Source: Actinacidiphila oryziradicis (GTDB lineage Bacteria; Actinomycetota; Actinomycetes; Streptomycetales; Streptomycetaceae). Taken from it: DNA of 64,000 nt. A program made the position numbers and the translations under genes. The stretch lies in contig NZ_SUMC01000006.1 in assembly GCF_005047355.1 (NCBI RefSeq), forward strand, positions 1 to 64,000, written 5' to 3'. This document shows positions 1 to 64,000 of the stretch, one piece after another; the stretch's first letter is position 1, and every line of letters begins with the position of its first letter. The notes beneath the pieces are model-generated. The model worked only from the letters and a program-made list of their open reading frames with translations, was not told the origin of the DNA and ran no database searches.

Positions 1-123
1 GCGACTGAGGGCCAGTAAATCTGTATGCCTGAATGCCTTCAGGACTTGCTTGAGCCGTATGCGCGGAAACGTGCCCGTACGGTTCTGAGGGGGGTGCGGC
101 GCAGTAATGCGCCGCACCTACCC
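1..123 (+). mobile_element. 3' end of a group II intron (domains V and VI)
   Basis: Positions 52-85 fold as a canonical 34-nt domain V. The lower stem GAGCCGTA pairs with TACGGTTC, there is a two-nucleotide CC bulge, the upper stem is GCGCG/CGTGC, and the loop is GAAA. The AGC catalytic triad is present. Positions 89-123 fold as domain VI: a perfect 10-bp stem (94-103 with 108-117), a GTAA loop, and an unpaired A at 120 just before the CCC end, the expected branch-point arrangement. The intron is therefore on the plus strand and ends near 123. Its body and any reverse transcriptase/maturase gene lie left of the window. It abuts the broken 3' side of a methyltransferase gene on the opposite strand. 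Confidence 0.85.
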
Positions 124-659
124 GACTCCTTGGCGGCGCCGTCGAACCAGCGGCCGAAGACGTCATCGGCCTCTGCCGGTTGGAAGTCGAAGACCAGGTC
201 GCGCAGACGCAGCACGCCGTGCGGGCGCAGGATCCGGGCGATGCGGTCGAGTGCGATCGCCTTGAACAGGTCGGGCAGTTGGTGGAGCGCGTTCCGGGTG
301 TGGACCACGTCCGCCGGCTGCCCGGTGTGCTCGTAGCTGAGGAACCCGGCCCGTACGAACTCGATGTTCGCCAGCCCCGATTGCGCGGCCCTGTCACGGA
401 GAAAGGACTGCATCGCCGGGGAGACATCCACCGCCACGACTCGCCGGAACCGCTGTGCGGCGGCCAGCGTGAACTGCCCTGTCCCGGCGGCGAGATCCAC
501 GACGGTCGCTGACTCGTCCAGGCCGAGTTCTTCGAGCACGGCGAAATCCTCGGCTGGATCTGGGGCACCCTGCTTCCTGTCGTACCCGGCGACGAAGTCG
601 GGATCGAGATGCTCGGGGCCCGCGTAAGCCAGTTCGTTGATCACCCATGACTTGGTCAT
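124..659 (-). pseudogene. Class I SAM-dependent methyltransferase, interrupted by the intron
   Basis: Starting at the ATG at 659 (MTKSWV), about 178 residues read as a class I methyltransferase. Motif I VVDLAAGTGQF lies at residues 53-63, with an acidic VAVDVSPAM after beta-2 and a hydrophobic core following. Homology stops at the junction with the group II intron near 123. Beyond it the frame runs through intron domains V/VI into a meaningless tail and stops at 39. The C-terminal third is missing from this window, presumably beyond the intron. Because the intron is antisense to this gene it cannot be removed from the methyltransferase mRNA, so the gene is probably inactive. The substrate is unknown. 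It lies next to a graspetide maturase-like remnant, a family often found beside methyltransferases. Confidence 0.75.
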
Positions 660-859
660 CGCCCGAGTCTCGCACCGACGCGGCGGAGGACGCTCCCGTT
701 TTTTCTGCGGCCCTTTTCCGCCGTCGGGCCTTGCCGCTGGGCGGGCGGGCGGGCGGCGGCGGTCCAGGGCCGGGGCGGGGGAGCTGACCTCGAGGGCAGG
801 TTCCATCCGGGTCCGTCTGGTGCCCCGTACCATGCGCGCTGGCCCGCCGGGGTCACGGT

Positions 860-974
860 GGACTCCTCCGGCCGAGATGAATTGCCACGAGCCGGCCGGG
901 TTGCACTCAAAGAACACCCACCGACCGTCGGGGCGGACAGCGAAGGCGCCGCCATGGGGCGGCGGCACCAGTCG
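860..974 (-). pseudogene. C-terminal scrap of an ATP-grasp peptide maturase (TgmB/MvdD-like)
   Basis: One minus-strand frame reads GGAFAVRPDGRWVFFECNPA then GSWQFI. This matches the C-terminal metal/ATP-binding strand typical of graspetide ATP-grasp ligases, whose family pattern is AV-x-DG-x-W-x-F-x-ECNP-x-G-x-W. There is no upstream ATP-grasp core and the sequence decays on both sides. The stretch 660-984 contains no other supported gene. It is read as a remnant of a lost ribosomal-peptide modification cassette next to the broken methyltransferase. Assignment rests on this short motif only. Confidence 0.5.
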
Positions 975-984
975 CGGTGGGACG

Positions 985-1227
985 TCATAGCGCGGCCCCT
1001 TCCGCCGGCACGGCCCGCCAGGGCCGGGTGATGATCTCCCGGTAGGTGTGGTGGCGGGTGCGCCCGGCATGCTTGAGAGCCCATAACTGTGCGGGCTCGA
1101 TCTCCTTGAACGGCAGAGACTTCTCTCCGCACGCCGTGCACTGCATGGCGTGGGTGATCGGCTCGGCGTCCGGCTCCCTGTTGGGGGAGATCGTCCACGG
1201 CACGAACCGCAGCAGTGCTCGGGTCAC
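985..1227 (-). CDS. DUF7848-type small protein
   Basis: This 80-residue protein starts at a GTG (VTRALLRF) that overlaps the upstream stop by four bases (GTGA). It has a CTACGEKS motif (Cys30, Cys33) and ends in an HAGRTRHHTYREI block. That combination is typical of the actinobacterial DUF7848 family, which may bind a metal, although no function is established. It is the third gene of a tightly overlapping minus-strand set (1475-1927, 1224-1478, 985-1227). Such sets accompany XRE regulators in Streptomyces accessory DNA. Confidence 0.65.
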   Translation of the reverse strand: MTRALLRFVPWTISPNREPDAEPITHAMQCTACGEKSLPFKEIEPAQLWALKHAGRTRHHTYREIITRPWRAVPAEGAAL

Positions 1228-1478
1228 TGGCCATTCACCCGCAGCCGCGTAGCCGTGTCCCGTAGCGACATGCGTGAGCTCAGTTCTTCCCGCGCGGTCA
1301 GGGGCCGGATGTCCTTGGGCTTGGCGTCCCATTCGGTGCCGCCCTTGACGGGGCGCAGTTGGACGTAGGTGCCGACGGCCGCCATGACGACGGCGTCGCA
1401 CTCCCGTCTGGCGTCCCGCACCCATGTCCCGACCGGCGGCACGCCCTCGGACCACACGGTCCCCTCGAAGGCGCTCAC
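1224..1478 (-). CDS. Hypothetical protein, 84 aa
   Basis: Start is the GTG at 1478 (VSAFEGTVWSEG), overlapping the preceding gene by four bases. This overlap is the main reason for preferring it over longer in-frame starts. The protein is soluble and contains GTWVRDARRECDAVVMAAVG and then KPKDIRPLTAREELSSRM, which looks like a conserved small actinobacterial family without known function. It is translationally coupled on both sides. Confidence 0.6.
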   Translation of the reverse strand: MSAFEGTVWSEGVPPVGTWVRDARRECDAVVMAAVGTYVQLRPVKGGTEWDAKPKDIRPLTAREELSSRMSLRDTATRLRVNGQ

Positions 1479-1927
1479 CCGGTCGCCGCCACGCCGGGGG
1501 CGGCCAGGGCGCGGTGCAAGTGCATGGGGTCGGTGAGGTGCCCGGTGCCGTCGGGCGGGGTGATCCAGTAGGTCCCGGGTGACACGACACGGTCCGGGAC
1601 GGGGAGGAGCAGGGAGCGGACATGCCAGCCGCTGCCGGAGGCGGTGATGCCGGGCACGGGGAGCCACCAGGCGGCGGTGCCGGGCGGTACGAACACCCAC
1701 AAGGTCTCGGCACCTGGGAGGTGCGCGACGGGGCCAGTGATACCGAGGTCGGCGGCAGCCCGGGCGGAGTCCGCTCCGAAGCCGGGGAGTTCGACGGCGT
1801 CCCAGTTGCGGCCGGGGAGGATCAGGCTCTGCCCGCAGGCCGCCCACTGCTGACGGATGCTGCCCGGGTCGGGCTGAGCCTGAGCCAGCCAATCGGCGGC
1901 GGCGTTACTGGTCGATGTGGTGGTCAT
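1475..1927 (-). CDS. Hypothetical protein, 150 aa (primase-N-terminus-like family)
   Basis: ATG at 1927 (MTTTSTSNAAADWL). The sequence contains LPGRNWDAVELPGFGADSA in the first half and SPGTYWITPPDGTGHLTDP near the end. This resembles a widespread Streptomyces small family with distant similarity to the N-terminal region of bifunctional DNA primase/polymerases. No catalytic motif is evident and function is unknown. It heads the overlapping three-gene set that continues to 985. Confidence 0.6.
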   Translation of the reverse strand: MTTTSTSNAAADWLAQAQPDPGSIRQQWAACGQSLILPGRNWDAVELPGFGADSARAAADLGITGPVAHLPGAETLWVFVPPGTAAWWLPVPGITASGSGWHVRSLLLPVPDRVVSPGTYWITPPDGTGHLTDPMHLHRALAAPGVAATG

Positions 1928-1983
1928 AGCGCGGGCTTCCGTTGGGTGGCATGGGACGCGTTCGCCAGCTCTGTAGGCAGCAG

Positions 1984-2190
1984 TCACGAGACGCTCCTGC
2001 CCTGGTGCTGAACGCAGGCGACAACCGGCCATACGCGCTCCCCGCCGGAGACCGGCGTCTTGACTGCGCCGGCCGGGAACATCTCACCCAAAGCAGCGCC
2101 ACACCAGAAGCATGCCTCGCCGTGGAGCCGGACGATGCTGATCTCCGGGTCTCGGGGTGGGGCCTCGATCGTGGGCGCTGCGTCAGCCAT
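1984..2190 (-). CDS. Small Cys-motif hypothetical protein, 68 aa
   Basis: Start chosen at the ATG at 2190 (MADAAPT). The core reads IVRLHGEACFWCGAALGEM and later VWPVVACVQHQ, giving a CxxC plus a third Cys and a His, which suggests a small metal-binding fold. This type of protein is common next to XRE-family regulators in Streptomyces. It sits between the headless regulator at 2295-2790 and the three-gene overlapping set, in the same orientation. Function unknown. Confidence 0.55.
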   Translation of the reverse strand: MADAAPTIEAPPRDPEISIVRLHGEACFWCGAALGEMFPAGAVKTPVSGGERVWPVVACVQHQGRSVS

Positions 2191-2294
2191 CGCCGTTCCC
2201 ATCTGTCTGGTTGGTGCGGACAACCAGATGGTGGCCCCGCGCAACGGCTACAAGTGACCCACCGTGGGTCACCTGGGTCACTCGCCGGTGTGGA

Positions 2295-2790
2295 CTATCC
2301 GGCGTGGCACCACTCGGCGAAGTTCGTCAGGTCCTCACGGTCGGCACGCTTCAGTCGGCGGATCGTGGCGATGTCGTCCCGAACCCACCGGTGCCCGCGG
2401 GTGTGCTGTGGGGCAATCCGGCGCGCGACCTTCAAGGACTCGTAGGCGTCATCGGCGCGGCCTGACCAGACCTGCGCGCGGGCCAGTTCGATGTAGAAGC
2501 CGGAGCGACGCTCGGCGGGGAGGTTGTCGTCCGGCTTCCACCCCCGGGCGATGTCCAGGGCGCGCCCCAGGTGGTCGTTGCCGAGACTGACCGTCACCGA
2601 CACTTCGTGGATACGCACTGATGACGGGCCGAAGGCGGTTCCGCGGTAGATGCCTTCCGGTACGCGGTCGCCGAACCGGCGTGCGGCGGCGAGGTGGAGG
2701 GTCGCGGCGTCCGCGTTGGAGGCGCGGCCTGCGATGACGGCGGCCCGCATGTGCAGGAACCCGCGGGCCCCGGTGGGGGAGGGTGCCCCG
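2295..2790 (-). pseudogene. C-terminal half of an XRE/TPR-type transcriptional regulator
   Basis: Residues from FLHMRAAVIAGR to FAEWCHAG match the C-terminal TPR-like region of long Streptomyces helix-turn-helix regulators (usually about 400 residues), including the late block ARRIAPQHTRGHRWVRDDI. The N-terminal HTH and first TPRs are absent. Upstream of about 2790 the frame becomes unrelated and runs into the promoter side of the NRPS gene. It is read as a 5'-truncated remnant, possibly deleted when the neighbouring segment was joined here. Confidence 0.6.
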
Positions 2791-2941
2791 GCATCCCGTT
2801 CACCGGGCATGACGGCGTTCCGGGAGCACGGAATTCTGCCGTCAGCAGGCGCCGCCGGTTAACGCTGGGTAAACTCCCAGTTCGCGTATGCGGCGGCAAC
2901 GGAGCCGGTGAGTGCAGTTCACAACCATCGGAGGATGTCAG

Positions 2942-2995
2942 ATGCGTTCGTTCCAGGCCGGCCATGAACATTCCGAGGCGCGGAGCGGCGAATGA
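2942..2995 (+). CDS. 17-codon micro-ORF overlapping the NRPS start
   Basis: A strong GGAGG ribosome-binding site precedes ATG 2942, which encodes MRSFQAGHEHSEARSGE. Its TGA overlaps the ATG of the NRPS gene (ATGA at 2992-2995). A well-placed Shine-Dalgarno and exact stop/start overlap suggest translational coupling of a leader peptide to the synthetase. No homology is claimed. It could also be fortuitous, since the synthetase start has a weaker GCGGAG of its own. Confidence 0.4.
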   Translation: MRSFQAGHEHSEARSGE

Positions 2996-5900
2996 CCGCG
3001 CTGCTGGAGACCGTCGAGCTCCGTGCCGGACCGCCGGCCCTGTTCCGGACGCCGGGCGCGCCGCCCGAGCGGACGCTGCTGGACATCCTGGACGCGACGG
3101 CGCTCTGTCACCCGGACGCACCCGCCGTCGACGACGGCACCGTGCGGCTGAGCTACCAGGCGCTGACGGCCGAGGTCGACGCGCTGCGGCAGCGGCTCGC
3201 CGCCGCCGGGGTCGGCGTCGGCGACCGGGTCGGCGTACGGGTGCCGTCCGGGACCGCCGACCTCTATGTGGCGGTCCTCGCGGTACTGGCGGCGGGCGCG
3301 GCCTACGTACCCGTCGACGCAGAGGACCCGGACGAGCGGGCCGAGCTGGTCTTCTCCGAGGCCCAGGTGAGCGCGGTGCTCGGCGCCGGGCGCGAGCTGA
3401 CCATGTGCGGCACACCGCGGGGTACCCCCGGACGGCCCGGGCCTGGTGACGACGCGTGGATCATCTTCACCTCCGGATCGACGGGCAAGCCCAAGGGCGT
3501 GGCCGTCACCCACCGCTCGGCGGCGGCATTCGTGGACGCCGAGGCCCGGCTCTTCCTCACCGGGGAGCCGATCGGCCCCGGCGACCGGGTGCTGGCCGGG
3601 CTCTCGGTCGCCTTCGACGCCTCCTGCGAGGAGATGTGGCTGGCCTGGCGGTACGGGGCCTGCCTCGTTCCGGCGCCGCGCTCGCTGGTCCGTACGGACC
3701 TGGGCCCCTGGCTGGTCGAGCGGAAGATCACCGTCGTGTCGACGGTGCCGACGCTGGCCGCGCTCTGGCCCGCCGAGGCGCTGGAGGACGTACGCCTGCT
3801 GATCTTCGGCGGCGAGGCCTGCCCGCCGGAGCTCGCCGAGCGGATGGCCGTCGACGGCCGCGAGGTGTGGAACACCTACGGCCCCACCGAGGCCACCGTC
3901 GTCGCCTGCGCCGCCCGGCTGACCGGCGACGGCCCGGTGCGGATCGGGCTGCCCCTGCACGGCTGGGACCTGGCCGTCGTCGACACCCGGGGCGAAACGG
4001 TGCCCTTCGGCGAGGTCGGCGAGCTGGTCATCGGCGGGGTCGGCCTCGCCCGCTACCTCGACGCCGGCAAGGACGCCGAGAAGTACGCGCCGCTGCCGTC
4101 CCTGGGCTGGGCCCGCGCCTACCGCAGCGGCGACCTGGTCCGGGCCGAGGCGGAGGGCCTGCTCTTCGTCGGACGCGCCGACGAGCAGATCAAGCTGGGA
4201 GGCCGCCGGATCGAACTCGGCGAGGTCGACGCCGCACTGCGGGCACTGCCGCAGGTCGCAGGCGCGGCAGCGGCGGTACGCACCACCAGGGGCGGCAACC
4301 AGATCCTCGTCGGGTACATAGTGCCGGGCGAAGGAACCTCCGACCATGACGGAACCTTCGACCGGAACGCCGCGCTGGAGCGGCTCCGCGAAGAGCTGCC
4401 AGCCGCGCTGGTGCCATTGCTCGCCGTGGTCGACACGCTGCCCACCCGCACCTCCGGCAAGGTCGACCGGGCCGCGCTGCCCTGGCCGCTGCCCACCCAC
4501 GAGGCCCCCGCTTCCGGACTGACCCCCACCGAGGCCTGGCTCGCCGAGCGGTGGGGCGAGATCCTCGGCACCCCGGCCGCCTCCCCGGACGCCGACTTCT
4601 TCGCCAGCGGCGGCGGCAGCCTCGCCGCCGCACACCTCCTCACCCTGATCCGCGGGCGCTTCGCCGGCGGCTCGGTCAGCGACGTCTACCGGCACAAGAC
4701 GCTGGGCGCGCTCGCCCGCCGCCTCGACGAGCTCAGCGGCGGCACGGCCGAGGCGCGCACGGTCCGGCCGGTCCCGCGCCGCACCGGCGCCGCGCAGATC
4801 CTGCTGATGCTGCCGCTGCTCACCGTGGCCGGGCTGCGCTGGGGAGTGGCGGCCGCAGCGCTCAGCAATGTGCTGGGCGGCTTCGGAGCCACGTTCCCAT
4901 GGGCGCCGGCCGTGTCCTGGTGGTGGGTACTGGCCGGCTGGCTGTTCGTCGCCAGCCCGGCCGGACGGATCGCCATCGCGGCCGGCGGCGCACGACTGCT
5001 GCTGCGGGGCGTCAGGCCGGGAACGTATCCGCGCGGCGGCGGCGTCCACCTGCGACTGTGGACGGTGGAGCAGCTGGCCGCGCTCAGCGGCGCGACCAGC
5101 CTCGCCGGCGTCTGGCTCACCTACTACGCCCGGGCGCTCGGCGTGCGCATCGGCGACGGGGTGGACCTGCACTCACTGCCGCCGGTGACCGGCATGCTCA
5201 GGCTCGGCAAGGGCAGCGCGGTCGAGCCGGAAGTAGACCTCTCCGGGCACTGGCTCGACGGCGACCGGCTGCACATCGGCACCATCCGGATCGGGGCCGG
5301 TGCCACGGTCGGCTCCCGCAGCACCCTCTTCCCCGGCGCCCGGATCGGCAAGCGCGCCGAGATCGCCCCCGGCTCCGGCGTCACCGGCGCGGTCCCGGCG
5401 GGCCAGCGCTGGTCCGGGGTCCCCGCTGTGCGGGCCGGCAAAGCGGCGCACCGCTGGCCGGACGCCCGGCCGGCGGTGACGAAGCGGTGGACGGCGGCCT
5501 ACGGCCTCGCCTCGCTGCTGCTGAGCATGCTGCCCGTGGTGGCGATGCTGCCGGGGCTGTTCGTCCTGGCACTGGCAGTGCGGGGCGAGGCCGGACCCCT
5601 GACCGCCGCATTGACGGCGGTGCCGTTCGCGACACTGGCGGCGATGCTGACGTACGCCGTGCTGGTGCTGTGCGGCGTACGGCTCCTCAGCATCGGCCTG
5701 CGCGAGGGCTACCACCCGGTGCACGGGCGGATCGCCTGGCAGGCCTGGGCGACCGAGCGGCTGATGGACATGGCGCGGGTGCACCTCTTCCCGCTGTACG
5801 CGAGCCTCTTCACGCCCGTCTGGCTGCGGGCGCTGGGCATGAAGGTCGGCCGCCGGGTGGAGGCGTCGACGGTGCTGGCGCTGCCGAAGATGACCACCGT

Positions 5901-6873
5901 CGGCGACGGGGCGTTCCTCGCCGACGACACCATGATCGCGTCGTACGAGCTGGGCGGCGGCTGGCTGCGGATCGCCGCCGCACGGGTCGGCAAGCGGGCC
6001 TTCCTCGGCAACTCCGGGATGACGGCCGCGGGCCGTTCGGTGCCGAAGAACGGCCTGGTCGGGGTGCTCTCGGCCACTCCCAAGGGCGCCAAGGCGGGCA
6101 GTTCCTACCTAGGCATGCCGCCGATGAAACTGCCCCGGGCCGTGGCGGTGGGCGACCAGAGCCGCACCTTCGATCCGCCGAAGCGCCTGATGTGGGTGCG
6201 GGCGGCCGTCGAGCTGTGCCGGATCGTGCCCGTGATGTGCGGCGCGGCCCTCGCGGTGCTGGCGCTGGCCGCTTTCGTGGTGCTCGCCGGACGGCTGGGC
6301 ACCGGCGTGGCCGTATTGTGCGGCGGGTCGCTGCTGCTCGCGGGCGGGGTGCCGGCGTGCGGACTCACGATTGTCGCCAAGTGGCTGCTCGTCGGCCGCT
6401 TCCGGGCCGTCGAGCATCCGCTGTGGTCATCGTTCGTGTGGCGCAACGAGCTCGCGGACACCTTTGTCGAGGTGCTCGCGGTGCCCTGGCTGGCCGGGGC
6501 CACCGCGGGCACCCCGCTGATGAGCCTGTGGCTGCGCGGCCTGGGCGCACGGATCGGGCGCGGCGTGTGGTGCGAGACGTACTGGCTGCCGGAGGCCGAC
6601 CTCGTGACGGTCGGGGACGGGGCGAGCGTCAACCGCGGCTGCGTCGTCCAGACCCACCTCTTCCACGACCGCATCCTGCGGATGGACACGGTGACCCTTG
6701 GGGAGGGATCTACGCTGGGTCCGCACGGAATCGTGCTGCCCGGCGCGACGATCGGGGACCGGACCACAGTGGGCCCCGCGTCGCTGGTGATGCGCGGCGA
6801 GAGTGTGCCCGCCGGCACCCGCTGGCTCGGCAACCCCATCACGGCGTGGCGGACGGAGGACATAACAGGGTGA
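2992..6873 (+). CDS. pls: Pls/PosA-family NRPS, probable epsilon-poly-L-lysine-type synthetase
   Basis: This 1293-residue membrane NRPS is close to the usual length of epsilon-poly-L-lysine synthetase. The adenylation domain is residues ~20-500: A3 TSGSTGKPKG at 160-169, YGPTEAT, RSGDL, A10 Lys490 in TSGK. The carrier domain has phosphopantetheine Ser543 in FFASGGGS. Then come transmembrane helices interleaved with three tandem hexapeptide-repeat (left-handed beta-helix) soluble domains beginning near ~710, ~945 and ~1180. This is the Pls architecture: A-T-TM with C1-C3 domains that chain amino acids without a thioesterase. Threading on GrsA gives specificity code D-A-E-S-I-G-T-V-V-K. From memory this is 8/10 identical to the lysine code of bacitracin synthetase. 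The product is inferred to be a membrane-made lysine homopolymer. The gene is coupled by GTGA overlap to the downstream peptidase. Confidence 0.9.
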   Translation: MTALLETVELRAGPPALFRTPGAPPERTLLDILDATALCHPDAPAVDDGTVRLSYQALTAEVDALRQRLAAAGVGVGDRVGVRVPSGTADLYVAVLAVLAAGAAYVPVDAEDPDERAELVFSEAQVSAVLGAGRELTMCGTPRGTPGRPGPGDDAWIIFTSGSTGKPKGVAVTHRSAAAFVDAEARLFLTGEPIGPGDRVLAGLSVAFDASCEEMWLAWRYGACLVPAPRSLVRTDLGPWLVERKITVVSTVPTLAALWPAEALEDVRLLIFGGEACPPELAERMAVDGREVWNTYGPTEATVVACAARLTGDGPVRIGLPLHGWDLAVVDTRGETVPFGEVGELVIGGVGLARYLDAGKDAEKYAPLPSLGWARAYRSGDLVRAEAEGLLFVGRADEQIKLGGRRIELGEVDAALRALPQVAGAAAAVRTTRGGNQILVGYIVPGEGTSDHDGTFDRNAALERLREELPAALVPLLAVVDTLPTRTSGKVDRAALPWPLPTHEAPASGLTPTEAWLAERWGEILGTPAASPDADFFASGGGSLAAAHLLTLIRGRFAGGSVSDVYRHKTLGALARRLDELSGGTAEARTVRPVPRRTGAAQILLMLPLLTVAGLRWGVAAAALSNVLGGFGATFPWAPAVSWWWVLAGWLFVASPAGRIAIAAGGARLLLRGVRPGTYPRGGGVHLRLWTVEQLAALSGATSLAGVWLTYYARALGVRIGDGVDLHSLPPVTGMLRLGKGSAVEPEVDLSGHWLDGDRLHIGTIRIGAGATVGSRSTLFPGARIGKRAEIAPGSGVTGAVPAGQRWSGVPAVRAGKAAHRWPDARPAVTKRWTAAYGLASLLLSMLPVVAMLPGLFVLALAVRGEAGPLTAALTAVPFATLAAMLTYAVLVLCGVRLLSIGLREGYHPVHGRIAWQAWATERLMDMARVHLFPLYASLFTPVWLRALGMKVGRRVEASTVLALPKMTTVGDGAFLADDTMIASYELGGGWLRIAAARVGKRAFLGNSGMTAAGRSVPKNGLVGVLSATPKGAKAGSSYLGMPPMKLPRAVAVGDQSRTFDPPKRLMWVRAAVELCRIVPVMCGAALAVLALAAFVVLAGRLGTGVAVLCGGSLLLAGGVPACGLTIVAKWLLVGRFRAVEHPLWSSFVWRNELADTFVEVLAVPWLAGATAGTPLMSLWLRGLGARIGRGVWCETYWLPEADLVTVGDGASVNRGCVVQTHLFHDRILRMDTVTLGEGSTLGPHGIVLPGATIGDRTTVGPASLVMRGESVPAGTRWLGNPITAWRTEDITG

Positions 6874-8234
6874 GCAGTGCGAAGCGCGGCCGGGCGGCGG
6901 CGTCCACGGCGGGCGTAGCCGCCCCGGGCGCGGTCACGTCCGCCGACTCCTACCTGCCCGCGCACGGCAACGGCGGTTACCGGACGGTCCAGTACGACCT
7001 CGAGCTTGACTACCGCCCGCACAGCGGACGGCTCACCGGACGGGCGAAGCTCTTCGCCGTCGCCGAGCAGCCGCTCTCCGGCTTCAGCCTCGACCTCGGC
7101 CCATTCAAGATCAACCGCGTCCTGGTGGACGGCGTCCGTGCCGCTCGCTACACCCACCGCGACGGCAAGCTGCACATCCGTCCGGCCCGGCCGCCGGCCG
7201 CCGGCGCGGAATTCACCGTCGAGGTGCACTACGTCGGCCCGCCGCACCCGGTCCGCACCCGCGACTGGGGCGACCTCGGCTGGGAGGAGCTGACGGACGG
7301 CTCGTTCGTGGCCGGCCAGCCGATCGGCGCGCCCTCCTGGTTCCCCTGCAACGACCACCCCTCCGACAAGGCCGCCTACCGCATCTCGGTGACCGCGCCC
7401 TCTGCCTACACGGTGGTCGCCAACGGCACCCTGGAGTCGCGCACCTTCGGTGCCGGCGCCACGACCTGGGTGTACGAACAGCGCGCGCCGATGCCCAGCT
7501 ATCTCGCCACCGTCCAGATCGGCTCGTACGAGCTCACCGAGGCGGGCAGCAGCGGCCCGGTGCCCCAGCCGGCGGCCGTCCCGCAACGGCTGCTCGCCCG
7601 ATTCCGCCACGACTTCGCCCGCCAGCCGCAGATGCTCACCGTCTTCCAGGACTTCTTCGGCCCCTACCCCTTCGACGAGTACGGAGTGGTCGTCGTGGAC
7701 GAGGACCTGGAGGTGCCCGTCGAGGCGCACGGCCTCTCGGTCTTCGGCGCCAACCATGTCGACGGGCGCCGCGGCTCCGAGCGGCTGGTCGCCCACGAAC
7801 TGGCCCACCAGTGGTTCGGCAACAGTCTGACCGTCGCCGACTGGCGGCACATCTGGCTCAACGAGGGCTTCGCCAAATACGCCGAATGGCTCTGGTCCGA
7901 GGCCTCCGGCGGGCTCTCGGCCGCCTCCCTCGCCGCCAAGTCACGGTCCCGGCTCGCCCTGCTCCGCCAGGACCTCCGCGTCGCCGACCCGGGGGTCCGG
8001 CGCATCTTCGACGACCGGGTCTACGAGCGAGGCGCGCTCACCCTGCACGCGCTGCGTACGGTCATCGGGCACGCCGCCTTCATCGCCGTACTGCGGGAGT
8101 GGACGGCGACACACCAGCACCGCACGGTGACCACCGAGGACTTCACGGCGCTCGCACAGCGCCACAGCCCGCGACCGCTCGACGGGCTCTTCACGGCGTG
8201 GCTGTACGAGACGAAGCTGCCGAGGCTGCCCTAG
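6870..8234 (+). CDS. M1-family zinc metallopeptidase
   Basis: A 454-residue gluzincin starting at GTG 6870, which overlaps the synthetase stop (GTGA) and so is translationally coupled. Zinc ligands are H309ELAH313 and Glu332 in WLNEGF, with the expected 18-residue spacing. The substrate-binding GAMEN-like loop reads VEAHGLSVFG, which is divergent. No classical signal peptide or TM segment is visible; the N-terminus is Ala/Gly-rich. M1 peptidases commonly accompany Pls genes and could trim or degrade the polycation for self-protection or turnover; this role is inference. It is shorter than classical PepN (~850 aa) and lacks the large C-terminal helical domain, as other short bacterial M1 members do. 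Confidence 0.88.
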   Translation: MSSAKRGRAAASTAGVAAPGAVTSADSYLPAHGNGGYRTVQYDLELDYRPHSGRLTGRAKLFAVAEQPLSGFSLDLGPFKINRVLVDGVRAARYTHRDGKLHIRPARPPAAGAEFTVEVHYVGPPHPVRTRDWGDLGWEELTDGSFVAGQPIGAPSWFPCNDHPSDKAAYRISVTAPSAYTVVANGTLESRTFGAGATTWVYEQRAPMPSYLATVQIGSYELTEAGSSGPVPQPAAVPQRLLARFRHDFARQPQMLTVFQDFFGPYPFDEYGVVVVDEDLEVPVEAHGLSVFGANHVDGRRGSERLVAHELAHQWFGNSLTVADWRHIWLNEGFAKYAEWLWSEASGGLSAASLAAKSRSRLALLRQDLRVADPGVRRIFDDRVYERGALTLHALRTVIGHAAFIAVLREWTATHQHRTVTTEDFTALAQRHSPRPLDGLFTAWLYETKLPRLP

Positions 8235-8361
8235 GCGCCCTGTCTGACAAGTAGCGCCGGCCGCCCGGAGGGGCGGGCCCCGCGGCGGCTGGTGCGTGCG
8301 ATCGCTAGGCGGAGGACCGGCCTCTTCATGGGGCGGTCCAGGGCCTGTCCGGCACGGGCGG

Positions 8362-9135
8362 TCAGACGACCGGGCACATGCCGCCGTCGAGGTTGATGCC
8401 GGTACCGGTGAGGTAGGCGCCGCGCGCGGAGAGGAGGAAAGCGACGAGGTCGGCGAACTCCTCCGCCCGCCCCACGCGGCCGAGCGGGACACCGGAGGAC
8501 AGGGAAGCGTACAGCTCATCAAGGGCGATGCCCTGCTGCTCGGCCTTGCGGACCCACTGGCCGCTCTCGATGAGACCGATGAGCACGGCGTTGACGCGGA
8601 TGTTGTCGGGGCCCAGCTCATTGGAGAGCGCCTTGGTGAGCGCCAGCCCGGCCGCCCGCGACACGGAGGTGGGGGTGGAACCACCGGACGGGGCCTTCGC
8701 CGATACGGCAAGGGTGTTGACGACGCTACCGCCGCCCGCGGCACGCAGGTGGGGCAGCACGAGCCGGGTCGCGCGCACTGCGGCGTGGAGCTTCAGCTGG
8801 AGGTCCTCCTCCCAGACCTCGTCGCTCTGCGCCTCGAAGGGTCCGGCCGCACTGCGGCCCGCGTTGTTGACGAGCGCGTCGATCCGGCCCCACCGCTCGA
8901 CGGCGGCGCCGATGAACCGCTCCAGGTCGGCGGTCCTGGTGACATCAGCGGCGACCCCGATGACATCGGCGCCCGACGCGGCCAGTTCCTTCGCCACCGC
9001 CTCGACCCGCTCCGCGCGGCGCCCGCACAGCGCCACCCGCGCGCCTTCGGCGCCCAGCCGCCGGACCAGCGCTGCTCCGAGCCCGTCGGAGCCGCCGGTG
9101 ACGAGCACCACCTTGTCCTTGAGTTCCAGGTCCAT
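8362..9135 (-). CDS. SDR-family oxidoreductase with altered catalytic motif
   Basis: Start ATG 9135 (MDLELKDKVVLVTGG) has a GGAGGA ribosome-binding site upstream. The 257-residue protein has the Rossmann motif TGGSDGLG near the N-terminus, an NNAG strand and the C-terminal LDGG. The usual catalytic YxxxK position reads TSVSR, so both Tyr and Lys are replaced. Related divergent SDRs with a PTS-x-xR signature exist, so this may be a real subfamily and not damage. It is convergent with the peptidase gene and divergent from the DUF89 gene. Substrate unknown. Confidence 0.82.
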   Translation of the reverse strand: MDLELKDKVVLVTGGSDGLGAALVRRLGAEGARVALCGRRAERVEAVAKELAASGADVIGVAADVTRTADLERFIGAAVERWGRIDALVNNAGRSAAGPFEAQSDEVWEEDLQLKLHAAVRATRLVLPHLRAAGGGSVVNTLAVSAKAPSGGSTPTSVSRAAGLALTKALSNELGPDNIRVNAVLIGLIESGQWVRKAEQQGIALDELYASLSSGVPLGRVGRAEEFADLVAFLLSARGAYLTGTGINLDGGMCPVV

Positions 9136-9235
9136 GCCGCCCACTTCCTCCGCGGATCGATGATCTTCGGCCTCACCGAACTCTATGCCTGTACATAATG
9201 GAGCCGCTGCCCGCGTCCAGTAAGGAGCCCCCGGC

Positions 9236-10330
9236 ATGGCCGACGTCATCGTGAGCAATGTGCCCGGCTCGTTCCCCTGGGGTGTGCTGCACGAACGGCA
9301 TCCGGCCCTGATCGCACGAGTGCGTGATGCCACTCCCTACGGTCCCGGGCGGCGGGGAGCGCTGGACGCTCTGCTCGGGGAGATTGACGGGGCGATAGGG
9401 CCGCTGGCGCCGGGGGCCGCCGACCGGGGAGTGTGGGAGGCCTGGGGCAGCGAGAAGTACGTCGGCCGGCCGTGGGACGAGGTGCCGTTCCTGTGGGCGG
9501 AGAGCTACTTCTACCGCAGGCTGCTCGACGCGGTCGGGTACTTCGGGCCGGGCCCGTGGCGCGGCATCGATCCTTTCGCGCCCTTCAAGGCGGCCGAGCT
9601 GGACGGGCTGGCCCCGCCGGTGGCCGGTCTCGAGGAGCAGGCGCTGCTGCACGCCTCACTGTGGGGCAACCGGGCGGACCTGGGCTTCCGGATCTCCGCC
9701 GGGGAGGCGGGGCTCGGCGAGCGGGTGACGGGCCTGGTCGCGGACGACAGCGCCGGCCTGTGGGCGGTCCTGGACCGGGGCGCGCCGGGGAGGCTGTGCG
9801 TGGTGGCGGACAACGCCGGACCGGAACTGCTGCCGGACCTGCTGCTCGCCGACCAACTGCTGGCCGCGCACCGGGTGTCGGAGGTGCTGCTCCATGTGAA
9901 GCCGTATCCGTACTACGTGTCCGACGCCACGCCCGCCGATGTCATCGCTTGTCTGAGGCGGGCGGGAGAGGCGGGCAAGCGGCTGTGGCAGGCGATGGCC
10001 GACGGCCGCTTCATCGTCCGGGCCCACCCCTTCTCCTGTGCGCCGCTGCCGTACCAGGACATGCCCGACGACCTGCGCGCGGACTTCGGCTCGGCCACGC
10101 TCACGATCATGAAGGGTGATCTCAACTACCGTCGTCTGGTCTGCGACCGCCACTGGGCCGCCACCACGCCCTACGCGACCGTCACCGGCTACTTCCCGGG
10201 GCCGGTCGCCGCGCTGCGCACCCTCAAGTCCGAGGTGGTCGTCGGCCTCGACGAGGCGACCGTGGCCGCCCTGGACGCGGGCGGACAGTCCTGGCGCACC
10301 GCGGGCACCCACGCCCTGATCCAGGTCTGA
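9236..10330 (+). CDS. DUF89/ARMT1-family damage-control phosphatase
   Basis: A 364-residue protein starting at ATG 9236 with an AAGGAG site. Family motifs are VVADNAGPELLPDLLLADQL (the Asp/Asn metal site) and IMKGDLNYRRL. These mark the ARMT1-like domain, a metal-dependent phosphatase family acting on phosphometabolites. Cytoplasmic; the physiological substrate here is not predictable. It stands alone between a divergent SDR gene and a downstream GT39 gene. Confidence 0.85.
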   Translation: MADVIVSNVPGSFPWGVLHERHPALIARVRDATPYGPGRRGALDALLGEIDGAIGPLAPGAADRGVWEAWGSEKYVGRPWDEVPFLWAESYFYRRLLDAVGYFGPGPWRGIDPFAPFKAAELDGLAPPVAGLEEQALLHASLWGNRADLGFRISAGEAGLGERVTGLVADDSAGLWAVLDRGAPGRLCVVADNAGPELLPDLLLADQLLAAHRVSEVLLHVKPYPYYVSDATPADVIACLRRAGEAGKRLWQAMADGRFIVRAHPFSCAPLPYQDMPDDLRADFGSATLTIMKGDLNYRRLVCDRHWAATTPYATVTGYFPGPVAALRTLKSEVVVGLDEATVAALDAGGQSWRTAGTHALIQV

Positions 10331-10426
10331 CCCCGGCCATCCTTTACCGCCCGCTTATCACCGCTCACAGGCGGTGTACAACCGCAGCACACGGTCCGTA
10401 CAGGGCCGCCCGGCACCGTGGGCGGC

Positions 10427-12439
10427 ATGACAACTCTGACGCTCCCGCCGCGTAGCGACACCGGGGCACCTTCGCGGCCCACGACGGACCGGGACCCGCG
10501 CTGGGTGCGTCCGGCGGTGCTCGGCCTGCTGCTCGGCACTCTGGCCCTCTACCTCTGGGATCTCAGCGCCTCGGGCTGGGCCAACTCCTTCTACTCAGCC
10601 GCAGTGCAGGCGGGCAGCGAGAGCTGGAAGGCGTTCTTCTTCGGCTCCTCCGACTCCTCGAACTTCATCACCGTGGACAAGCCGCCGGCCTCGCTCTGGC
10701 CGATGGGCCTCTCGGTGCGCGTCTTCGGCCTGAACTCCTGGGCGATGCTGATCCCGGAGGCGCTGATGGGCGTCGCCGCGGTGGGCGTCCTGTACAAGGC
10801 GGTACGGCGCCGCTTCGGCCCGGGGGCCGGGCTGATCGCGGGGGCGGCACTGGCGCTCACCCCGGTGGCGGCGCTGATGTTCCGCTACAACAACCCCGAG
10901 GCGCTCTTGACACTGCTCATGGTGTGCTCGCTGTATTGCGTGCAGCGCGCCCTGGAGCAGGCCCGCACCAAGTGGCTGCTGCTGGCCGGTGCTTGCATCG
11001 GCTTCGGCTTCCTGACCAAGACCTTCCAGGCGTTCCTGATCCTTCCGGCGCTCACACTGGTCTACGGTCTGTGCGCGCCGACCACGGTGCGCCGCAGGCT
11101 GTGGCAGCTCGCCGCCGCGCTGGGCACGATCATCGTCTCCGGCGGCTGGTGGGTCGCGATCGTCGAGCTGTGGCCGGCGTCGTCCCGCCCTTACATCGGC
11201 GGCTCGCAGGACAACAGCTTCCTGTCGCTGACCTTCGGCTACAACGGCTTCGGGCGGCTCACCGGCAATGAGACCGGCAGCCTGGGCGCCACCGGCAACT
11301 CCAGCCCGACCGGGATCTTCCGGATGTTCACCACCGAGATGGGCGGCGAGATTTCCTGGCTGCTGCCCGCCGCGGTGGTTCTGCTGGCCGCCGGAGTCTG
11401 GCTGACCCGCAAGGGCGAGCGTTCGGCGCTGCTTGTGTGGGGCGGTTCGCTGTTCTGCACGCTGGCTGTGTTCGACTTCATGAGCGGGATCTTCCACGCG
11501 TACTACACCATCGCGATCGCCCCCTATATCGCGGCGGTCGTCGGCATGGGCGCCGGTGCCCTCTGGCAGCGCAGGGGCAGCATCGCCGCCTCCTCGGTGC
11601 TGGGCGGCGCGGTCGCGGTGACCGCGATCTGGTCGTACGTCCTGCTGGGCCGGGTCTCGGGGTACTACCCGTGGCTGCGCTGGGCCGTGCTGGTCGCAGG
11701 GCTGGTCGCCGCCGCGGGGATCGCGGGGGCAGGGCGTCTGGACCGGCGGCTCCGGCTGGCGGCGGTCGCGCTGGCGGTGACCGCCTCACTCGCCGGGCCG
11801 TTCGCGTACACGCTCTCCACCGTGACCACCGCACACGGCGGCGCACTGCCGACAGCAGGCCCGAGTACCAGGGGCGGCATGGGCGGCATGGGCGGCGGAG
11901 GCGGCCGGGGCGGGGCCGGGGGCCCGGGCGGCGCACCCTCGCAGGGCAATGCGCCGGGCAGGACGCAGGGCCAGTCCCAGCAGTCCCAGCAGACCCGCCC
12001 GCAGGGCGGCGGCACGGCGACGACGGGGCAGCCCCCGTCCGGTGGCATGAGTGACAACAGCGCAGGCGTCGGACGCGGCGGCAACACCGCGGCCCTGCTC
12101 AACGGAGTCACCGTCAGCTCCGCGATGACCAAGCTGCTCCAGGCGGACGCCGGGAACTACACCTGGGCCGCCGCGACCGTGGGTTCGACCACCGCCGCCA
12201 GCTACCAGCTCGCGGCCGACGAGCCGGTCATGGCCATCGGCGGCTTCAACGGCACGGACCCGGCCCCGACCCTCGCACAGTTCGAGAAGTACGTGACGGA
12301 AGGCAGGATCCACTACTTCATCTCCTCGGGTTCGAAAAGCGGCAGCGGTACCGCGGCCCAGATCACCACGTGGGTCGCCGCGCACTACACCGAGAAGACG
12401 GTGGGCAGCACGACCGTCTACGACCTCACCGTGAGCTGA
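10427..12439 (+). CDS. GT39-type multispanning glycosyltransferase
   Basis: A 670-residue integral membrane protein (ATG 10427; a GTG three codons earlier is also possible). It has an ArnT/PMT-like N-terminus with VDKPPASLW, the conserved acidic/aromatic loop after the first TM, and about ten further TM segments. Near residues 480-560 lies a low-complexity linker rich in Gly/Met and then Gln/Thr. The C-terminus is a soluble ~110-residue domain of the type seen in YkcA/B-like transferases. Such enzymes move sugars from polyprenyl phosphate donors to extracytoplasmic acceptors. No partner genes are adjacent, so the acceptor is unknown. Confidence 0.85.
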   Translation: MTTLTLPPRSDTGAPSRPTTDRDPRWVRPAVLGLLLGTLALYLWDLSASGWANSFYSAAVQAGSESWKAFFFGSSDSSNFITVDKPPASLWPMGLSVRVFGLNSWAMLIPEALMGVAAVGVLYKAVRRRFGPGAGLIAGAALALTPVAALMFRYNNPEALLTLLMVCSLYCVQRALEQARTKWLLLAGACIGFGFLTKTFQAFLILPALTLVYGLCAPTTVRRRLWQLAAALGTIIVSGGWWVAIVELWPASSRPYIGGSQDNSFLSLTFGYNGFGRLTGNETGSLGATGNSSPTGIFRMFTTEMGGEISWLLPAAVVLLAAGVWLTRKGERSALLVWGGSLFCTLAVFDFMSGIFHAYYTIAIAPYIAAVVGMGAGALWQRRGSIAASSVLGGAVAVTAIWSYVLLGRVSGYYPWLRWAVLVAGLVAAAGIAGAGRLDRRLRLAAVALAVTASLAGPFAYTLSTVTTAHGGALPTAGPSTRGGMGGMGGGGGRGGAGGPGGAPSQGNAPGRTQGQSQQSQQTRPQGGGTATTGQPPSGGMSDNSAGVGRGGNTAALLNGVTVSSAMTKLLQADAGNYTWAAATVGSTTAASYQLAADEPVMAIGGFNGTDPAPTLAQFEKYVTEGRIHYFISSGSKSGSGTAAQITTWVAAHYTEKTVGSTTVYDLTVS

Positions 12440-12509
12440 CGAACGGCGGCTGTCAGTGGCCGGTGCAAGACTGAGGATGACCGCGAGAGATGTGTCAAAG
12501 GAGACCGTC

Positions 12510-13295
12510 ATGCTCACCACTCAGTACGCCCCCGGCGCTCCCGACTGGCTTGATCTGGGAAGCCGTGACATCGATGTGTCCGTGGCCTTCTACTCGGGGC
12601 TGTTCGGCTGGGACTTCCAGTCGGCCGGTCCCGAGGCGGGGGGCTACGGCATGTTCCAACTCGATGGGAAGACTGTCGCCGCCGTCGGCCCGCTGACGCA
12701 GGAGGGCACGCGCCCGGCCTGGACGATCTACTTCCACACGCCCGACGCTGATACCACCGTCAAACTCGTCGAACGGGCAGGCGGCACCGTGCGCATGGAG
12801 CCGTTCGACGTCTTCACCGCCGGCCGGATGGCCGGTTTCACCGACCCGGCCGGCGCGGAGTTCGCGGTGTGGCAGCCCGGTGACAACAAGGGCCTGGAGA
12901 AGGTCGGCGAACCGGGCTCGCTGTGCTGGACCGAGCTCCACACCACGGACGTCACCAGGGCCCGCGGCTTCTACAAGTCGGTCTTCGACTGGGACGCCGA
13001 GGATGCGTCCTTCCCCGGCGGCACCTACATCGTGTTGTCGACGTCCGGCGGCGGGCAGGAAGGCTCCTTCGGCGGCATGGTCCAGCTCAATGACGAGCAC
13101 ATCGCCGCCGGTGCGACCGTGCACTGGCACCCGTACTTCGCCGTGACCGACGTCGACGCGGTCGTTGAGAAGACGCGGCAGCTCGGCGGCTCCGTCATCT
13201 TCCCCGCCGACGATCTGGAAGGCGTCGGCCGCCTCGCCCAGCTCGCGGACTCACAGGGAGCGGTATTCGCGGTTCTCCACCCTGCCGTGCCCTGA
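12510..13295 (+). CDS. Two-domain VOC-superfamily protein
   Basis: Start set at ATG 12510 (MLTTQYAPGAPDW), seven bases after AAAGGAGA. There are two glyoxalase/bleomycin-resistance-like modules. The first begins WLDLGSRDIDVSVAFYSGLFG, here quoted only in part because the family signature is FYxxxFGW, and the second is WTELHTTDVTRARGFYK. Each is about 120 residues, giving one paired betaalphabetabetabeta dimer in a single chain of 261 residues. This architecture is common in Streptomyces, usually of unknown substrate. Cytoplasmic and monocistronic. Confidence 0.85.
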   Translation: MLTTQYAPGAPDWLDLGSRDIDVSVAFYSGLFGWDFQSAGPEAGGYGMFQLDGKTVAAVGPLTQEGTRPAWTIYFHTPDADTTVKLVERAGGTVRMEPFDVFTAGRMAGFTDPAGAEFAVWQPGDNKGLEKVGEPGSLCWTELHTTDVTRARGFYKSVFDWDAEDASFPGGTYIVLSTSGGGQEGSFGGMVQLNDEHIAAGATVHWHPYFAVTDVDAVVEKTRQLGGSVIFPADDLEGVGRLAQLADSQGAVFAVLHPAVP

Positions 13296-13401
13296 CGGCC
13301 GCGCTCAGCCGCCGGGGGCTCCCCGGGCCCGTCCGGCGATCGGGGCCGAAGGGCCGGTCCGGTGTTGGGGACACCTCCCGTACAGACCGTAGGCTGCGGA
13401 T

Positions 13402-13854
13402 ATGCACGGGATGACCTTGGTTCAGGTGGAGGCGCTGGCCCGCCTCGCCCACGCCGCACAGGTCGACGAGGCGGGCCGGCCCTACACCGAGCATCTGGGC
13501 GCGGTCGTCATGGGAGTGGCCGATCGCGGCGGATCCTACGAGCAGATCGCCGCCGCATGGCTGCATGAAGCCGTCGAGGACGGTGTGCTCTCCGAGCAGT
13601 GGCTCGCGGGCGCCGCCCTGCCCCAGTCCGTCAAGGACATGATCCGGGCCCTGATCGAGCGCCCGGGGGAGCCGCTGGAGGAGTACGCCGCCCGCATACT
13701 GGCCACCCCCGGTGCGCTGCTGGTCAAGGAGTCCGACCTCGCCCACCAGTCGGACCCCCGCCGCCTGGCCCTCCTGTCCCCGGCCGCCCGGGACCGGCTG
13801 ACAGCCAAGTACGCCCACATCCGAGGACTCCTCGAACTGCCCACACCGGGCTGA
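13402..13854 (+). CDS. HD-domain (RelA-hydrolase-like) small protein
   Basis: A 150-residue protein starting at ATG 13402; ATG 13411 is an alternative. It carries the pattern of small HD phosphohydrolase-like proteins: RLAHAAQVDEAGRPYTEHL, then AAAWLHEAVEDG with the HE/ED metal-type pair, and KESDLAHQSDP. The family resembles the hydrolase half of SpoT/Rel but is much shorter. It may act on a nucleotide, although no substrate can be assigned. It is followed by a frameshifted remnant. Confidence 0.75.
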   Translation: MHGMTLVQVEALARLAHAAQVDEAGRPYTEHLGAVVMGVADRGGSYEQIAAAWLHEAVEDGVLSEQWLAGAALPQSVKDMIRALIERPGEPLEEYAARILATPGALLVKESDLAHQSDPRRLALLSPAARDRLTAKYAHIRGLLELPTPG

Positions 13855-13860
13855 GCATCG

Positions 13861-14039
13861 CTCAACGCCGAACAGAACGCCGCAGTCGCCCGCGCCGACC
13901 GATGGGGCATCTTCGTCGGCGAATGGGCCCCACCCTCTTCGTGCTCGGGCTGGCGCTCTCCCGGTTCGAGCAGCAGGACGGGACGCTGCAAGAAGGTGTG
14001 CGGCACCCGCACGAGGCGAAAGCGGCAGCGGCGTCGTAA
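13861..14039 (+). pseudogene. Frameshifted remnant of a small Streptomyces hypothetical
   Basis: One frame reads LNAEQNAAVARADRWGIFVG then EWAPP. The next frame continues naturally from about 13930 as PTLFVLGLALSRFEQQ. The two pieces join into the C-terminal signature of a small actinobacterial hypothetical family (EWAPPTFF-x-LG-like), so a one-base indel is likely. No upstream part is present. The rest to 14135 holds nothing recognisable. Confidence 0.4.
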
Positions 14040-14135
14040 CACCGAGGGAAGACCCCGCCCGGACGGAGCCCAACGGGGGGCTGACCACTGATCCGGGATC
14101 AACTGGCACGCAGTCACTGGCGGGCCGAGGAAGGT

Positions 14136-15047
14136 CTATTCCGGGGGAGTCGGCGTGTCGTGGTTCTGGAACATCGCCTGGATGTCGATCTCCAGCTGGA
14201 TCGTCGGACCGACGATGGCTATGCCGCGGGCCAGCATGTTCCGCCAGTTCAGCGTGTAGTCCTCGCGGTGCAGCTCGGTCTTGGCCAGCGCCGCGCACCG
14301 CAGCTCCTCCTCGTAACCGCCGTTGGCGATCCCGAGATAGGTGGTGTCCAGCGCGACGGAACGGCTGACGCCGTGCATGGTCAGGTGGCCCTGGACGGCC
14401 CACTTGGAGCCGTTGCGATGCACAAAGCGGTCGCTGGCGAAGCGGACGAAGGGGTAGTTGTCGACATCGAGGAAGTCTGCGGAACGCAGGTGGTTGTCAC
14501 GCGTCTTGTTGCCGGTGGTGATGCTGGCTGCGTCGATGGTGACCTCGACATGCGAGTCCTCCATACGCTCGGCGATGAAGATACCGCCGTTGAACTTCTC
14601 GAACCGGCCGTGCACATTGGCCATCCCGACATGCTTGGCGATGAACCGGATCGCGGTGTGCGGCGGGTCGAAGAGCCAGGTCCCGGGTGCGGGCAGCTGC
14701 TGCTGCGGGGACGGGGCCAACTGCACCCGGCCAATGGGGGACTGGAGCCCCTCCGCTATCTCGACGGTGCCGCGATAGGGCTGGAGGCTGTCAGCGGTGA
14801 TCAGTACGGTGTACTGGCCGGGCGGAAGGGTTGCCAGGAAGGTGCCGTACGGGTCGCTGGTGCACTTCACCAAGGTGCGGGCGCTGCCCATTTCGGTCAC
14901 CGTGATCTCGGCGCCGCCCATTGGGTGGCCGATGGGGTCCACGACCTGGCAGCTCACAAGGCCCGCACCGGGGACGATAGGTGGCACCATCGCTCCGTCG
15001 ATGCCGCTGCTCTTCGACCGACTGCGCCGCAGTAGCGCGAAACCCAT
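14136..15047 (-). CDS. YceI-like protein with N-terminal carboxypeptidase-regulatory-like domain
   Basis: A 303-residue protein. Residues ~25-110 look like a transthyretin/carboxypeptidase regulatory-like beta-sandwich (VVDPIGHPMGGAEITV, LPPGQYTVLI). Residues ~120-300 are a YceI lipocalin-like domain (WLFDPPHTAIRFIAKH, FLDVDNYPFVRF, GHLTMHGVSRSVALD). YceI proteins bind polyisoprenoids. There is no signal peptide; the N-terminus is basic (FALLRRSRSK), so it is probably cytoplasmic or membrane-associated. The fusion of the two beta domains is found in actinobacteria. Confidence 0.85.
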   Translation of the reverse strand: MGFALLRRSRSKSSGIDGAMVPPIVPGAGLVSCQVVDPIGHPMGGAEITVTEMGSARTLVKCTSDPYGTFLATLPPGQYTVLITADSLQPYRGTVEIAEGLQSPIGRVQLAPSPQQQLPAPGTWLFDPPHTAIRFIAKHVGMANVHGRFEKFNGGIFIAERMEDSHVEVTIDAASITTGNKTRDNHLRSADFLDVDNYPFVRFASDRFVHRNGSKWAVQGHLTMHGVSRSVALDTTYLGIANGGYEEELRCAALAKTELHREDYTLNWRNMLARGIAIVGPTIQLEIDIQAMFQNHDTPTPPE

Positions 15048-15217
15048 TGCCGCTCACCTTTGTCCAGTTGCGAAAGAGGAATATTTGATTCAGTAGCCTA
15101 GATGGTTGTGTCGTACAGCCGCCAGTCGCGGTCAATCCGTGGGCAGCCGGGCCCGCATGGTTCTGTCGTCCGGCCAGACCGGGCCGCCGCGCCACGACCC
15201 CGGCTACCCTCGGATCC

Positions 15218-15715
15218 GTGACAGTCATCGAGACCGAACGCCTCCGGCTGCGCCCGCTCACGCTGGACGACGCGGACGCGCTCTACGAACTCCACCAGGA
15301 CGAACGGGTGAACCGCTTCGTCGGTTCCCCCACCCGCGCCGAGACCCTGGAGCGGCTCGACGCGATCGAGGAGCAGTGGAAGACCCGGGGCCACGGCCTG
15401 TGCGCCGTGGAGCTGAAGTCGACCGGAGAATTCATCGGCCGTTCAGGTCTGAAGTACTGGGAGCAGTTCGGTGAGGTCGAGACCGGCTGGACCTTCCGCG
15501 CGGAGAGCTGGGGGCACGGCTACGCCACCGAGGCCGGCCGCGCAGCCGTCGCCTGGGGTTTCGCGAATCTGGACCTCGGTTACATCACGGCCATGATCCG
15601 GCCCGGGAACACCCCGTCGGTGCAAGTCGCCGAACGCCTCGGCTTCGCGCCGCGCCGCGAGGACGTGCTCTTCGGCAACCCCATCACCATTTACGCGATC
15701 AACCGCTCGGCGTAG
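15218..15715 (+). CDS. GNAT N-acetyltransferase (RimJ/RimL-type)
   Basis: A 165-residue protein starting at GTG 15218 ([15 protein letters not shown]). It has the family N-terminus [15 protein letters not shown], the acetyl-CoA loop region [15 protein letters not shown], and the C-terminal [16 protein letters not shown] (N-x-x-S-x-x-x-x-x-x-LGF motif). It probably acetylates an alpha-amine or small molecule; the target is unknown. Its end overlaps by 17 bases the tail of the ABC-transporter remnant on the other strand. Confidence 0.88.
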
Positions 15716-15980
15716 CCGCTCCGTACGCCGTGGCCTGGATGCCGTACAGATCCGCGTACCGCCCGCCGGAGGCCAACAGCGCGCTGTGGCTGCCCGACTC
15801 GACAATCCGTCCCTTGTCCAGGACGAGGATCAAGTCGGCGTCCGGCACGGCCGAAAAGCGGTGCGAGACGATCACGGCGACCGCGCCGGTGCGGGCCGCG
15901 AGGTGTCGGGCGCGGGCCATGCAGCGCTGGAAGATGGTCTGCTCGCTGGGCGCGTCCTGGCCGCCGGACGGGCGGACAGG
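15699..15980 (-). pseudogene. Remnant of an ABC transporter ATPase with internal deletion
   Basis: A minus-strand frame reads SGGQ followed at once by [11 protein letters not shown] and then [20 protein letters not shown] and a YADLYGIQA tail. In intact multidrug-type ABC ATPases about 25 residues containing Walker B and the catalytic Glu separate the SGGQ signature from LDAPSEQ. Here they are missing, and a TAG lies just upstream of SGGQ. The Walker A half and any membrane domain are absent. It is a doubly damaged fragment bordered by a probable insertion-sequence end. Confidence 0.65.
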
Positions 15981-15981
15981 C

Positions 15982-16112
15982 TAAACGCCTCACAGAGCGC
16001 AGGTAAGACCAGGACGAAAGTCCCGGCACAGCGCGTTGAAGCAGGAAGCCGCCCAGACGGTCACAAGACCGTGGCAGGAGTCCCCGGCCCTTAGACTGGG
16101 GAGTACGTCAAC
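15982..16112 (+). mobile_element. Probable right end of an IS200/IS605-type (TnpB/omega-RNA) element
   Basis: The stretch contains GTTGAAGCAGGAAGCC and ends with a hairpin-like CCCCGGCCCTTAGACTGGGG followed by AGTACGTCAA. These features resemble the 3' omega-RNA/right-end region of IS200/IS605-family elements in actinobacteria. No tnpB or tnpA ORF remains in the window, so this would be a solo end left by deletion. Its junction coincides with the loss of the upstream part of the ABC-transporter remnant. Assignment is from motif memory only. Confidence 0.4.
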
Positions 16113-16198
16113 TGTGAAGCCTCCGACACGGGCGCCGGGGCCGATCCGCGGAACGACTGCTGCCCTTCCTGCTCAGCCCCCGATCCAAGGAATTGCTC

Positions 16199-16690
16199 AT
16201 GGCCAAGACTCCCGAGGCCGGCACCACAGCCCCCGACTTCACACTGCCCGGTCTGGTCCTCGGCTCCGACGGCGAAGTCACACGAGGCAGTTACACGCTC
16301 TCCGAGCAGCGAGGCAATCCGCTGGTCCTGGTCTTCTACCCCGGTGACGACACCGCCGTGTGCACCAAGCAGCTCTGCTCATACACCTCTGACCTGGACC
16401 GTTTCAAGGATCTCGGCGCCACAGTCTGGGGCATCAGCCCGCAGGACCTCGACAGCCACGAGGCCTTCGCCCGCAAGTACGACCTCGGATTCCCGCTGCT
16501 CGCCGACACCGACCGTGCGGTGGCGAAGGCGTACGGCATCGCCATCATGGGCCTCGGACTGCGGCGTTCGGTCTTCATTCTCGACGCCGACGGATCCGTG
16601 AGCTGGAAGCATGTCGCCCTGGCAGGGCTGACGTTCCAGAACACCGACACCCTCACTCAGCAGCTCTCGTCAATCGCCGGAAGGGCCTGA
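16199..16690 (+). CDS. bcp: Peroxiredoxin, BCP/PrxQ type
   Basis: A 163-residue thiol peroxidase starting at ATG 16199, five bases after AAGGAA. The peroxidatic site is FYPGDDTAVCTKQLC, with Cys55 peroxidatic and Cys60 resolving: the five-residue spacing of atypical two-Cys PrxQ proteins. It reduces H2O2 and alkyl hydroperoxides in the cytoplasm using thioredoxin-like donors. Its last 21 bases overlap the end of the convergent TetR gene. Confidence 0.9.
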   Translation: MAKTPEAGTTAPDFTLPGLVLGSDGEVTRGSYTLSEQRGNPLVLVFYPGDDTAVCTKQLCSYTSDLDRFKDLGATVWGISPQDLDSHEAFARKYDLGFPLLADTDRAVAKAYGIAIMGLGLRRSVFILDADGSVSWKHVALAGLTFQNTDTLTQQLSSIAGRA

Positions 16691-17317
16691 GGCGGCAAGC
16701 CACTGAAGCCGGCCGAGGTATATCAGCCGTAGCTGACTGCGGGCCCGGTGTGCGATCCGGTCCTCGGTGCCGGGGTCGTCCGCCGCGGCCTCCATGAAGG
16801 CCGTGGCCGTCGTGACCATGAGGTCGACATATGTCTCGGCGAGCATCCTCATGTCCTCAGGGCTCCAGCCCTCCGATACGGGCTGGGCGCCGAGGGCGGC
16901 GGCCACCTCCTGGGCGAACAGCCCGAATTCGGCGGCTATCGAGTCACGTACCACCCGCACACCACCGTGCCGTTCCCGTGCGATGAAGCGGAAGTGCGCA
17001 CGGTGCTCGCTCACATGGCGGGCGATCAGCTGGATTGTGCGGTCGATCATCCGCTCGGCGCCGTCCTGCTCGGCCAGGACGGCCTTGATCATCGAGTGCA
17101 GGCTCCCCAGGGACTCCTCGACCAGCGCGACACCGAGATCCCCCATGTCGCGGAAGTGCCGGTAGAAGCCGGCCGGGGCCACGCCCACCGCCCGGGTGAC
17201 CTCGCGCAGGCCCAGGCTGCTCAGACTCTGGTCTTCGAGCAGGGCCAGACCGGCGTTCAGAAGGGCTTGGCGGGTCTGTTGCTTCTGGGCCTGGCGTGCT
17301 CCGAGGGTGTGACTCAT
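16670..17317 (-). CDS. TetR-family regulator
   Basis: A 215-residue TetR repressor: HTH near residues 25-60 (LREVTRAVGVAPAGFYRHF) and a C-terminal all-alpha ligand/dimer domain containing RFIARERHGG. It is divergent from two small membrane-protein genes. A 30-bp near-perfect palindrome lies in the shared intergenic region, so autoregulation and control of those genes are likely. The ligand is unknown; FabR/DesT-like lipid sensors have similar lengths. Confidence 0.88.
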   Translation of the reverse strand: MSHTLGARQAQKQQTRQALLNAGLALLEDQSLSSLGLREVTRAVGVAPAGFYRHFRDMGDLGVALVEESLGSLHSMIKAVLAEQDGAERMIDRTIQLIARHVSEHRAHFRFIARERHGGVRVVRDSIAAEFGLFAQEVAAALGAQPVSEGWSPEDMRMLAETYVDLMVTTATAFMEAAADDPGTEDRIAHRARSQLRLIYLGRLQWLAASGPSGD

Positions 17318-17372
17318 GTCATCCAGTAAACAGCCGTTCGCTGAAACGCGCGAACGTTAGGATGACGGAGTC

Positions 17373-17402
17373 AGTGAACGACTGTTCCTACAGTTGTTCA
17401 CT
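17373..17402. promoter_or_regulatory. Palindromic operator between TetR and the small membrane genes
   Basis: AGTGAACGACTGT and ACAGTTGTTCACT form 13-bp arms (12 of 13 matching) around a TCCT spacer. It lies 56 bp upstream of the TetR start and 37 bp upstream of the 17439 gene. Length and symmetry fit a TetR dimer-pair site. Confidence 0.75.
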
Positions 17403-17438
17403 CAACTCGTCCCGCAGGCCCGTCCCGAAAGGCCTCAC

Positions 17439-17594
17439 ATGAGCCTCCTGGTCCTTCTCGTAGGCCTGGCCACCCTCCTCGGTGCCGCCTCGTACTCCGG
17501 ATCCCCGTTCTTCCTCGTCGCCGTCGTTGTCGTCTGCGGCTGGCTGATCGCCTTCTCCGTCCGCGAGCGCGTCTCCCGTACCCGGAATCGCTGA
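17439..17594 (+). CDS. Small hydrophobic membrane protein, 51 aa
   Basis: Starts at ATG 17439 (MSLLVLLVG) after AAAGG. One or two TM segments (LLVLLVGLATLLGAA and FFLVAVVVVCGWLIAF) end in a basic VRERVSRTRNR tail that should face the cytoplasm. No family is recognised. It is first in a probable two-gene unit with 17624-17908, downstream of the TetR-type palindrome, and is presumably repressed by that TetR. Confidence 0.65.
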   Translation: MSLLVLLVGLATLLGAASYSGSPFFLVAVVVVCGWLIAFSVRERVSRTRNR

Positions 17595-17623
17595 CCCCAC
17601 CACCGCACAGGAGAGCCCGAACC

Positions 17624-17908
17624 ATGACCATCCACGCATCCACCAGTGACCGCGCGCAGTCGACGGCCCGCCCGGACGGCGCCGACGGCATGGCTGTCGC
17701 CTCCTTCATCCTCGGCCTCCTCGGCCTGCTTGTCTTCAATGTCGTCCTCGGGCCGTTCGCCCTGGGCCTGGGCTTCGTTTCGCTCATCCGGGACACCGAC
17801 CGCCCCGCCCGCGCGGTCCTGGGTATCGTCCTGGGCGTGGCCGACCTGCTGGTCCTTGTCGCACTGATGACCCTCAACAAGGGCGTCCTCTGGCCGTTCG
17901 GCATGTAG
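17624..17908 (+). CDS. DUF4190-like membrane protein
   Basis: A 94-residue protein: a short polar N-terminus, then two TM segments with the DUF4190 pattern (MAVASFILGLLGLL, GPFALGLGFVSLI, and a second helix VLGIVLGVADLLVLVALM). An AGGAG site precedes ATG 17624. Function is unknown. It shares the TetR-controlled unit with the 51-aa membrane protein and is followed by a strong terminator. Confidence 0.75.
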   Translation: MTIHASTSDRAQSTARPDGADGMAVASFILGLLGLLVFNVVLGPFALGLGFVSLIRDTDRPARAVLGIVLGVADLLVLVALMTLNKGVLWPFGM

Positions 17909-17920
17909 TCATATGTAACC

Positions 17921-17960
17921 GCCGAGAGGGCTCCACCCAGCCGGGTGGAGCCCTCTCGGC
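17921..17960 (+). terminator. Strong intrinsic-type hairpin terminator
   Basis: A perfect 18-bp stem (17921-17938 with 17943-17960) with a four-base AGCC loop starts 12 bp after the DUF4190 stop. No U-tract follows, as is usual in Streptomyces. Confidence 0.85.
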
Positions 17961-18100
17961 GTTCGGCCGCCGCGGTAACGACTGCGTTTCGCGGGTTAAT
18001 TTCCGTTGTCGGGGGGTTGGCGCCCACTCGGCGCTTAGCTATCGTTCACGCACTTCACTCAATCGTTCCGCTGAACGAATAGCGAGAAGGGCGGCCGGAC

Positions 18101-19711
18101 ATGTCCGACACCTCCCACCGGAGACACCCCGGCGGGATCCCACGGCGGTCGCTCCTGGCCGCCACGGCAGCCGGCGGCGGCGCACTCGGCGCCTCCTGGC
18201 TGCTCACCGGCTGCTCGGGTACGAACGGCGGCACCGCCGCCAACGCGATCCCGACAGTGGCGCTCGCCGGAAAGCCCAGCAGCGGCGGCACCCTGAAGAT
18301 CGCCCGCCCGCCGGCCTCGGACGCCGAGAACCTCGACTCGGCGAGCTCACTGTCCGCGTACGAATACCTGGGCGCGCTCTACAACCGGCTGGTGCGGGTC
18401 GGCTCCGACGGAAACCTCGCCGCCGACCTCGCCGAGTCCTGGGAACCCGACGCGAAGGCCATCACCTGGACCTTCCACCTCCGGCGCGGCGTCACTTTCC
18501 ACGACGGACGGGCCTTCACCTCCGCCGACGCCGCCTACACCCTGCGCCACATCCTCGATGCCAAGACCGCGTCCCCACAGGCCGCCGTGCTCGCCCCGCT
18601 CGTGGACCCCAAGACTCTCCGCACCCCCGACGCGCACACCCTCGTCGTCCCGCTGAAGACCCCCAACGCCGAATTCCCGAGCCTGCTCACGCACTACAAC
18701 TGCTACGTCATCCCCAATGGCAGCGGCACCTCCATCGGCCGCACCGGAATCGGCACCGGCCCCTTCAAGCTGGTCTCCTTCACCCCGGCGGGCGCCGGCC
18801 GCGTCACCGCGTACGCCGACCACTGGCAGGGCCGGCCGGTGCTCGACGCCATCGATTTCTACTCGGTCGCCGACACCCAGGCCCGCTCCAACGCACTGCT
18901 CGCCGGCCAGGTCCATCTGATCTCCCAGACCAACCTGGACTTCGCCACCGCCCGCGTTGTCGCAGCCTCCGACCGGGCCACCATCGCCCGCGTGAAGAAC
19001 GCCCAGTGGTACGTGCTGCCGATGCTCACCACCGACAAGCCGTTCAACGACGTACGGGTCCGGCAGGCCATGAAGCTCGCCTACGACCCCGAGTACGTCC
19101 TCAAGGTCGCCCTCCAGGACGCCGGTTCCGCGGGCTGGGACAACCCCGTCCCGCCCAACGACCCGTACTACGTCGCCCAGCACCCCACCCACGACCCCGA
19201 CAAGGCCCGCAGCCTGCTCAAACAGGCCGGCCACGAGGGTCTGGCGGTCGACCTCTACACCTCCTCGTACGACCCGATCCTCACCCCAATGGCGCTGGCC
19301 TACCAGGACTCCGCCAAGCGGGCCGGCATCAACATCCGCGTCAAGACCGCATCCGCGGACTCCTACTACACCCAGATCTGGATGAAGAAGCCGCTCATGA
19401 CCAGCTACTGGTACACCGGCCGGCCCGTCGACCAGCTGCTCAACCAGATCTTCCGCAGCGGCAGTTCCTACAACGAGACCGCCTGGTCGGACAAGAGCTT
19501 CGACGCGCTCATCGACCGCGCCCGCCGGGAGACCGACGACACCCGCCGCCGTGACCTCTACGCCGAGGCACAGCAGAAGATCATGACCGACGGCGGCGAG
19601 ATCACCCCGATGTTCGCCGACCGGCTCGTCGGCATCTCCCGGAAGGTTCGCGGCTACGCGGAGCGCGGATTCGAGTTCGACTACCTCGGCATCGGCCTGA
19701 AGGGGGCCTGA
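18101..19711 (+). CDS. ABC importer solute-binding lipoprotein (family 5, peptide/nickel class)
   Basis: A 536-residue extracellular binding protein. The N-terminus has a twin-arginine-like IPRRSLLAATAAGGG and lipobox LLTGC with Cys38, so it is an exported lipoprotein. The mature part follows the SBP_bac_5 pattern: LKIARPPASDAENLDSASS, a LAESWEPD-type strand and VRQAMKLAYDPEYVL. It captures an oligopeptide or similar ligand for the permease/ATPase genes that follow with two-base or negative spacing. A short inverted repeat (ATCGTTC/GAACGAT) at about 18060-18078 may hold regulation. Confidence 0.92.
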   Translation: MSDTSHRRHPGGIPRRSLLAATAAGGGALGASWLLTGCSGTNGGTAANAIPTVALAGKPSSGGTLKIARPPASDAENLDSASSLSAYEYLGALYNRLVRVGSDGNLAADLAESWEPDAKAITWTFHLRRGVTFHDGRAFTSADAAYTLRHILDAKTASPQAAVLAPLVDPKTLRTPDAHTLVVPLKTPNAEFPSLLTHYNCYVIPNGSGTSIGRTGIGTGPFKLVSFTPAGAGRVTAYADHWQGRPVLDAIDFYSVADTQARSNALLAGQVHLISQTNLDFATARVVAASDRATIARVKNAQWYVLPMLTTDKPFNDVRVRQAMKLAYDPEYVLKVALQDAGSAGWDNPVPPNDPYYVAQHPTHDPDKARSLLKQAGHEGLAVDLYTSSYDPILTPMALAYQDSAKRAGINIRVKTASADSYYTQIWMKKPLMTSYWYTGRPVDQLLNQIFRSGSSYNETAWSDKSFDALIDRARRETDDTRRRDLYAEAQQKIMTDGGEITPMFADRLVGISRKVRGYAERGFEFDYLGIGLKGA

Positions 19712-19712
19712 G

Positions 19713-20675
19713 ATGCTGACCTTCATCGCACGCCGCGTCCTGTCCGCCATCGGCACCCTGGTCCTCTCCTCAGTCCTGGTCTTCCTCGCCGTCCAGGCCC
19801 TGCCCGGCGACGTCGCCACCCAGATCCTCGGCAAGGACGCCACCCCGGACGCCGTCGCGGCCCTGCGCAAGACCCTCCACCTCGACCAGCCCGCCTGGGA
19901 GCGCTATCTGCACTGGGTCGGCGGCGCCCTGCACGGCGACTTCGGCACCTCGCTCGTCTCCAGCCAGCCCGTCGGCAGTGAAGTCGGCACGTACCTGCGC
20001 AACTCCCTGCTGATCGCCATTGTCACCGTGCTCTTCGCCGTCACTGGATCTCTGGTGCTCGGCATCGTCGCCGGGCTGTACCGGGACCGCTGGCCGGACA
20101 CCCTCATCTCCACCGTCAGCCTGGTCGGCATGAGCATCCCCGAGTTCGTGGTGGCGACCCTGCTCGTCCTCGTCTTCTCGGTCACCGTGCCCGTTCTGCC
20201 CGCGGTGGTGCTCTACGGTCCCGATGCCACCGTCAGCCAGCTCCTGCCCGCCATCTGGCTGCCCGCCATCGCGCTCGCCGTCGTCATGGCCGCATACATC
20301 ATCCGGATGGCCCGTACCTCGGTCATCGACGTCATGGCCAGCGAATACGTCACCACGGCCCGGCTCAAGGGCGTCAGCGGCTGGCGGGTCGTCACCCGGC
20401 ACGCGCTGCCCAGCGCACTGCTGCCCACCCTGCATGTCATAGCGCTCAATGTCGCCTGGCTGGTCGGCGGGGTCGCCGTCGTCGAGAACGTCTTCAACTA
20501 CCCGGGAATCGGCAAGCTGATGCTCTCCTCCGTCCAGAACCGCGATCTGCCCGTACTCCAGGCCATCGCCCTGATCAGCGCTGTTGTCTACGTCGTCTGC
20601 AACCTCGCCGCCGACCTGGGGTCCATGGCCCTCAACCCGAAGCTCCGCACCCGAGGAGGGAGGAGGACCCGATGA
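19713..20675 (+). CDS. ABC importer permease, DppB/OppB type
   Basis: A 320-residue integral membrane protein. The DppB hallmarks are LPGDVATQILGKDATPDAVA (first extracytoplasmic loop), six TM segments and the EAA loop EYVTTARLKGVSGWRV. It starts one base after the binding-protein stop and overlaps the next permease by four bases (ATGA). It forms the translocation pore with the DppC-type partner. Confidence 0.92.
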   Translation: MLTFIARRVLSAIGTLVLSSVLVFLAVQALPGDVATQILGKDATPDAVAALRKTLHLDQPAWERYLHWVGGALHGDFGTSLVSSQPVGSEVGTYLRNSLLIAIVTVLFAVTGSLVLGIVAGLYRDRWPDTLISTVSLVGMSIPEFVVATLLVLVFSVTVPVLPAVVLYGPDATVSQLLPAIWLPAIALAVVMAAYIIRMARTSVIDVMASEYVTTARLKGVSGWRVVTRHALPSALLPTLHVIALNVAWLVGGVAVVENVFNYPGIGKLMLSSVQNRDLPVLQAIALISAVVYVVCNLAADLGSMALNPKLRTRGGRRTR

Positions 20676-21583
20676 GCACTCTCGACACCCCCGCCGAGGC
20701 CGTGCCGGCGCCCGCCCCGGCCACACCGGGCCGCACAGGCCTCGCGGCCCGCACCTGGCGCACCGTACGCTCCTCGCGGGCCGCCTCCATCGGGCTCGCG
20801 ATCGTCGCCATCCACATAGTCGTCGCCCTGCTCGCGCCACTGCTCACGTCCTACTCGCCGACCGCCAACGACGCCTCGCACGCGCTTGTCGGCCCGAGCT
20901 GGTCGCACTGGGCCGGCACCGACATGTACGGCCGCGACGTCCTCACCCGCGTGCTGTACGGCGGCCGGTACGCACTCGGCGTCTCGATCACCGCGACCGT
21001 GCTCGCCCTCGCCGTCGGCACCGTGCTCGGCTGTGTCGCCGCGCTGCGCGGCGGCTGGCTGGACGAGGTGCTGGGCCGGGTGCTGGACGCGGTACTCGCC
21101 GTACCGTCGATCCTCGCCCTGCTGGTGATCGTCGGTGTCCTCGGCGCGGGATTCAGCGTCATCGTCCTCGCCGCCACCGTCGTCTTCGCACCCCAGGTGG
21201 TCCGGGTCGTACGCGGCGCGGCCCTGGCCGTCGTCCCCAACGACTACGTCACCGCCGCCCGCGCCCGGGGGGAGCGCACCTGGACCATCCTCTGGCGCGA
21301 GGTGCTGCCGAACATCACCGACGTGGTGTGCGTCGAGTTCGCGATGCGCGCCTCCTGGGTCGTCCTCCTCATCAGCTCGCTGTCCTTCCTCGGCTTCGGC
21401 GCCAACCCGCCGACCCCCGACTGGGGGCTGATGGTCTCGGAGAACCGCACCGCGATCACCGTCGTCCCCATGGCCAGCCTCGCCCCCATCATCGCCCTCG
21501 CCACCCTCGTGGTCGGGCTCAACCTCGCAGCCGACGGCCTTTCCAAGGCCTGGGGCGTGGACCGGATCCGGGAGGGCTCCTGA
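20672..21583 (+). CDS. ABC importer permease, DppC/OppC type
   Basis: A 303-residue permease with the DppC N-terminal TM and loop (HWAGTDMYGRDVLTRVLYGG), the EAA loop YVTAARARGERTWTIL, and the C-terminal GLNLAADGL. It overlaps both neighbours and is part of one transcript with the binding protein and fused ATPase. Confidence 0.92.
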   Translation: MSTLDTPAEAVPAPAPATPGRTGLAARTWRTVRSSRAASIGLAIVAIHIVVALLAPLLTSYSPTANDASHALVGPSWSHWAGTDMYGRDVLTRVLYGGRYALGVSITATVLALAVGTVLGCVAALRGGWLDEVLGRVLDAVLAVPSILALLVIVGVLGAGFSVIVLAATVVFAPQVVRVVRGAALAVVPNDYVTAARARGERTWTILWREVLPNITDVVCVEFAMRASWVVLLISSLSFLGFGANPPTPDWGLMVSENRTAITVVPMASLAPIIALATLVVGLNLAADGLSKAWGVDRIREGS

Positions 21584-23298
21584 TGACCGAGCCGATCGTC
21601 TCCATCGACGCCCTGGGCGTCGCCTACCGCTCCGGCGGACACGACATCCCCGTCGTCCAGGACGTCAGCCTCAAGGTGCTCCCGGGACAGACCCTCGCCC
21701 TCGTCGGCGAGTCCGGCAGCGGCAAATCCACCATCGCCGCGACGCTCCTGGGCCATCTCCGGCACGGATCGCGGCTCACCGCCGGGACCGTACACGTCGC
21801 CGGGCAGGACGTCTTCACGCTCCCGCCCCGCGAACTACGGCGGCTGCGCGGCGGCACCGTCGCCATGGTCGCCCAGAACGCCGGGCACACCCTCACCCCG
21901 TCCATGCGGATCGGCCGCCAGATCGCCGAGGCGATACGCGACGGTGCGGCCGTGACCGACCTCCTGGAACAGGTCCGCCTGCCGAACCCCGCCGAACTCG
22001 CCCGCCGCTACCCGCACGAGCTCTCCGGCGGCCAGCAGCAACGCGTCGCCATCGCCATGGCCATCGCCGCCCGCCCCCAGGTCCTGGTCCTGGACGAGCC
22101 CACCACCGGACTCGACGTCGTCACCCAGCGCAGCGTCCTCGACCTGATCAGCGCCTTGCGCGACGAACTCGGCCTGGCCGCCGTCCTGGTCAGCCACGAC
22201 CTCGGCGTCGTCGCGCGGATGGCCGACGAGATCATGGTGCTGCGAGCCGGGCGCGTCATCGAAAGCGCCCCCACCCGGCAGCTCTTCGCCGCTCCCGCCG
22301 AGAGCTACACCCGCCGGCTGCTGGCCAGCATCCCCCGGCTCGCGGACTCCGGTCTGGCCGTCATCGGCGAGGACGGTACCCGTGAGGTACGGCCCAAAGC
22401 CACCGTGCCCGCCGACGCCGCCGGTACGCTCACCGTGCGCGACGTCACCATCGACTACGGCGCCAGCCGCGCCGTCGACGGGGTCTCCTTCCAGGTCCGG
22501 CGCGGCGAAGTCCTTGCCCTCGTCGGCGAGTCCGGCAGCGGCAAATCCACGCTGGCCTGGTCCCTGGCCGGGCTGCGCGTCCCCTCCGGCGGCACGATGA
22601 CCCACGAGGACGGCGACGGCACCGGCGACCTCACCCGCCCCTCCCACAAGCGGCCGCCCGGCCTGCGGCGCAAGGTCCAGCTCGTCTTCCAGAACGCCGA
22701 CACCTCCCTCAACCCCCGCCGCTCAGTCGGCGACGCCGTCCGCCGCCCCCTGCGCCTCTTCGGCGCCATCCCGCGCGATGGCGCGGCCGCCCGCGCCCGA
22801 CAGCTCATCGCCGACGTACACCTCGACCCCGACCTCGCCGACCGCCTCCCCGCCCAGCTCTCCGGCGGCCAGCGCCAGCGCATCGGCATCGCCCGCGCAC
22901 TGGCCGGCGAACCCGACGTCCTCATCGCCGACGAGATCACCACCGCCCTCGACGTCTCCGTCCAGGCCGAGGTGCTCCGCCTCCTCGACGACCTCCGCCG
23001 GGAGCGCCGGCTCGCCTGCCTCTTCATCAGCCACGACCTCGCCGTAGTCCGCGGCATCGCCGACCGTGTCATGGTCCTGCGACACGGCGTCGTCGTCGAA
23101 GAGGGCCCCACCGACTCCGTCTTCGCCGCCCCCGGCCACCCCTACACCCGCCGCCTCCTGGCCGCCGTCCTCGAACCCGACCCCGACGCGGTGCCCGCTG
23201 CCGCGGTGGACGACGGCTGGCAGGACATGGAGCCCGGCGCGACGGCCTGGACCGACCTTGGCGACGGCCACCGCGTACGCGCTTGGCGCGCGGCATGA
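21583..23298 (+). CDS. Fused dual ABC ATPase (DppD-DppF type)
   Basis: A 571-residue fusion of two nucleotide-binding domains in one chain. The start at ATG 21583 overlaps the permease stop by one base. NBD1 has Walker [10 protein letters not shown] (near residue 47), signature LSGGQQQR, Walker [16 protein letters not shown]2 has Walker [10 protein letters not shown] (~312), signature LSGGQRQR, Walker [16 protein letters not shown]2 has Ile in place of Pro after the catalytic Glu (DEIT), common for DppF-like halves. It energises the importer encoded upstream and ends the operon. Confidence 0.92.
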
Positions 23299-23360
23299 CC
23301 GGCTGTACCGGACGCCCCCGGCGCGGCCCGGCCCCGCCCGGCCCGCAGTGGGCACCGATC

Positions 23361-24022
23361 CTCCCCCAGCCTTCGGCCGGGAGGTGCCCCCACAAACGCC
23401 GGACGGGCTGGGTTTGTCCGGCCGGACCGGCGCGGCAGGTTGCCCGTCTGCCGGGGTGCCGGTTCCGCTTCCTCTGCCGGGGTTGCCGCTCCGTCCTCAA
23501 GCGCCGGACGGGCTGGGTGGTCGTGCGTGCCGGCACGCGATGTGGTGGTGGGGGTCGGGGCCGCTGTGGGGTGATCTCCTCGGGGCTCGCGCGTGCGGGT
23601 CCGCAACATGCTTGCCCGGGGTGTATGCGCTCGTCCCCTGCGGGGACACCCCGGCGCGTCCCCGCCCAGCCGCATGGGCGCGTGACGGTCTCGCCGGGGC
23701 GGAGGCCGTGGAACCAACACCCCGCACCCCGGGGGTTCTGTCCCCAAGGAACACGCACCGCAACGCGCTGTGGCGGCCGGAGGGGGCGGTGCAGGGGTGT
23801 CCCCGCAGACTGTGTCGCCCAAGCGCCGGTGGCGATGGCGCATAGAACGCCGGGTCCTGGCACACAGTCGTGGGGGCACCTCCCCGGCCGAAGGTTGGGG
23901 GAGAGTCACCCCGGAGGCGCCACCGACCCAACCACCGAACAAAGCGCACCCCGCCCCCCGGCGCAGGGCACCAAAACCCAGCCCGTCCGGCGTTTGAGGA
24001 CGGATCGGCAACCCCGACAGAG
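23361..24022. repeat. Gene-free mosaic of intergenic repeats with ~45-bp inverted ends
   Basis: The 730 bp between the ABC operon and the hydrolase has no credible gene. It holds a CCTTCGGCCGGGAGGTGCCC module (23371-23390) and an inverted copy near 23870-23905. At about 23476-23520 and 23974-24022 a ~45-bp sequence containing GTCCTCAAGCGCCGGACGGG recurs in opposite orientation with only about five differences. The intervening ~450 bp contains further small GC hairpins. This could be a non-autonomous MITE-like unit or a nested terminator/repeat array. Confidence 0.65.
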
Positions 24023-24030
24023 GGAGACCG

Positions 24031-26049
24031 TTGAAGTACCGCAAGCAATTCGACCGCCAGGTCCGCGCCGAGGACGTCTGGATTCCGACCCGGGACGGGA
24101 CGAAACTGCACGCCCGCATCTGGCGCCCCACCGACGCGGAAGCGCACCCCGTGCCGGCCCTGCTGGAGTACCTCCCGTACCGCAAGAGCGACTGGACCGC
24201 GCCCCGTGACGCCCAGCGTCACCCCTGGTACGCCGGACACGGCTACGCGTCCGTCCGCGTCGACCTGCGCGGCAGCGGCGACTCCGAGGGCGTCATGCTC
24301 GACGAGTACACCGAGACCGAGTTGGCCGACGGAGTGGACGTCATCAACTGGCTCGCGGCACAGCCGTGGTGCACCGGCCGCGTCGGTATGTTCGGCATTT
24401 CCTGGGGCGGCTTCAACGCTCTCCAGATCGCCGCCCTGCGCCCGGAGCCGCTGAAGGCGATCGTTACGGTGTGCTCCACCGACGACCGCTATGACAACGA
24501 CGTCCACTACACCGGCGGCGCCGTCCTCGGCATCGACATGCTGGCCTGGGCCGGCACCATGCTGGCGTTCACCGCGCGGCCGCCGGACCCCGCCACCGTC
24601 GGAGACACAAAGTGGCTGCCGATGTGGCGCGAGCGCCTGGACGCTCTGGAGCCGTATCTGCACACCTGGTTGGCGCACCAGCAGCGGGACGCGTACTGGC
24701 GGCACGGCAGCGTCTGCGAGGACTACGCCGCCATCGACGCGGCCGTCCTCGCGGTCGGCGGCTGGGCCGACCCGTACCGGGACACGGTCCTGCGACTGGT
24801 CGAGCACCTGCCGGGCCCCGTACGCGGCCTGATCGGCCCCTGGTCGCACCAGTACCCCGACCGGGGCCTGCCGCCGGGCCCGGCGATCGGCTTCCTGCAG
24901 GAGACGCTGCGCTGGTGGGACCAGTGGCTCAAGGACGACGACACCAAGGTGGACGACACCAACGTGATGGACGAGCCGCTGCTCCGCGCCTGGATCAACG
25001 ACCCCGTCCCGCCTGCCACTTTCTACGACACCATGCCCGGCCGCTGGGTCGGCGACGACATGTGGCCGTCCCCGTCGGTCACATGGGACGAACGTCCCCT
25101 GGGTGGCGCGGACCCGGTGATCGTCAGGTCGCCGCACCACACCGGCATCGACGCCGGCCGCTTCTTCCCGTTCGGCAACCGTACCGACCTGCCGCCGGAC
25201 CAGCGGGAGGAGGACGGTCGTTCGGTCTGCTTCGACTCGGTGCCGCTGACCGACCGGGTGGAGATCCTGGGCCGCCCCCGCGTCCGGCTGCGCCTGGACA
25301 GTGCCACGCCCCGGGCCAACGTCATTGCCCGGGTCTGCGATGTCGCGCCGGACGGCTCGTCCACGCTCGTCACCCGTGGCGTGCTCAACCTCCTGAGCCG
25401 CCACGGCCGCGACCGGGCCGTCGAGTGGCAGCCGGGCACCTTCGAGGACGTCGAGTTCGAGCTCAACGCGACCGGCTACGCCTTCCCGCCCGGCCACCGC
25501 ATCCGCGTCGCCGTCTCCGACGCGTACTGGCCGTGGGTGTGGCCGCACGGCACACGCGGCGCGCTCACCCTCCACCCGGCGGACAGCGCCGTGCTGCTCC
25601 CCGTGCGGGACCCGGGAGCCGACGCCGGGCGCGAGCCCATCCGTTTCGACGAGCCCGAGCAGGCTGAACCGCTGGCGGTGACCGTCGAGCCGCCGGCCCG
25701 CGGCCGCGCCGAACGCAGTGTCACGCACGACGTGGCGACGGGAGAGTGGACCCTGGAGGTCGACCCCAACTACGGCGGCTCGCGTACTTATCCCGATGGG
25801 CTGAGTTACGAGGAGAGCGCGCTGGAGCGGTATCAAATCCGCGCCGACGACCCGCTGTCCGCGACGGCAGGCTCCCAGTGGACCATCCGGCTACGGCGCG
25901 GTGACTGGGACGCGGAGATCATCACCAGTACCGAGCTGCGCGCCACCGCCGCAGAGTTCATCATGGACAGTCGCATAGAAGCACGGTCGAACGGAGAAAC
26001 AGTGGCCAAGCGCGCATGGCACCGCACTACGCCGAGGACGTCCGCATGA
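24031..26049 (+). CDS. CocE/NonD-family alpha/beta hydrolase
   Basis: A 672-residue serine hydrolase of the X-Pro dipeptidyl-peptidase-like (PepX N/C) family. The start is a TTG at 24031, seven bases after AGGGAG; no better start exists. Features are IPTRDGTKLHARIWRP, the oxyanion/strand region LRGSGDSEG, nucleophile elbow GISWGG, a catalytic Asp in GWADPYRD, His in GPWSHQYPD, and a C-terminal jelly-roll (X-Pro dipeptidyl C) domain. Members hydrolyse acyl-peptides, glutaryl-cephalosporins or cocaine-like esters. It overlaps the downstream TetR by ATGA, suggesting that regulator controls it. Confidence 0.88.
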   Translation: MKYRKQFDRQVRAEDVWIPTRDGTKLHARIWRPTDAEAHPVPALLEYLPYRKSDWTAPRDAQRHPWYAGHGYASVRVDLRGSGDSEGVMLDEYTETELADGVDVINWLAAQPWCTGRVGMFGISWGGFNALQIAALRPEPLKAIVTVCSTDDRYDNDVHYTGGAVLGIDMLAWAGTMLAFTARPPDPATVGDTKWLPMWRERLDALEPYLHTWLAHQQRDAYWRHGSVCEDYAAIDAAVLAVGGWADPYRDTVLRLVEHLPGPVRGLIGPWSHQYPDRGLPPGPAIGFLQETLRWWDQWLKDDDTKVDDTNVMDEPLLRAWINDPVPPATFYDTMPGRWVGDDMWPSPSVTWDERPLGGADPVIVRSPHHTGIDAGRFFPFGNRTDLPPDQREEDGRSVCFDSVPLTDRVEILGRPRVRLRLDSATPRANVIARVCDVAPDGSSTLVTRGVLNLLSRHGRDRAVEWQPGTFEDVEFELNATGYAFPPGHRIRVAVSDAYWPWVWPHGTRGALTLHPADSAVLLPVRDPGADAGREPIRFDEPEQAEPLAVTVEPPARGRAERSVTHDVATGEWTLEVDPNYGGSRTYPDGLSYEESALERYQIRADDPLSATAGSQWTIRLRRGDWDAEIITSTELRATAAEFIMDSRIEARSNGETVAKRAWHRTTPRTSA

Positions 26050-26690
26050 CGTCGGCGCCCGAGCGCAAAGCCCCGCGCCGCGCCGTCGCCGCCTCCGACC
26101 GCACCCGGCAGCCCACCGAGGTGCGCCGCCGCCTCATCGTGGAGGCGGCGGTGCCGCTCATCGCCGAGCGCGGTTCGGCCTCTGTCGGTGTGCGGGACGT
26201 CGCTGCCGCGGCCGGGGTGTCGGTCGGCACGGTCACGTACCACTTCAGCAGCGTCCAGGAGATCCTTTCCGAGGCCATGGTGTTGCACATCGAGCGCTAC
26301 TACGACGCGCTGAGCGAGGCCGCCGAGCACGCGCCGACCGGCGCCGAAGGCCTGCGGCTGCTCATCGACGCCCTCTTCACGGACGACACCGACCGTCACT
26401 GGCGCATGTGGTTCGACTACTGGAACGCAGGCGAACGCGACCAGGCGTTCGCCCGTGGCCAGGCGGAACGTTACGAGGCCTGGCACAGCGAAATCCGTGT
26501 CCTGGTCGAACGCGGCTGCGCCGAGGGCGACTTTACCTGCTCCGACCCCCAGGGCTTCGCCGGGTGCTTCTCCGCCTTGGTCGACGGCCTCGCCCTCCAG
26601 CGCCTCCGCCAGGCCCCGTCGCTCACCACCGAGGCTGCCCGCCGCCACCTCTACCGCCTGGTCGAGGCGGAGCTGACCGCCCCTCAGTAG
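26046..26690 (+). CDS. TetR-family regulator coupled to the hydrolase
   Basis: A 214-residue protein starting at ATG 26046 (MTSAPERK), chosen for the ATGA overlap. The HTH is VGVRDVAAAAGVSVGTVTYHF. The C-terminal domain resembles TetR members with a BetI-like C-terminus (WRMWFDYWNAGERDQAF). It is likely a local repressor of the hydrolase gene with which it is co-translated. No clear operator palindrome was seen immediately upstream of the hydrolase. Confidence 0.85.
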   Translation: MTSAPERKAPRRAVAASDRTRQPTEVRRRLIVEAAVPLIAERGSASVGVRDVAAAAGVSVGTVTYHFSSVQEILSEAMVLHIERYYDALSEAAEHAPTGAEGLRLLIDALFTDDTDRHWRMWFDYWNAGERDQAFARGQAERYEAWHSEIRVLVERGCAEGDFTCSDPQGFAGCFSALVDGLALQRLRQAPSLTTEAARRHLYRLVEAELTAPQ

Positions 26691-26874
26691 CGGGTCTGTG
26701 GCGCGGAGGTAGGTCGCCTTGCGTAGAGCCATCGGTTTCTCCCATGAACCACCAGCGGTGAGCACCGAAAGCGCATAATGCGCAACACGTGGGTTACGGA
26801 ATGGTCACTACCGCTTCACTTCTTCCCCACTGGTCGCTACTGTGTGCGACTATCACGTCACTCCTGGGGGAACC

Positions 26875-27396
26875 ATGCGCACCCGCGTTACCGTCACCGC
26901 GCTTTTCGCTGCGGCCCTGCTCACTGCGTGCGGCTCCATCGGCAACAACGCCGGCACAGTAGTTTCGAATGCCAGCGCAACGGCGCAGGATGCCGGAGCC
27001 GCGCTGACAGCCGAACAGATCGCCAGCCAACTGGCGATACACATCCTGCGGCTCGACGTCACGATCACGTACGATAAGGACAGCGACCCGGAGGGCCTGC
27101 TCGGTCAGCCCCACGGCTACACCAGCAAGGTCGCCTTCTCCGACGGTCGTATCCCCAAGTCCGACACAGCGATCTTCTCGAAGGGGGACGTCGAGGTCGG
27201 CGGCCTCATCGAAGTCTTCGCCGACGCCGCCGATCTGAGGGCCCGTCTCCAGCAGCTCAAGGATGACGGCACCAAGGGCGGGACCGCGCTGTTCGAGTAC
27301 GACTATGTCAAGGGCGCAATTCTCGTCCGCGTCTCCCACTACCTCACCCCGGCGCAGGCCGCCGAGTACCAGACCGCCGTCAAGCAGCTCAGCTGA
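26875..27396 (+). CDS. Small secreted lipoprotein, unknown function
   Basis: A 173-residue protein. The start ATG 26875 follows GGGGG. The signal MRTRVTVTALFAAALL with lipobox LTAC gives a lipidated Cys near residue 20. The mature part is polar with ITYDKDSDPEGLLGQPHGYT and KGAILVRVSHYLTPAQAAEY, a pattern seen in short actinobacterial lipoproteins of unknown role. It is monocistronic, and the next features are tRNA genes. Confidence 0.75.
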   Translation: MRTRVTVTALFAAALLTACGSIGNNAGTVVSNASATAQDAGAALTAEQIASQLAIHILRLDVTITYDKDSDPEGLLGQPHGYTSKVAFSDGRIPKSDTAIFSKGDVEVGGLIEVFADAADLRARLQQLKDDGTKGGTALFEYDYVKGAILVRVSHYLTPAQAAEYQTAVKQLS

Positions 27397-27445
27397 CCCT
27401 GTCGATCGCCGTCGCGGGGGCGGCGATGCGGGTCATGGGCAAATG

Positions 27446-27479
27446 CAGCAGGCCCGGCGCTGCTGCGCCGGGCCTGCTG
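27446..27479 (-). terminator. Terminator of the minus-strand tRNA-fMet gene
   Basis: A 15-bp perfect stem CAGCAGGCCCGGCGC with a TGCT loop sits six bases beyond the tRNA 3' end. The same stem recurs, with a different loop, after the plus-strand copy. Confidence 0.85.
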
Positions 27480-27484
27480 GGAAG

Positions 27485-27558
27485 TAGCGGGGACAGGATT
27501 TGAACCTGCGACCTCTGGGTTATGAGCCCAGCGAGCTACCGAGCTGCTCCACCCCGCG
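27485..27558 (-). tRNA. Initiator tRNA-fMet (CAT anticodon)
   Basis: A 74-nt cloverleaf. The acceptor begins CGCGGGG against CCCCGCT, with the first pair mismatched, as in initiator tRNAs. The anticodon stem has three G-C pairs (GGGCTCATAACCC), and T-loop GGTTCAAATCC. CCA is not encoded. Identical to the copy at 27891-27964 in the opposite orientation. Confidence 0.95.
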
Positions 27559-27890
27559 TCGGTGAACACCACCTTACGGAGTGCGGGCGGCAACACCAAA
27601 TCAGCTTCTCGGGCAAACCGTCACCGTCACCCCAGGGCGTCGAAAAATCCCGAAATCATGGCCTGTCCCGGGGATGCTGAAGGCCACCGTTACGGACCGT
27701 CGCCGAGGAACTCCGCTGCGGGACCGACCCATCGGGATCGACGGCCCCCGTACCGACTGTCGGCGCGTGACACATCCCCCGGACGGTGATCGCACACGCA
27801 CGACCTCCCGGGTCTGCGGACTCGTTCCGGGGTCCGTGATGCCGGCGATTTGGTTCTGCCGACTCCGCCCCGTAAGGTTGGGTTCAACGA

Positions 27891-27964
27891 CGCGGGGTGG
27901 AGCAGCTCGGTAGCTCGCTGGGCTCATAACCCAGAGGTCGCAGGTTCAAATCCTGTCCCCGCTA
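27891..27964 (+). tRNA. Initiator tRNA-fMet (CAT anticodon), second copy
   Basis: Base-for-base identical to the reverse complement of 27485-27558, with the same initiator hallmarks. Upstream sequence is also conserved (CCGTAAGGT then GTTCA before the gene), so promoter, tRNA and terminator were duplicated as a unit and now diverge. The 332 bp between them contains no supported gene. Confidence 0.95.
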
Positions 27965-27970
27965 CTCGCC

Positions 27971-28004
27971 CAGCAGGCCCGGCGCATCAGCGCCGGGCCT
28001 GCTG
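27971..28004 (+). terminator. Terminator of the plus-strand tRNA-fMet gene
   Basis: The same 15-bp stem CAGCAGGCCCGGCGC as the other copy, with an ATCA loop, begins six bases after the tRNA. Confidence 0.85.
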
Positions 28005-28037
28005 CGTTGTGCGAGCCGGGCAAGCGTACGGTGCTCC

Positions 28038-28304
28038 TCAGCGCCGGCCGCCGTGGAGCGGCCGGTACGGCGGAATGTCGCGCCCCGGCTGCCAGTGCGG
28101 CCCCTGGTGGATGTGGTGCACGATTATCGCCAGATCCACGGCCGCCACCGTCGCCAACACCCCGCAGGCGATCGCCCAGCCGCTGCGCCCCACCTCCGCG
28201 AAGGCCACGGTGCCGCCGACCGCCCAGACCAGCCCCCACAGGGTCAGGGCGAAGCGCAGCCGCAAGGGGCTGCGAGCCTGTATCGGTTCGTTTCCGGTGC
28301 GCAT
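28038..28304 (-). CDS. DUF6343-like small membrane protein
   Basis: An 88-residue protein starting at ATG 28304 (MRTGNEPIQARSPLRLR). It has two TM segments (LTLWGLVWAVGGTVAFA and ACGVLATVAAVDLAIIVHH) and a Pro/His-rich C-terminus. The N-terminal ARSPLRLRFALTLWG block is characteristic of DUF6343 in Streptomyces. Function unknown. It is divergent from the SNF2 helicase. Confidence 0.7.
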   Translation of the reverse strand: MRTGNEPIQARSPLRLRFALTLWGLVWAVGGTVAFAEVGRSGWAIACGVLATVAAVDLAIIVHHIHQGPHWQPGRDIPPYRPLHGGRR

Positions 28305-28403
28305 AGTGACATATCTCCTCTTTTGGATCCGTACCCGTTTCCCGGTCTGCGAAGCAGAAAGGCCGCTTGGGGCCTGAGGACGGCGCGATAAGATCGCGTG
28401 GGC

Positions 28404-31292
28404 ATGATGCGGGCGACAGAACGGCACAAAGGCATGGCGCTGGATGACCGGTCGTCCCCGCCGGACATGGCGACGGGGCGGCAGCTGCGGCGATGCGCCG
28501 CAATATTCTTGCCGGGCGATCCGCCGCGCACCGGGCGTGTCGCGTTCTGGGATCCGGAGGGCGGCCCACTGCCCGCCGGGGCGGGGGAACTGGACGAGCT
28601 GACCGTGGTGGTGCCGGACGGCGCGTCGGTCCGGCAGCGGACGGTCCCGGCGGTATGGCTCCCGGTGGGCGCGGCGCTGCCCGTGCTGTCAAGGGCGGGG
28701 CAGGGCGGCGCGCACCCGGCCGCGGTGTTCTGGGGCGCGGCAGTGCAGGTGGCGCTCCAGCTCGTGGCCCGGGGGAGGCTGCTGCCGGGGGTGTCTGCCG
28801 GCGGCTTCGACGCGTGGCGGGTCGGCCCGCTGGATCCCGCCGACACCGTACGCGTCAAAGAGCTGGCGGCCGCGATGCCGCCGCACGCGCACGCGGCACC
28901 GCTGCCCGGCCTTACGACCGGGACCGAGCTTCCGGACCCGGAGCCGTTGCTGCGGGCCTTCCTGGACGCAGTGGCGGACGGCCTGCCGCGCAGCGCCGCC
29001 GCCCGCGCGGCGGTGCGGAGCCCGGCGTTCGCGGCGCGGGAGCCGCAGCAGGTGCCCGAGCAGCGCGGCTGGGCCGCCGATGTGGCGGCGGGACTGGACG
29101 CGGGGGTGCGGGTGTCCTTGCGGCTCGAGCTGCCCGCCGGGATCGAGGACGACGACCCGTTCCGGGCGGTCGTGCAGCTCCACAGCCTCGCCGACCCGAC
29201 AGCGATTGTGGACGCCGCCGACCTGTGGGCCGGGGAGGACAGGGCGGGGGCGTTCGGACCGCGCACCAGGATCGACGTACTGCTCGGCCTCCGGCGCGGC
29301 GCCCGCGTATGGCCGCCGCTGGCCCGGCTGCTGGAGTCGGCCGTGCCGGACGGACTGACACTGCTCGACGACGAGGTGCAGGACCTGCTCGGCGCCGGCC
29401 GGACCCTGGCGCGGCTCGCGGCAGCCGGAATCGCGCTGCACTGGCCGAAGGAGCTGGCGCGCGAGCTGACGGCCGCCGCTGTGATCACCCCCACGGAGCG
29501 CCCCGTCTCCGACGCCCCGTCCTTCTTCTCCTCGGCCGAAGTGCTCCGCTTCGACTGGCAGCTGGCCCTCGGTGACCGTGCGCTGACCAAGGAGGAGATG
29601 GACCGCCTGGCCACGGCCCACCGCCCCGTCGTCCGGCTCCGCGACCAGTGGGTGGTGGTCGACCCGGAACTGGTGCGTAAGGCCCGCCGCCGGGAGATGG
29701 CGCCCCTTACACCCATCGATGCCCTCGGCGTGGCCCTCACCGGCACCGCCGAGGTCGACGGCGAGACGGTCGAGGTCGCCGCGACCGGCTGGCTGGCGGA
29801 GCTGCGTGAGCGGATCGCCGATCCGGACGGGGGACACGCCCGGGCGGAGCAGCCGGCCGCGCTGAGGGCGACGCTCCGCGACTACCAGCTGCGTGGTCTG
29901 CGCTGGCTCGACCGGATGACCTCGCTCGGCCTCGGCGGCTGCCTCGCGGACGACATGGGCCTCGGCAAGACCATCACCCTGATCTCGCTCCATCTGCACC
30001 GCCAGCGGCAGCCGGCGACCGCCGCGCCGACCCTCGTCGTCTGCCCGGCGTCCCTCCTCGGCAACTGGGAGCGCGAGATCGAGCGCTTCGCGCCCGGCAC
30101 CCCCGTACGCCGTTTCCACGGCCAGGGCCGTTCCCTCGACGCCCTGGAGCGGGACGCCTTCGTCCTCACCACGTACGGCACCATGCGCCTGGACGCGGCA
30201 ACGCTCACCGCGGCCGAACCGGGCTGGGGCCTGCTCGTCGCGGACGAGGCGCAGCACGTCAAGAACCCGTACGCGCAGACCGCCCGCGCCCTGCGCACCA
30301 TCCCCTCCGCCGCCAGAGTCGCCCTCACCGGCACCCCGGTGGAGAACAACCTCTCCGAGCTGTGGGCCATCCTGGACTGGACGACCCCCGGGCTCCTCGG
30401 CACCCTCAAGGTCTTCCGCACCCGCTATGCCAAGGCCGTCGAGGCAGCCGAGGCCGACGAGAGGGAAGCGGCGGCCGAACGCCTCGCCCGCCTCGTACGC
30501 CCCTTCCTCCTCCGCCGCCGCAAATCCGACCCCGGTATCGCCCCCGAGCTGCCGCCCAAGACCGAGACCGACCAGCCCGTTCCCCTCACCAGGGAACAAG
30601 CCGGGCTCTACGAGGCGGTGGTGCGCGAGACCATGGCGCAGATCGAGCAGGCGGAGGGCATCGCCCGGCGCGGCCTGGTGATGAAGCTGCTGACCGCGTT
30701 GAAGCAGATCTGCAACCATCCCGCCCAGTACATCAAGGAGGCCGGTACGGCCCGCCTCACCGGCCGCTCCGGCAAGCTGGAGCTGCTGGACGAGCTGGTC
30801 GACACGGTCGTCGCCGAGGACGGCGCGATGCTGGTCTTCACCCAGTACGTCGAGATGGCGAAACTGATCGACCGCCACCTCACCGCCCGCGGCATCGGCA
30901 CCCAGCTTCTGCACGGCGGCACCCCGGTCCGGCGCCGCGAGGAGATGGTCCGCCGCTTCCAGGACGGCGAGGCCCCCGTCTTCCTGCTGTCGCTCAAGGC
31001 GGCCGGTACGGGCCTGAACCTCACCCGCGCCGGACATGTCGTGCACTACGACCGCTGGTGGAACCCGGCGGTGGAGGACCAGGCCACCGACCGTGCCTAC
31101 CGGATCGGCCAGACCCAGCCGGTGCAGGTCCACCGCCTGATCGCCGAGGGCACGGTCGAGGACCGTATCGCCACCATGCTGAAGTCCAAGAAGGACCTGG
31201 CGGACGCGGTACTCGGCTCCGGCGAGGCGGCACTCACCGAGCTGACCGACGCCGAACTGGCGGACCTCGTCTCTCTGCGGCGTCCGCGATGA
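28404..31292 (+). CDS. SNF2-family DEAD/DEAH helicase
   Basis: About 962 residues; the start is uncertain (GTG 28398, ATG 28404 or 28407, or the ATG at 28434). An N-terminal ~450-residue bacterial SNF2-associated region is followed by RecA1 with DDMGLGKTIT (motif I), DEAQHVKN (motif II), LTGTPVENNLSELW (motif III). RecA2 has LVFTQYVEMAKLI, SLKAAGTGLNL and DRAYRIGQTQPVQVHRL. It is a dsDNA translocase possibly acting in repair or chromosome remodelling. It overlaps the downstream SWIM protein by ATGA, a conserved pairing implying a complex. Confidence 0.92.
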   Translation: MMRATERHKGMALDDRSSPPDMATGRQLRRCAAIFLPGDPPRTGRVAFWDPEGGPLPAGAGELDELTVVVPDGASVRQRTVPAVWLPVGAALPVLSRAGQGGAHPAAVFWGAAVQVALQLVARGRLLPGVSAGGFDAWRVGPLDPADTVRVKELAAAMPPHAHAAPLPGLTTGTELPDPEPLLRAFLDAVADGLPRSAAARAAVRSPAFAAREPQQVPEQRGWAADVAAGLDAGVRVSLRLELPAGIEDDDPFRAVVQLHSLADPTAIVDAADLWAGEDRAGAFGPRTRIDVLLGLRRGARVWPPLARLLESAVPDGLTLLDDEVQDLLGAGRTLARLAAAGIALHWPKELARELTAAAVITPTERPVSDAPSFFSSAEVLRFDWQLALGDRALTKEEMDRLATAHRPVVRLRDQWVVVDPELVRKARRREMAPLTPIDALGVALTGTAEVDGETVEVAATGWLAELRERIADPDGGHARAEQPAALRATLRDYQLRGLRWLDRMTSLGLGGCLADDMGLGKTITLISLHLHRQRQPATAAPTLVVCPASLLGNWEREIERFAPGTPVRRFHGQGRSLDALERDAFVLTTYGTMRLDAATLTAAEPGWGLLVADEAQHVKNPYAQTARALRTIPSAARVALTGTPVENNLSELWAILDWTTPGLLGTLKVFRTRYAKAVEAAEADEREAAAERLARLVRPFLLRRRKSDPGIAPELPPKTETDQPVPLTREQAGLYEAVVRETMAQIEQAEGIARRGLVMKLLTALKQICNHPAQYIKEAGTARLTGRSGKLELLDELVDTVVAEDGAMLVFTQYVEMAKLIDRHLTARGIGTQLLHGGTPVRRREEMVRRFQDGEAPVFLLSLKAAGTGLNLTRAGHVVHYDRWWNPAVEDQATDRAYRIGQTQPVQVHRLIAEGTVEDRIATMLKSKKDLADAVLGSGEAALTELTDAELADLVSLRRPR

Positions 31293-32509
31293 GCCTCACC
31301 TTCCCGCCCTTCGAGCCGCGCCCCGGCAGCCGGGGGCCGTTCGCCGAGTCGTGGTGGGGGCGGGCCTGGGTCCAGGCGCTGGAACAGACCTCCATGGACG
31401 CCGGCCGGCTCGCCCGGGGCCGTACCTACGCGCGCGGCGGGTATGTCGACATGATGACGGTGGTGCCGGGCCGGGTCTCCGCCCCCGTCCACGGCAGCCG
31501 GCCGCGCCCGTACCGCACCACGATGACGGTCCGGCGGTTCACCGACGAGGAATGGGACCGGCTGCTGGACGCTGCCGCCGCCAACGCCGGTCACATCGCG
31601 GCCCTGCTGGACCGCGACCTGCCGACCGGGCTGGCCGAGGATGCCGCCGCCGTCGGCGTCCGGCTGCTGCCGGGAACGGACGACCTGGACCCGTCCTGCA
31701 GCTGCCCGGACTGGGGACACCCCTGCAAGCACGCCGCCGCGCTCTGCTACCAGACGGCCCGCCTGCTGGACCAGGACCCCTTCGTGCTGCTTCTGCTGCG
31801 CGGCCGGGACGAACGCGAACTCCTCGACGACCTCCAGGCCCGCAACGCCCGCCATGCCGCCCGTGAGGCCCCCGCCCCCGCGTCCGGACCCGCGAGAGGC
31901 GTCCCGGCCCACGACGCCTATGCCCGGGAACCACGCCCCCTCCCGGCTCCGCCGCCGCCCGTCGACCGTCCCGGCACCCCGCCCGTGCTGCCTCCGGCCC
32001 GGGGCATCGAGGCCGACGACGTCGAGCTGCTGGCCGCCGACGCCGTGCTGCGGGCGTACGAAGCGCTGACGGCCGGCACGACGGAGCCGGCCCCGGAACT
32101 CGACCTCTGGCAGGACACCGTGCGCCTGGCAGCCGCCCACCCCGCCCCGGACCTCTTCGCCCGCCTCTGCACCGCCTGCGGACGCAGGCCCCGCGACCTG
32201 GCGCGCGCTGTCCGCGCCTGGGGCCATGGCGGCCTGGCGGCGCTCTCCGTGCTCGAAGCCCCCTGGACTGTCCCGCCCGCCGACCTGGCGCGGGCCCGCG
32301 CCGCTCTCGCCACCGCCTGGGAGGGTGAGGAGCCCCCGCCGTTCAAGCAGTGGCGCAACCGGTGGACCTTCCCCGCCCTCGGCCTTCAGCTCCGCTACGG
32401 CCGCGATGCGCGGTGGTACCCGTACGAGCAGGACGGCGGCGAGTGGTCGCCCTGCGGGCCGCCCGAGCGTGACCCTGCCGGGGTGCTGGCGGCGGGGTTT
32501 CTCCCCTGA
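31289..32509 (+). CDS. SWIM zinc-finger protein partnering the SNF2 helicase
   Basis: A 406-residue protein with ATG 31289 overlapping the helicase stop. The N-terminal block has FAESWWGRAWVQALE. The SWIM zinc finger reads CSCPDWGHPCKHAAAL (CxC-xn-CxH) near residues 133-147. A Pro-rich linker and an alpha-helical C-terminal region follow. SWIM domains bind DNA or protein. Coupling to the SNF2 gene suggests it recruits or regulates the translocase. Immediately after its stop an intergenic repeat begins. Confidence 0.88.
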   Translation: MSLTFPPFEPRPGSRGPFAESWWGRAWVQALEQTSMDAGRLARGRTYARGGYVDMMTVVPGRVSAPVHGSRPRPYRTTMTVRRFTDEEWDRLLDAAAANAGHIAALLDRDLPTGLAEDAAAVGVRLLPGTDDLDPSCSCPDWGHPCKHAAALCYQTARLLDQDPFVLLLLRGRDERELLDDLQARNARHAAREAPAPASGPARGVPAHDAYAREPRPLPAPPPPVDRPGTPPVLPPARGIEADDVELLAADAVLRAYEALTAGTTEPAPELDLWQDTVRLAAAHPAPDLFARLCTACGRRPRDLARAVRAWGHGGLAALSVLEAPWTVPPADLARARAALATAWEGEEPPPFKQWRNRWTFPALGLQLRYGRDARWYPYEQDGGEWSPCGPPERDPAGVLAAGFLP

Positions 32510-32592
32510 GTTGTGGGCAGGCGTTCCGCAGGGCCGAGCGGAGCGAGATGGGGGCACCTCCTGGGGGCACCTCCCGGCCGAAGGCTGGGGGC
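32510..32592 (+). repeat. Modular intergenic repeat copy
   Basis: It begins directly after the SWIM-protein TGA with GTTGTGGGCAGGCGTTCCGC, then a doubled GGGGGCACCTCC module and CGGCCGAAGGCTGGGGG. The same modules recur near 35877, 52700-52950 and 62922. Confidence 0.8.
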
Positions 32593-32613
32593 GGCGCGCC
32601 CGCGCCCCGCCGC

Positions 32614-34083
32614 CTACCAGGCCGCGGGCGCGTAGTCCTTCAGGAAGCAGCCGAAGAGGTCCTCGCCCAGCTCGCCGCGCACAATCGGGTCGTACACCCG
32701 CGCCGCCCCGTCAACCAGGTCCAGCGGGGCGTGGAACCCCTCCTCGGCGAGCCGCATCTTGTCGGGGTGCGGGCGCTCGTCGGTGATCCAGCCGGTGTCG
32801 ACGGCGGTCATGAGGATGCCGTCGGTCTCCAGCATCTCCTGGGCGCTGGTGCGGGTCAGCATGTTCAGCGCGGCCTTGGCCATGTTGGTGTGCGGATGGC
32901 CGGGGCCCTTGTAGCCACGGCTGAACTGGCCTTCCATGGCCGATACGTTGACGATGTACTTACGGCGGGCCGCAGCCGCCGCCATCGCCGGGCGCAACCG
33001 GCTGATCAGGATGAACGGCGCTGTCATGTTGCACAGCTGCACTTCGAGCAGCTCGACCGGATCGACCTGGTCGACCTTCTGGATCCAGCTGTTGACCGGG
33101 TCCAGGTCCGGGACCAGCCCGCCCGCGTCGATCGCCGTCCCCGCCTCGATCCGGGCCGGGGTGGCGGAGCCGCTGGTCAGCGCCAGGGCGGTGACGGCCT
33201 CCGGGGTGAGCGCGTCGTGCCGTCCCGACGCGGGGGCCGGGAGCACCGCCGGGACGCCGCTGCCGAAGTGGCCGAGTACGAGGGAGGCGGGCAGTTCCCC
33301 GGCGGGCAGCGGGGCGGACTCGGCGGCGACCAGCTCGCTGTAGGCCTGGGGGCTGCGGCGTACGGTCTGCGCGGCGTTGTTGATCAGGACGTCCAGCGGT
33401 CCCTCTGCGCTCACCGAGTCCGCCAGGGCGATCACCTGCGCCGGATCGCGCAGATCCATCCCGATGATCTTCAGCCGGTGCAGCCATTCCACGCTGTCCG
33501 GCATCGCGGTGAACCGGCGGACCGCGTCATTGGGGAAGCGGGTGGTGATCGTCGTATGCGCCCCGTCCCGCAGCAGCCGAAGCGCGATGTACATGCCGAT
33601 CTTCGCCCGCCCGCCGGTGAGCAGCGCACGCCTCCCGGTGAGATCGGTCCGCGCGTCGCGGCGGCCCCGGTTCTCCTTGGCGCACGGCGGGCACAGCTGG
33701 TGGTAGAACGCGTCCACCTCCACATACCGCGTCTTGCACGTGTAGCACGACCGCGGCCGCTCCAGGATCCCGGCGATCTCCGTCGCCACGGTCGCCGCGA
33801 GCTGGACGCCCATGGTCTCGTCGTCGATCCGGTCCGGTGCCCCGGTCGCGGTGGCCGCGGTCACCGCCCGGTCGTTGGCGGTCTTGGCGGCCCGGCGCTC
33901 CTGGCGGCGGCGGTGCTTGACCTCCCGGTAGATTCCGGCGGTGGCGCGGCGCACCGCGATCGCGTCCGGGTGGTCCAGCGGCAGATCGTCGAGCTCGGCG
34001 ATCACGCTCAGGCAGACCTCCAGCCGCGCCGGGTCGATGCCTGAGGTGATAGCCGTGCTGTTTTCGCTCGCTGTCGCGGTCAC
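32614..34083 (-). CDS. Zinc-ribbon-containing SDR oxidoreductase
   Basis: A 489-residue protein starting at GTG 34083. The N-terminal ~110 residues are helical. Then there is a treble-clef/zinc-ribbon motif, CYTCKTRYVEVDAFYHQLC with a second CPPC (C-x2-C and C-x2-C pairs) near residues 112-132. An SDR domain follows (LTGGRAKIGMYIALRL, DVLINNAAQT, NVSAMEGQFSRGYKG and HTNMAKAALNML). The catalytic Tyr falls in GYKG/HTNMAK-like surroundings, not the canonical YxxxK. A conserved actinobacterial protein of unknown substrate. It ends close to the repeat that follows the SWIM gene. Confidence 0.8.
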   Translation of the reverse strand: MTATASENSTAITSGIDPARLEVCLSVIAELDDLPLDHPDAIAVRRATAGIYREVKHRRRQERRAAKTANDRAVTAATATGAPDRIDDETMGVQLAATVATEIAGILERPRSCYTCKTRYVEVDAFYHQLCPPCAKENRGRRDARTDLTGRRALLTGGRAKIGMYIALRLLRDGAHTTITTRFPNDAVRRFTAMPDSVEWLHRLKIIGMDLRDPAQVIALADSVSAEGPLDVLINNAAQTVRRSPQAYSELVAAESAPLPAGELPASLVLGHFGSGVPAVLPAPASGRHDALTPEAVTALALTSGSATPARIEAGTAIDAGGLVPDLDPVNSWIQKVDQVDPVELLEVQLCNMTAPFILISRLRPAMAAAAARRKYIVNVSAMEGQFSRGYKGPGHPHTNMAKAALNMLTRTSAQEMLETDGILMTAVDTGWITDERPHPDKMRLAEEGFHAPLDLVDGAARVYDPIVRGELGEDLFGCFLKDYAPAAW

Positions 34084-34256
34084 TGTGCTGCCGATTCCTG
34101 GTGGTCTGTGCGCCTATGCTGCCGGGGGTTCCCGGCGGATTTTACGTTTACCGGGGTGCGACGGCCAAACCCGGCGGCGCCGCCCCGGACCGGCCGGATG
34201 ATCGGCAGGCGCAACAGAACACCGCACTGCCGGCCGATCCGGGTGACCATGGACTC

Positions 34257-35795
34257 ATGCTGCTGGCTGATATCGCCCGGACCTCCCGCGAGGTCGCGGC
34301 CACCCCTGCCCGTTCGGAGAAGATCGCCGCGCTCGCTCTGCTCTTCCGTCGGACGGAGCCCCACGAAGCACCCGTGGTGATCACCTACCTGGCGGGGCGC
34401 CTGCCACAGCGCCGTACCGGTGTCGGTTGGAGCACCCTGCGCGAGCACCGTGAGCCGGCGGCCGAGCCCGGGCTCACGGTCCTCGAGGTTCACGAGACCC
34501 TGGACCGTATCGCGGCTGTATCCGGCAAGGGCGCGGCCACCGAGCGGACCCGGCTGGTGGACGGGCTGATGACCGCGGCCACGGAGGAGGAGCAGCGTTT
34601 CCTCTTCGGGCTCATCGCCGGGGAGCTGCGGCAGGGGGCGCTGGACGCGCTCGCCATCGAGGGGCTGGCAGCCGCGACCGGCGCCGCCCCCGAGGATGTG
34701 CGGCGGGCCGTCATGCTGGGCGGTTCGCTCGGGGCCGTCGCGGAGGCGCTGCTCAGCTACGGGCCTGAGGCGCTGACCGGCTTCCGGCTGGAGGTGGGAA
34801 GGCCGGTGCTGCCCATGCTCGCGCAGAGCGCCAAGGATGTGGACGAGGCCCTGGACCAGCTCGGGCCCGGCGCTGTCGCGGTCGAGGAGAAGCTCGACGG
34901 GATCCGGGTGCAGGTGCACCGGGACGGCGACGACGTACGGATCTACACCCGCACCCTCGACGACATCACCGACCGGCTGCCGGAAGTCCTCGCGGCCGCC
35001 CGCGAGCTCTCCGTCGAGAGCGCGGTCCTGGACGGCGAGGTCATCGCCCTCGACACAGAGGGGCGCCCCCGCTCCTTCCAGGAGATCTCCTCCCGGGTCG
35101 GCTCCAGGCTCGACATCGCGGGCGCGCAGCAGACACTGCCGCTCTTCCCGGTCTTCTTCGACCTGCTCGCCGTCGACGGCCGGGACCTGCTCGCCCTCTC
35201 CACGCGCGAGCGTCACGCCGAGCTCGCCCGGGTCACGCCCGAGCCCCGGCGGGTACGCCGACTCGTCGCCGACGACCCCAACGACCCGGAGACCCGCCGG
35301 GCGGTGCGGGAGTTCGCCGCCGACGTGCTGGCCCGGGGCCACGAAGGCGTCGTGGTCAAGAGCCTGGACGCTCCCTACGGCGCCGGCCGGCGCGGCGCCT
35401 CCTGGATCAAGGTCAAGCCGGTTCACACCCTCGACCTTGTCGTACTCGCCGCCGAATGGGGCCACGGCCGCCGCACCGGCAAGCTTTCCAACCTCCACCT
35501 CGGCGCCCGGCGCCCCGACGGTACGTTCGCCATGCTCGGCAAGACCTTCAAGGGCCTCACGGACTCGCTGCTGGCCTGGCAGACCGAGCGGCTGCGGGAG
35601 CTCGCGGTCAGCGATGACGGCTGGCTGGTGCGTGTCCGGCCCGAGCTGGTGGTCGAGGTCGCCTTCGACGGCCTCCAGCGTTCCTCCCGCTACCCGGCGG
35701 GGGTGACCCTGCGGTTCGCGCGGGTGCTCCGCTACCGCGAGGACAAGACGGCGGGGGAGGCCGACACGGTCGAGACGGTGCTGGCGATGCGGTAG
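34257..35795 (+). CDS. lig: ATP-dependent DNA ligase (LigB/LigC-type)
   Basis: A 512-residue ligase starting at ATG 34257 (MLLADIARTSREV), where homology begins. The N-terminal DNA-binding helical domain is residues ~1-190. The nucleotidyltransferase core has adenylated Lys212 in EEKLDGIRVQ, then LDGEVIAL, FFDLLAVDG, HEGVVVKSLDAPY and WIKVKP. A C-terminal OB domain follows. It seals nicks using ATP, and archaeal-type enzymes of this size are accessory ligases in actinobacteria, distinct from NAD-dependent LigA. It is divergent from the SDR gene; no Ku or primase neighbours. Confidence 0.92.
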   Translation: MLLADIARTSREVAATPARSEKIAALALLFRRTEPHEAPVVITYLAGRLPQRRTGVGWSTLREHREPAAEPGLTVLEVHETLDRIAAVSGKGAATERTRLVDGLMTAATEEEQRFLFGLIAGELRQGALDALAIEGLAAATGAAPEDVRRAVMLGGSLGAVAEALLSYGPEALTGFRLEVGRPVLPMLAQSAKDVDEALDQLGPGAVAVEEKLDGIRVQVHRDGDDVRIYTRTLDDITDRLPEVLAAARELSVESAVLDGEVIALDTEGRPRSFQEISSRVGSRLDIAGAQQTLPLFPVFFDLLAVDGRDLLALSTRERHAELARVTPEPRRVRRLVADDPNDPETRRAVREFAADVLARGHEGVVVKSLDAPYGAGRRGASWIKVKPVHTLDLVVLAAEWGHGRRTGKLSNLHLGARRPDGTFAMLGKTFKGLTDSLLAWQTERLRELAVSDDGWLVRVRPELVVEVAFDGLQRSSRYPAGVTLRFARVLRYREDKTAGEADTVETVLAMR

Positions 35796-35816
35796 CCCGG
35801 TGTCGCCTGCGGTGCT

Positions 35817-35960
35817 GTCCCCTCCCCGCCCCTTCCCGAAACTGGGGGCTCCGCCCCCAGACCCCCTGTCCCAGGTTGTGGGCAGGCGTGCCGCAGGGCG
35901 ATGGGGGCACCTCCTGGGGGCACCTCCCGGCCGAAGGCTGGGGGAGGTAGCTGGGGGAGG
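35817..35960 (+). repeat. Modular intergenic repeat with terminator hairpin
   Basis: Between two convergent genes. A CTGGGGG-CTCCG-CCCCCAG hairpin (35842-35860) probably terminates both. It is followed by TTGTGGGCAGGCGT (35878), two GGGGGCACCTCC modules and CGGCCGAAGGCTGGGGG. Confidence 0.8.
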
Positions 35961-35997
35961 GCCAGGGGAAAGAGTCCGCCACAGGCGACCCCGGGGC

Positions 35998-37002
35998 TCA
36001 CCCCGTGAAGAGGCTCGCGTCGACCTGGTCGGCGACCTTGACATCGGTCGGCAGGGAACCGATGCCGTGCATGAGGTCGGCGACCGCCTGCACCTTGGTC
36101 ACGACGGCGGACGAGACCGGCAACGCCGTGGTGGCGCCCTGCGACACCACGGTGTCGGCCACTGCGGGGGCGACTCCGGTTGCCTTGGTGAACGCGGTCA
36201 CGTACGCGTCCTTGTTGGCCACGCTCCACCGCACCGCGCGGTCCAGGCGCTTCAGGACGTCCGCGATGGCGGCCTTCTTCGAGGGATCGGCGATCGACGA
36301 ACTCGCGGCGGAGACAAAGCCGAGCCCGCTGGTGCGGCCGTTCTGGCCGTCGACGATCTGACGTCCGCCGCCCGCCAGGGCGGTGGCCTGGTAGACGCCG
36401 AAGGTCGCCCAGTTCTGGATCTTCTGCGAGCTGAACGCGGCCTGCGCCGCCGTGGGCAGCACGTACTGCACCTTCACATCGGAGTACTTCAGCCCGGCCT
36501 GCTGCAGGGCGTTCGCCAGCAGATACTCCGCGATGCTGCCGCGCGCCGAGGAGACAACCACGTTCTTGCCCTTGAGGTCGGCGACGGTCTTCACGGACGA
36601 CCCCTTCTGGGTCAGGATGCCGGTGGACGCGCCGCTGGACTTCAGCGCCTCCACGAGTTTGATCTTCAGCCCGCCGGAGATCGCGGCCAGCGAGGGCAGG
36701 TCGGCCGCGTACCCGGTGTCCACATCGCCGCTCTGCATGGCCTGAAACAGCGGGGCGGCTCCCTCGAACTCGGCGAACTTCACCTTGTACGGCGTGCCCT
36801 TGAGGACCCCGGCGGCGCTGAACAGCGTCTTCAGGCTGTTGGCCTGGTCACCCAGGGTCAGGGTTATCCCGGAGAGGTCGGTGGCGGCGGCCTTGCCCGC
36901 GGTGGTGGTCTTCGCGGTGCCGTCGGAGCTGCCGCAGGCCGTCAGCAGCGCAGTGGCGGTGAGCACAGAGGCGGCGGACAGCAGGGCACGGCTGGGCTTC
37001 AT
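35998..37002 (-). CDS. SsuA-like substrate-binding lipoprotein (lone)
   Basis: A 334-residue exported lipoprotein (ATG 37002; signal MKPSRALLSAASVL, lipobox LLTAC). The mature chain is an aliphatic-sulfonate/taurine type periplasmic-binding fold: LTLGDQANSLKTLF, GAAPLFQAMQSGDVDTGYAA, LKGKNVVVSSARGSIAEYLL. No permease or ATPase follows; it is a single-gene unit behind its own leader peptide. It is paralogous to the protein at 43189-44217, and its promoter block matches that of the sulfur operon, so it probably feeds the SsuBC system across the LysR gene. Confidence 0.88.
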   Translation of the reverse strand: MKPSRALLSAASVLTATALLTACGSSDGTAKTTTAGKAAATDLSGITLTLGDQANSLKTLFSAAGVLKGTPYKVKFAEFEGAAPLFQAMQSGDVDTGYAADLPSLAAISGGLKIKLVEALKSSGASTGILTQKGSSVKTVADLKGKNVVVSSARGSIAEYLLANALQQAGLKYSDVKVQYVLPTAAQAAFSSQKIQNWATFGVYQATALAGGGRQIVDGQNGRTSGLGFVSAASSSIADPSKKAAIADVLKRLDRAVRWSVANKDAYVTAFTKATGVAPAVADTVVSQGATTALPVSSAVVTKVQAVADLMHGIGSLPTDVKVADQVDASLFTG

Positions 37003-37110
37003 GGGGCAGTCCTTGAGGGTGAGGGCACGCATGGGTGACGGCTCGTCAGGCACAGAGAACGCGGCGGGGGAACGGAAGGCGGCGCGCCGGATGTGAAGCG
37101 GGGAAGAGGC

Positions 37111-37227
37111 TCAGAGGCAGCGACAGCGCATGGCGCCGGCCAGGCCGAAGTCGACCACGCGTCGCTGCGTCAGTCGTCGGCCCATGGCGGGCGGCACCCA
37201 GGCCTCGACGACGACGGTTCGCAACAT
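37111..37227 (-). CDS. Cys-ended leader peptide upstream of the lone binding protein
   Basis: A 38-codon ORF, ATG 37227, begins MLRTV, contains LTQRRVVDFGL and ends MRCRCL. This matches the short actinobacterial leader peptides (LTxRRxVD...C) found before sulfur and cysteine genes, which are thought to sense cysteine by ribosome stalling at Cys codons. The start of the binding protein is 108 bp downstream. A sibling leader of the same design precedes the operon at 38616. The putative -10 lies only about six bases from the ATG, so translation may be leaderless. Confidence 0.75.
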   Translation of the reverse strand: MLRTVVVEAWVPPAMGRRLTQRRVVDFGLAGAMRCRCL

Positions 37228-37255
37228 GGGCCCAGCGTGACCGACCCGGTCTTGT

Positions 37256-37306
37256 ACGTCCAACGACGATTCGCGATCGGAATCGATCACGATCAGTGAT
37301 CGATGG
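37256..37306 (-). promoter_or_regulatory. Promoter/operator block shared with the operon at 38211
   Basis: Read on the minus strand, a 37-base core (from TCGTGATCG to GTTGGACGT) is identical at 31 positions to the block upstream of the divergent leader at 38294. It contains repeated GATC half-sites in an ATCGATCA/TGATCGAT arrangement, and TTGGAC as a possible -35. It is 28 bp from the leader ATG. Confidence 0.75.
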
Positions 37307-37321
37307 CTGTCGGGCGGCCCC

Positions 37322-38197
37322 TCAGGCAGCTGCCCGCGGCGCCGCCGGCTCGGCGAGCAGCGTCCGGACGGCGTCGATCGCGGTGGCCACCATGACGGGG
37401 TCGGCTCCCCGCCGGGCGTGGGCGCTCATCCGGATCGCCGGTACGGGGGGCAGGTCGCCGCGCTCGGTCAGGCCGTCGGGGCGCTGGCCGCCGACCGTGG
37501 CCAGCAGCGCGGCGCCCAGCCCGGCGCGGGCGGCGTCCAGGACGCCGGCGAGATAGCCGGCGTCGCATACGACGGTGGCGGCGATGCCGCGTTCGGCCAG
37601 GACGCTCAGGGCGCGGCGGCGGATCGCGCACGGGTCCTCGATGGCCACCAGCGGAAGCGGCGTGGGCGCCCCCGGCGGGGCCCAGCCCGGCGCGGCGTAC
37701 CAGTTCAGGGGGAGCCCGCCGACAGGTGTCCCCTCGGTGCCGGCGGCTTCGGTGACGTAGACCGCCAGATCCACCGTGCCCCGGTCCACCGCCTCCACCA
37801 GCCGCGCCGAGCGGTCGATCCGGAACCGTACCCGGCACTGCGGGCGCACTTCGCGTACGGCGGCGGTGAGCCGGGGCAGGATCTGGTCGGCGGCGTGTTC
37901 GGTCGAGCCGATGACGACAGTGTCGCCGTCATCGCCGAGCAGGGTGCGGACCGCCTCGTCATGTACGGCGATGACGCGCCGGGCCTGCTCCAGCAGCAGC
38001 GCCCCGTCGGAGGTGAACCGGGTCCGGCGGCCCTCGCGCTCGACCACCGGGCGGCCCAGGGTCTTCTCCAGCCGCCGCACATGCTGGCTGACCGCGGACT
38101 GGCTCAGCGCCAGCGCCTCGGCGGCACGGTGGAAACCGCCGCAGTCCGCGACCGCGATGAGGCTGCGCAGCGCCACAATGTCCAGTACGTGTGCCAT
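37322..38197 (-). CDS. LysR-family regulator of the sulfur locus
   Basis: A 291-residue LysR protein (ATG 38197). N-terminal winged HTH: LRSLIAVADCGGFHRAAEAL then LSQSAVSQHVRRLE. The effector domain contains LAVYVTEAAG. It lies exactly between the two matching promoter blocks, one facing each way, so it probably controls both the lone binding protein and the eight-gene operon as well as itself. The co-inducer is unknown, though CysB/Cbl-like sensing of a sulfur metabolite would fit. Confidence 0.88.
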   Translation of the reverse strand: MAHVLDIVALRSLIAVADCGGFHRAAEALALSQSAVSQHVRRLEKTLGRPVVEREGRRTRFTSDGALLLEQARRVIAVHDEAVRTLLGDDGDTVVIGSTEHAADQILPRLTAAVREVRPQCRVRFRIDRSARLVEAVDRGTVDLAVYVTEAAGTEGTPVGGLPLNWYAAPGWAPPGAPTPLPLVAIEDPCAIRRRALSVLAERGIAATVVCDAGYLAGVLDAARAGLGAALLATVGGQRPDGLTERGDLPPVPAIRMSAHARRGADPVMVATAIDAVRTLLAEPAAPRAAA

Positions 38198-38210
38198 GGC
38201 CGAACGTTAA

Positions 38211-38264
38211 CACCGATCAATCAGAAATCGTGATCGGTTTTGAGTGCGAATCGTTGTTGGACGT
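38211..38264 (+). promoter_or_regulatory. LysR-type operator and promoter of the organosulfur operon
   Basis: An inverted repeat ACCGATCA (38212-38219) and TGATCGGT (38231-38238) with an 11-base spacer fits a LysR T-N11-A box. It is followed by GCGAATCGTTGTTGGACGT, conserved with the block at 37256-37306. A TTGGAC (-35-like) and TCATCC (-10-like) 18 bases apart place transcription near the leader ATG at 38294. Confidence 0.75.
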
Positions 38265-38293
38265 GTGAGGTGCGCGTCAGTCATCCTGGGGCC

Positions 38294-38428
38294 ATGTTGC
38301 GAACAGTGCACGGGACGGCGGTCGCGCCGAATCCCATCGACGCCCAGCGGCGTGACGCCGCGGGCGCGCTGCTCACGCAACGCCGCGTGGTCGACTTCGG
38401 CCTCGTCAACAGCGCCTGTTGTCGCTGA
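38294..38428 (+). CDS. Cys-ended leader peptide upstream of the organosulfur operon
   Basis: A 44-codon ORF from ATG 38294 beginning MLRTV and ending LTQRRVVDFGL-VNSACCR, with tandem TGT Cys codons just before the stop. It shares MLRTV and LTQRRVVDFGL with the leader at 37111-37227. The 187 bp from its stop to the hydrolase ATG is GC-rich with no other gene and could hold the attenuator structure. Confidence 0.75.
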   Translation: MLRTVHGTAVAPNPIDAQRRDAAGALLTQRRVVDFGLVNSACCR

Positions 38429-38615
38429 CCCCGCTGCCGCCGGGCACACCGCGCCGACGCCCCTGCGACCTCCGGGGCCTCTGACACGAGCCCGGCCGGG
38501 CATGCCGCCATCGGGCCGTGCCCCGCTCTCCCTTCCCCACCCCCGACGCCGACCGCTGCGTGCCACCCGTGCCCGCGGCCCGGCAGTCGCTTCCTGCTTC
38601 CCGAGAAGAGGATCC

Positions 38616-39359
38616 ATGACCTCCTCCGACCCTGCCGTCCACGCCTGGGACGAACCCGAAGGACTGGCCCCACGGGGGACGGTGATCGTGCTGCCCGGGC
38701 GCGGCGAGCACGGCGGTGTCTACGAGCGGCTCGGCCGCCGGCTCGCTTTCGACGCCTACCGGGTACGGGTCCTCGGCGACGCCGTCCGCGACCCCGCGGT
38801 ACCCGAACTCGCCGCCAAACTGCTCCTCGACGAGGCGCTGGCCGGCCCGAAGGTCCTGGTCGGATCCGACACCGGCGCCCTCTACGCCGCTGCCCTCGCC
38901 TCCCAGGGCGCGCCCGGCCTCGACGCGGTGATCCTGGCCGGACTGCCCACGGCGACGGCCTCCGCGCCCGTCGTCGCTGCCGCGGACTGGGCGGCCGAGC
39001 TCGATCTGCGCACCGCCTGCCCGACCCACCGCGGCCGCCTCGACGCCGACCCCGGCGTCCACCGCGGCGACCTCACCGCACCGCTGCCGGACGCGCTGCC
39101 CGCCGCCGCCCTCGACCGCGTCACCGTTCCCGTGCTGGCCCTGCACGGCAGCGACGACGCCGTCAGCCCGCTGAACGCGGCCCGCCGCACGTACAACGGC
39201 TTCCCCGACGTCCAGCTGGTGAGCATCGCGGGGGGACGGCACGACGTACTCAACGACGTCACACACCGCACGGTCGCCGCCACCGTCGTCCTCTTCCTGG
39301 AACGGCTGCGGCTGTCGCCCGCGCTCCCCGCCATCGCTACCCCGGAGACCACCGAATGA
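38616..39359 (+). CDS. Alpha/beta hydrolase, first gene of the organosulfur operon
   Basis: A 247-residue protein, ATG 38616 after GAAGAGGA. A compact alpha/beta hydrolase: VIVLPGRGEHGGVYERLGRR, then the nucleophile position reads LVGSDTGALYA (GSDTG, Asp in place of Ser at the elbow centre). Acid LHGSDDAVSP and His in GGRHDVLND follow. An Asp nucleophile would suggest a dehalogenase/epoxide-hydrolase-like or non-esterase chemistry; this is inference. It overlaps the rhodanese gene by ATGA. Confidence 0.8.
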   Translation: MTSSDPAVHAWDEPEGLAPRGTVIVLPGRGEHGGVYERLGRRLAFDAYRVRVLGDAVRDPAVPELAAKLLLDEALAGPKVLVGSDTGALYAAALASQGAPGLDAVILAGLPTATASAPVVAAADWAAELDLRTACPTHRGRLDADPGVHRGDLTAPLPDALPAAALDRVTVPVLALHGSDDAVSPLNAARRTYNGFPDVQLVSIAGGRHDVLNDVTHRTVAATVVLFLERLRLSPALPAIATPETTE

Positions 39360-40204
39360 CCACCCGGATCACCACCACCGCCCTCGAACTGGACAGCCTG
39401 CTGCGCTCCGCCGCCCCGCCCGTGGTCCTCGACGTACGGTGGGCCCTCGGTGACCCGCACGGCCGCGACCACTACCGCGCCGGACACATCCCGGCCGCCG
39501 TGTACGCCGACCTCGACACCGAGCTCGCCGCCCCGCCCACGCCGGAAGGCGGCCGCCATCCGCTGCCCGGCGTCGCATCGCTGCAGGCGGCGGCCCGCCG
39601 CTGGGGCATCAGCGCCGGACGGCCGGTCGTGGTCTACGACAACAACGGCAACACCGCCGCCGCCCGTGCCTGGTGGCTGCTGCGCTGGGCCGGCGTCGAG
39701 GACGTAACGCTGCTCGACGGCGCGCTCGCCGCCTGGCGAACGGCGGGGCTGCCGCTGGAGACCGGCGAGAGCGTGCCCGCCGGCCCCGGGGACGTCACCC
39801 TCACCGGCGGCCGGCTGCCCACCCTCGACGCCGACGAGGCGGCCGAACTGGCCCGCAAGGGCACCCTGCTCGACGCCCGCGCCGCCGAGCGCTACCGGGG
39901 TGAGACCGAGCCCGTCGACCCCCGCGCCGGCCACATCCCCGGCGCCCTCTCCGCCCCGACCGGCGACAACCTCGCCCCCGACGGCACCTTCCTGCCGCCC
40001 GCCGAACTCCGCGCCCGCTTCGCCGCCCTGGGCGCCGACGGCTCCGCCCCGGTCGGCGTCTACTGCGGCTCCGGTGTGACCGCCGCCCACCAGGTCGCCG
40101 CCCTCGCCATCGCCGGCACCGACGCCGCCCTCTTCCCCGGCTCCTGGTCCGCCTGGTCCGCCGACGCCGCCCGCCCCGCCGCCACCGGCCACCAGCCGGG
40201 CTGA
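39356..40204 (+). CDS. sseA: Tandem-rhodanese sulfurtransferase
   Basis: A 282-residue protein with two rhodanese modules. The N-terminal one (VVLDVRWALGDPHGRDHYRA) lacks a Cys, while the C-terminal one carries the active loop YCGSGVTA with Cys237. CGSGVT is the 3-mercaptopyruvate/thiosulfate sulfurtransferase type. It transfers sulfane sulfur to thiol or cyanide acceptors in the cytoplasm. Placement with Ssu-type genes suggests handling of sulfur released from an organosulfur substrate. Confidence 0.9.
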   Translation: MTTRITTTALELDSLLRSAAPPVVLDVRWALGDPHGRDHYRAGHIPAAVYADLDTELAAPPTPEGGRHPLPGVASLQAAARRWGISAGRPVVVYDNNGNTAAARAWWLLRWAGVEDVTLLDGALAAWRTAGLPLETGESVPAGPGDVTLTGGRLPTLDADEAAELARKGTLLDARAAERYRGETEPVDPRAGHIPGALSAPTGDNLAPDGTFLPPAELRARFAALGADGSAPVGVYCGSGVTAAHQVAALAIAGTDAALFPGSWSAWSADAARPAATGHQPG

Positions 40205-40241
40205 CCGACGGCCCGCCGCACCCCGACCGAGAGGACCCCCG

Positions 40242-41231
40242 ATGTCAGTCCAGGAGCACGTCACCCCCGGCGCCGCACCGCCGGGCAACGCCGGCGAGCC
40301 CGCCGCCGGGCCGGAGCCGGGTGCCGGGCCGCAGGAGGCCGTCGCGGGGACGGCGGGGACGCGGGCCGGTGCCGCGGGTGCCGGCGCGGCCACGAGCGGT
40401 GCGGCGCCCACCGCCGCCCCCCGGCTCACCATCCGCCCCGCGCGGCAGGCCCGCCGCGGCTTCCGCGTGCCCAGGTCGGTGCGGCGCGCCAGCGGCCCCG
40501 TCGGGGTGCTGCTCGTCTGGTACCTCGCCGGCGTGAGCGGGCTACTGCCCACGAGCGTCCTGGCCTCGCCCGTCGACGTCCTGCGCCAGGCATGGGACCT
40601 CACCGCCAACGGACAGCTCCCGAGCGCCATCGTCGCCTCCGGGAAGCGGGCCGCGACCGGCTTCGCGATCGGCGCCGTGATCGCCCTCGTCCTCGCCCTC
40701 ACCGCAGGGCTGTTCCGGCTGGGCGAGGATGTCGTCGACTCCTCCATGGGCATGTTCCGGGCGATCCCCTGGGTCGGCCTGATCCCGCTGTTCATCGTCT
40801 GGTTCGGCATCGACGAGACCCCGAAGATCGCCCTGGTGGCGCTGGGAGTCACGTACCCCCTGTACTTCAACATCTACGGCGGCATCCGCTCCGCCGACTC
40901 CCAGCTCATCGAGGCCGCCCGGATGCTGGGGCTCGGCCGGATCGGGCTGATCCGCTACGTGATCCTGCCTTCCGCGCTCCCCGGTGCGCTCATCGGACTG
41001 CGCTACGCCCTCTCCACCGCCTGGCTGGCCCTGGTCTTCGCGGAGCAGGTCAACGCCAGCAACGGCATCGGCTACCTGATGAGCAACGCCCAGCAGTACT
41101 TCCGCACCGATGTGATCGTGCTCTGCCTCGCGGTCTACGCGATCCTCGGGCTGCTCTGCGACTTCGTGGTCCGGCTGCTCTCCAAACGCCTGCTGACCTG
41201 GCGGGCCTCCTTCGACGGCGACGGGGCGTGA
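40242..41231 (+). CDS. ssuC: Sulfonate-type ABC permease (SsuC-like)
   Basis: A 329-residue permease with an unusually long Ala/Gly/Pro-rich cytoplasmic N-terminus (~75 residues) before six TM segments. The EAA loop reads LIEAARMLGLGRIGLIRYV. It is in the BPD_transp_1 family of taurine/aliphatic-sulfonate/nitrate importers. It overlaps the ATPase gene by GTGA if that gene starts at 41228. Confidence 0.9.
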   Translation: MSVQEHVTPGAAPPGNAGEPAAGPEPGAGPQEAVAGTAGTRAGAAGAGAATSGAAPTAAPRLTIRPARQARRGFRVPRSVRRASGPVGVLLVWYLAGVSGLLPTSVLASPVDVLRQAWDLTANGQLPSAIVASGKRAATGFAIGAVIALVLALTAGLFRLGEDVVDSSMGMFRAIPWVGLIPLFIVWFGIDETPKIALVALGVTYPLYFNIYGGIRSADSQLIEAARMLGLGRIGLIRYVILPSALPGALIGLRYALSTAWLALVFAEQVNASNGIGYLMSNAQQYFRTDVIVLCLAVYAILGLLCDFVVRLLSKRLLTWRASFDGDGA

Positions 41232-42022
41232 CGACGCACATGAGTGAGCAGACCCTCAGCAAGACCACCCTGACCGAGACCAAGAACGCCAGTGTGGAGA
41301 TCCACGGCCTGAGCAGGGCCTTCGACGGCCGGACCGTCATCGACGCGCTCGACCTCACCATCGAGCAGGGCGAGTTCGTGGCGCTGCTCGGCCAGAGCGG
41401 CTGCGGCAAGAGCACCCTGCTGCGGATCCTCGCCGGGCTCGACGACGAGATCAGCGGCCAGGTCACCGTGCCGAGCCGCCGCTCGGCGGCGTTCCAGTCA
41501 CCCCGCCTCATGCCCTGGCTGAAGGTGTGGCGCAATGTCGTACTCGGCCTGCCCGGCAAGCCCGACCGGGCGCTGGCCACCCGCTACCTCGCCGAGGTCG
41601 GTATCGATCAGCGGGCCGGGGTGTGGCCCAAGACCCTCTCCGGCGGCGAGGCGCAGCGTGTCTCCCTCGCCAGGGCGCTGGTCCGCGAGCCCGAGCTGCT
41701 TCTCCTGGACGAGCCGTTCGGCGCCCTGGACGCGCTGACCCGGGTCAAGGCCCAGCGGCTGGTGGGGGAGCTGTGGCAGCGGCACGGCTGCTCGATCCTG
41801 CTGGTCACGCACGACGTCGAGGAGTCCCTGCTGCTCGCCGACCGGGTGCTGGTCATGGACGCGGGCGGCATCGCCCACGAAGTGACCGTCGACCTGCCCC
41901 GGCCCCGCGACATCGGCTCGCCCGAATTCGTCGCCATGCGCACCCAGTTGCTCGCCTGGCTCGGCGTGCACGACGCCGCAACCAACGCCGCACCCAACGT
42001 CGACGGCAACGCCGCCGCTTAG
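41228..42022 (+). CDS. ssuB: Sulfonate-type ABC ATPase (SsuB-like)
   Basis: A 264-residue ATPase with Walker A GQSGCGKST, Q-loop FQSPRLMPWL, signature LSGGEAQR, Walker B LLLLDEPFGALD and H-loop LLVTHDVEES. The start is GTG 41228 (overlap) or ATG 41240; the choice changes four residues. It energises SsuC-type import with one or both of the two binding lipoproteins. Confidence 0.9.
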   Translation: MTTHMSEQTLSKTTLTETKNASVEIHGLSRAFDGRTVIDALDLTIEQGEFVALLGQSGCGKSTLLRILAGLDDEISGQVTVPSRRSAAFQSPRLMPWLKVWRNVVLGLPGKPDRALATRYLAEVGIDQRAGVWPKTLSGGEAQRVSLARALVREPELLLLDEPFGALDALTRVKAQRLVGELWQRHGCSILLVTHDVEESLLLADRVLVMDAGGIAHEVTVDLPRPRDIGSPEFVAMRTQLLAWLGVHDAATNAAPNVDGNAAA

Positions 42023-42034
42023 GAGAACCCCGCC

Positions 42035-43144
42035 ATGCCTGTTGAGTTCATCAGCGCCATCCACCCCAACCGCGCCGCCGACGGCACCTCGACCTTCGGG
42101 GTGGGCATCGAACCCGATTTCGCCCGCCGCTTCGCCCGCGCCCTGGACGACGGAGGCTTCGACTACACGCTCGTCGCCTACCACTCCTCGTCCGCCGACG
42201 CGCTCCAGCTCGCCCAGTTCGTGGCCGCCAACACCGAACGTCTCAAGCCGATGCTCGCCCACCGCCCCGGCGTGATCTTCCCGACCCACGCCGCCCGCGC
42301 CTTCGCGACCCTCGACCGGATCAGCAACGGCCGGCTGTCCGTGCACATCATCTCCGGCGGCAGCGACCAGGAGCAGCGCCGCGAGGGCGACTACCTGAAC
42401 AAGAGCGAGCGCTACGAGCGGTCGGACGAGTACATCCAGATCCTCCGCAAGGTCTGGTCCGCCGACGGGCCCGTCTCCCACGAGGGCAAGCACTACCGTT
42501 TCGAGGACTTCGCCTCCGACGTGGCACCCGTCCACGGGACCATCCCGATCTCGGTCGGCGGCTCCTCCGCCGACGCCTACCGGGTCGGCGGGCAGCAGGG
42601 CGACATCTTCGGCCTGTGGGGCGAGCCGCTGAAGGAGACCGCCGAGCAGATCGCCTCCGTCAACGCCCACGCGGACGCCGCCGGGCGCCCCCGGCCCCGT
42701 ATCTGGGTGTCGTTCCGGCCCATCGTGGCCCCCACCGACGAACTGGCCTGGGAGAAGGCTCACCGCATCCTCGGAGAGATAACGCAGAAGAGCGCGCAGC
42801 GCGCCCAGAACAACCACGGTCACCACTACCCCGCTCCCGGCCAGGGCCGCCCCGCCAACGTCGGCTCCCAGCGGCTGCTGGAGGTCGCCGCCCGCGGTGA
42901 CCTGCACGACCGTGCCCTGTGGACGCCGCTGGCCACCGCCACCAATGCGGCCGGCAGCACCACCGCGCTCGTCGGCTCCCCGGAGACGGTGGCCGCCGCC
43001 CTGCTCGACTACGTCGACATCGGCTGCGAGCTGCTGTCCATCCGTGGCTTCGACCCGCTCAACGACGCCATCGACTACGCCCGCTACGTGCTGCCCCTGG
43101 TCCGCCAGGAGCTCGCCGCACGCGAGGCGAAGACCGCCGCCTGA
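42035..43144 (+). CDS. ssuD: LLM-class FMNH2-dependent monooxygenase (SsuD-like)
   Basis: A 369-residue luciferase-like flavin monooxygenase. Features: FISAIHPN at the N-terminus, the LKPMLAHRPGVIFPTHAAR loop, GRLSVHIISGGSDQEQ, and a FWSADGP-like FGLWGEP strand. It is close to alkanesulfonate monooxygenase SsuD, which cleaves C-S bonds to sulfite and an aldehyde. A NAD(P)H:FMN reductase (SsuE) is not in this operon and must come from elsewhere. Confidence 0.9.
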   Translation: MPVEFISAIHPNRAADGTSTFGVGIEPDFARRFARALDDGGFDYTLVAYHSSSADALQLAQFVAANTERLKPMLAHRPGVIFPTHAARAFATLDRISNGRLSVHIISGGSDQEQRREGDYLNKSERYERSDEYIQILRKVWSADGPVSHEGKHYRFEDFASDVAPVHGTIPISVGGSSADAYRVGGQQGDIFGLWGEPLKETAEQIASVNAHADAAGRPRPRIWVSFRPIVAPTDELAWEKAHRILGEITQKSAQRAQNNHGHHYPAPGQGRPANVGSQRLLEVAARGDLHDRALWTPLATATNAAGSTTALVGSPETVAAALLDYVDIGCELLSIRGFDPLNDAIDYARYVLPLVRQELAAREAKTAA

Positions 43145-43188
43145 CCCGCCTTCGCACCGCCCGCACACCTACCCTCGGGAGACCTGCC

Positions 43189-44217
43189 ATGTTCCGCGTC
43201 CGCAGACCGGCCCTGTCGGCGGCCACCGCCGCCACCCTGCTTCTCGCGCTCACTGCCTGCGGCGGTTCGGCCGGCGCCAAATCCTCGGCCTCCTCCGGAA
43301 GCTCGGACCTGTCCTCGGTCACCCTCGCCGTCGGGGACACCGGCTGGGCCCGCGCCCAGGCCGTACTGAAGCTGGCGGGCCTGGACAAGACGCCGTACAA
43401 GGTGAAGTGGAGCGTCTTCCAGGGCGGTGACCTGCAACTGCAGGCCGTACGGGCCGGCGCCCTCGACGTGGCCTCCTCCAGCGAGATCCCGCCGGTCTTC
43501 GCCGCCGCCGACGGCAACGCCAACTTCAAGGTGGTGGCCGTGCAGAAGGGCACCACCCTGCAGCAGGAGGTCGTCGCACCCAAGGGCTCGAAGATCACCA
43601 GCATGGCCCAGCTCAAGGGCAAGAAGGTCGGCTACGTCAAGAACACCACCGCCGAGTACTTCCTCTACGAGCTGCTGAAGCAGGCGGGTCTCAAGTGGTC
43701 CGACATCAAGGCCGTCCCGCTCCTCCCGGACGCCGGGCTCGCCGCCCTGAACGGCGGTTCCATCGACGCCCTCGCCTCCTACGGCAACTCGATCATCGCC
43801 GCACACGGGCAGGGCGCCACCACCATCGGCTCCGGCGCGGACATCCTCTCCGGCAACTTCAACTGGGAGGCCTCGGACAAGACCATCGCGAGCGCCGCCA
43901 AGCGCGCCGCCCTCGCCGACCTCCTCGCCCGGGTCAACAAGGGCTACGCGTACATCCGCAACGGCCACGAGACGGACTACGCCAAGGTGACCGCAACCAC
44001 CACCCACCAGTCGGTGAGCGAGGCGCTCAGCCAGTACAAGGCGGGCGAGCAGCAGCGGCCGACCACGATCGGCCTCACCACCAAGGCCGCCATCGTCTCC
44101 GAGCAGCAGGTCGCCGACGCCTTCGATGCGCTCGGCGCGCTCCCCAAGCACCTGGACGTCTCCACTTTCTGGACCGACGTTCTCAACTCCGACCTCCGCA
44201 AGGCCCTCGCCTCATGA
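43189..44217 (+). CDS. ssuA: SsuA-like substrate-binding lipoprotein
   Basis: A 342-residue exported lipoprotein starting at ATG 43189 (signal RPALSAATAATLLLAL, lipobox LTAC). The mature chain resembles aliphatic-sulfonate binding proteins: VTLAVGDTGWARAQAVLK, QLQAVRAGALDVASSSEIPP, LKGKKVGYVKNTTAEYFL. It is a paralogue of the protein at 35998-37002. It is fifth after the permease block and overlaps the dehydrogenase gene by ATGA. Confidence 0.9.
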   Translation: MFRVRRPALSAATAATLLLALTACGGSAGAKSSASSGSSDLSSVTLAVGDTGWARAQAVLKLAGLDKTPYKVKWSVFQGGDLQLQAVRAGALDVASSSEIPPVFAAADGNANFKVVAVQKGTTLQQEVVAPKGSKITSMAQLKGKKVGYVKNTTAEYFLYELLKQAGLKWSDIKAVPLLPDAGLAALNGGSIDALASYGNSIIAAHGQGATTIGSGADILSGNFNWEASDKTIASAAKRAALADLLARVNKGYAYIRNGHETDYAKVTATTTHQSVSEALSQYKAGEQQRPTTIGLTTKAAIVSEQQVADAFDALGALPKHLDVSTFWTDVLNSDLRKALAS

Positions 44218-45400
44218 CGACAACTCCCGTAGCGGTGAAGTTCCCCGTTCCCGACCTCAGGCGCCTCCCCGAGGTCACCAGCCAACTCGCCGCCACCGCC
44301 GAGACCTACGACCGCACCGCCGCCTTCCCCGCCGCCGGCATCCAGGCGGCCTACGACGCCGGGCTGCTCACCGCCACCGTCGGCAGCCAGTACGGCGGCC
44401 CCGGCCTGGGCATCAGCGACACCGCCCGAATCTTCGCCGCCCTCGGCGAAGGCGACCCGTCCACCGCCCTGATCGTCGCCATGACGCTCAACGTCCACAA
44501 CATGCAGGGCCGCCGGCCGCACTGGCCCGACCGCCTCTACTCGGAGGTGCTGGCCCGCTCCGCCGTGGGTCCCGCGCTGCTCAACCACGCCCGCGTAGAG
44601 CCCGACCTGGGGTCCCCGGCCCGGGGCGGCCTCCCCGCCACCACCGCCCGCCGCACCGCGGACGGCTGGGCCATCAGCGGCGCCAAGCGCTTCGTCACCG
44701 GTTCGGAGGGCCTGGCCTGGTACCTGGTGTGGGCCACCACCGATGAGCCCGAACCCCGTGTCGGCACCTTCGCCGTCCCCGGCGACGCCCCCGGCATCGA
44801 GATCACCCGCCGCTGGGACCACCTCGGCCTGCGGGCCAGCGGCAGCCACGACATCGCGTTCCACGACGTCGAGATCCCCGCCGACAGCATCATCAACGTC
44901 GCGGCCCAAGGCCCCGCCGCCGAACAGGACAACCGCGCCGGCGCCCTGCTCCACCTCCCCCTCGCCGCCCTCTACCTCGGTGTCGCCCGGGCCGCCCAGC
45001 AGTATTTCCACCGCTTCGCCCACGAACGGGTGCCCGCCAACCTCGGCCACCCCGTCGCCCGCACCGAACGCTTCCGCCAGGCCGCCGGCGAGATCCAGCT
45101 CCTGCTCGACAGCGCCGACCAGCTCATTCACGGCGGCGCCCAGCGCGCCGACCTCGGCGACCCCACCTACGCCCCCGAGCAGGCCCTCGCCGCCAAGATC
45201 CTCGCGACCCGGCACGCCACCACCGCCGTCCAGACCGCCCTCCGCCTCCTCGGCAACCCCGGCCTCACCCGCGACAACCCCCTGGAGCGCCACTTCCGCG
45301 ACATCCAGTGCGCCCCCGTCCACGCGCCCCAGGAGGACACCGCCCTGCTCGTCATCGGCACCTCCGCGCTCCGCGCGTGGGCGCAAGCCCAGGAGCCCGC

Positions 45401-45404
<4 letters not shown>
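44214..45404 (+). CDS. Acyl-CoA-dehydrogenase-fold flavoenzyme (SfnB/DszC-like)
   Basis: A 396-residue member of the ACAD superfamily: GLLTATVGSQYGGPGLGISD, the FAD/substrate strand AISGAKRFVTGSEGLAWYLV, and WDHLGLRASGSHDIAFHDVE. In sulfur-scavenging operons such proteins (SfnB, DszC, sulfone or sulfide monooxygenases) oxidise organosulfur compounds with reduced flavin; true acyl-CoA dehydrogenation is less likely here. It is coupled by overlap to both neighbours. Confidence 0.85.
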
Positions 45405-46801
<1,397 letters not shown>

Positions 46802-46810
46802 GCGGGCCGG

Positions 46811-46948
46811 TCAGGGCCGGTAGACCATTCCGGGCTCGGTCTTGGCCGGCGCCAGCAGCTGGGACACGGTGACGATGGTGTAGCCGCGCTTCTTCAGCCC
46901 GGCGATGATCGCCGACACCGCGGGCACGGTCCCGGAGGGGAACCTGAA
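46811..46948 (-). pseudogene. C-terminal scrap of a polysaccharide deacetylase
   Basis: About 45 residues read FRFPSGTVPAVSAIIAGLKK then RGYTIVTVSQLL and end VYRP, the usual last segment of NodB-type polysaccharide deacetylases. The catalytic N-terminal part is absent; the frame upstream is overlapped by another gene. A leftover 3' end. Confidence 0.55.
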
Positions 46949-46964
46949 TATGTACCGGGCCTGT

Positions 46965-47585
46965 TCAGCCGGCCAGCGCCGCGGTGGGAACCCCCCGGTC
47001 CGCCAGCAACGTACGCAGCCCGCCGGCCGGATCTCCGCCGTAGGCCACGCCCGTGGCCTCGGAGTCGCTGATGCGCACAGTGGGGTGCCAGCCGTGCTCG
47101 GGAGGAAGCAGGTCGGCCAGGGCGTCACGAAACGCACGCTGGCGATGACGCCCGCCACCGCCGGGGAACAAGGGCGGGCAGGCCGCCGCGAATTTTCCAC
47201 CGGGCTCACGTCCGGCCAGCGCCTGACAGCGGCCCGCCCATGCCTTGCGGTTGTAGCCCAGGGGCGTGGTTTCCGGGTAGTGGGCCAGGCTGATCGCTCT
47301 GGCGGTGGTGAAGTGCTGCCGTTCGTCGACTTCCAGCACCTGGTGACTGCCGTCGGCGTACGCCAGGACCACGTCCAGGCGCCGGCGTTCGCGCGGTGGG
47401 GAGAGTTCGGGCAGCTCAAGGTCGGTCAGGGCCGCGTAGATTCGGCTGATCGCCGACCACGCCCCTGCGCACTCGGCCTTGCCCGGGCGCAGCAGCCACT
47501 GCGGGCAACTCTCCGTCGCTACCTCGGCATCAACCACTTTCTGCAGGAGACGAGTGATCAACTCCTGCGGTCGTACTCCTGCCAT
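46965..47585 (-). CDS. Hypothetical protein, 206 aa
   Basis: ATG 47585 (MAGVRPQELITRLLQKVVD). A soluble protein with RRLDVVLAYADGSHQVLEVD followed by ERQHFTTARAISLAHY and LGYNRKAWAGRCQALAGREP. The D-x-x-L...EVD pattern looks like a PD-(D/E)XK-type nuclease core, an actinobacterial hypothetical of unknown role. The fold call is tentative. It is flanked by a remnant on its 3' side and another hypothetical upstream. Confidence 0.6.
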   Translation of the reverse strand: MAGVRPQELITRLLQKVVDAEVATESCPQWLLRPGKAECAGAWSAISRIYAALTDLELPELSPPRERRRLDVVLAYADGSHQVLEVDERQHFTTARAISLAHYPETTPLGYNRKAWAGRCQALAGREPGGKFAAACPPLFPGGGGRHRQRAFRDALADLLPPEHGWHPTVRISDSEATGVAYGGDPAGGLRTLLADRGVPTAALAG

Positions 47586-47716
47586 GTCCGCCTCCAGCGA
47601 TCAAGTTGTCCGTCGGGGCCAAACCCCAAGTAGAACAGGTCTTGTCCGCGGAGACGCTCCGGCCCGGCCGTACAACGCGTGGCGTATGCAACATCGGTGA
47701 ACGGCCGGACTCCGCC

Positions 47717-48211
47717 TCAGCCGGCCGTCCCCGCCGACCGTCCGGCCAGGGATGTGACAGGGGGCGTCGAATGTTCCATGGGTGACGCGGCGTGGCGTGC
47801 GCGTTCATCGCTGACGGCCGCGCTCGGCCATGAGTTGGCGGCCGTAGCGGAGGCGGGGGCTGATCCGCCTGTGTTCTGGACCGGCTGCCGGACCTGGTCG
47901 GAGGGCGGGCTGATGGTGAGAGGCCTGGGGGACGGTGCGATGGTCGCCTCGCTCCAGGATTTCGCCTGGGGCTCCGCGGGCGGGGCCACGGCGGCGGGCG
48001 CGGGCACGGGAGGTGCGGTGGGGGTGGACCAGCTGCGCAGGGCGTGGACCGCGGCCTCGTCGAGGCTGACGGGACGGTGCCGCTGAGCCGCCAGGCGGCC
48101 GGCCTCCCGGCCCAGGGCGCCGAGGTCTTCCCAGCTCAGTCGGAGCACCAGTTGGACTCCTGCCGCGCCGTCGGGCAGGGCCTGCAGGGTGAAGCTGTTC
48201 TGATCGCTCAT
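47717..48211 (-). CDS. Hypothetical protein with conserved N-terminal domain, 164 aa
   Basis: Start ATG 48211 (MSDQNSFTLQALPDG) after GAGGAT. The N-terminal ~60 residues are ordered (QLVLRLSWEDLGALGREAGR, PVSLDEAAVHALRSW); the rest is a disordered Ala/Pro/Ser tail. The domain resembles small helical binding domains seen in Streptomyces hypotheticals. No function assigned. The 349 bp upstream (48212-48560) contain no gene I can support. Confidence 0.5.
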   Translation of the reverse strand: MSDQNSFTLQALPDGAAGVQLVLRLSWEDLGALGREAGRLAAQRHRPVSLDEAAVHALRSWSTPTAPPVPAPAAVAPPAEPQAKSWSEATIAPSPRPLTISPPSDQVRQPVQNTGGSAPASATAANSWPSAAVSDERARHAASPMEHSTPPVTSLAGRSAGTAG

Positions 48212-48560
48212 CGGGTGATCCTCACGGTAGCGGGCTGCGGCAGTGCTGGAACACGGCACGGGGCCGGGCGGGCTGCCAGGGTGCGCACAGTGGTACGGGG
48301 CCCGGAACGGATTCGTTCACCCGTATCGTCGTCTTTTCCCCCTACGAGTACGGGTCCGTAACCGGACCTGCTCCTCAGTCGTGCCGACGCCGTAAATGCT
48401 GGGTGTACAGACGCAGAGCGGATCACCGGCCCCGAAACCACCAGAAACGAGTGACGGCGTGCACACCTCTGCCCAGGCGCAGCCCCCGTAGTCCGGGCTC
48501 GGGTTCTCCATACGGCTGGTCCCCGAAGACCTCGCCGAATCCGGGCCCCGTCCCGCTCGA

Positions 48561-48943
48561 TCATGTCGTTCCCGCGGTCGTCTCCCCGGAGGGCAGGTCG
48601 TCGCTGTATCCGCAGACCCAGGCGATGGCGTCGTGGACGCCGCGGATGTAGTCGCGCGGGACCGTCCGCAGACTCTGGTCCGCCAACTGCACCAGGGCGG
48701 CGTCCACCTCCGAGGTGAGCAGCACAGGTCGGGCGCGCCATGGGAGTCCGCGCCGGTGACCGGCGCGGCGGTGGCGCGCCCGAGCGCCCACACGTATCCG
48801 GTCAGGGCGCCGCGGGAGAACTGGGTCTGACTCTGCGCTGCCCCCGCCGAGGCTTCCAGTGCGCCGTACGCCTGCTCGACGTCGGCTCGCGGCCGCCCGC
48901 CGACCAAGTCGATTTCCTTCTGAGATGCTGTGGAATCCGTCAT
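48561..48943 (-). pseudogene. Frameshifted small conserved protein
   Basis: A good start (ATG 48943, MTDSTASQKEIDLVGGRPRA) leads through GALTGYVWALGRATAAPVTG. Then near 48735 the sense jumps to another frame reading LLTSEVDAALVQLADQSL, DYIRGVHDAIAWVCG and a stop at 48561. Together these make a single ~127-residue actinobacterial hypothetical, so a one-base indel (or sequencing error) is likely. Confidence 0.5.
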
Positions 48944-49139
48944 GTTGGGACGCCTAGCCGCGTTGCGGAAGAAAATACCTCTACGAGCCCGCAATTCCAC
49001 CGGCTTCAGGGCCCGGCGCGGCATCTGCGCCGCCGGTCCAGTTCACGGTGCCCTTCCTTCCTGGCGGGCCGGGTGACGGCGCCGGTGTCACCGGGCCGAG
49101 AGTGTCGGGCAGCCCGCGTCGTGGCGTCAAGAGGCAAGG

Positions 49140-50192
49140 TCATTTGTGCGACGGGTCGTACAACGGCCTGTCCAGGAAACGCAGCGCGTTGCCCGACAGC
49201 AGCTTCGTCCGCTGGCTGCCGGTCAGGTGATCGGCGGCGCGGATCACCTGACCGGCCGGGCGTTCGCCGAGAGGGTACGGGTAGTCGCTGCCCAGGACCA
49301 CCTGGTCCTCGCCGCACACGTCCACGAGCAGGCGCAGCGCGGCCGGGTCGAAGACCACCGAGTCGACGAAGAACCGGTTCATGTAGTGACTGGGCGGGTG
49401 TTCGGAGCGGCCGCGTACGATGTCGCCGCGCCGGTGCCAGGCGTTGTCGGCACGGCCGAGCCAGAACGGGAAGCTGCCTCCGCCGTGCGCGAAACACAGT
49501 CGCAGCGATTCGGGTACCCGGTCCAGGACGCCGCCGAGGATGAGGGCGAGCACCGACAGATGCGTCTCCGCGGGCATACCGGTCAGCCAGCGGGCCATCC
49601 AGCGGTCGAGCCGGGGCGAGGCCGGCATGTCCCAGGGATGGACGAAGACCGGTGCGCCGACCTGGGCGCAGTGCTGGAGGAAGGTGACGACGCCGGCGTC
49701 ATCCAGATCGCGGTCGCCGACGTGGTTGCCGATCTCCACCCCGGCGTGGCCGGCCGCGAGGCAGCGGTCCAGCTCGGCGCAGGCGGCGTCCGGGTCCTGC
49801 AACGGCACCTGGCAGAAGGAGATGAGCCGGTCGCCTCCGTCCGCCACGCATTCCAGGGTCAGGTCATTGAAGATGCGGGCCATCTTGACCGCTTGGCCGG
49901 CGGGGCGCTCGTAGGAGAAGAAGACCGGGGTGGGGGAGACGACCTGGAGATCGACCCCGTCCTTGGCCATGTCGTCGAGCCGGGTCCGCGCGTCCCAGCA
50001 CTCGGCCCCGACCGGACGGAACTCGCTCTCGCCGATCATGATCATGGCTTCGCGTTCGGAGTCGACCCGCAGCCAAGGCCAGTCCGAGCCGCCGCACGCG
50101 GCCGACAGATCGGGCCACCCCTTGGGGACGACGTGCGTGTGCACATCGATGACCGGGGTGGCCGGGGTGGCCGGGGCGGCCGGGGTGCCCAT
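49140..50192 (-). CDS. 2-amino-3-carboxymuconate-6-semialdehyde decarboxylase (ACMSD-like)
   Basis: A 350-residue amidohydrolase. The zinc site HTH is in VIDVHTHVVPKGWPDL, with His in FVHPWDMP, and catalytic Asp in VVLGSDYPYPLGERP. ACMSD decarboxylates the ring-opened product of 3-hydroxyanthranilate dioxygenation, steering it away from quinolinate toward 2-aminomuconate semialdehyde. It is the last gene of the minus-strand kynurenine operon; its ATG overlaps the 3-HAO stop by one base. Confidence 0.9.
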   Translation of the reverse strand: MGTPAAPATPATPVIDVHTHVVPKGWPDLSAACGGSDWPWLRVDSEREAMIMIGESEFRPVGAECWDARTRLDDMAKDGVDLQVVSPTPVFFSYERPAGQAVKMARIFNDLTLECVADGGDRLISFCQVPLQDPDAACAELDRCLAAGHAGVEIGNHVGDRDLDDAGVVTFLQHCAQVGAPVFVHPWDMPASPRLDRWMARWLTGMPAETHLSVLALILGGVLDRVPESLRLCFAHGGGSFPFWLGRADNAWHRRGDIVRGRSEHPPSHYMNRFFVDSVVFDPAALRLLVDVCGEDQVVLGSDYPYPLGERPAGQVIRAADHLTGSQRTKLLSGNALRFLDRPLYDPSHK

Positions 50193-50710
50193 CAGCCCTT
50201 GCCCGGGTGGAGCGCGCCACAGGCGCCGCAGTCGCGGGCCGCCTCGTCGTTGTAGAACGCCTCGAAGACCGGCGGCAGGTCGCTGACGATGTCGCGTACC
50301 TGCAACTCCGCCTCGTGCAGCAGGTGCCCGCATTCCTGGCAGTACCACTGGAACTTCTCCAGGGTGCCCTCCTCCCGGACCCGCTCGAGGACGACCCCGA
50401 TGGAACCGGGCTCGGGCCGCTGCGGTGAGTGCGGTGTGTTGCCCGGCAGGACCCACATCTCGCCCTCGCGGATGTGGACGGTGCCCGGCCCCTCCTCCGT
50501 CACCACATTGATGTGCATGTTGCCCTTGACCTGGTAGAAGAACTCCTCGTACGGGTCGACGTGGAAGTCCGTGCGCTGGTTCGGGCCGCCCACGACCATG
50601 ACGATGAAGTCCGAGCCCGTGGGGAACATCTGCTTGTTGTTGACGGGTGGCTTGAGCAGGTGCTCGTTGGCGGCGAGCCAGCCGGGGAAACTGATCGGTT
50701 CTGCGGTCAT
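50192..50710 (-). CDS. 3-hydroxyanthranilate 3,4-dioxygenase
   Basis: A 172-residue cupin with iron ligands in [15 protein letters not shown] and a C-terminal rubredoxin-like pair of CxxC motifs (WYCQECGH and CGACG), the second iron site of bacterial 3-HAO. It opens the ring of 3-hydroxyanthranilate. ATG 50710 overlaps the RidA-type stop (ATGA). Confidence 0.92.
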
Positions 50711-51153
50711 CGTGTCGCTCCTTCCGATACGGGCAGTACGGCTACGGCCTGGATCTCGATCAGCAGGTGGGGGTGCGGAAGCTGGTGGACGGCCACGGTC
50801 GTGCGGGCGGGGCCCGACTCGTCGAAGTACTCGCCGTAGACCTCGTTGTAGCCGCCGAAGTCGTTCATGGTGGTGAGGTAGGCCGTGAGCGACACGACAT
50901 CGGCGAGGCCGGCGCCGACCTCGTGCAGGATGTCGCGGATGTTCTCGATGACCGCCCGGGTCTGTACGCGGATGTCGAGGGCTGTGGTGCCCATGGCGTC
51001 GGCCTCGGCGCCCGCGATCGTGTTGTCGGGGCGGCGGCTGCTCGTGCCCGAGACGAAGGCGAAGCCGCCAGCGACCCTGACATGCGGGAAGCGGCCCCGC
51101 GTCGCCGCTTTGCCGGCGACGGTCCTCGCGCCCGTCTTCCTCGCGCCCGTCAT
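50707..51153 (-). CDS. RidA-family deaminase, probable 2-aminomuconate deaminase
   Basis: A 148-residue YjgF/RidA protein: [30 protein letters not shown] and [14 protein letters not shown] with the conserved Arg/Glu region. In nitrobenzoate/aminophenol and tryptophan pathways a RidA-type enzyme hydrolyses 2-aminomuconate to 4-oxalocrotonate plus ammonia; its position between the ALDH and 3-HAO genes supports that role. It overlaps both by ATGA. Confidence 0.85.
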
Positions 51154-52667
51154 GACATCTCCACGCAGACGTTGGTGAGTTCGGTGTAGAACGCGAGCGA
51201 GTGGACACCGCCCTCGCGGCCCACCCCCGATGCCTTCATCCCGCCGAACGGGGTGCGCAGGTCCCGCAGGAACCAGGTGTTGACCCAGACCAGACCCGCG
51301 TCCAGCGCCGCCCCCGCCCGGTGTGCCCGGCCCACATCCCGGGTCCACACGGTCGCCGCCAGGCCGTACGGGCTGTCGTTGGCACGAGCGAACGCCTCGT
51401 CCTCGTCGTCGAACGGGGCGATGTGGCAGACCGGGCCGAAGATCTCCTCCCGGTTGGTGCGGGCCTGCGGGCCGAGCCCGGTGAGTACCGTCGGCCGGAT
51501 GTACGCGCCTTGGTCGCGGGCATCGCCGAAGACGGGCACACCGCCGCCGGCCAGGACGGTCGCGCCCTCGGCACGGGCCAGGTCGTAGTACCCGAGCACC
51601 TTCTCCCGGTGGCCGCGGGAGATCAGCGGCATGGTGCCGGTGGTCTCCTCGGCGGGCCAGCCGAACGGCAGCTCCCCGGCCCGCTTGGCGAGCCGCCGGG
51701 CGAACTCCTCGAAGAGCGGCCGCTGCACGTAGAGCCGCTCGGTGCACAGGCACACCTGGCCGCCGTTGGTGAAGGAGGAACGGACCGAGCCTTCCACCGC
51801 CGCATCGAGGTCGGCGTCGGCGAAGACCAGCCCCGCGTTCTTGCCGCCCAGCTCGAAGGAGACCGCCTTCACCCCGTCGGCGGCGGCCTTGGCGATGGCG
51901 CTGCCGGTGGCCGACTCACCGGTGAAGGTGATCGCGTCCACGCCGGGATGCCGGGTCAGGAACTCTCCGGCGGAGCCGGGGCCGAAGCCGTGCACGAGGT
52001 TGAACACCCCGTCGGGCACTCCTGCCTCCGCCATCACCTCGGCGAGCAGCGTCGCCGAGGACGGCGTCTCCTCCGACGGTTTGACGACAACGGTGTTGCC
52101 GCAGGCGAGAGCCGGGGCGACCTTCCAGGTGAGCAGCAGCAGCGGCAGGTTCCAGGGCACGATGACCGCGACCACGCCGACCGGTTTGCGAACCGCGTAG
52201 TTCAGCGCCCGGCCGCCGCCGGCGGTGGCCGTGGTGAAGGATTCCGTCGGCGCGCTGGTCACCATGTCGGCGAACGCCCGGAAGTTCGCGGCCCCGCGCG
52301 GCACGTCCAGCGTGCGGGCCTGGCCGACCGGCTTACCGGTGTCTCCCACCTCGGCGGCGACCATGTCGTCGAAGCGGCGTTCCAGGGCGTCGGCCACGCG
52401 GCGCAGCACGACCGCCCGCTCCTGCTCGCTCATCCGGCCCCAGGGGCCGCGCAGTGCGGTGCGGGCCGCCGATACGGCGGCGTCGACGGTGGCGGCGCCG
52501 GCCTCCGCGACTTCGGCGATGACCTCGCCGGTGACGGGGCTGGTCTTGGCGAACGTCTGCGTTCCGCCGGTGAAGGCGCCGCCGATGTAGTTGCGCAGTG
52601 CTCCGGGCCCTTCGGGGGCCGGCTGCCCGGCGAGCAGGTTCGGGTGCCACAGTGTGCTGCCGCTCAT
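51150..52667 (-). CDS. Aldehyde dehydrogenase (2-aminomuconic semialdehyde DH-like)
   Basis: A 505-residue [16 protein letters not shown], general base Glu in ELGGKNAG, catalytic Cys in [10 protein letters not shown] and [16 protein letters not shown]. Its place in the kynurenine operon fits 2-aminomuconate-6-semialdehyde dehydrogenase, between ACMSD and the RidA-type deaminase. It lies 30 bp after the KMO stop, inside which an intergenic repeat has been translated. Confidence 0.9.
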
Positions 52668-52679
52668 GCGTTTTCCTTT

Positions 52680-52960
52680 CCCCTGACTCTCCCCCAGCTA
52701 CCTCCCCCGGCCTTCGGCCGGGAGGTGCCCCCAGGAGGTGCCCCCAGGAGGTGCCCCCATCTTCCCGAAACTGGGGGCTCCGCCCCCGGACCCGCCCCCG
52801 ACGCCCTGCGGGCGTGGGGGGACCCCCAGGTCCTCGAACGCCGGACGGGCCGGGATGTCACCTGGTTGTGGGCAGGCGTTCCGCAAGGCGACGGGGGCAC
52901 CTCCCATGCCCTTGAGGCCATGGGGGAGGGTGGGCACAACCCGGCCACCGGCCCGCACCC
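52680..52960. repeat. Largest modular repeat block, overlapping the KMO 3' end
   Basis: It contains CCTTCGGCCGGGAGGTGCCC, three consecutive AGGAGGTGCCCCC units, a CTGGGGGCTCCGCCCCCGG hairpin, a CGAACGCCGGACGGGC module, TTGTGGGCAGGCGTTCCGC and a GGGGGCACCTCCCATGCCC/GGGGGAGGGTGGGCACAACC palindrome. All modules recur elsewhere in the window. Confidence 0.85.
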
Positions 52961-54272
52961 GCCCCACCGCGACCGCGGCCAACGCCGCCGCCACGCCCGC
53001 CAGGGCGAGCCGCTGCCGCCGTACCCGCCGCGCGACCCGCGCGTACGGCATCGTCGAGAAGGACACCAGCTCGTAGCGCGAGAGCCAAACCCCGGGCAAC
53101 GCCCGTTCCAGCGCGTGCTCGGCCCGCCTGCCGAGCTGGAACCACGGCGAGGCGACCCGGTCCCGCATCTCCACGAAGTTGGCCAGCGCCATCCGCGCGA
53201 TCGCCTCGGTGTTCTCCCGGCGCCGCTGCTCGAACAGGGGCAGCGCGAGCCGCCAGCTGTCGCCGGTCTCCGCCAGACACCGGTCGAGTTCGGCGACATC
53301 CTCGAACGCGCAGTTCGCACCCTGCCCGTAGAACGGCACGATCGCGTGCGCGGCGTCCCCTAGCAGCGCGACGGTGCCGTTCACCTGCCAGGGCCCGCAG
53401 CGCACGGTGCCGAGCCGGCCGACCGGGTTGCTCAGGTAGTCCTCGACCAGGGCGGGGGCGAGCGGTGGCAGGTCGGGATAGTGCTCGCGGAAGTGCCGTT
53501 CGACGGCGGCCGGGCTGGTGAGCGAGGCAAAGCCCGCCGGGCCGCCGGCCGGCCAGAACAGGGTGCAGGTGAAGGACCTGTCGGGGTTGGGCAGCGCGAT
53601 CATCATCGATGTCCCGCGCGGCCAGATGTGCAGGGCGCCGGGGTCGAGGGCGAAATCCCCGTGCGCGGCCGGGATGGCCAGTTCCTTGTAGCCGTAGTCG
53701 AGGAAGTCCAGGTTCTCCTCCAGGACGCCTGCCGCGAGCAACTGGCCGCGTACGACGGACCCCGCGCCGTCCGCCCCGATGATCACCGGCGCGGTGACGC
53801 GTACCGTGCCCTCGGGTGTCTCGTGGCGCATCTCGCCGGTGTCCGGGTCGAGCCCGGTCAGCCGGTGGTTGAAGAAGATCTTCACGCCGGGGGCGGACTC
53901 GGCGGCGTCGAGCAGCGCGTCGTTGAGCGCGGCCCGGCTGATCGAGTTGATCGCCCGGTCGCCGTCCCTGCTGTACGGCTGGAAGTCCAGGGGGCCGGCC
54001 ACGGGGTGGATCATGCGGCCGCGCATCGGCAGGGCGTCCGCCATGGCGCGTTCCTCCAGGTCGATCCGGCGCAGCGCGTCCAGGCCGCGTTCGGACAGCG
54101 CGAGGTTGATGGACCGGCCGCGCTCGGCGGCACCGGTGCGCGGGTCGGGCCTGCGCTCGTAGAGCGCGACCCGGTGGCCGCGGCGGGCGAGGAAGCAGGC
54201 CAGGAGGCAGCCGGCCAGACCGGCACCGACCACGGCGACCTCTTGTTCGTTCTCCGTCGTAGGGTCGGTCAT
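52698..54272 (-). CDS. kmo: Kynurenine 3-monooxygenase with repeat-encoded tail
   Basis: A 524-residue flavoprotein hydroxylase. The FAD site VVGAGLAGCLLACFLARRGH is followed by GRSINLALSERG (kynurenine-specific Arg region) and the second FAD motif LLGDAAHAIVPFYGQGANCA. A C-terminal membrane-type helix LALAGVAAALAAVAVG fits membrane anchoring. Residues ~437-524 are encoded by the modular intergenic repeat, in poor Gly/Pro-rich sequence, so the natural protein probably ended near 440. It overlaps kynureninase by ATGA. It hydroxylates L-kynurenine. Confidence 0.92.
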   Translation of the reverse strand: MTDPTTENEQEVAVVGAGLAGCLLACFLARRGHRVALYERRPDPRTGAAERGRSINLALSERGLDALRRIDLEERAMADALPMRGRMIHPVAGPLDFQPYSRDGDRAINSISRAALNDALLDAAESAPGVKIFFNHRLTGLDPDTGEMRHETPEGTVRVTAPVIIGADGAGSVVRGQLLAAGVLEENLDFLDYGYKELAIPAAHGDFALDPGALHIWPRGTSMMIALPNPDRSFTCTLFWPAGGPAGFASLTSPAAVERHFREHYPDLPPLAPALVEDYLSNPVGRLGTVRCGPWQVNGTVALLGDAAHAIVPFYGQGANCAFEDVAELDRCLAETGDSWRLALPLFEQRRRENTEAIARMALANFVEMRDRVASPWFQLGRRAEHALERALPGVWLSRYELVSFSTMPYARVARRVRRQRLALAGVAAALAAVAVGRVRAGGRVVPTLPHGLKGMGGAPVALRNACPQPGDIPARPAFEDLGVPPRPQGVGGGSGGGAPSFGKMGAPPGGTSWGHLPAEGRGR

Positions 54273-55570
54273 GCGTCCTCCGCCACTTCCCGGGCCAGCG
54301 CGTCGGCGGCGCGCCAGCAGTCGTGGTACGTCGAGTACAGCGGTACGGGGGCGAGCCGGATGACGTCCGGCTCGCGGACGTCGGCGATGACGCCGTGCCG
54401 GTGGCGCAGCCGCCGCGCGATCTCACTCGCCCCCGCGACGCGCAGGGAGAGCTGGCAGCCGCGCTGCCGCGGATCGCGCGGGGTGATCGCGGTGACCGGC
54501 CGGGTGGTGGGGGTGATCCGGCCGAGCAGGGTCTCCAGATGGCCGGTGAGCCGGAGGCTGCGCTCGCGCAGCGTGTCCATCCCGGCCTTGTCGAACAGGT
54601 CGAGGGAAGTGCGTACCGGGGCCATCGAGAAGATCGGCGGGTTGGATATCTGCCATGCGTCGGCTGTGGCCGGGGGCCGGGAGACCGGGTCCATCAGGAA
54701 GCGGGTGGCGGGCTCGGTGCTCCACCAGCCCTCGAAGCGCGGGATACCCCGATCGCCGAGATGCCGTTCGTGGACGTACGCCCCGGCGAGGGCGCCGGGC
54801 CCGGAGTTGAGGTACTTGTACGAGCACCAGGCTGCGAAATCCACGCCCCAGTCGTGCAGCCGCAGCGGTACGTTCCCCACGGCGTGGGCGAGGTCCCAGC
54901 CGACGACCGCCCCCGCCGCCCGGCCCGCGGCCGTGATCGCGGGGATGTCCATGAACTGTCCCGTGAGGTAGTTGACACCGCCGAGCATGACGAGGGCGAC
55001 GGTGTGCCCCTGGTCCGCCAGGAAGCCGGTGACGTCCTCGGCCCGGAGGACGTCCTCGCCGGGACGTGGCCGCAGCCGCACCACGGCCTGGTCCGGGTCG
55101 AGGCCGTGGAAGCGGGCCTGGCTGCGCACGGCGTAGCTGTCGGACGGGAAGGCACTGTCCTCGACGACGATCCGGACCCGCGCCCCGCGCGGCCGGTAGA
55201 ACGACACCATCAGCAGGTGCAGATTGACCGTCAGGGAGTTCATGACGACGGTCTCGGCGGGCAGGGCGCCGACCAGGCGGGCGGCGGGTCCGGTGAGGAG
55301 TTCGTGGTAGGGCAGCCAGGGGCGGCGCCCCTCCAGGTGGCCTTCGACACCCAGGCGCGCCCAGTCGTCCAGGTCGTCGAGCAGTTCGCCACGGGTGGCC
55401 CTGGGCTGCAGGCCCAGGGAGTTGCCCGCGAAGTAGGCGGCCTCGGGATACCGGCCGCCGTCGGCGGGCGGGATGTGGAAGAGGTCACGGCTGCCCGGGT
55501 CGGCTCTGTCCAGCCGCCGCGCCTGCGCCTCTTCCGCGCCCGCTCCTTCGGTTGTCAGCGTGGTGGTCAT
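54269..55570 (-). CDS. kynU: Kynureninase
   Basis: A 433-residue PLP enzyme of fold I. The PLP-binding Lys is in WCSYKYLNSGPGA, with GWDLAHAVGN (Asp to pyridine nitrogen) and the N-terminal AAYFAGNSLGLQP. It cleaves 3-hydroxykynurenine (or kynurenine) to 3-hydroxyanthranilate plus alanine. It lies between TDO and KMO. Confidence 0.94.
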   Translation of the reverse strand: MTTTLTTEGAGAEEAQARRLDRADPGSRDLFHIPPADGGRYPEAAYFAGNSLGLQPRATRGELLDDLDDWARLGVEGHLEGRRPWLPYHELLTGPAARLVGALPAETVVMNSLTVNLHLLMVSFYRPRGARVRIVVEDSAFPSDSYAVRSQARFHGLDPDQAVVRLRPRPGEDVLRAEDVTGFLADQGHTVALVMLGGVNYLTGQFMDIPAITAAGRAAGAVVGWDLAHAVGNVPLRLHDWGVDFAAWCSYKYLNSGPGALAGAYVHERHLGDRGIPRFEGWWSTEPATRFLMDPVSRPPATADAWQISNPPIFSMAPVRTSLDLFDKAGMDTLRERSLRLTGHLETLLGRITPTTRPVTAITPRDPRQRGCQLSLRVAGASEIARRLRHRHGVIADVREPDVIRLAPVPLYSTYHDCWRAADALAREVAEDA

Positions 55571-55585
55571 CGCTTTCGGGCTCCC

Positions 55586-56473
55586 CTACATGAAGGTGCG
55601 GGCCGACCAGAGTTCGGGGAAGACCACCCGGGCCATACTGCGCTGGAGCCAGCCGAGGCCCTCGGAGCCGCCCGAGCCGGCCTTGGCTCCCATGGCCCGC
55701 TGCACGGACTTCAGGTGCTGGTAGCGCCAGTCACCGAACTGCTCGGCCACCTCGGTCAGCGCCTCGCCGAGGAGCCGCAGATGGTTGTCCGGTCCCGCGT
55801 CGCGGTAGATCTCCACCCAGGCGGCCTCGACCACGGGATGGGACCGGTGCTCTTCGGTGAAGTCCCGGTGGAGCAGATCGGCGGGGATGTCGTGGCCCTG
55901 CCGGGCCAGCAGGGCGATGACGTCGTCCCAGAGGCTGGGGGAGCGCAGTGCCCCGGCCAGCTCGGCGTGCACGTCGGGCTGCCGTCTGAACGGCCGGATG
56001 AGCGAGGCCGTCTTCAGGCCCAGCAGGAATTCCAGCTGCCGGTACATCGCGGACTGGAAGCCCGAGGCGTCGCCGAGCAGGTCGCGGAAGCGGTTGAAGT
56101 CGGCGGGCGTCATCCAGCGCAGCCCGTGCCATCCCGCGTTGAGCGCCTCGATGTGCAGCGCGGCCCTGCGCAGCGGAAGGAGTGTGCCCCAGACGTCGTC
56201 CTCGCGCAGCAGCCGCTGTACTTCGCGCAGCTCGTAGCGGGTGAGCCCGAAGTACAGCTCCATCACCTGGCTGATCATCAGGAAGGACATCTCGCCGGTG
56301 TCGTCGCTCAGCGTCTGCTGGAGGCTGTGCAGTGTGCTGGCGTGCACGTACCTGTCGTAAGGAACCCCCTCGGCGAACTCCAGGGTCGGCGTGCCCCCGC
56401 TTCCCTCGCTGTGCTCGGAGCGTTCTCGTTCGGACGACGGTCGCGCTGTCGGCCGGAGATCTGAGGCGTCCAC
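55586..56473 (-). CDS. kynA: Tryptophan 2,3-dioxygenase
   Basis: A 295-residue heme dioxygenase. GTG 56473 is the only credible start. Features: VPYDRYVHASTLHSLQQTLS, MSFLMISQVMELYFGL (substrate/heme pocket), MTPADFNRFRDLLG and SGFQSAMYRQLEFLLG. First gene of the minus-strand operon. It converts L-Trp to N-formylkynurenine. A formamidase gene is not in this window. Confidence 0.94.
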   Translation of the reverse strand: MDASDLRPTARPSSERERSEHSEGSGGTPTLEFAEGVPYDRYVHASTLHSLQQTLSDDTGEMSFLMISQVMELYFGLTRYELREVQRLLREDDVWGTLLPLRRAALHIEALNAGWHGLRWMTPADFNRFRDLLGDASGFQSAMYRQLEFLLGLKTASLIRPFRRQPDVHAELAGALRSPSLWDDVIALLARQGHDIPADLLHRDFTEEHRSHPVVEAAWVEIYRDAGPDNHLRLLGEALTEVAEQFGDWRYQHLKSVQRAMGAKAGSGGSEGLGWLQRSMARVVFPELWSARTFM

Positions 56474-56655
56474 CGGCTTCCCCTCTCCGTGGCCTTGCGG
56501 CTCTCTTCGGTCCTCCGTGTCGGCTGTGCATGCCGAGTCACTTCATGATTCCGTGGGAAGCCGGTGAGCGGAATGCCGGTCCGACGGTCCTGGAGTCCAA
56601 TTGCCGTTGATCCCGGCGGTGTATGGCAGGATCGCCTTTCACTCGGAAGGTTTAC

Positions 56656-57108
56656 ATGGACGACATGGACTGGGAGCTGCTGGCGGAGCTCCAGGCGAAT
56701 GCGCGGCTCTCCTTCAGCGAGCTGTCCCGCAGGGTGCATCTGTCGCCGCCCGCGGTGGCGGAGCGGGTGCGCCGTCTCGAGGAGTCGGGTGTGATCAGCG
56801 GCTACCACGCCCGGGTGGACCTGACGCGGGCGGGCTGGGTGGTCGTGGCGTTCATCCGGATGTCCTGCTACGGGGCGCGGTGTGTGCTGCGCGACCCGGC
56901 GGTGGCGCAGTGGCCGGAGGTGCGGGAGATTCACCGTGTCACCGGGGACGCGTGTTGTCTCCTGAAGGTCGCGGCCGGCTCCATGGCGGGTTTCGAGGCG
57001 GTAATCGACCGGCTCGCACCCTTCGGCCAGCCGTCCAGCACCATGGTCCTGTCCACACACCTGGGCTGGCGCCCGGTCACCGCGACCGACGCGCCGGCCG
57101 GCTCGTGA
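56656..57108 (+). CDS. Lrp/AsnC-family regulator of the kynurenine operon
   Basis: A 150-residue protein starting at ATG 56656 after GGAAGG (an in-frame ATG 11 codons earlier lacks a good site). HTH: FSELSRRVHLSPPAVAERVR; RAM domain with REIHRVTGDACCLLKV. Divergent from the TDO gene, like KynR-type Lrp regulators that respond to kynurenine in proteobacteria. Likely an activator or repressor of the catabolic operon. Confidence 0.88.
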   Translation: MDDMDWELLAELQANARLSFSELSRRVHLSPPAVAERVRRLEESGVISGYHARVDLTRAGWVVVAFIRMSCYGARCVLRDPAVAQWPEVREIHRVTGDACCLLKVAAGSMAGFEAVIDRLAPFGQPSSTMVLSTHLGWRPVTATDAPAGS

Positions 57109-57199
57109 ACCTCTGCTCGCGCTGTACGTCAGCCCGCTGACGCGAGCCTTCATGCGCCGGACACGGTCGGTTTGACATGTCGTGGGCCACGTCCTCCAC

Positions 57200-57345
57200 G
57201 CGTGAGCCGTCCACGGGGCGGACCATGCGGTCGTGGTCACCAATGGCGCGTTCACCCGGGACGCCGGTGCCTGAGGAGACCGTCGTGGTGCACCGGGTGG
57301 ACCGGGCCTGGCTCCGCGGCCTTGTTGGTCGCCGTCGTCCGGGTA
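57200..57345 (+). pseudogene. Scrap of an Mrr-type restriction endonuclease
   Basis: At 57218-57274 a frame reads ADHAVVVTNGAFTRDAGA and stops. This is the Mrr catalytic-domain strand/helix (VVVTNG-x-FT-x-x-A). A neighbouring frame then gives ETVVVHRVDRAWLRGLV, like the following VLVDRDRL segment. Only these ~45 residues remain. The rest of 57109-57400 shows nothing else. Confidence 0.4.
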
Positions 57346-57400
57346 TCGGCTCTGTCCCGGCGCGACGGGGCAGGTGTACGACACTCCGGGAGCGAGCGGA

Positions 57401-57416
57401 TCTGAAGTAGTTCAGA
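57401..57416. promoter_or_regulatory. Palindrome upstream of the toxin-antitoxin pair
   Basis: TCTGAA-GTAG-TTCAGA is a perfect 6-bp inverted repeat ending 12 bp before the antitoxin ATG, next to a GGAGG site. A likely operator for antitoxin autoregulation. Confidence 0.5.
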
Positions 57417-57428
57417 TATCCTGGAGGC

Positions 57429-57893
57429 ATGGCTGTCCAGACCTTCTCCTACAGTGTGTTCCTGCGGGGTCCCACGCAGGTCCTGCCCTCGCTCGACGAC
57501 GCCGACGTGATACTTGAGCGTCGGGACGAGGAAAACCTCGTACTGATGCGGGCCGAGCGTTTCGAAGCGACGGCTGCCGGTCTCGGGATCGCCGCGCGCT
57601 CGCTCTCTGTCCTGGCTCGTCGGCACCCGGACTTGGCCGAGGAACTTCTCGCCGAAGAGCTGCCCTGGCTGCACTGGCTCCCCGAGACGGAGCGCACACA
57701 GTGTGTACGAGAGCTTCTGGCAGACCTGGTCGCGGGCGCGGACACGGGGCTCCTGCTCCCGTTCGCCCGCAACCTCGCATCCTGGCGGGCGACCGCCGAG
57801 GTCTGGACCGATCCCGAGCTGGCCCGTGACCTGCAGGGGCCGTTCCCCGGTGATGGCCCGGACCTTGCCCGACCACAAGAGGATGCCGGATGA
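57429..57893 (+). CDS. Putative type II antitoxin, 154 aa
   Basis: ATG 57429 with a TGGAGG site. An N-terminal block FSYSVFLRGPTQVLPSLDDA and EENLVLMRAERFEATAAGL give a Phd/prevent-host-death-like layout of beta strands and helices; the C-terminal helical part is LWLHWLPETER-like (LPWLHWLPETERTQCVREL). It overlaps the downstream RelE-like gene by ATGA, typical of antitoxin-toxin order. Confidence 0.55.
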   Translation: MAVQTFSYSVFLRGPTQVLPSLDDADVILERRDEENLVLMRAERFEATAAGLGIAARSLSVLARRHPDLAEELLAEELPWLHWLPETERTQCVRELLADLVAGADTGLLLPFARNLASWRATAEVWTDPELARDLQGPFPGDGPDLARPQEDAG

Positions 57894-58241
57894 GCGGCCG
57901 CGGGCAGGAGATCTCCCGGCCGCGTCCCTGGACCGTGCGCGCAGCCGACCGACAGGCCTTCAACGGCTGGCAACTGTTGCTGAATCAGGTACCGGAGAAC
58001 CTGGACCGTGCTTGGGTCGCCATCACTGGCGAACCGCGCCACGTGGATCAGCGTCAACATCCCCTTAAGGGAGCTCTCGGGGTCGTAAAAGTGAGTGGTG
58101 CCGCACTTGAGCAGTGGCAGTATGAGATCACCGGAGGTGGCCGCGTCTGGGTACGCGATCGACGACGCGCGCCGTACTTTATGGATCACCCGCGCCGGTG
58201 CCGGGCATCCGAAGCAGACGGATACTCGCCGCCGGAGGTGA
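57890..58241 (+). pseudogene. RelE-like toxin with one-base frameshift
   Basis: ATG 57890 begins MSGRGQEISRPRPWTVRAAD and continues through LNQVPENLDRAWVAITGEPR and LEQWQYEITGGGRVW. At 58149-58151 a GGG run carries one base too many: the natural continuation, YAIDDARRTLWITRAGAGHP ending KQTDTRRR, lies in the next frame and stops at 58241. Removing one G restores a ~116-residue RelE/ParE-like toxin. As it stands the C-terminal catalytic region is lost. The restored frame contains a TTA (bldA-type) codon. Confidence 0.6.
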
Positions 58242-58496
58242 ATCCGGCGAGGCACGGGGTCGACGGCGCAGGCCGGGGCGCCGCGCACCTCCTGTGTCGG
58301 TGAGGCCTGACACCATCGTCCCGAGACTCCAGCGACACCCAGCCACACCCTTCGCTCCGACGAACAGAACGATCATGGCAACCGCAGAGGGCCCGCGAAG
58401 CCAGTTCGCGGATTTCCCAACGGAGTCGTGAAACGCCCGGGGTTCCTCGCCAGATCACGCTGAAGCTCCTGGCCCCAGGACAGGAACCGCACACAG

Positions 58497-59993
58497 TCAG
58501 CGGGCGTGCGGGATGAGGGCGCGCTTGTCGGGCTTGCCGCCGGGGGCCGTGGGGACGGAGTGGATGACGGTGATCGTGGCCGGGACGGCGGCGGCGCCCA
58601 GGACGGCGGCCACGCGGGCGCGGAGGGCGTCGGGGTCGGGGATGTGGCCGAGTGTGCGGGGGACGACGAAGGCGTGGGCGGCCTCGCCGGTATGGTCGTC
58701 GGGGGCGCCGACCACATAGGCCTGGTCGACGTCGGGGTGGGCGGCGAGGGCCCGTTCGATGGGCCCGGCGTAGTGGACGATGGCGTTGACGATGATGACG
58801 TCCCGGGCGCGTCCGGTGAGGTGGAGGTAGCCGTCGCGGTCGAGGTGGCCGAGGTCTTGGGTGCGGACCCAGCCGTCGCGCAGGACATCGCGGGTCTGGT
58901 CCTCGTCCTGCCAGTAGCCCGCCATGGCGTAGTCGGTACGGGCCCAGATCTCGCCGGTCCGCCCGACGGGCAGTGGCCGGTTATCGTCGTCCCGGATCTC
59001 GATCCGTACGCCGTCGCAGGGGCGGCCGACGGAGTCGAGTGCCTTGTCGTCGGGGGCGAGCCGGGTGAGGACGCCGGTCTCGGTCTGGCCGTACGCCTGG
59101 TACACCACTGGGCCGAGGCGGTCGCGGGCCTCGGCGAGCCGGTGCGGTGCCAGCGGCGATCCGGCGACGGTGAGGGCGCGCAGGGTGCTGACGTCGATGT
59201 CGGTGCTGCGCAGTACGTCGAGCACCTGGTAGAGGCGGGGGACGGTCATGAGGCAGGCGGTGATGCCGTACCGCTCGAAGACTTGCGGGAACTCCAGGGG
59301 GAGGTCGGGGATGACAGCGGTACCGCCCCCGATCAGGCACAGCCCGAGGTTCTCGAAGATCACGGCGCTGGTCAGCGTCCCGAACAGCAGATAGCGCCGG
59401 TAGCCGGCCGCCAGCCGGCTGGTCTCCTCGGTCCAGCGGGCCGGCTGCCAGGACCAGTGGGCGGTCAGCGAACGGTAGGTCTGCGCACAGCCCTTGGGCG
59501 CTGCGGTGCTGCCGCTGGTCAGGTTGACTAGGGCGATGTCGTCCGGGCGGCCCCGTACGGTGAGTCCGGCGGGCTCCGGGTGCGGGTCCAGCAGATCGGT
59601 ACGGAGACGGAGCACCGGGGTGCCGCCCGCGGCGGCCAGCAGGTCGGGCAGGGCGGTGGACTCATCGGCCAGTACGGCGTCCACGCCGAGGGACAGCACA
59701 TGGGCCAGCTGGCCCAGGGGCAGCCCGGGACGCAGGCCGGTCACCCGGCACCCCAGGACATGGGCCGCGATCTGCGCCGCGAAGCCCTCCGGGGTAACTG
59801 CGGTGGTCACCGCGACGGACGACCCGCGGCCCAGGCCCGCCGCCCGCAGGCCCGCGGCGCACCGGCCGATCAGGGCCAGCACCTCACCGCGCGAGATCTC
59901 ATGTGACCGGAATTCGAACGCGGGGGTGTCCTGATTGTCACGGAGCGAGTCGAGCAGTCGTTGCGGGAAAGGCGACTCGGCCGATATTTCCAT
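58497..59993 (-). CDS. AMP-binding (ANL) ligase of the right-edge cluster
   Basis: A 498-residue adenylate-forming enzyme starting at ATG 59993 after GGAG. Motifs: LVNLTSGSTAAPKGC (P-loop), VYQAYGQTETG, RTDYAMAGYWQDEDQTRDVL, and the C-terminal Lys in APGGKPDKRAL. There is no carrier or condensation domain. The hinge region RARDVIIVNAIVHYAG differs from the usual GR-x-x-D-x-I-x-x-x-G. It activates an unknown acid as the adenylate or CoA ester. It is divergent from the monooxygenase at 60220, sharing a 226-bp AT-richer promoter region (59994-60219) with a CACGTG core at 60139-60144. Confidence 0.88.
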   Translation of the reverse strand: MEISAESPFPQRLLDSLRDNQDTPAFEFRSHEISRGEVLALIGRCAAGLRAAGLGRGSSVAVTTAVTPEGFAAQIAAHVLGCRVTGLRPGLPLGQLAHVLSLGVDAVLADESTALPDLLAAAGGTPVLRLRTDLLDPHPEPAGLTVRGRPDDIALVNLTSGSTAAPKGCAQTYRSLTAHWSWQPARWTEETSRLAAGYRRYLLFGTLTSAVIFENLGLCLIGGGTAVIPDLPLEFPQVFERYGITACLMTVPRLYQVLDVLRSTDIDVSTLRALTVAGSPLAPHRLAEARDRLGPVVYQAYGQTETGVLTRLAPDDKALDSVGRPCDGVRIEIRDDDNRPLPVGRTGEIWARTDYAMAGYWQDEDQTRDVLRDGWVRTQDLGHLDRDGYLHLTGRARDVIIVNAIVHYAGPIERALAAHPDVDQAYVVGAPDDHTGEAAHAFVVPRTLGHIPDPDALRARVAAVLGAAAVPATITVIHSVPTAPGGKPDKRALIPHAR

Positions 59994-60219
59994 TTCGTCT
60001 CCACTCTCGGTGAGCTCTCGGCGGGCCACCGGGGTCGCGTTCGAGCCACGCGGGAAATCCGGCGGGGTGCGTGTTTTATCGGCATCACGGTATCGCCCGA
60101 TTCGGCGCCAGGCGCTCAGGGGCGATTGTGACGCACCTCACGTGATGACGGGGTGTCATACCGGTTGAAGAATCAAGTAGCGTTCAATTCTCCACTCGCA
60201 AGAGGGCAGGAGATTAAAA

Positions 60220-61848
60220 GTGCCGAGCGACGTACCAGACGTGTCGGGTATATCGGACGTTTCAATCGAATATCTTATCGTGGGGGCCGGCCCCGCTGGA
60301 CTCCAGGCCGGATATTTCCTCGGCAGATCCGGCCGCAGCTATCTCGTCGTAGAATCGGGAAACGCGCCCGGAACCTTCTTCGCCACATTCCCCAGACATC
60401 GCAAACTGATATCGATCAACAAGGTCCACACCGGCTGGGACGATCCCGAACTCAAGCTGCGCACGGACTGGAACTCGCTGTTGTCCGAGGAGGGAGCCCC
60501 CCTCTTCACCGGCTACACCCCGCGTTACTTCCCGGGCGCCGACGACCTGGTCCGCTACCTCGCGGACTTCGCGGCCACCCACCGGCTGAACGTCCGGTAC
60601 GACACCCGGATCACCGAAGTCACCCGCCCCGGTGACGACTTCGTCGCTCGTGACCAGCACGGGAACGTCTTCCGCGCCAAGCGGCTGATCATGGCGACCG
60701 GTGTGTCCAAGCCGTATGTGCCCGACATCGAGGGCGTCGGGACGGCGGAGCCCTACGGCTCGGTCTCGGTGGACCCGGCCGACTTCACCAACCAGCGGGT
60801 GCTGATCATCGGCCGCGGAAATTCCGCGTTCGAGACCGCGGACAATCTCATCGAGACGGCAGCGGTCATCCATGTCGCGGGTCCCGGGTCGATGCCCATG
60901 GCCTGGCAGACGCATTTCGTCGGCCACCTCCGCGCCGTCAACAACAACTTCCTCGACACATACCAGCTCAAATCCCAGAACGCACTGCTCGACGGTCACA
61001 TCAAGCGGATCCGCCGACAGGAGGACTCCTCCTACCTGGTCGCGGTGAGCTTCTCCCGGGTGAACGACGTGGTCAAGGAAATACGATACGACCGGGTCAT
61101 CCTGGCCACCGGATTCCGTTTCGACACCGAAATCTTCGCCGAGGAATGCCGCCCGGAACTGACGATCAACGACAGGTTCCCGGCGCAGACCGACGCCTGG
61201 GAGTCCACGAACGTCCCCGACCTGTATTTCGCCGGCACCATCACCCAGGTGCGCGACTTCAAGAAATCGACCAGCGGATTCATTCACGGATTCCGGTACG
61301 GAGTGCGGGCACTGCACCGCATTCTCGAACAGCGCTACCACGACCGCCCCTGGCCGGCCCGGGAGCTGCCCGCCACCGCCGAGGCCCTCACCGACGCCGT
61401 AATCGAACGCGTCAACCGCAGCTCGGCGCTCTGGCAGCAGTTCGGCTTCCTCGGCGACGCCATCGTCGTCGGCGAGGACGGCAGCGTCCGGTACCACGAG
61501 GAAGTCCCGGTCGAGCACCTGCACCGGGCGGTCGCGGAGGGCGCCTTCGGCAAGGCCGACAGCTACTTCACCGTCACGCTGGAGTACGGCGCCGACCACG
61601 ACCAGGTGGACCCCTTCGACATCTCCGTGAACCGCCTCGCGCAGAACGACACCAGCGGTCTCGACACCCGCTATCTGCACCCGGTCGTACGCCGGTTCCG
61701 CAGCGGCGAAGCGGCGGGCGGACCGGTGGCCGAACACCACCTCACCGAGAACCTCGAAAACGAATGGAACAGGGAGGACGTCCACCGCTCCCCCCTGCTG
61801 CGGTTCCTGAGCGATCACCTCAACCCGGCCCCGGCGAGCCGGCCATGA
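60220..61848 (+). CDS. Flavin-dependent monooxygenase (FOXRED2/NMO-like)
   Basis: A 542-residue protein starting at GTG 60220 after AGGAG. FAD Rossmann motif YLIVGAGPAGLQAGYFLGRS; NADPH Rossmann RVLIIGRGNSAFETADNL; ATGF motif in VILATGFRFDTEIFA. This is the group B/N-hydroxylating monooxygenase layout, closest in feel to FOXRED2-type proteins. The first ~60 codons include ATA, TCA, GAA, TAT, CTT and AGA, which is less Streptomyces-like than its neighbours and hints at transfer. It may hydroxylate an amine or carbon in the cluster product. ATGA overlap with the next gene. Confidence 0.85.
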   Translation: MPSDVPDVSGISDVSIEYLIVGAGPAGLQAGYFLGRSGRSYLVVESGNAPGTFFATFPRHRKLISINKVHTGWDDPELKLRTDWNSLLSEEGAPLFTGYTPRYFPGADDLVRYLADFAATHRLNVRYDTRITEVTRPGDDFVARDQHGNVFRAKRLIMATGVSKPYVPDIEGVGTAEPYGSVSVDPADFTNQRVLIIGRGNSAFETADNLIETAAVIHVAGPGSMPMAWQTHFVGHLRAVNNNFLDTYQLKSQNALLDGHIKRIRRQEDSSYLVAVSFSRVNDVVKEIRYDRVILATGFRFDTEIFAEECRPELTINDRFPAQTDAWESTNVPDLYFAGTITQVRDFKKSTSGFIHGFRYGVRALHRILEQRYHDRPWPARELPATAEALTDAVIERVNRSSALWQQFGFLGDAIVVGEDGSVRYHEEVPVEHLHRAVAEGAFGKADSYFTVTLEYGADHDQVDPFDISVNRLAQNDTSGLDTRYLHPVVRRFRSGEAAGGPVAEHHLTENLENEWNREDVHRSPLLRFLSDHLNPAPASRP

Positions 61849-62918
61849 CCTCCGCCCTGTCCGCACTGCACGCCAGGGCCCGTGAACTCCTCGACCCTGT
61901 CCACTACGACTTCTTCGCAGGCGGCGCGGGCGACGAGATGGCACTGGGCGAGAACAGGGGGGCCTTCCGCCGGCTGGCGCTGCTGCCGAGGGTTTTGCGC
62001 GGTAACGAACCACGCGACACCGCCGTCACCCTGCTCGGCGACCGGGCCGCCACGCCGGTGATCGTCTCGCCCACCGCCTTCCACCGTCTCGCCCACCCCG
62101 ACGGCGAACTCGCCACCGCCCGCGCCACCGCGGCGGCCGGCACAATCCTGATCGCCAGCATGGCATCGACAACGGCCGTCGGGGAGATCACCGCCGCCGC
62201 CCGGGAGATACACCCCGACGCGGCGGTCTGGTTCCAGCTCTACCTCCAGCCCGACCACGCCGTCACCACCGAACTGGTCCGCCGGGCCGAGAAGGCCGGC
62301 TGCACCGCCCTGGTGGTCACCGTGGACTCCCCGGTCTTCGGCCGCCGGGAACGCGACGAGCGCAACGACTTCCACGACCTGCCACCGGGACTCGCCGCCG
62401 AGAACATGCGCGACCTGCCCGGCGCACCGCCCGGCGGCACCCTCGACATCGCCATGTCACCCGCTCTGACCTGGCCCGACCTATGGCGGCTGCGCGACGC
62501 CACCGCCCTGCCCATCATCCTCAAGGGCGTCCTGCACCCCGAGGACGCCCGGATCGCCGTCGCCGAGGGAGTGGACGCCCTGATGGTGTCCAACCACGGC
62601 GGGCGCCAACTCGACGCCGCGCCCGCCACCATCGAGGCGCTGCCCCGCATCGCCGAGGCCGTCGCCGGTCGCGTACCCGTACTGCTGGACGGCGGCGTAC
62701 GCCGGGGCTCCGACGCCGCGATCGCGCTGGCGCTCGGAGCCACCGCCGTCGGCGTCGGCCGACCGGTGCTCTGGGGCCTGGCGGCGGACGGCGAGGCAGG
62801 CGTAAGGCAAGTACTACAAGTGCTCGGCGCGGAGTTCGACCACGCACTGGCCCTGTGCGGCGCCCGCAGACCGGCCGACCTGACCCAGGACCTGGTAACG
62901 CCGAGGGGGGCCGTATGA
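61845..62918 (+). CDS. FMN-dependent alpha-hydroxy-acid oxidase
   Basis: A 357-residue TIM-barrel flavoenzyme of the lactate/glycolate/hydroxymandelate oxidase family. Features: YDFFAGGAGDEMALGENR, substrate strand FQLYLQPD, TVDSPVFGRRER, catalytic His with Arg in MVSNHGGRQLD, and phosphate loop LLDGGVRRGSDAAIA. It oxidises an alpha-hydroxy acid to the keto acid. It is coupled by ATGA to both the monooxygenase and the P450. Confidence 0.9.
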   Translation: MTSALSALHARARELLDPVHYDFFAGGAGDEMALGENRGAFRRLALLPRVLRGNEPRDTAVTLLGDRAATPVIVSPTAFHRLAHPDGELATARATAAAGTILIASMASTTAVGEITAAAREIHPDAAVWFQLYLQPDHAVTTELVRRAEKAGCTALVVTVDSPVFGRRERDERNDFHDLPPGLAAENMRDLPGAPPGGTLDIAMSPALTWPDLWRLRDATALPIILKGVLHPEDARIAVAEGVDALMVSNHGGRQLDAAPATIEALPRIAEAVAGRVPVLLDGGVRRGSDAAIALALGATAVGVGRPVLWGLAADGEAGVRQVLQVLGAEFDHALALCGARRPADLTQDLVTPRGAV

Positions 62919-64000
62919 CCTCGTTGTGGGCAGGCGTTCCGCAGGGCGATGGGGGCACCTCCCATGCCCTCAAGGCTATGGGGGAGGGTGGGCACAACCC
63001 ACCCACCGGCCCGCGCTGGACAACGAAAGCCCGGCTCGCCGCCGCCTGCCTGGCGCTGTCCACCCCGTACTGGCTCCCCCGTACCGTCGTCGCCCTGCGA
63101 CAAAAAGCCTTCGCCGCGATCAACGGCGACGCAGGCGTACCCGTAGCCACCGACCACTTCGAGGAAACGTACGCCCACCCCGCCGCCACCGGCCGCAGCC
63201 GCGGCGCCGCCCTGTCCGACCTGTTCTGGTACTGGCTCGCCCCCGGCCCGGAGGTCCACCAGGAGCACCTGGAGCCGGGCCCGCGCTACGCCGAGGTGGC
63301 CCGCACCACCACGGCCGTCCTCGCCGGCACCAGCCAGGACCTGACGGCCGCCGCCGCCCGGTGCACCGGCTCGGTGCTCGACGAACTGGTCACCGGACGC
63401 GCCACCCTGGTCCGGTTGCGCGACCTGATGATGCCGGTCTGGGCGGAGTTCTTCTACGAACTCGTCTTCCAGGAGAAGTGCCCACCGCACGCCCGCCGGC
63501 TCATCACCGACAACGCCGACGACGTCGTGAGCGCGCTCAAGGGCACCCGCCTGCGGCACATGGGCAGACGCGACCGCCTGACCCGCTACCTCCTGCGCCG
63601 GATCACCGCCGGCCACGTACCGCACGAACTGCCGGGCGTCCTTTCCCCGCAGGAGCAGGCCTACTACCTCCAGGGCACCTTCTTCAACACCGCCGTGGTG
63701 CAGATGTCCGAGGCCATGGCGCACCTGCTGCTGGTGCTGGCCGAACACCGCGACGTACAGCGCCGGTTGGCAACCGCAGGCCCGGGGGACGACCGCTACC
63801 TGGACAACGTCCTGAACGAAACGCTGCGCCTGTACCCGCTGTTCGGCGTCGCGCACCGGATCGCCACCGACGACATCGCGCTCGGCGACGGCACGCGGTA
63901 CCCGCGCGGATCCGTACTGCTCTTCAGCTACCCCGACTACCACGCCACCGGGTATAGCCACCCGAAGTCCTTCGACCCCGGACGATGGGACCGCCTCCAC
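62915..64000 (+). CDS. Cytochrome P450, N-terminal part (runs off the window)
   Basis: An open frame of 362 codons from ATG 62915 (overlap ATGA with the oxidase) to the window end. I-helix region FFNTAVVQMSEAMAHLLLVL (no clear A/G-G-x-D/E-T-T, so divergent); K-helix ExxR in LDNVLNETLRLYP; PERF-like FDPGRW. The heme Cys loop lies beyond 64000. The first ~34 residues (MTSLWAGVPQGDGG and so on) are encoded by the modular intergenic repeat; authentic sequence probably begins near RWTTKARLAAACLAL, a possible membrane anchor. Confidence 0.82.
   Translation, partial: MTSLWAGVPQGDGGTSHALKAMGEGGHNPPTGPRWTTKARLAAACLALSTPYWLPRTVVALRQKAFAAINGDAGVPVATDHFEETYAHPAATGRSRGAALSDLFWYWLAPGPEVHQEHLEPGPRYAEVARTTTAVLAGTSQDLTAAAARCTGSVLDELVTGRATLVRLRDLMMPVWAEFFYELVFQEKCPPHARRLITDNADDVVSALKGTRLRHMGRRDRLTRYLLRRITAGHVPHELPGVLSPQEQAYYLQGTFFNTAVVQMSEAMAHLLLVLAEHRDVQRRLATAGPGDDRYLDNVLNETLRLYPLFGVAHRIATDDIALGDGTRYPRGSVLLFSYPDYHATGYSHPKSFDPGRWDRLH
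62922..62998 (+). repeat. Modular repeat copy inside the P450 5' coding region
   Basis: TTGTGGGCAGGCGTTCCGC followed by GGGGGCACCTCCCATGCCC and GGGGGAGGGTGGGCACAACC, matching the block at 52863-52945 almost base for base. It starts seven bases into the P450 frame. Confidence 0.85.

Follow-up and report, generated by a model that had tools for sequence, protein, structure and literature searches.

Two short reading frames with similar beginnings and similar ends lie on the two sides of a LysR-family regulator gene in the soil actinomycete Actinacidiphila oryziradicis. The question that this locus raises is whether they are copies of one cysteine-sensing control module and, if so, how such a module might act. 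The window is the whole stretch of DNA that was analysed, 64,000 nucleotides (contig NZ_SUMC01000006.1, positions 1 to 64,000). An earlier sequence-only reading had claimed that a pair of leaders with Cys-codon ends faces outward from the LysR gene, that each precedes a sulfur-acquisition unit, and that the pair is a duplicated attenuation module by which one regulator gene and two cysteine sensors coordinate a split regulon, with leaderless starts as a point to check. The features concerned were as follows.

35998..37002, minus strand: gene for SBP_A, an SsuA-like solute-binding lipoprotein, starting 108 nt past the leader A stop
37111..37227, minus strand: leader A, 38 codons, ATG start, register Cys codon TGT at 37123-37125
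37228..37305, minus strand: putative promoter and operator-like DNA of leader A, GATC-rich, with GAATCGTCGTTGGAC at 37258-37272 and the hexamer CACGCT at 37234-37239
37322..38197, minus strand: LysR-family regulator gene (PF00126, 68.6 bits; PF03466, 69.8 bits; both over cut-off)
38215..38293, plus strand: putative promoter and operator-like DNA of leader B, with GATCA-N11-TGATC at 38215-38235, GAATCGTTGTTGGAC at 38248-38262 and the hexamer CATCCT at 38282-38287
38294..38428, plus strand: leader B, 44 codons, register Cys codon TGT at 38420-38422
38429..38615, plus strand: C-rich stretch of 187 nt from the leader B stop to the first operon gene, a possible Rho-loading region
38616..39359, plus strand: alpha/beta hydrolase gene (PF12146 over cut-off)
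39356..40204, plus strand: rhodanese/sulfurtransferase gene (PF00581 over cut-off)
40242..41231, plus strand: SsuC-like ABC permease gene (PF00528 over cut-off; PRK11365, 232.2 of 347 bits)
41240..42022, plus strand: SsuB-like ABC ATPase gene (PRK11247, 245.9 of 395 bits; the Pfam scan left out the ATPase)
42035..43144, plus strand: SsuD-like luciferase-type monooxygenase (LLM) gene (PF00296 over cut-off; TIGR03565, 198.8 of 518.2 bits)
43189..44217, plus strand: gene for SBP_B, a second SsuA-like binding protein, 31% identical to SBP_A
44214..45404, plus strand: SfnB-like acyl-CoA dehydrogenase-fold gene (Acyl-CoA_dh Pfam domains over cut-off; SfnB, 100.7 of 430.9 bits)

The paired leaders and their upstream DNA

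We found that the peptides of leader A (MLRTV...LTQRRVVDFGLAGAMRCRCL, C-terminal end CRCL) and leader B (MLRTV...LTQRRVVDFGLVNSACCR, C-terminal end ACCR) both begin with MLRTV and contain LTQRRVVDFGL close to the C-terminus, and that the two leaders are oriented outward with the LysR gene between them. BLASTP of one against the other gave E = 2e-09 in a single comparison. The best ungapped 33-nt match between the A and B flanks was 29/33, compared with a mean of 21.5 and a maximum of 26 in 500 block shuffles. Six codon differences were synonymous and none was non-synonymous in the 16 codons of MLRTV and LTQRRVVDFGL, a comparison that is descriptive, the segments having been chosen for matching. 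A TGT Cys codon stands nine residues after the Asp (Asp+9) in both leaders despite differing adjacent residues, and the longest Cys run in the window leaders does not exceed two.

On the 5' side of each leader ATG, TGATCG...GAATCGTNGTTGGAC comes first and then, 6 nt ahead of the start codon, a hexamer of the form xAxxxT. When A and B were aligned with 10 orthologous leaders, all 12 sequences had both this hexamer and the GTTGGAC box. The pattern GAATCGTNGTTGGAC-N20-32-ATG occurred at exactly 2 sites in the 11.5-Mb genome of the organism (389 contigs, estimated contamination 6.25%), and these were A and B; the reversed-pattern control gave 0 sites. Counting this genome, the pattern was present in 3 of 35 genus genomes. 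With up to two mismatches allowed, GAATCGTNGTTGGAC was found at two sites only in the window, both without mismatch; at the two-mismatch level, two sites were obtained in 3 of 100 shuffles.

Many spurious ORFs exist in this GC-rich window, and leaders A and B might be chance reading frames of this kind. The shuffle test, the restriction of the promoter box to two genome sites and the orthologous leaders in other genera all argue against that explanation, which we regard as wildly improbable. A chance likeness between A and B was likewise contradicted by the shuffles and by the two-only genome sites of the GAATCGTNGTTGGAC pattern. The claim of two leaders with shared segments and Cys-codon ends was confirmed by the sequence, the BLASTP comparison and the shuffle test.

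Because a general scan found no sigma-70-consensus promoter, the promoter call rests on position and conservation. A leaderless transcription start at the leader AUG is probable. The hexamer 6 nt before the ATG and the GTTGGAC box in 12 of 12 sequences speak for this part of the sequence-only reading, and the absence of a sigma-70-consensus site speaks against it. The regulator is of LysR type, with both HTH_1 and LysR_substrate domains over cut-off, and its nearest solved relatives are LrhA. As for one regulator and a split regulon, the single LysR gene between two sulfur-type units stood, and, judging only from the copied DNA, LysR may act at both promoters.

Both arms look sulfur-related, arm A being SsuA-like, with SBP_A as the only gene clearly assigned, and arm B resembling a sulfonate-type operon. 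In this sense each leader does precede a sulfur-type unit, as had been claimed, at scores below the NCBIfam cut-offs: the scanned Pfam domains were over cut-off, and all arm A and arm B matches to named NCBIfam models were below the curated cut-offs. Organosulfur scavenging and its substrates are putative because of these below-cut-off scores. A long ORF (window 45308-46801, plus strand) lies 3' of the acyl-CoA dehydrogenase gene and may share its operon.

The leader family and its register cysteine codon

Three NCBIfam models are related to these leaders, namely NF042934 (cis_reg_atten), NF042936 (leader_Ms4527A) and NF042933 (Ms5788A). Leader B scored 14.3 bits with NF042936, below its cut-off of 45 bits, and leader A had no match there; neither leader matched NF042934 (cut-off 27 bits) at E up to 1, and no NCBIfam model matched leader A. 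In the same genome, 9 leaders were over the NF042934 cut-off, and the A/B pair was not among the 21 matches listed. All 60 genomes that were sampled in the order had leaders over the NF042934 cut-off, as did at least 128 of 197 genomes of the class (at least 144 at E up to 0.001). None of 14 control genomes had a match over cut-off or at E up to 0.001, and 5-6 of them matched at E up to 1. The A/B pair shares the R-x-x-(V/I)-D...Cys tail layout of NF042934. By cut-off the two leaders are non-members, yet by their sequences they are clear relatives of the actinomycete cysteine-leader families NF042934 and NF042936, that is, a variant of a known leader kind. Elsewhere in the genome (G000:C344, L146), a stretch of about 11 kb holds three leaders that exceed the NF042934 cut-off, and one of them precedes a luciferase-like monooxygenase gene.

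Cysteine-responsive attenuation by leaderless leaders in M. smegmatis is attributed to Canestrari 2020 by papers that cite it, and the accessible part of PMC4633059 (2015) describes leaderless Cys-rich uORFs in mycobacteria. The Ms5788A and Ms4527A leaders (NF042933, NF042936; Shell 2015, Canestrari 2020) resemble A and B in having Cys codons near the stop, a probable leaderless start, sulfur-type genes downstream and a related tail motif. In contrast to them, the window leaders have no Cys runs above two, score below the cut-offs and occur as two copies flanking a LysR gene. The accessible portion of PMC1262725 (2005) predicts Cys leaders in Mycobacterium, P. acnes and B. longum and suggests Rho. 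As in A and B, the Cys codons of these leaders are close to the stop and there is no obvious terminator; unlike A and B, its examples there precede cys operons and cbs, and no Streptomyces case is among them. Ribosome-mediated Cys attenuation is also predicted for uORFC-8-2 before cysS in Rhodobacterales, but the available part of that paper (PMC8632094) gives it a terminator-like stem with a U run and dominant UGC, unlike the near-fixed UGU of the A/B family. Eight S. lividans attenuators are listed in the part of PMC8079986 that could be consulted, none termed cysteine-dependent there. S. lividans metL, the metN leader, is listed in that part as methionine-dependent; it ends in GARCMCRRMCAF with three Cys codons and may sense cysteine. 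Measured against the functional class of cysteine-responsive leader ORFs, A and B have Cys codons close to the leader stop, and sulfur or cysteine genes lie downstream by assignments below the NCBIfam cut-offs. The two leaders are probably cysteine-sensing.

Leader tails were collected with a regex in which Arg was fixed, the Leu and Asp positions were restricted and the Asp-to-Cys distance was free. It returned 113 tails, from which the spurious L071 and L074 were dropped, leaving 111 distinct tails. A Cys stood at Asp+9 in 110 of the 111, encoded by TGT in 109 and by TGC in 1 (core RRHVDLRRIASAV). The other Cys codons of the 111 tails were TGC (89) and TGT (14), and those of eleven window ORFs taken as genes were TGC (18) and TGT (1). 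Since many of the sequences are related and many were found by a protein HMM that includes this Cys, the spacing counts are not independent; the choice between TGT and TGC is unaffected by a protein HMM. With one tail per distinct 13-residue core, TGT was present in 63 of 64. A subset of 27 of the 111 tails came from LysR-linked loci or loci of related operons that had been collected without using the family HMM, and every one of these had TGT. Among the 27 class-wide loci (L239-L265), L249 was unscored, being absent from the expected place, and the 26 scored tails all had TGT, with TGC 55 and TGT 21 at their other Cys codons. Six poly-Cys tails from mycobacterium-like genomes had TGT at Asp+9 as well, with varying neighbouring Cys codons.

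In the 64 cores, the other motif codons and the third positions nearby broadly followed window codon usage, and the base after the register TGT was C or T in 97%. Two tight ortholog groups showed less variation at synonymous sites than usage predicts, at many sites. In 110 tails, the median distance between the register Cys and the stop was 3 codons. One tRNA-Cys gene was found, with anticodon GCA; the same pattern would catch an ACA form, and none was found, so UGU would be wobble-read. The anticodon loop of this tRNA is CTGCAAA, and a MiaB gene is present. A slow codon near the stop would be a sensible stall site. The literature that we searched did not mention a fixed UGU for leaders of this kind, though Canestrari 2020 could do so, and the fixed Asp+9 register with a near-fixed rare codon TGT across the family, as read from these tails, is apparently new.

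Distribution of the layout and history of the SsuA-like gene

LysR relatives were fetched with their flanks (80 kept of 161), the window genes were mapped on them, and stretches of other genus genomes were added. By motif scan, a leader of the A/B type adjoined LysR in 20 of the 80 loci, including 10/10 from Streptomyces/Actinacidiphila and 10/10 from Pseudonocardia; the scan found none beside LysR in the other 60 (including Actinoplanes relatives, Saccharopolyspora and Mycobacterium). Leaders on both sides of LysR were present in only 1 of 80 loci, that of Pseudonocardia sp. MH-G8 (L050), where they precede a luciferase-like monooxygenase and a hydrolase relative. In L148 (about 9052-10132) and L194 (4614-5894), pairs of leaders point outward to divergent units with no LysR in between; one unit has a luciferase-like monooxygenase and the other a transporter gene. 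In L195 (about 5859-8322), leaders flank a stretch with a small gene that by eye resembles an Rrf2-type regulator. Some 180 nt ahead of LysR, the mycobacterial LysR loci (L056-L088) have short ORFs, possible leaders, that end in WTCRACR or a similar sequence and mostly use TGC for Cys.

The SBP_A relative lies inside operon B, between the ATPase and LLM genes, in 10 of 10 comparable relatives, that is, close ones with enough sequence (L009-L014, L016, L017, L033, L142). In the window, 12 nt separate the ATPase gene from the LLM gene, and SBP_A lies across LysR. A more distant relative, G021 (L150), likewise has no SBP_A in its operon. In the tree, the window SBP_A grouped with the SBP of a related operon type from five other genus genomes (100/100), apart from the in-operon gene of the nearest operon relatives; the window LLM was 85-86% identical to those of L142, L009 and L033 and 72-75% identical to the rest. 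SBP_A is therefore probably not the SsuA-like gene of the operon in a new place; the SBP_A tree, set against LLM identity, contradicted such a plain move. The GAATCGTNGTTGGAC-N20-32-ATG pattern was absent from the five related-operon-type genomes, and the control module therefore looks local. Judging from these comparisons, a related SsuA-type gene seems to have come under a duplicate of the local B module, and the SsuA-like gene of the operon itself seems to have been lost. The LysR relative of Actinacidiphila soli (L033, 9001-9760) matches in two segments that overlap, as would be expected from a frame disruption or a sequencing mistake.

Possible mechanism and its rivals

In 36900-38700 there were 0 terminator-like sites, and in 33000-48000 there were 0 Rfam matches up to E = 1; a classical attenuator with an intrinsic terminator and a known RNA family were thus ruled out as candidates. 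With a ribosome placed on the Cys codon, predicted Shine-Dalgarno exposure rose clearly in 1 of 10 leaders and slightly in 3, stayed the same in 4 and fell in 2. The idea of a duplicated attenuation module stood as far as operator-like DNA, promoter and leader are duplicated; its attenuation part found no terminator, Rfam match or consistent Shine-Dalgarno masking to stand on. The C-G skew of the 100 nt past the leader was 0.22 in 64 leaders (A 0.37, B 0.22) versus 0.11 in 110 control flanks (P = 3e-5), one locus being present in duplicate among the controls (as L033 and L144, which are identical DNA). This modest C-skew difference weakly fits a Rho site, and for the downstream step we lean toward Rho over translational control.

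The explanation that we propose, with moderate confidence for the whole, is a two-armed sulfur-scavenging regulon with one LysR, a duplicated leader module, a UGU sensor and the SsuA-type gene history given above. Each arm would start with the same module of LysR-type operator DNA, promoter and short leader ORF, and the transcript probably begins at the leader AUG. The leader ORF would hold the critical Cys codon close to its stop, and we favour this single cysteine codon as the sensor, perhaps assisted by the nascent chain: one register UGU, probably wobble-read by tRNA-Cys (GCA), with a conserved peptide before it that may aid the stall. When charged Cys-tRNA is ample, the ribosome would complete the leader and depart, the C-rich stretch (108 nt in A, 187 nt in B) would be exposed, and downstream expression would stay low, most likely by Rho-dependent termination. 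The second module copy would date from when the SsuA-type gene of a related operon type came across LysR under the copied B module, with loss of the SsuA-like gene that the operon had itself. In E. coli tnaC, too, a ribosome halted close to the end of the leader could cover a Rho site, but tnaC senses free tryptophan through an arrest peptide, and A and B are known from sequence alone.

Other explanations need to be weighed against this model, and some concern the step that follows the stall. In translational attenuation, RNA pairing would hide the downstream ribosome-binding site until a stalled ribosome frees it. This is reported for mycobacterial cysteine genes of M. smegmatis in the accessible literature, and the absence of a terminator-like site in 36900-38700 is in keeping with it, but predicted Shine-Dalgarno exposure showed no consistent rise in the 10 leaders, thermodynamic folding alone being a weak test; we hold it as a possible, somewhat doubtful alternative. 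Rather unlikely, though it may act together with the favoured model, is arrest by the nascent chain. Here the tail L-x-x-R-x-x-(V/I)-D would exert its effect from within the ribosome tunnel, and the UGU-Cys step would be a point of arrest modulated by Cys-tRNA and not simply a codon at which starvation makes the ribosome wait. The constant distance of 9 between Asp and Cys (110 of 111 tails), which the regex left free, points this way, as do motif residues common to unlike cores whose codons mostly follow ordinary usage. From the geometry of the ribosome tunnel, the motif would sit about 8-13 residues from the peptidyl-transferase centre. Nevertheless, the invariance of Arg, Leu and Asp partly reflects how the tails were chosen, because the regex fixed or limited these positions, and the low synonymous variation in the two tight ortholog groups permits constraint at the nucleotide level.

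The codon itself might be kept for RNA pairing or as a nucleic-acid motif and not for decoding, and the C or T that follows TGT in nearly all cores would suit this idea. Changing T to C at the register TGT, however, shifted predicted folding by a mean of -0.30 kcal/mol (63 leaders) versus -0.04 kcal/mol for 252 control T to C changes, and it destabilised the fold in 30% versus 35% of cases. Base pairing as the reason for TGT was contradicted by this comparison, and with nearby third positions also following usage we consider a pairing or motif role to be quite unlikely. Finally, LysR alone could govern both arms, the leaders being conserved by descent with no sensing role; operator-like DNA was copied along with the leaders, and 60 of 80 LysR-relative loci lack such a leader by scan. 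Against it, both copies and the family at large retain the peptide motif, the Cys spacing and the TGT, and LysR control by itself is very unlikely in our estimation.

A gene apart from the operon carries a copy of the whole control module (operator-like DNA, promoter and leader), which hints at what makes up the functional unit. The TGT-at-Asp+9 rule would give the loosely defined Cys-rich leaders of Actinomycetes a sharp and testable signature. Such a signature would help annotation, and it raises the question of why a single synonymous codon should be almost invariant at a position that senses. Together, the copied arrangement and the nearly invariant rare Cys codon make the mechanism easier to test. 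A bolder conjecture, which we think unlikely, is that the family as a whole, of which this locus would be a natural duplicate, is a single-codon, nascent-chain-assisted sulfur sensor and not a codon-run attenuator, with the peptide at a fixed tunnel distance when UGU is in the A site. The tRNA modification ms2i6A37 contains sulfur and has a role in decoding, and UGU decoding could depend on tRNA-Cys charging and possibly on this modification. If that were true, tRNA thiolation as well as cysteine supply would be coupled to sulfur scavenging.
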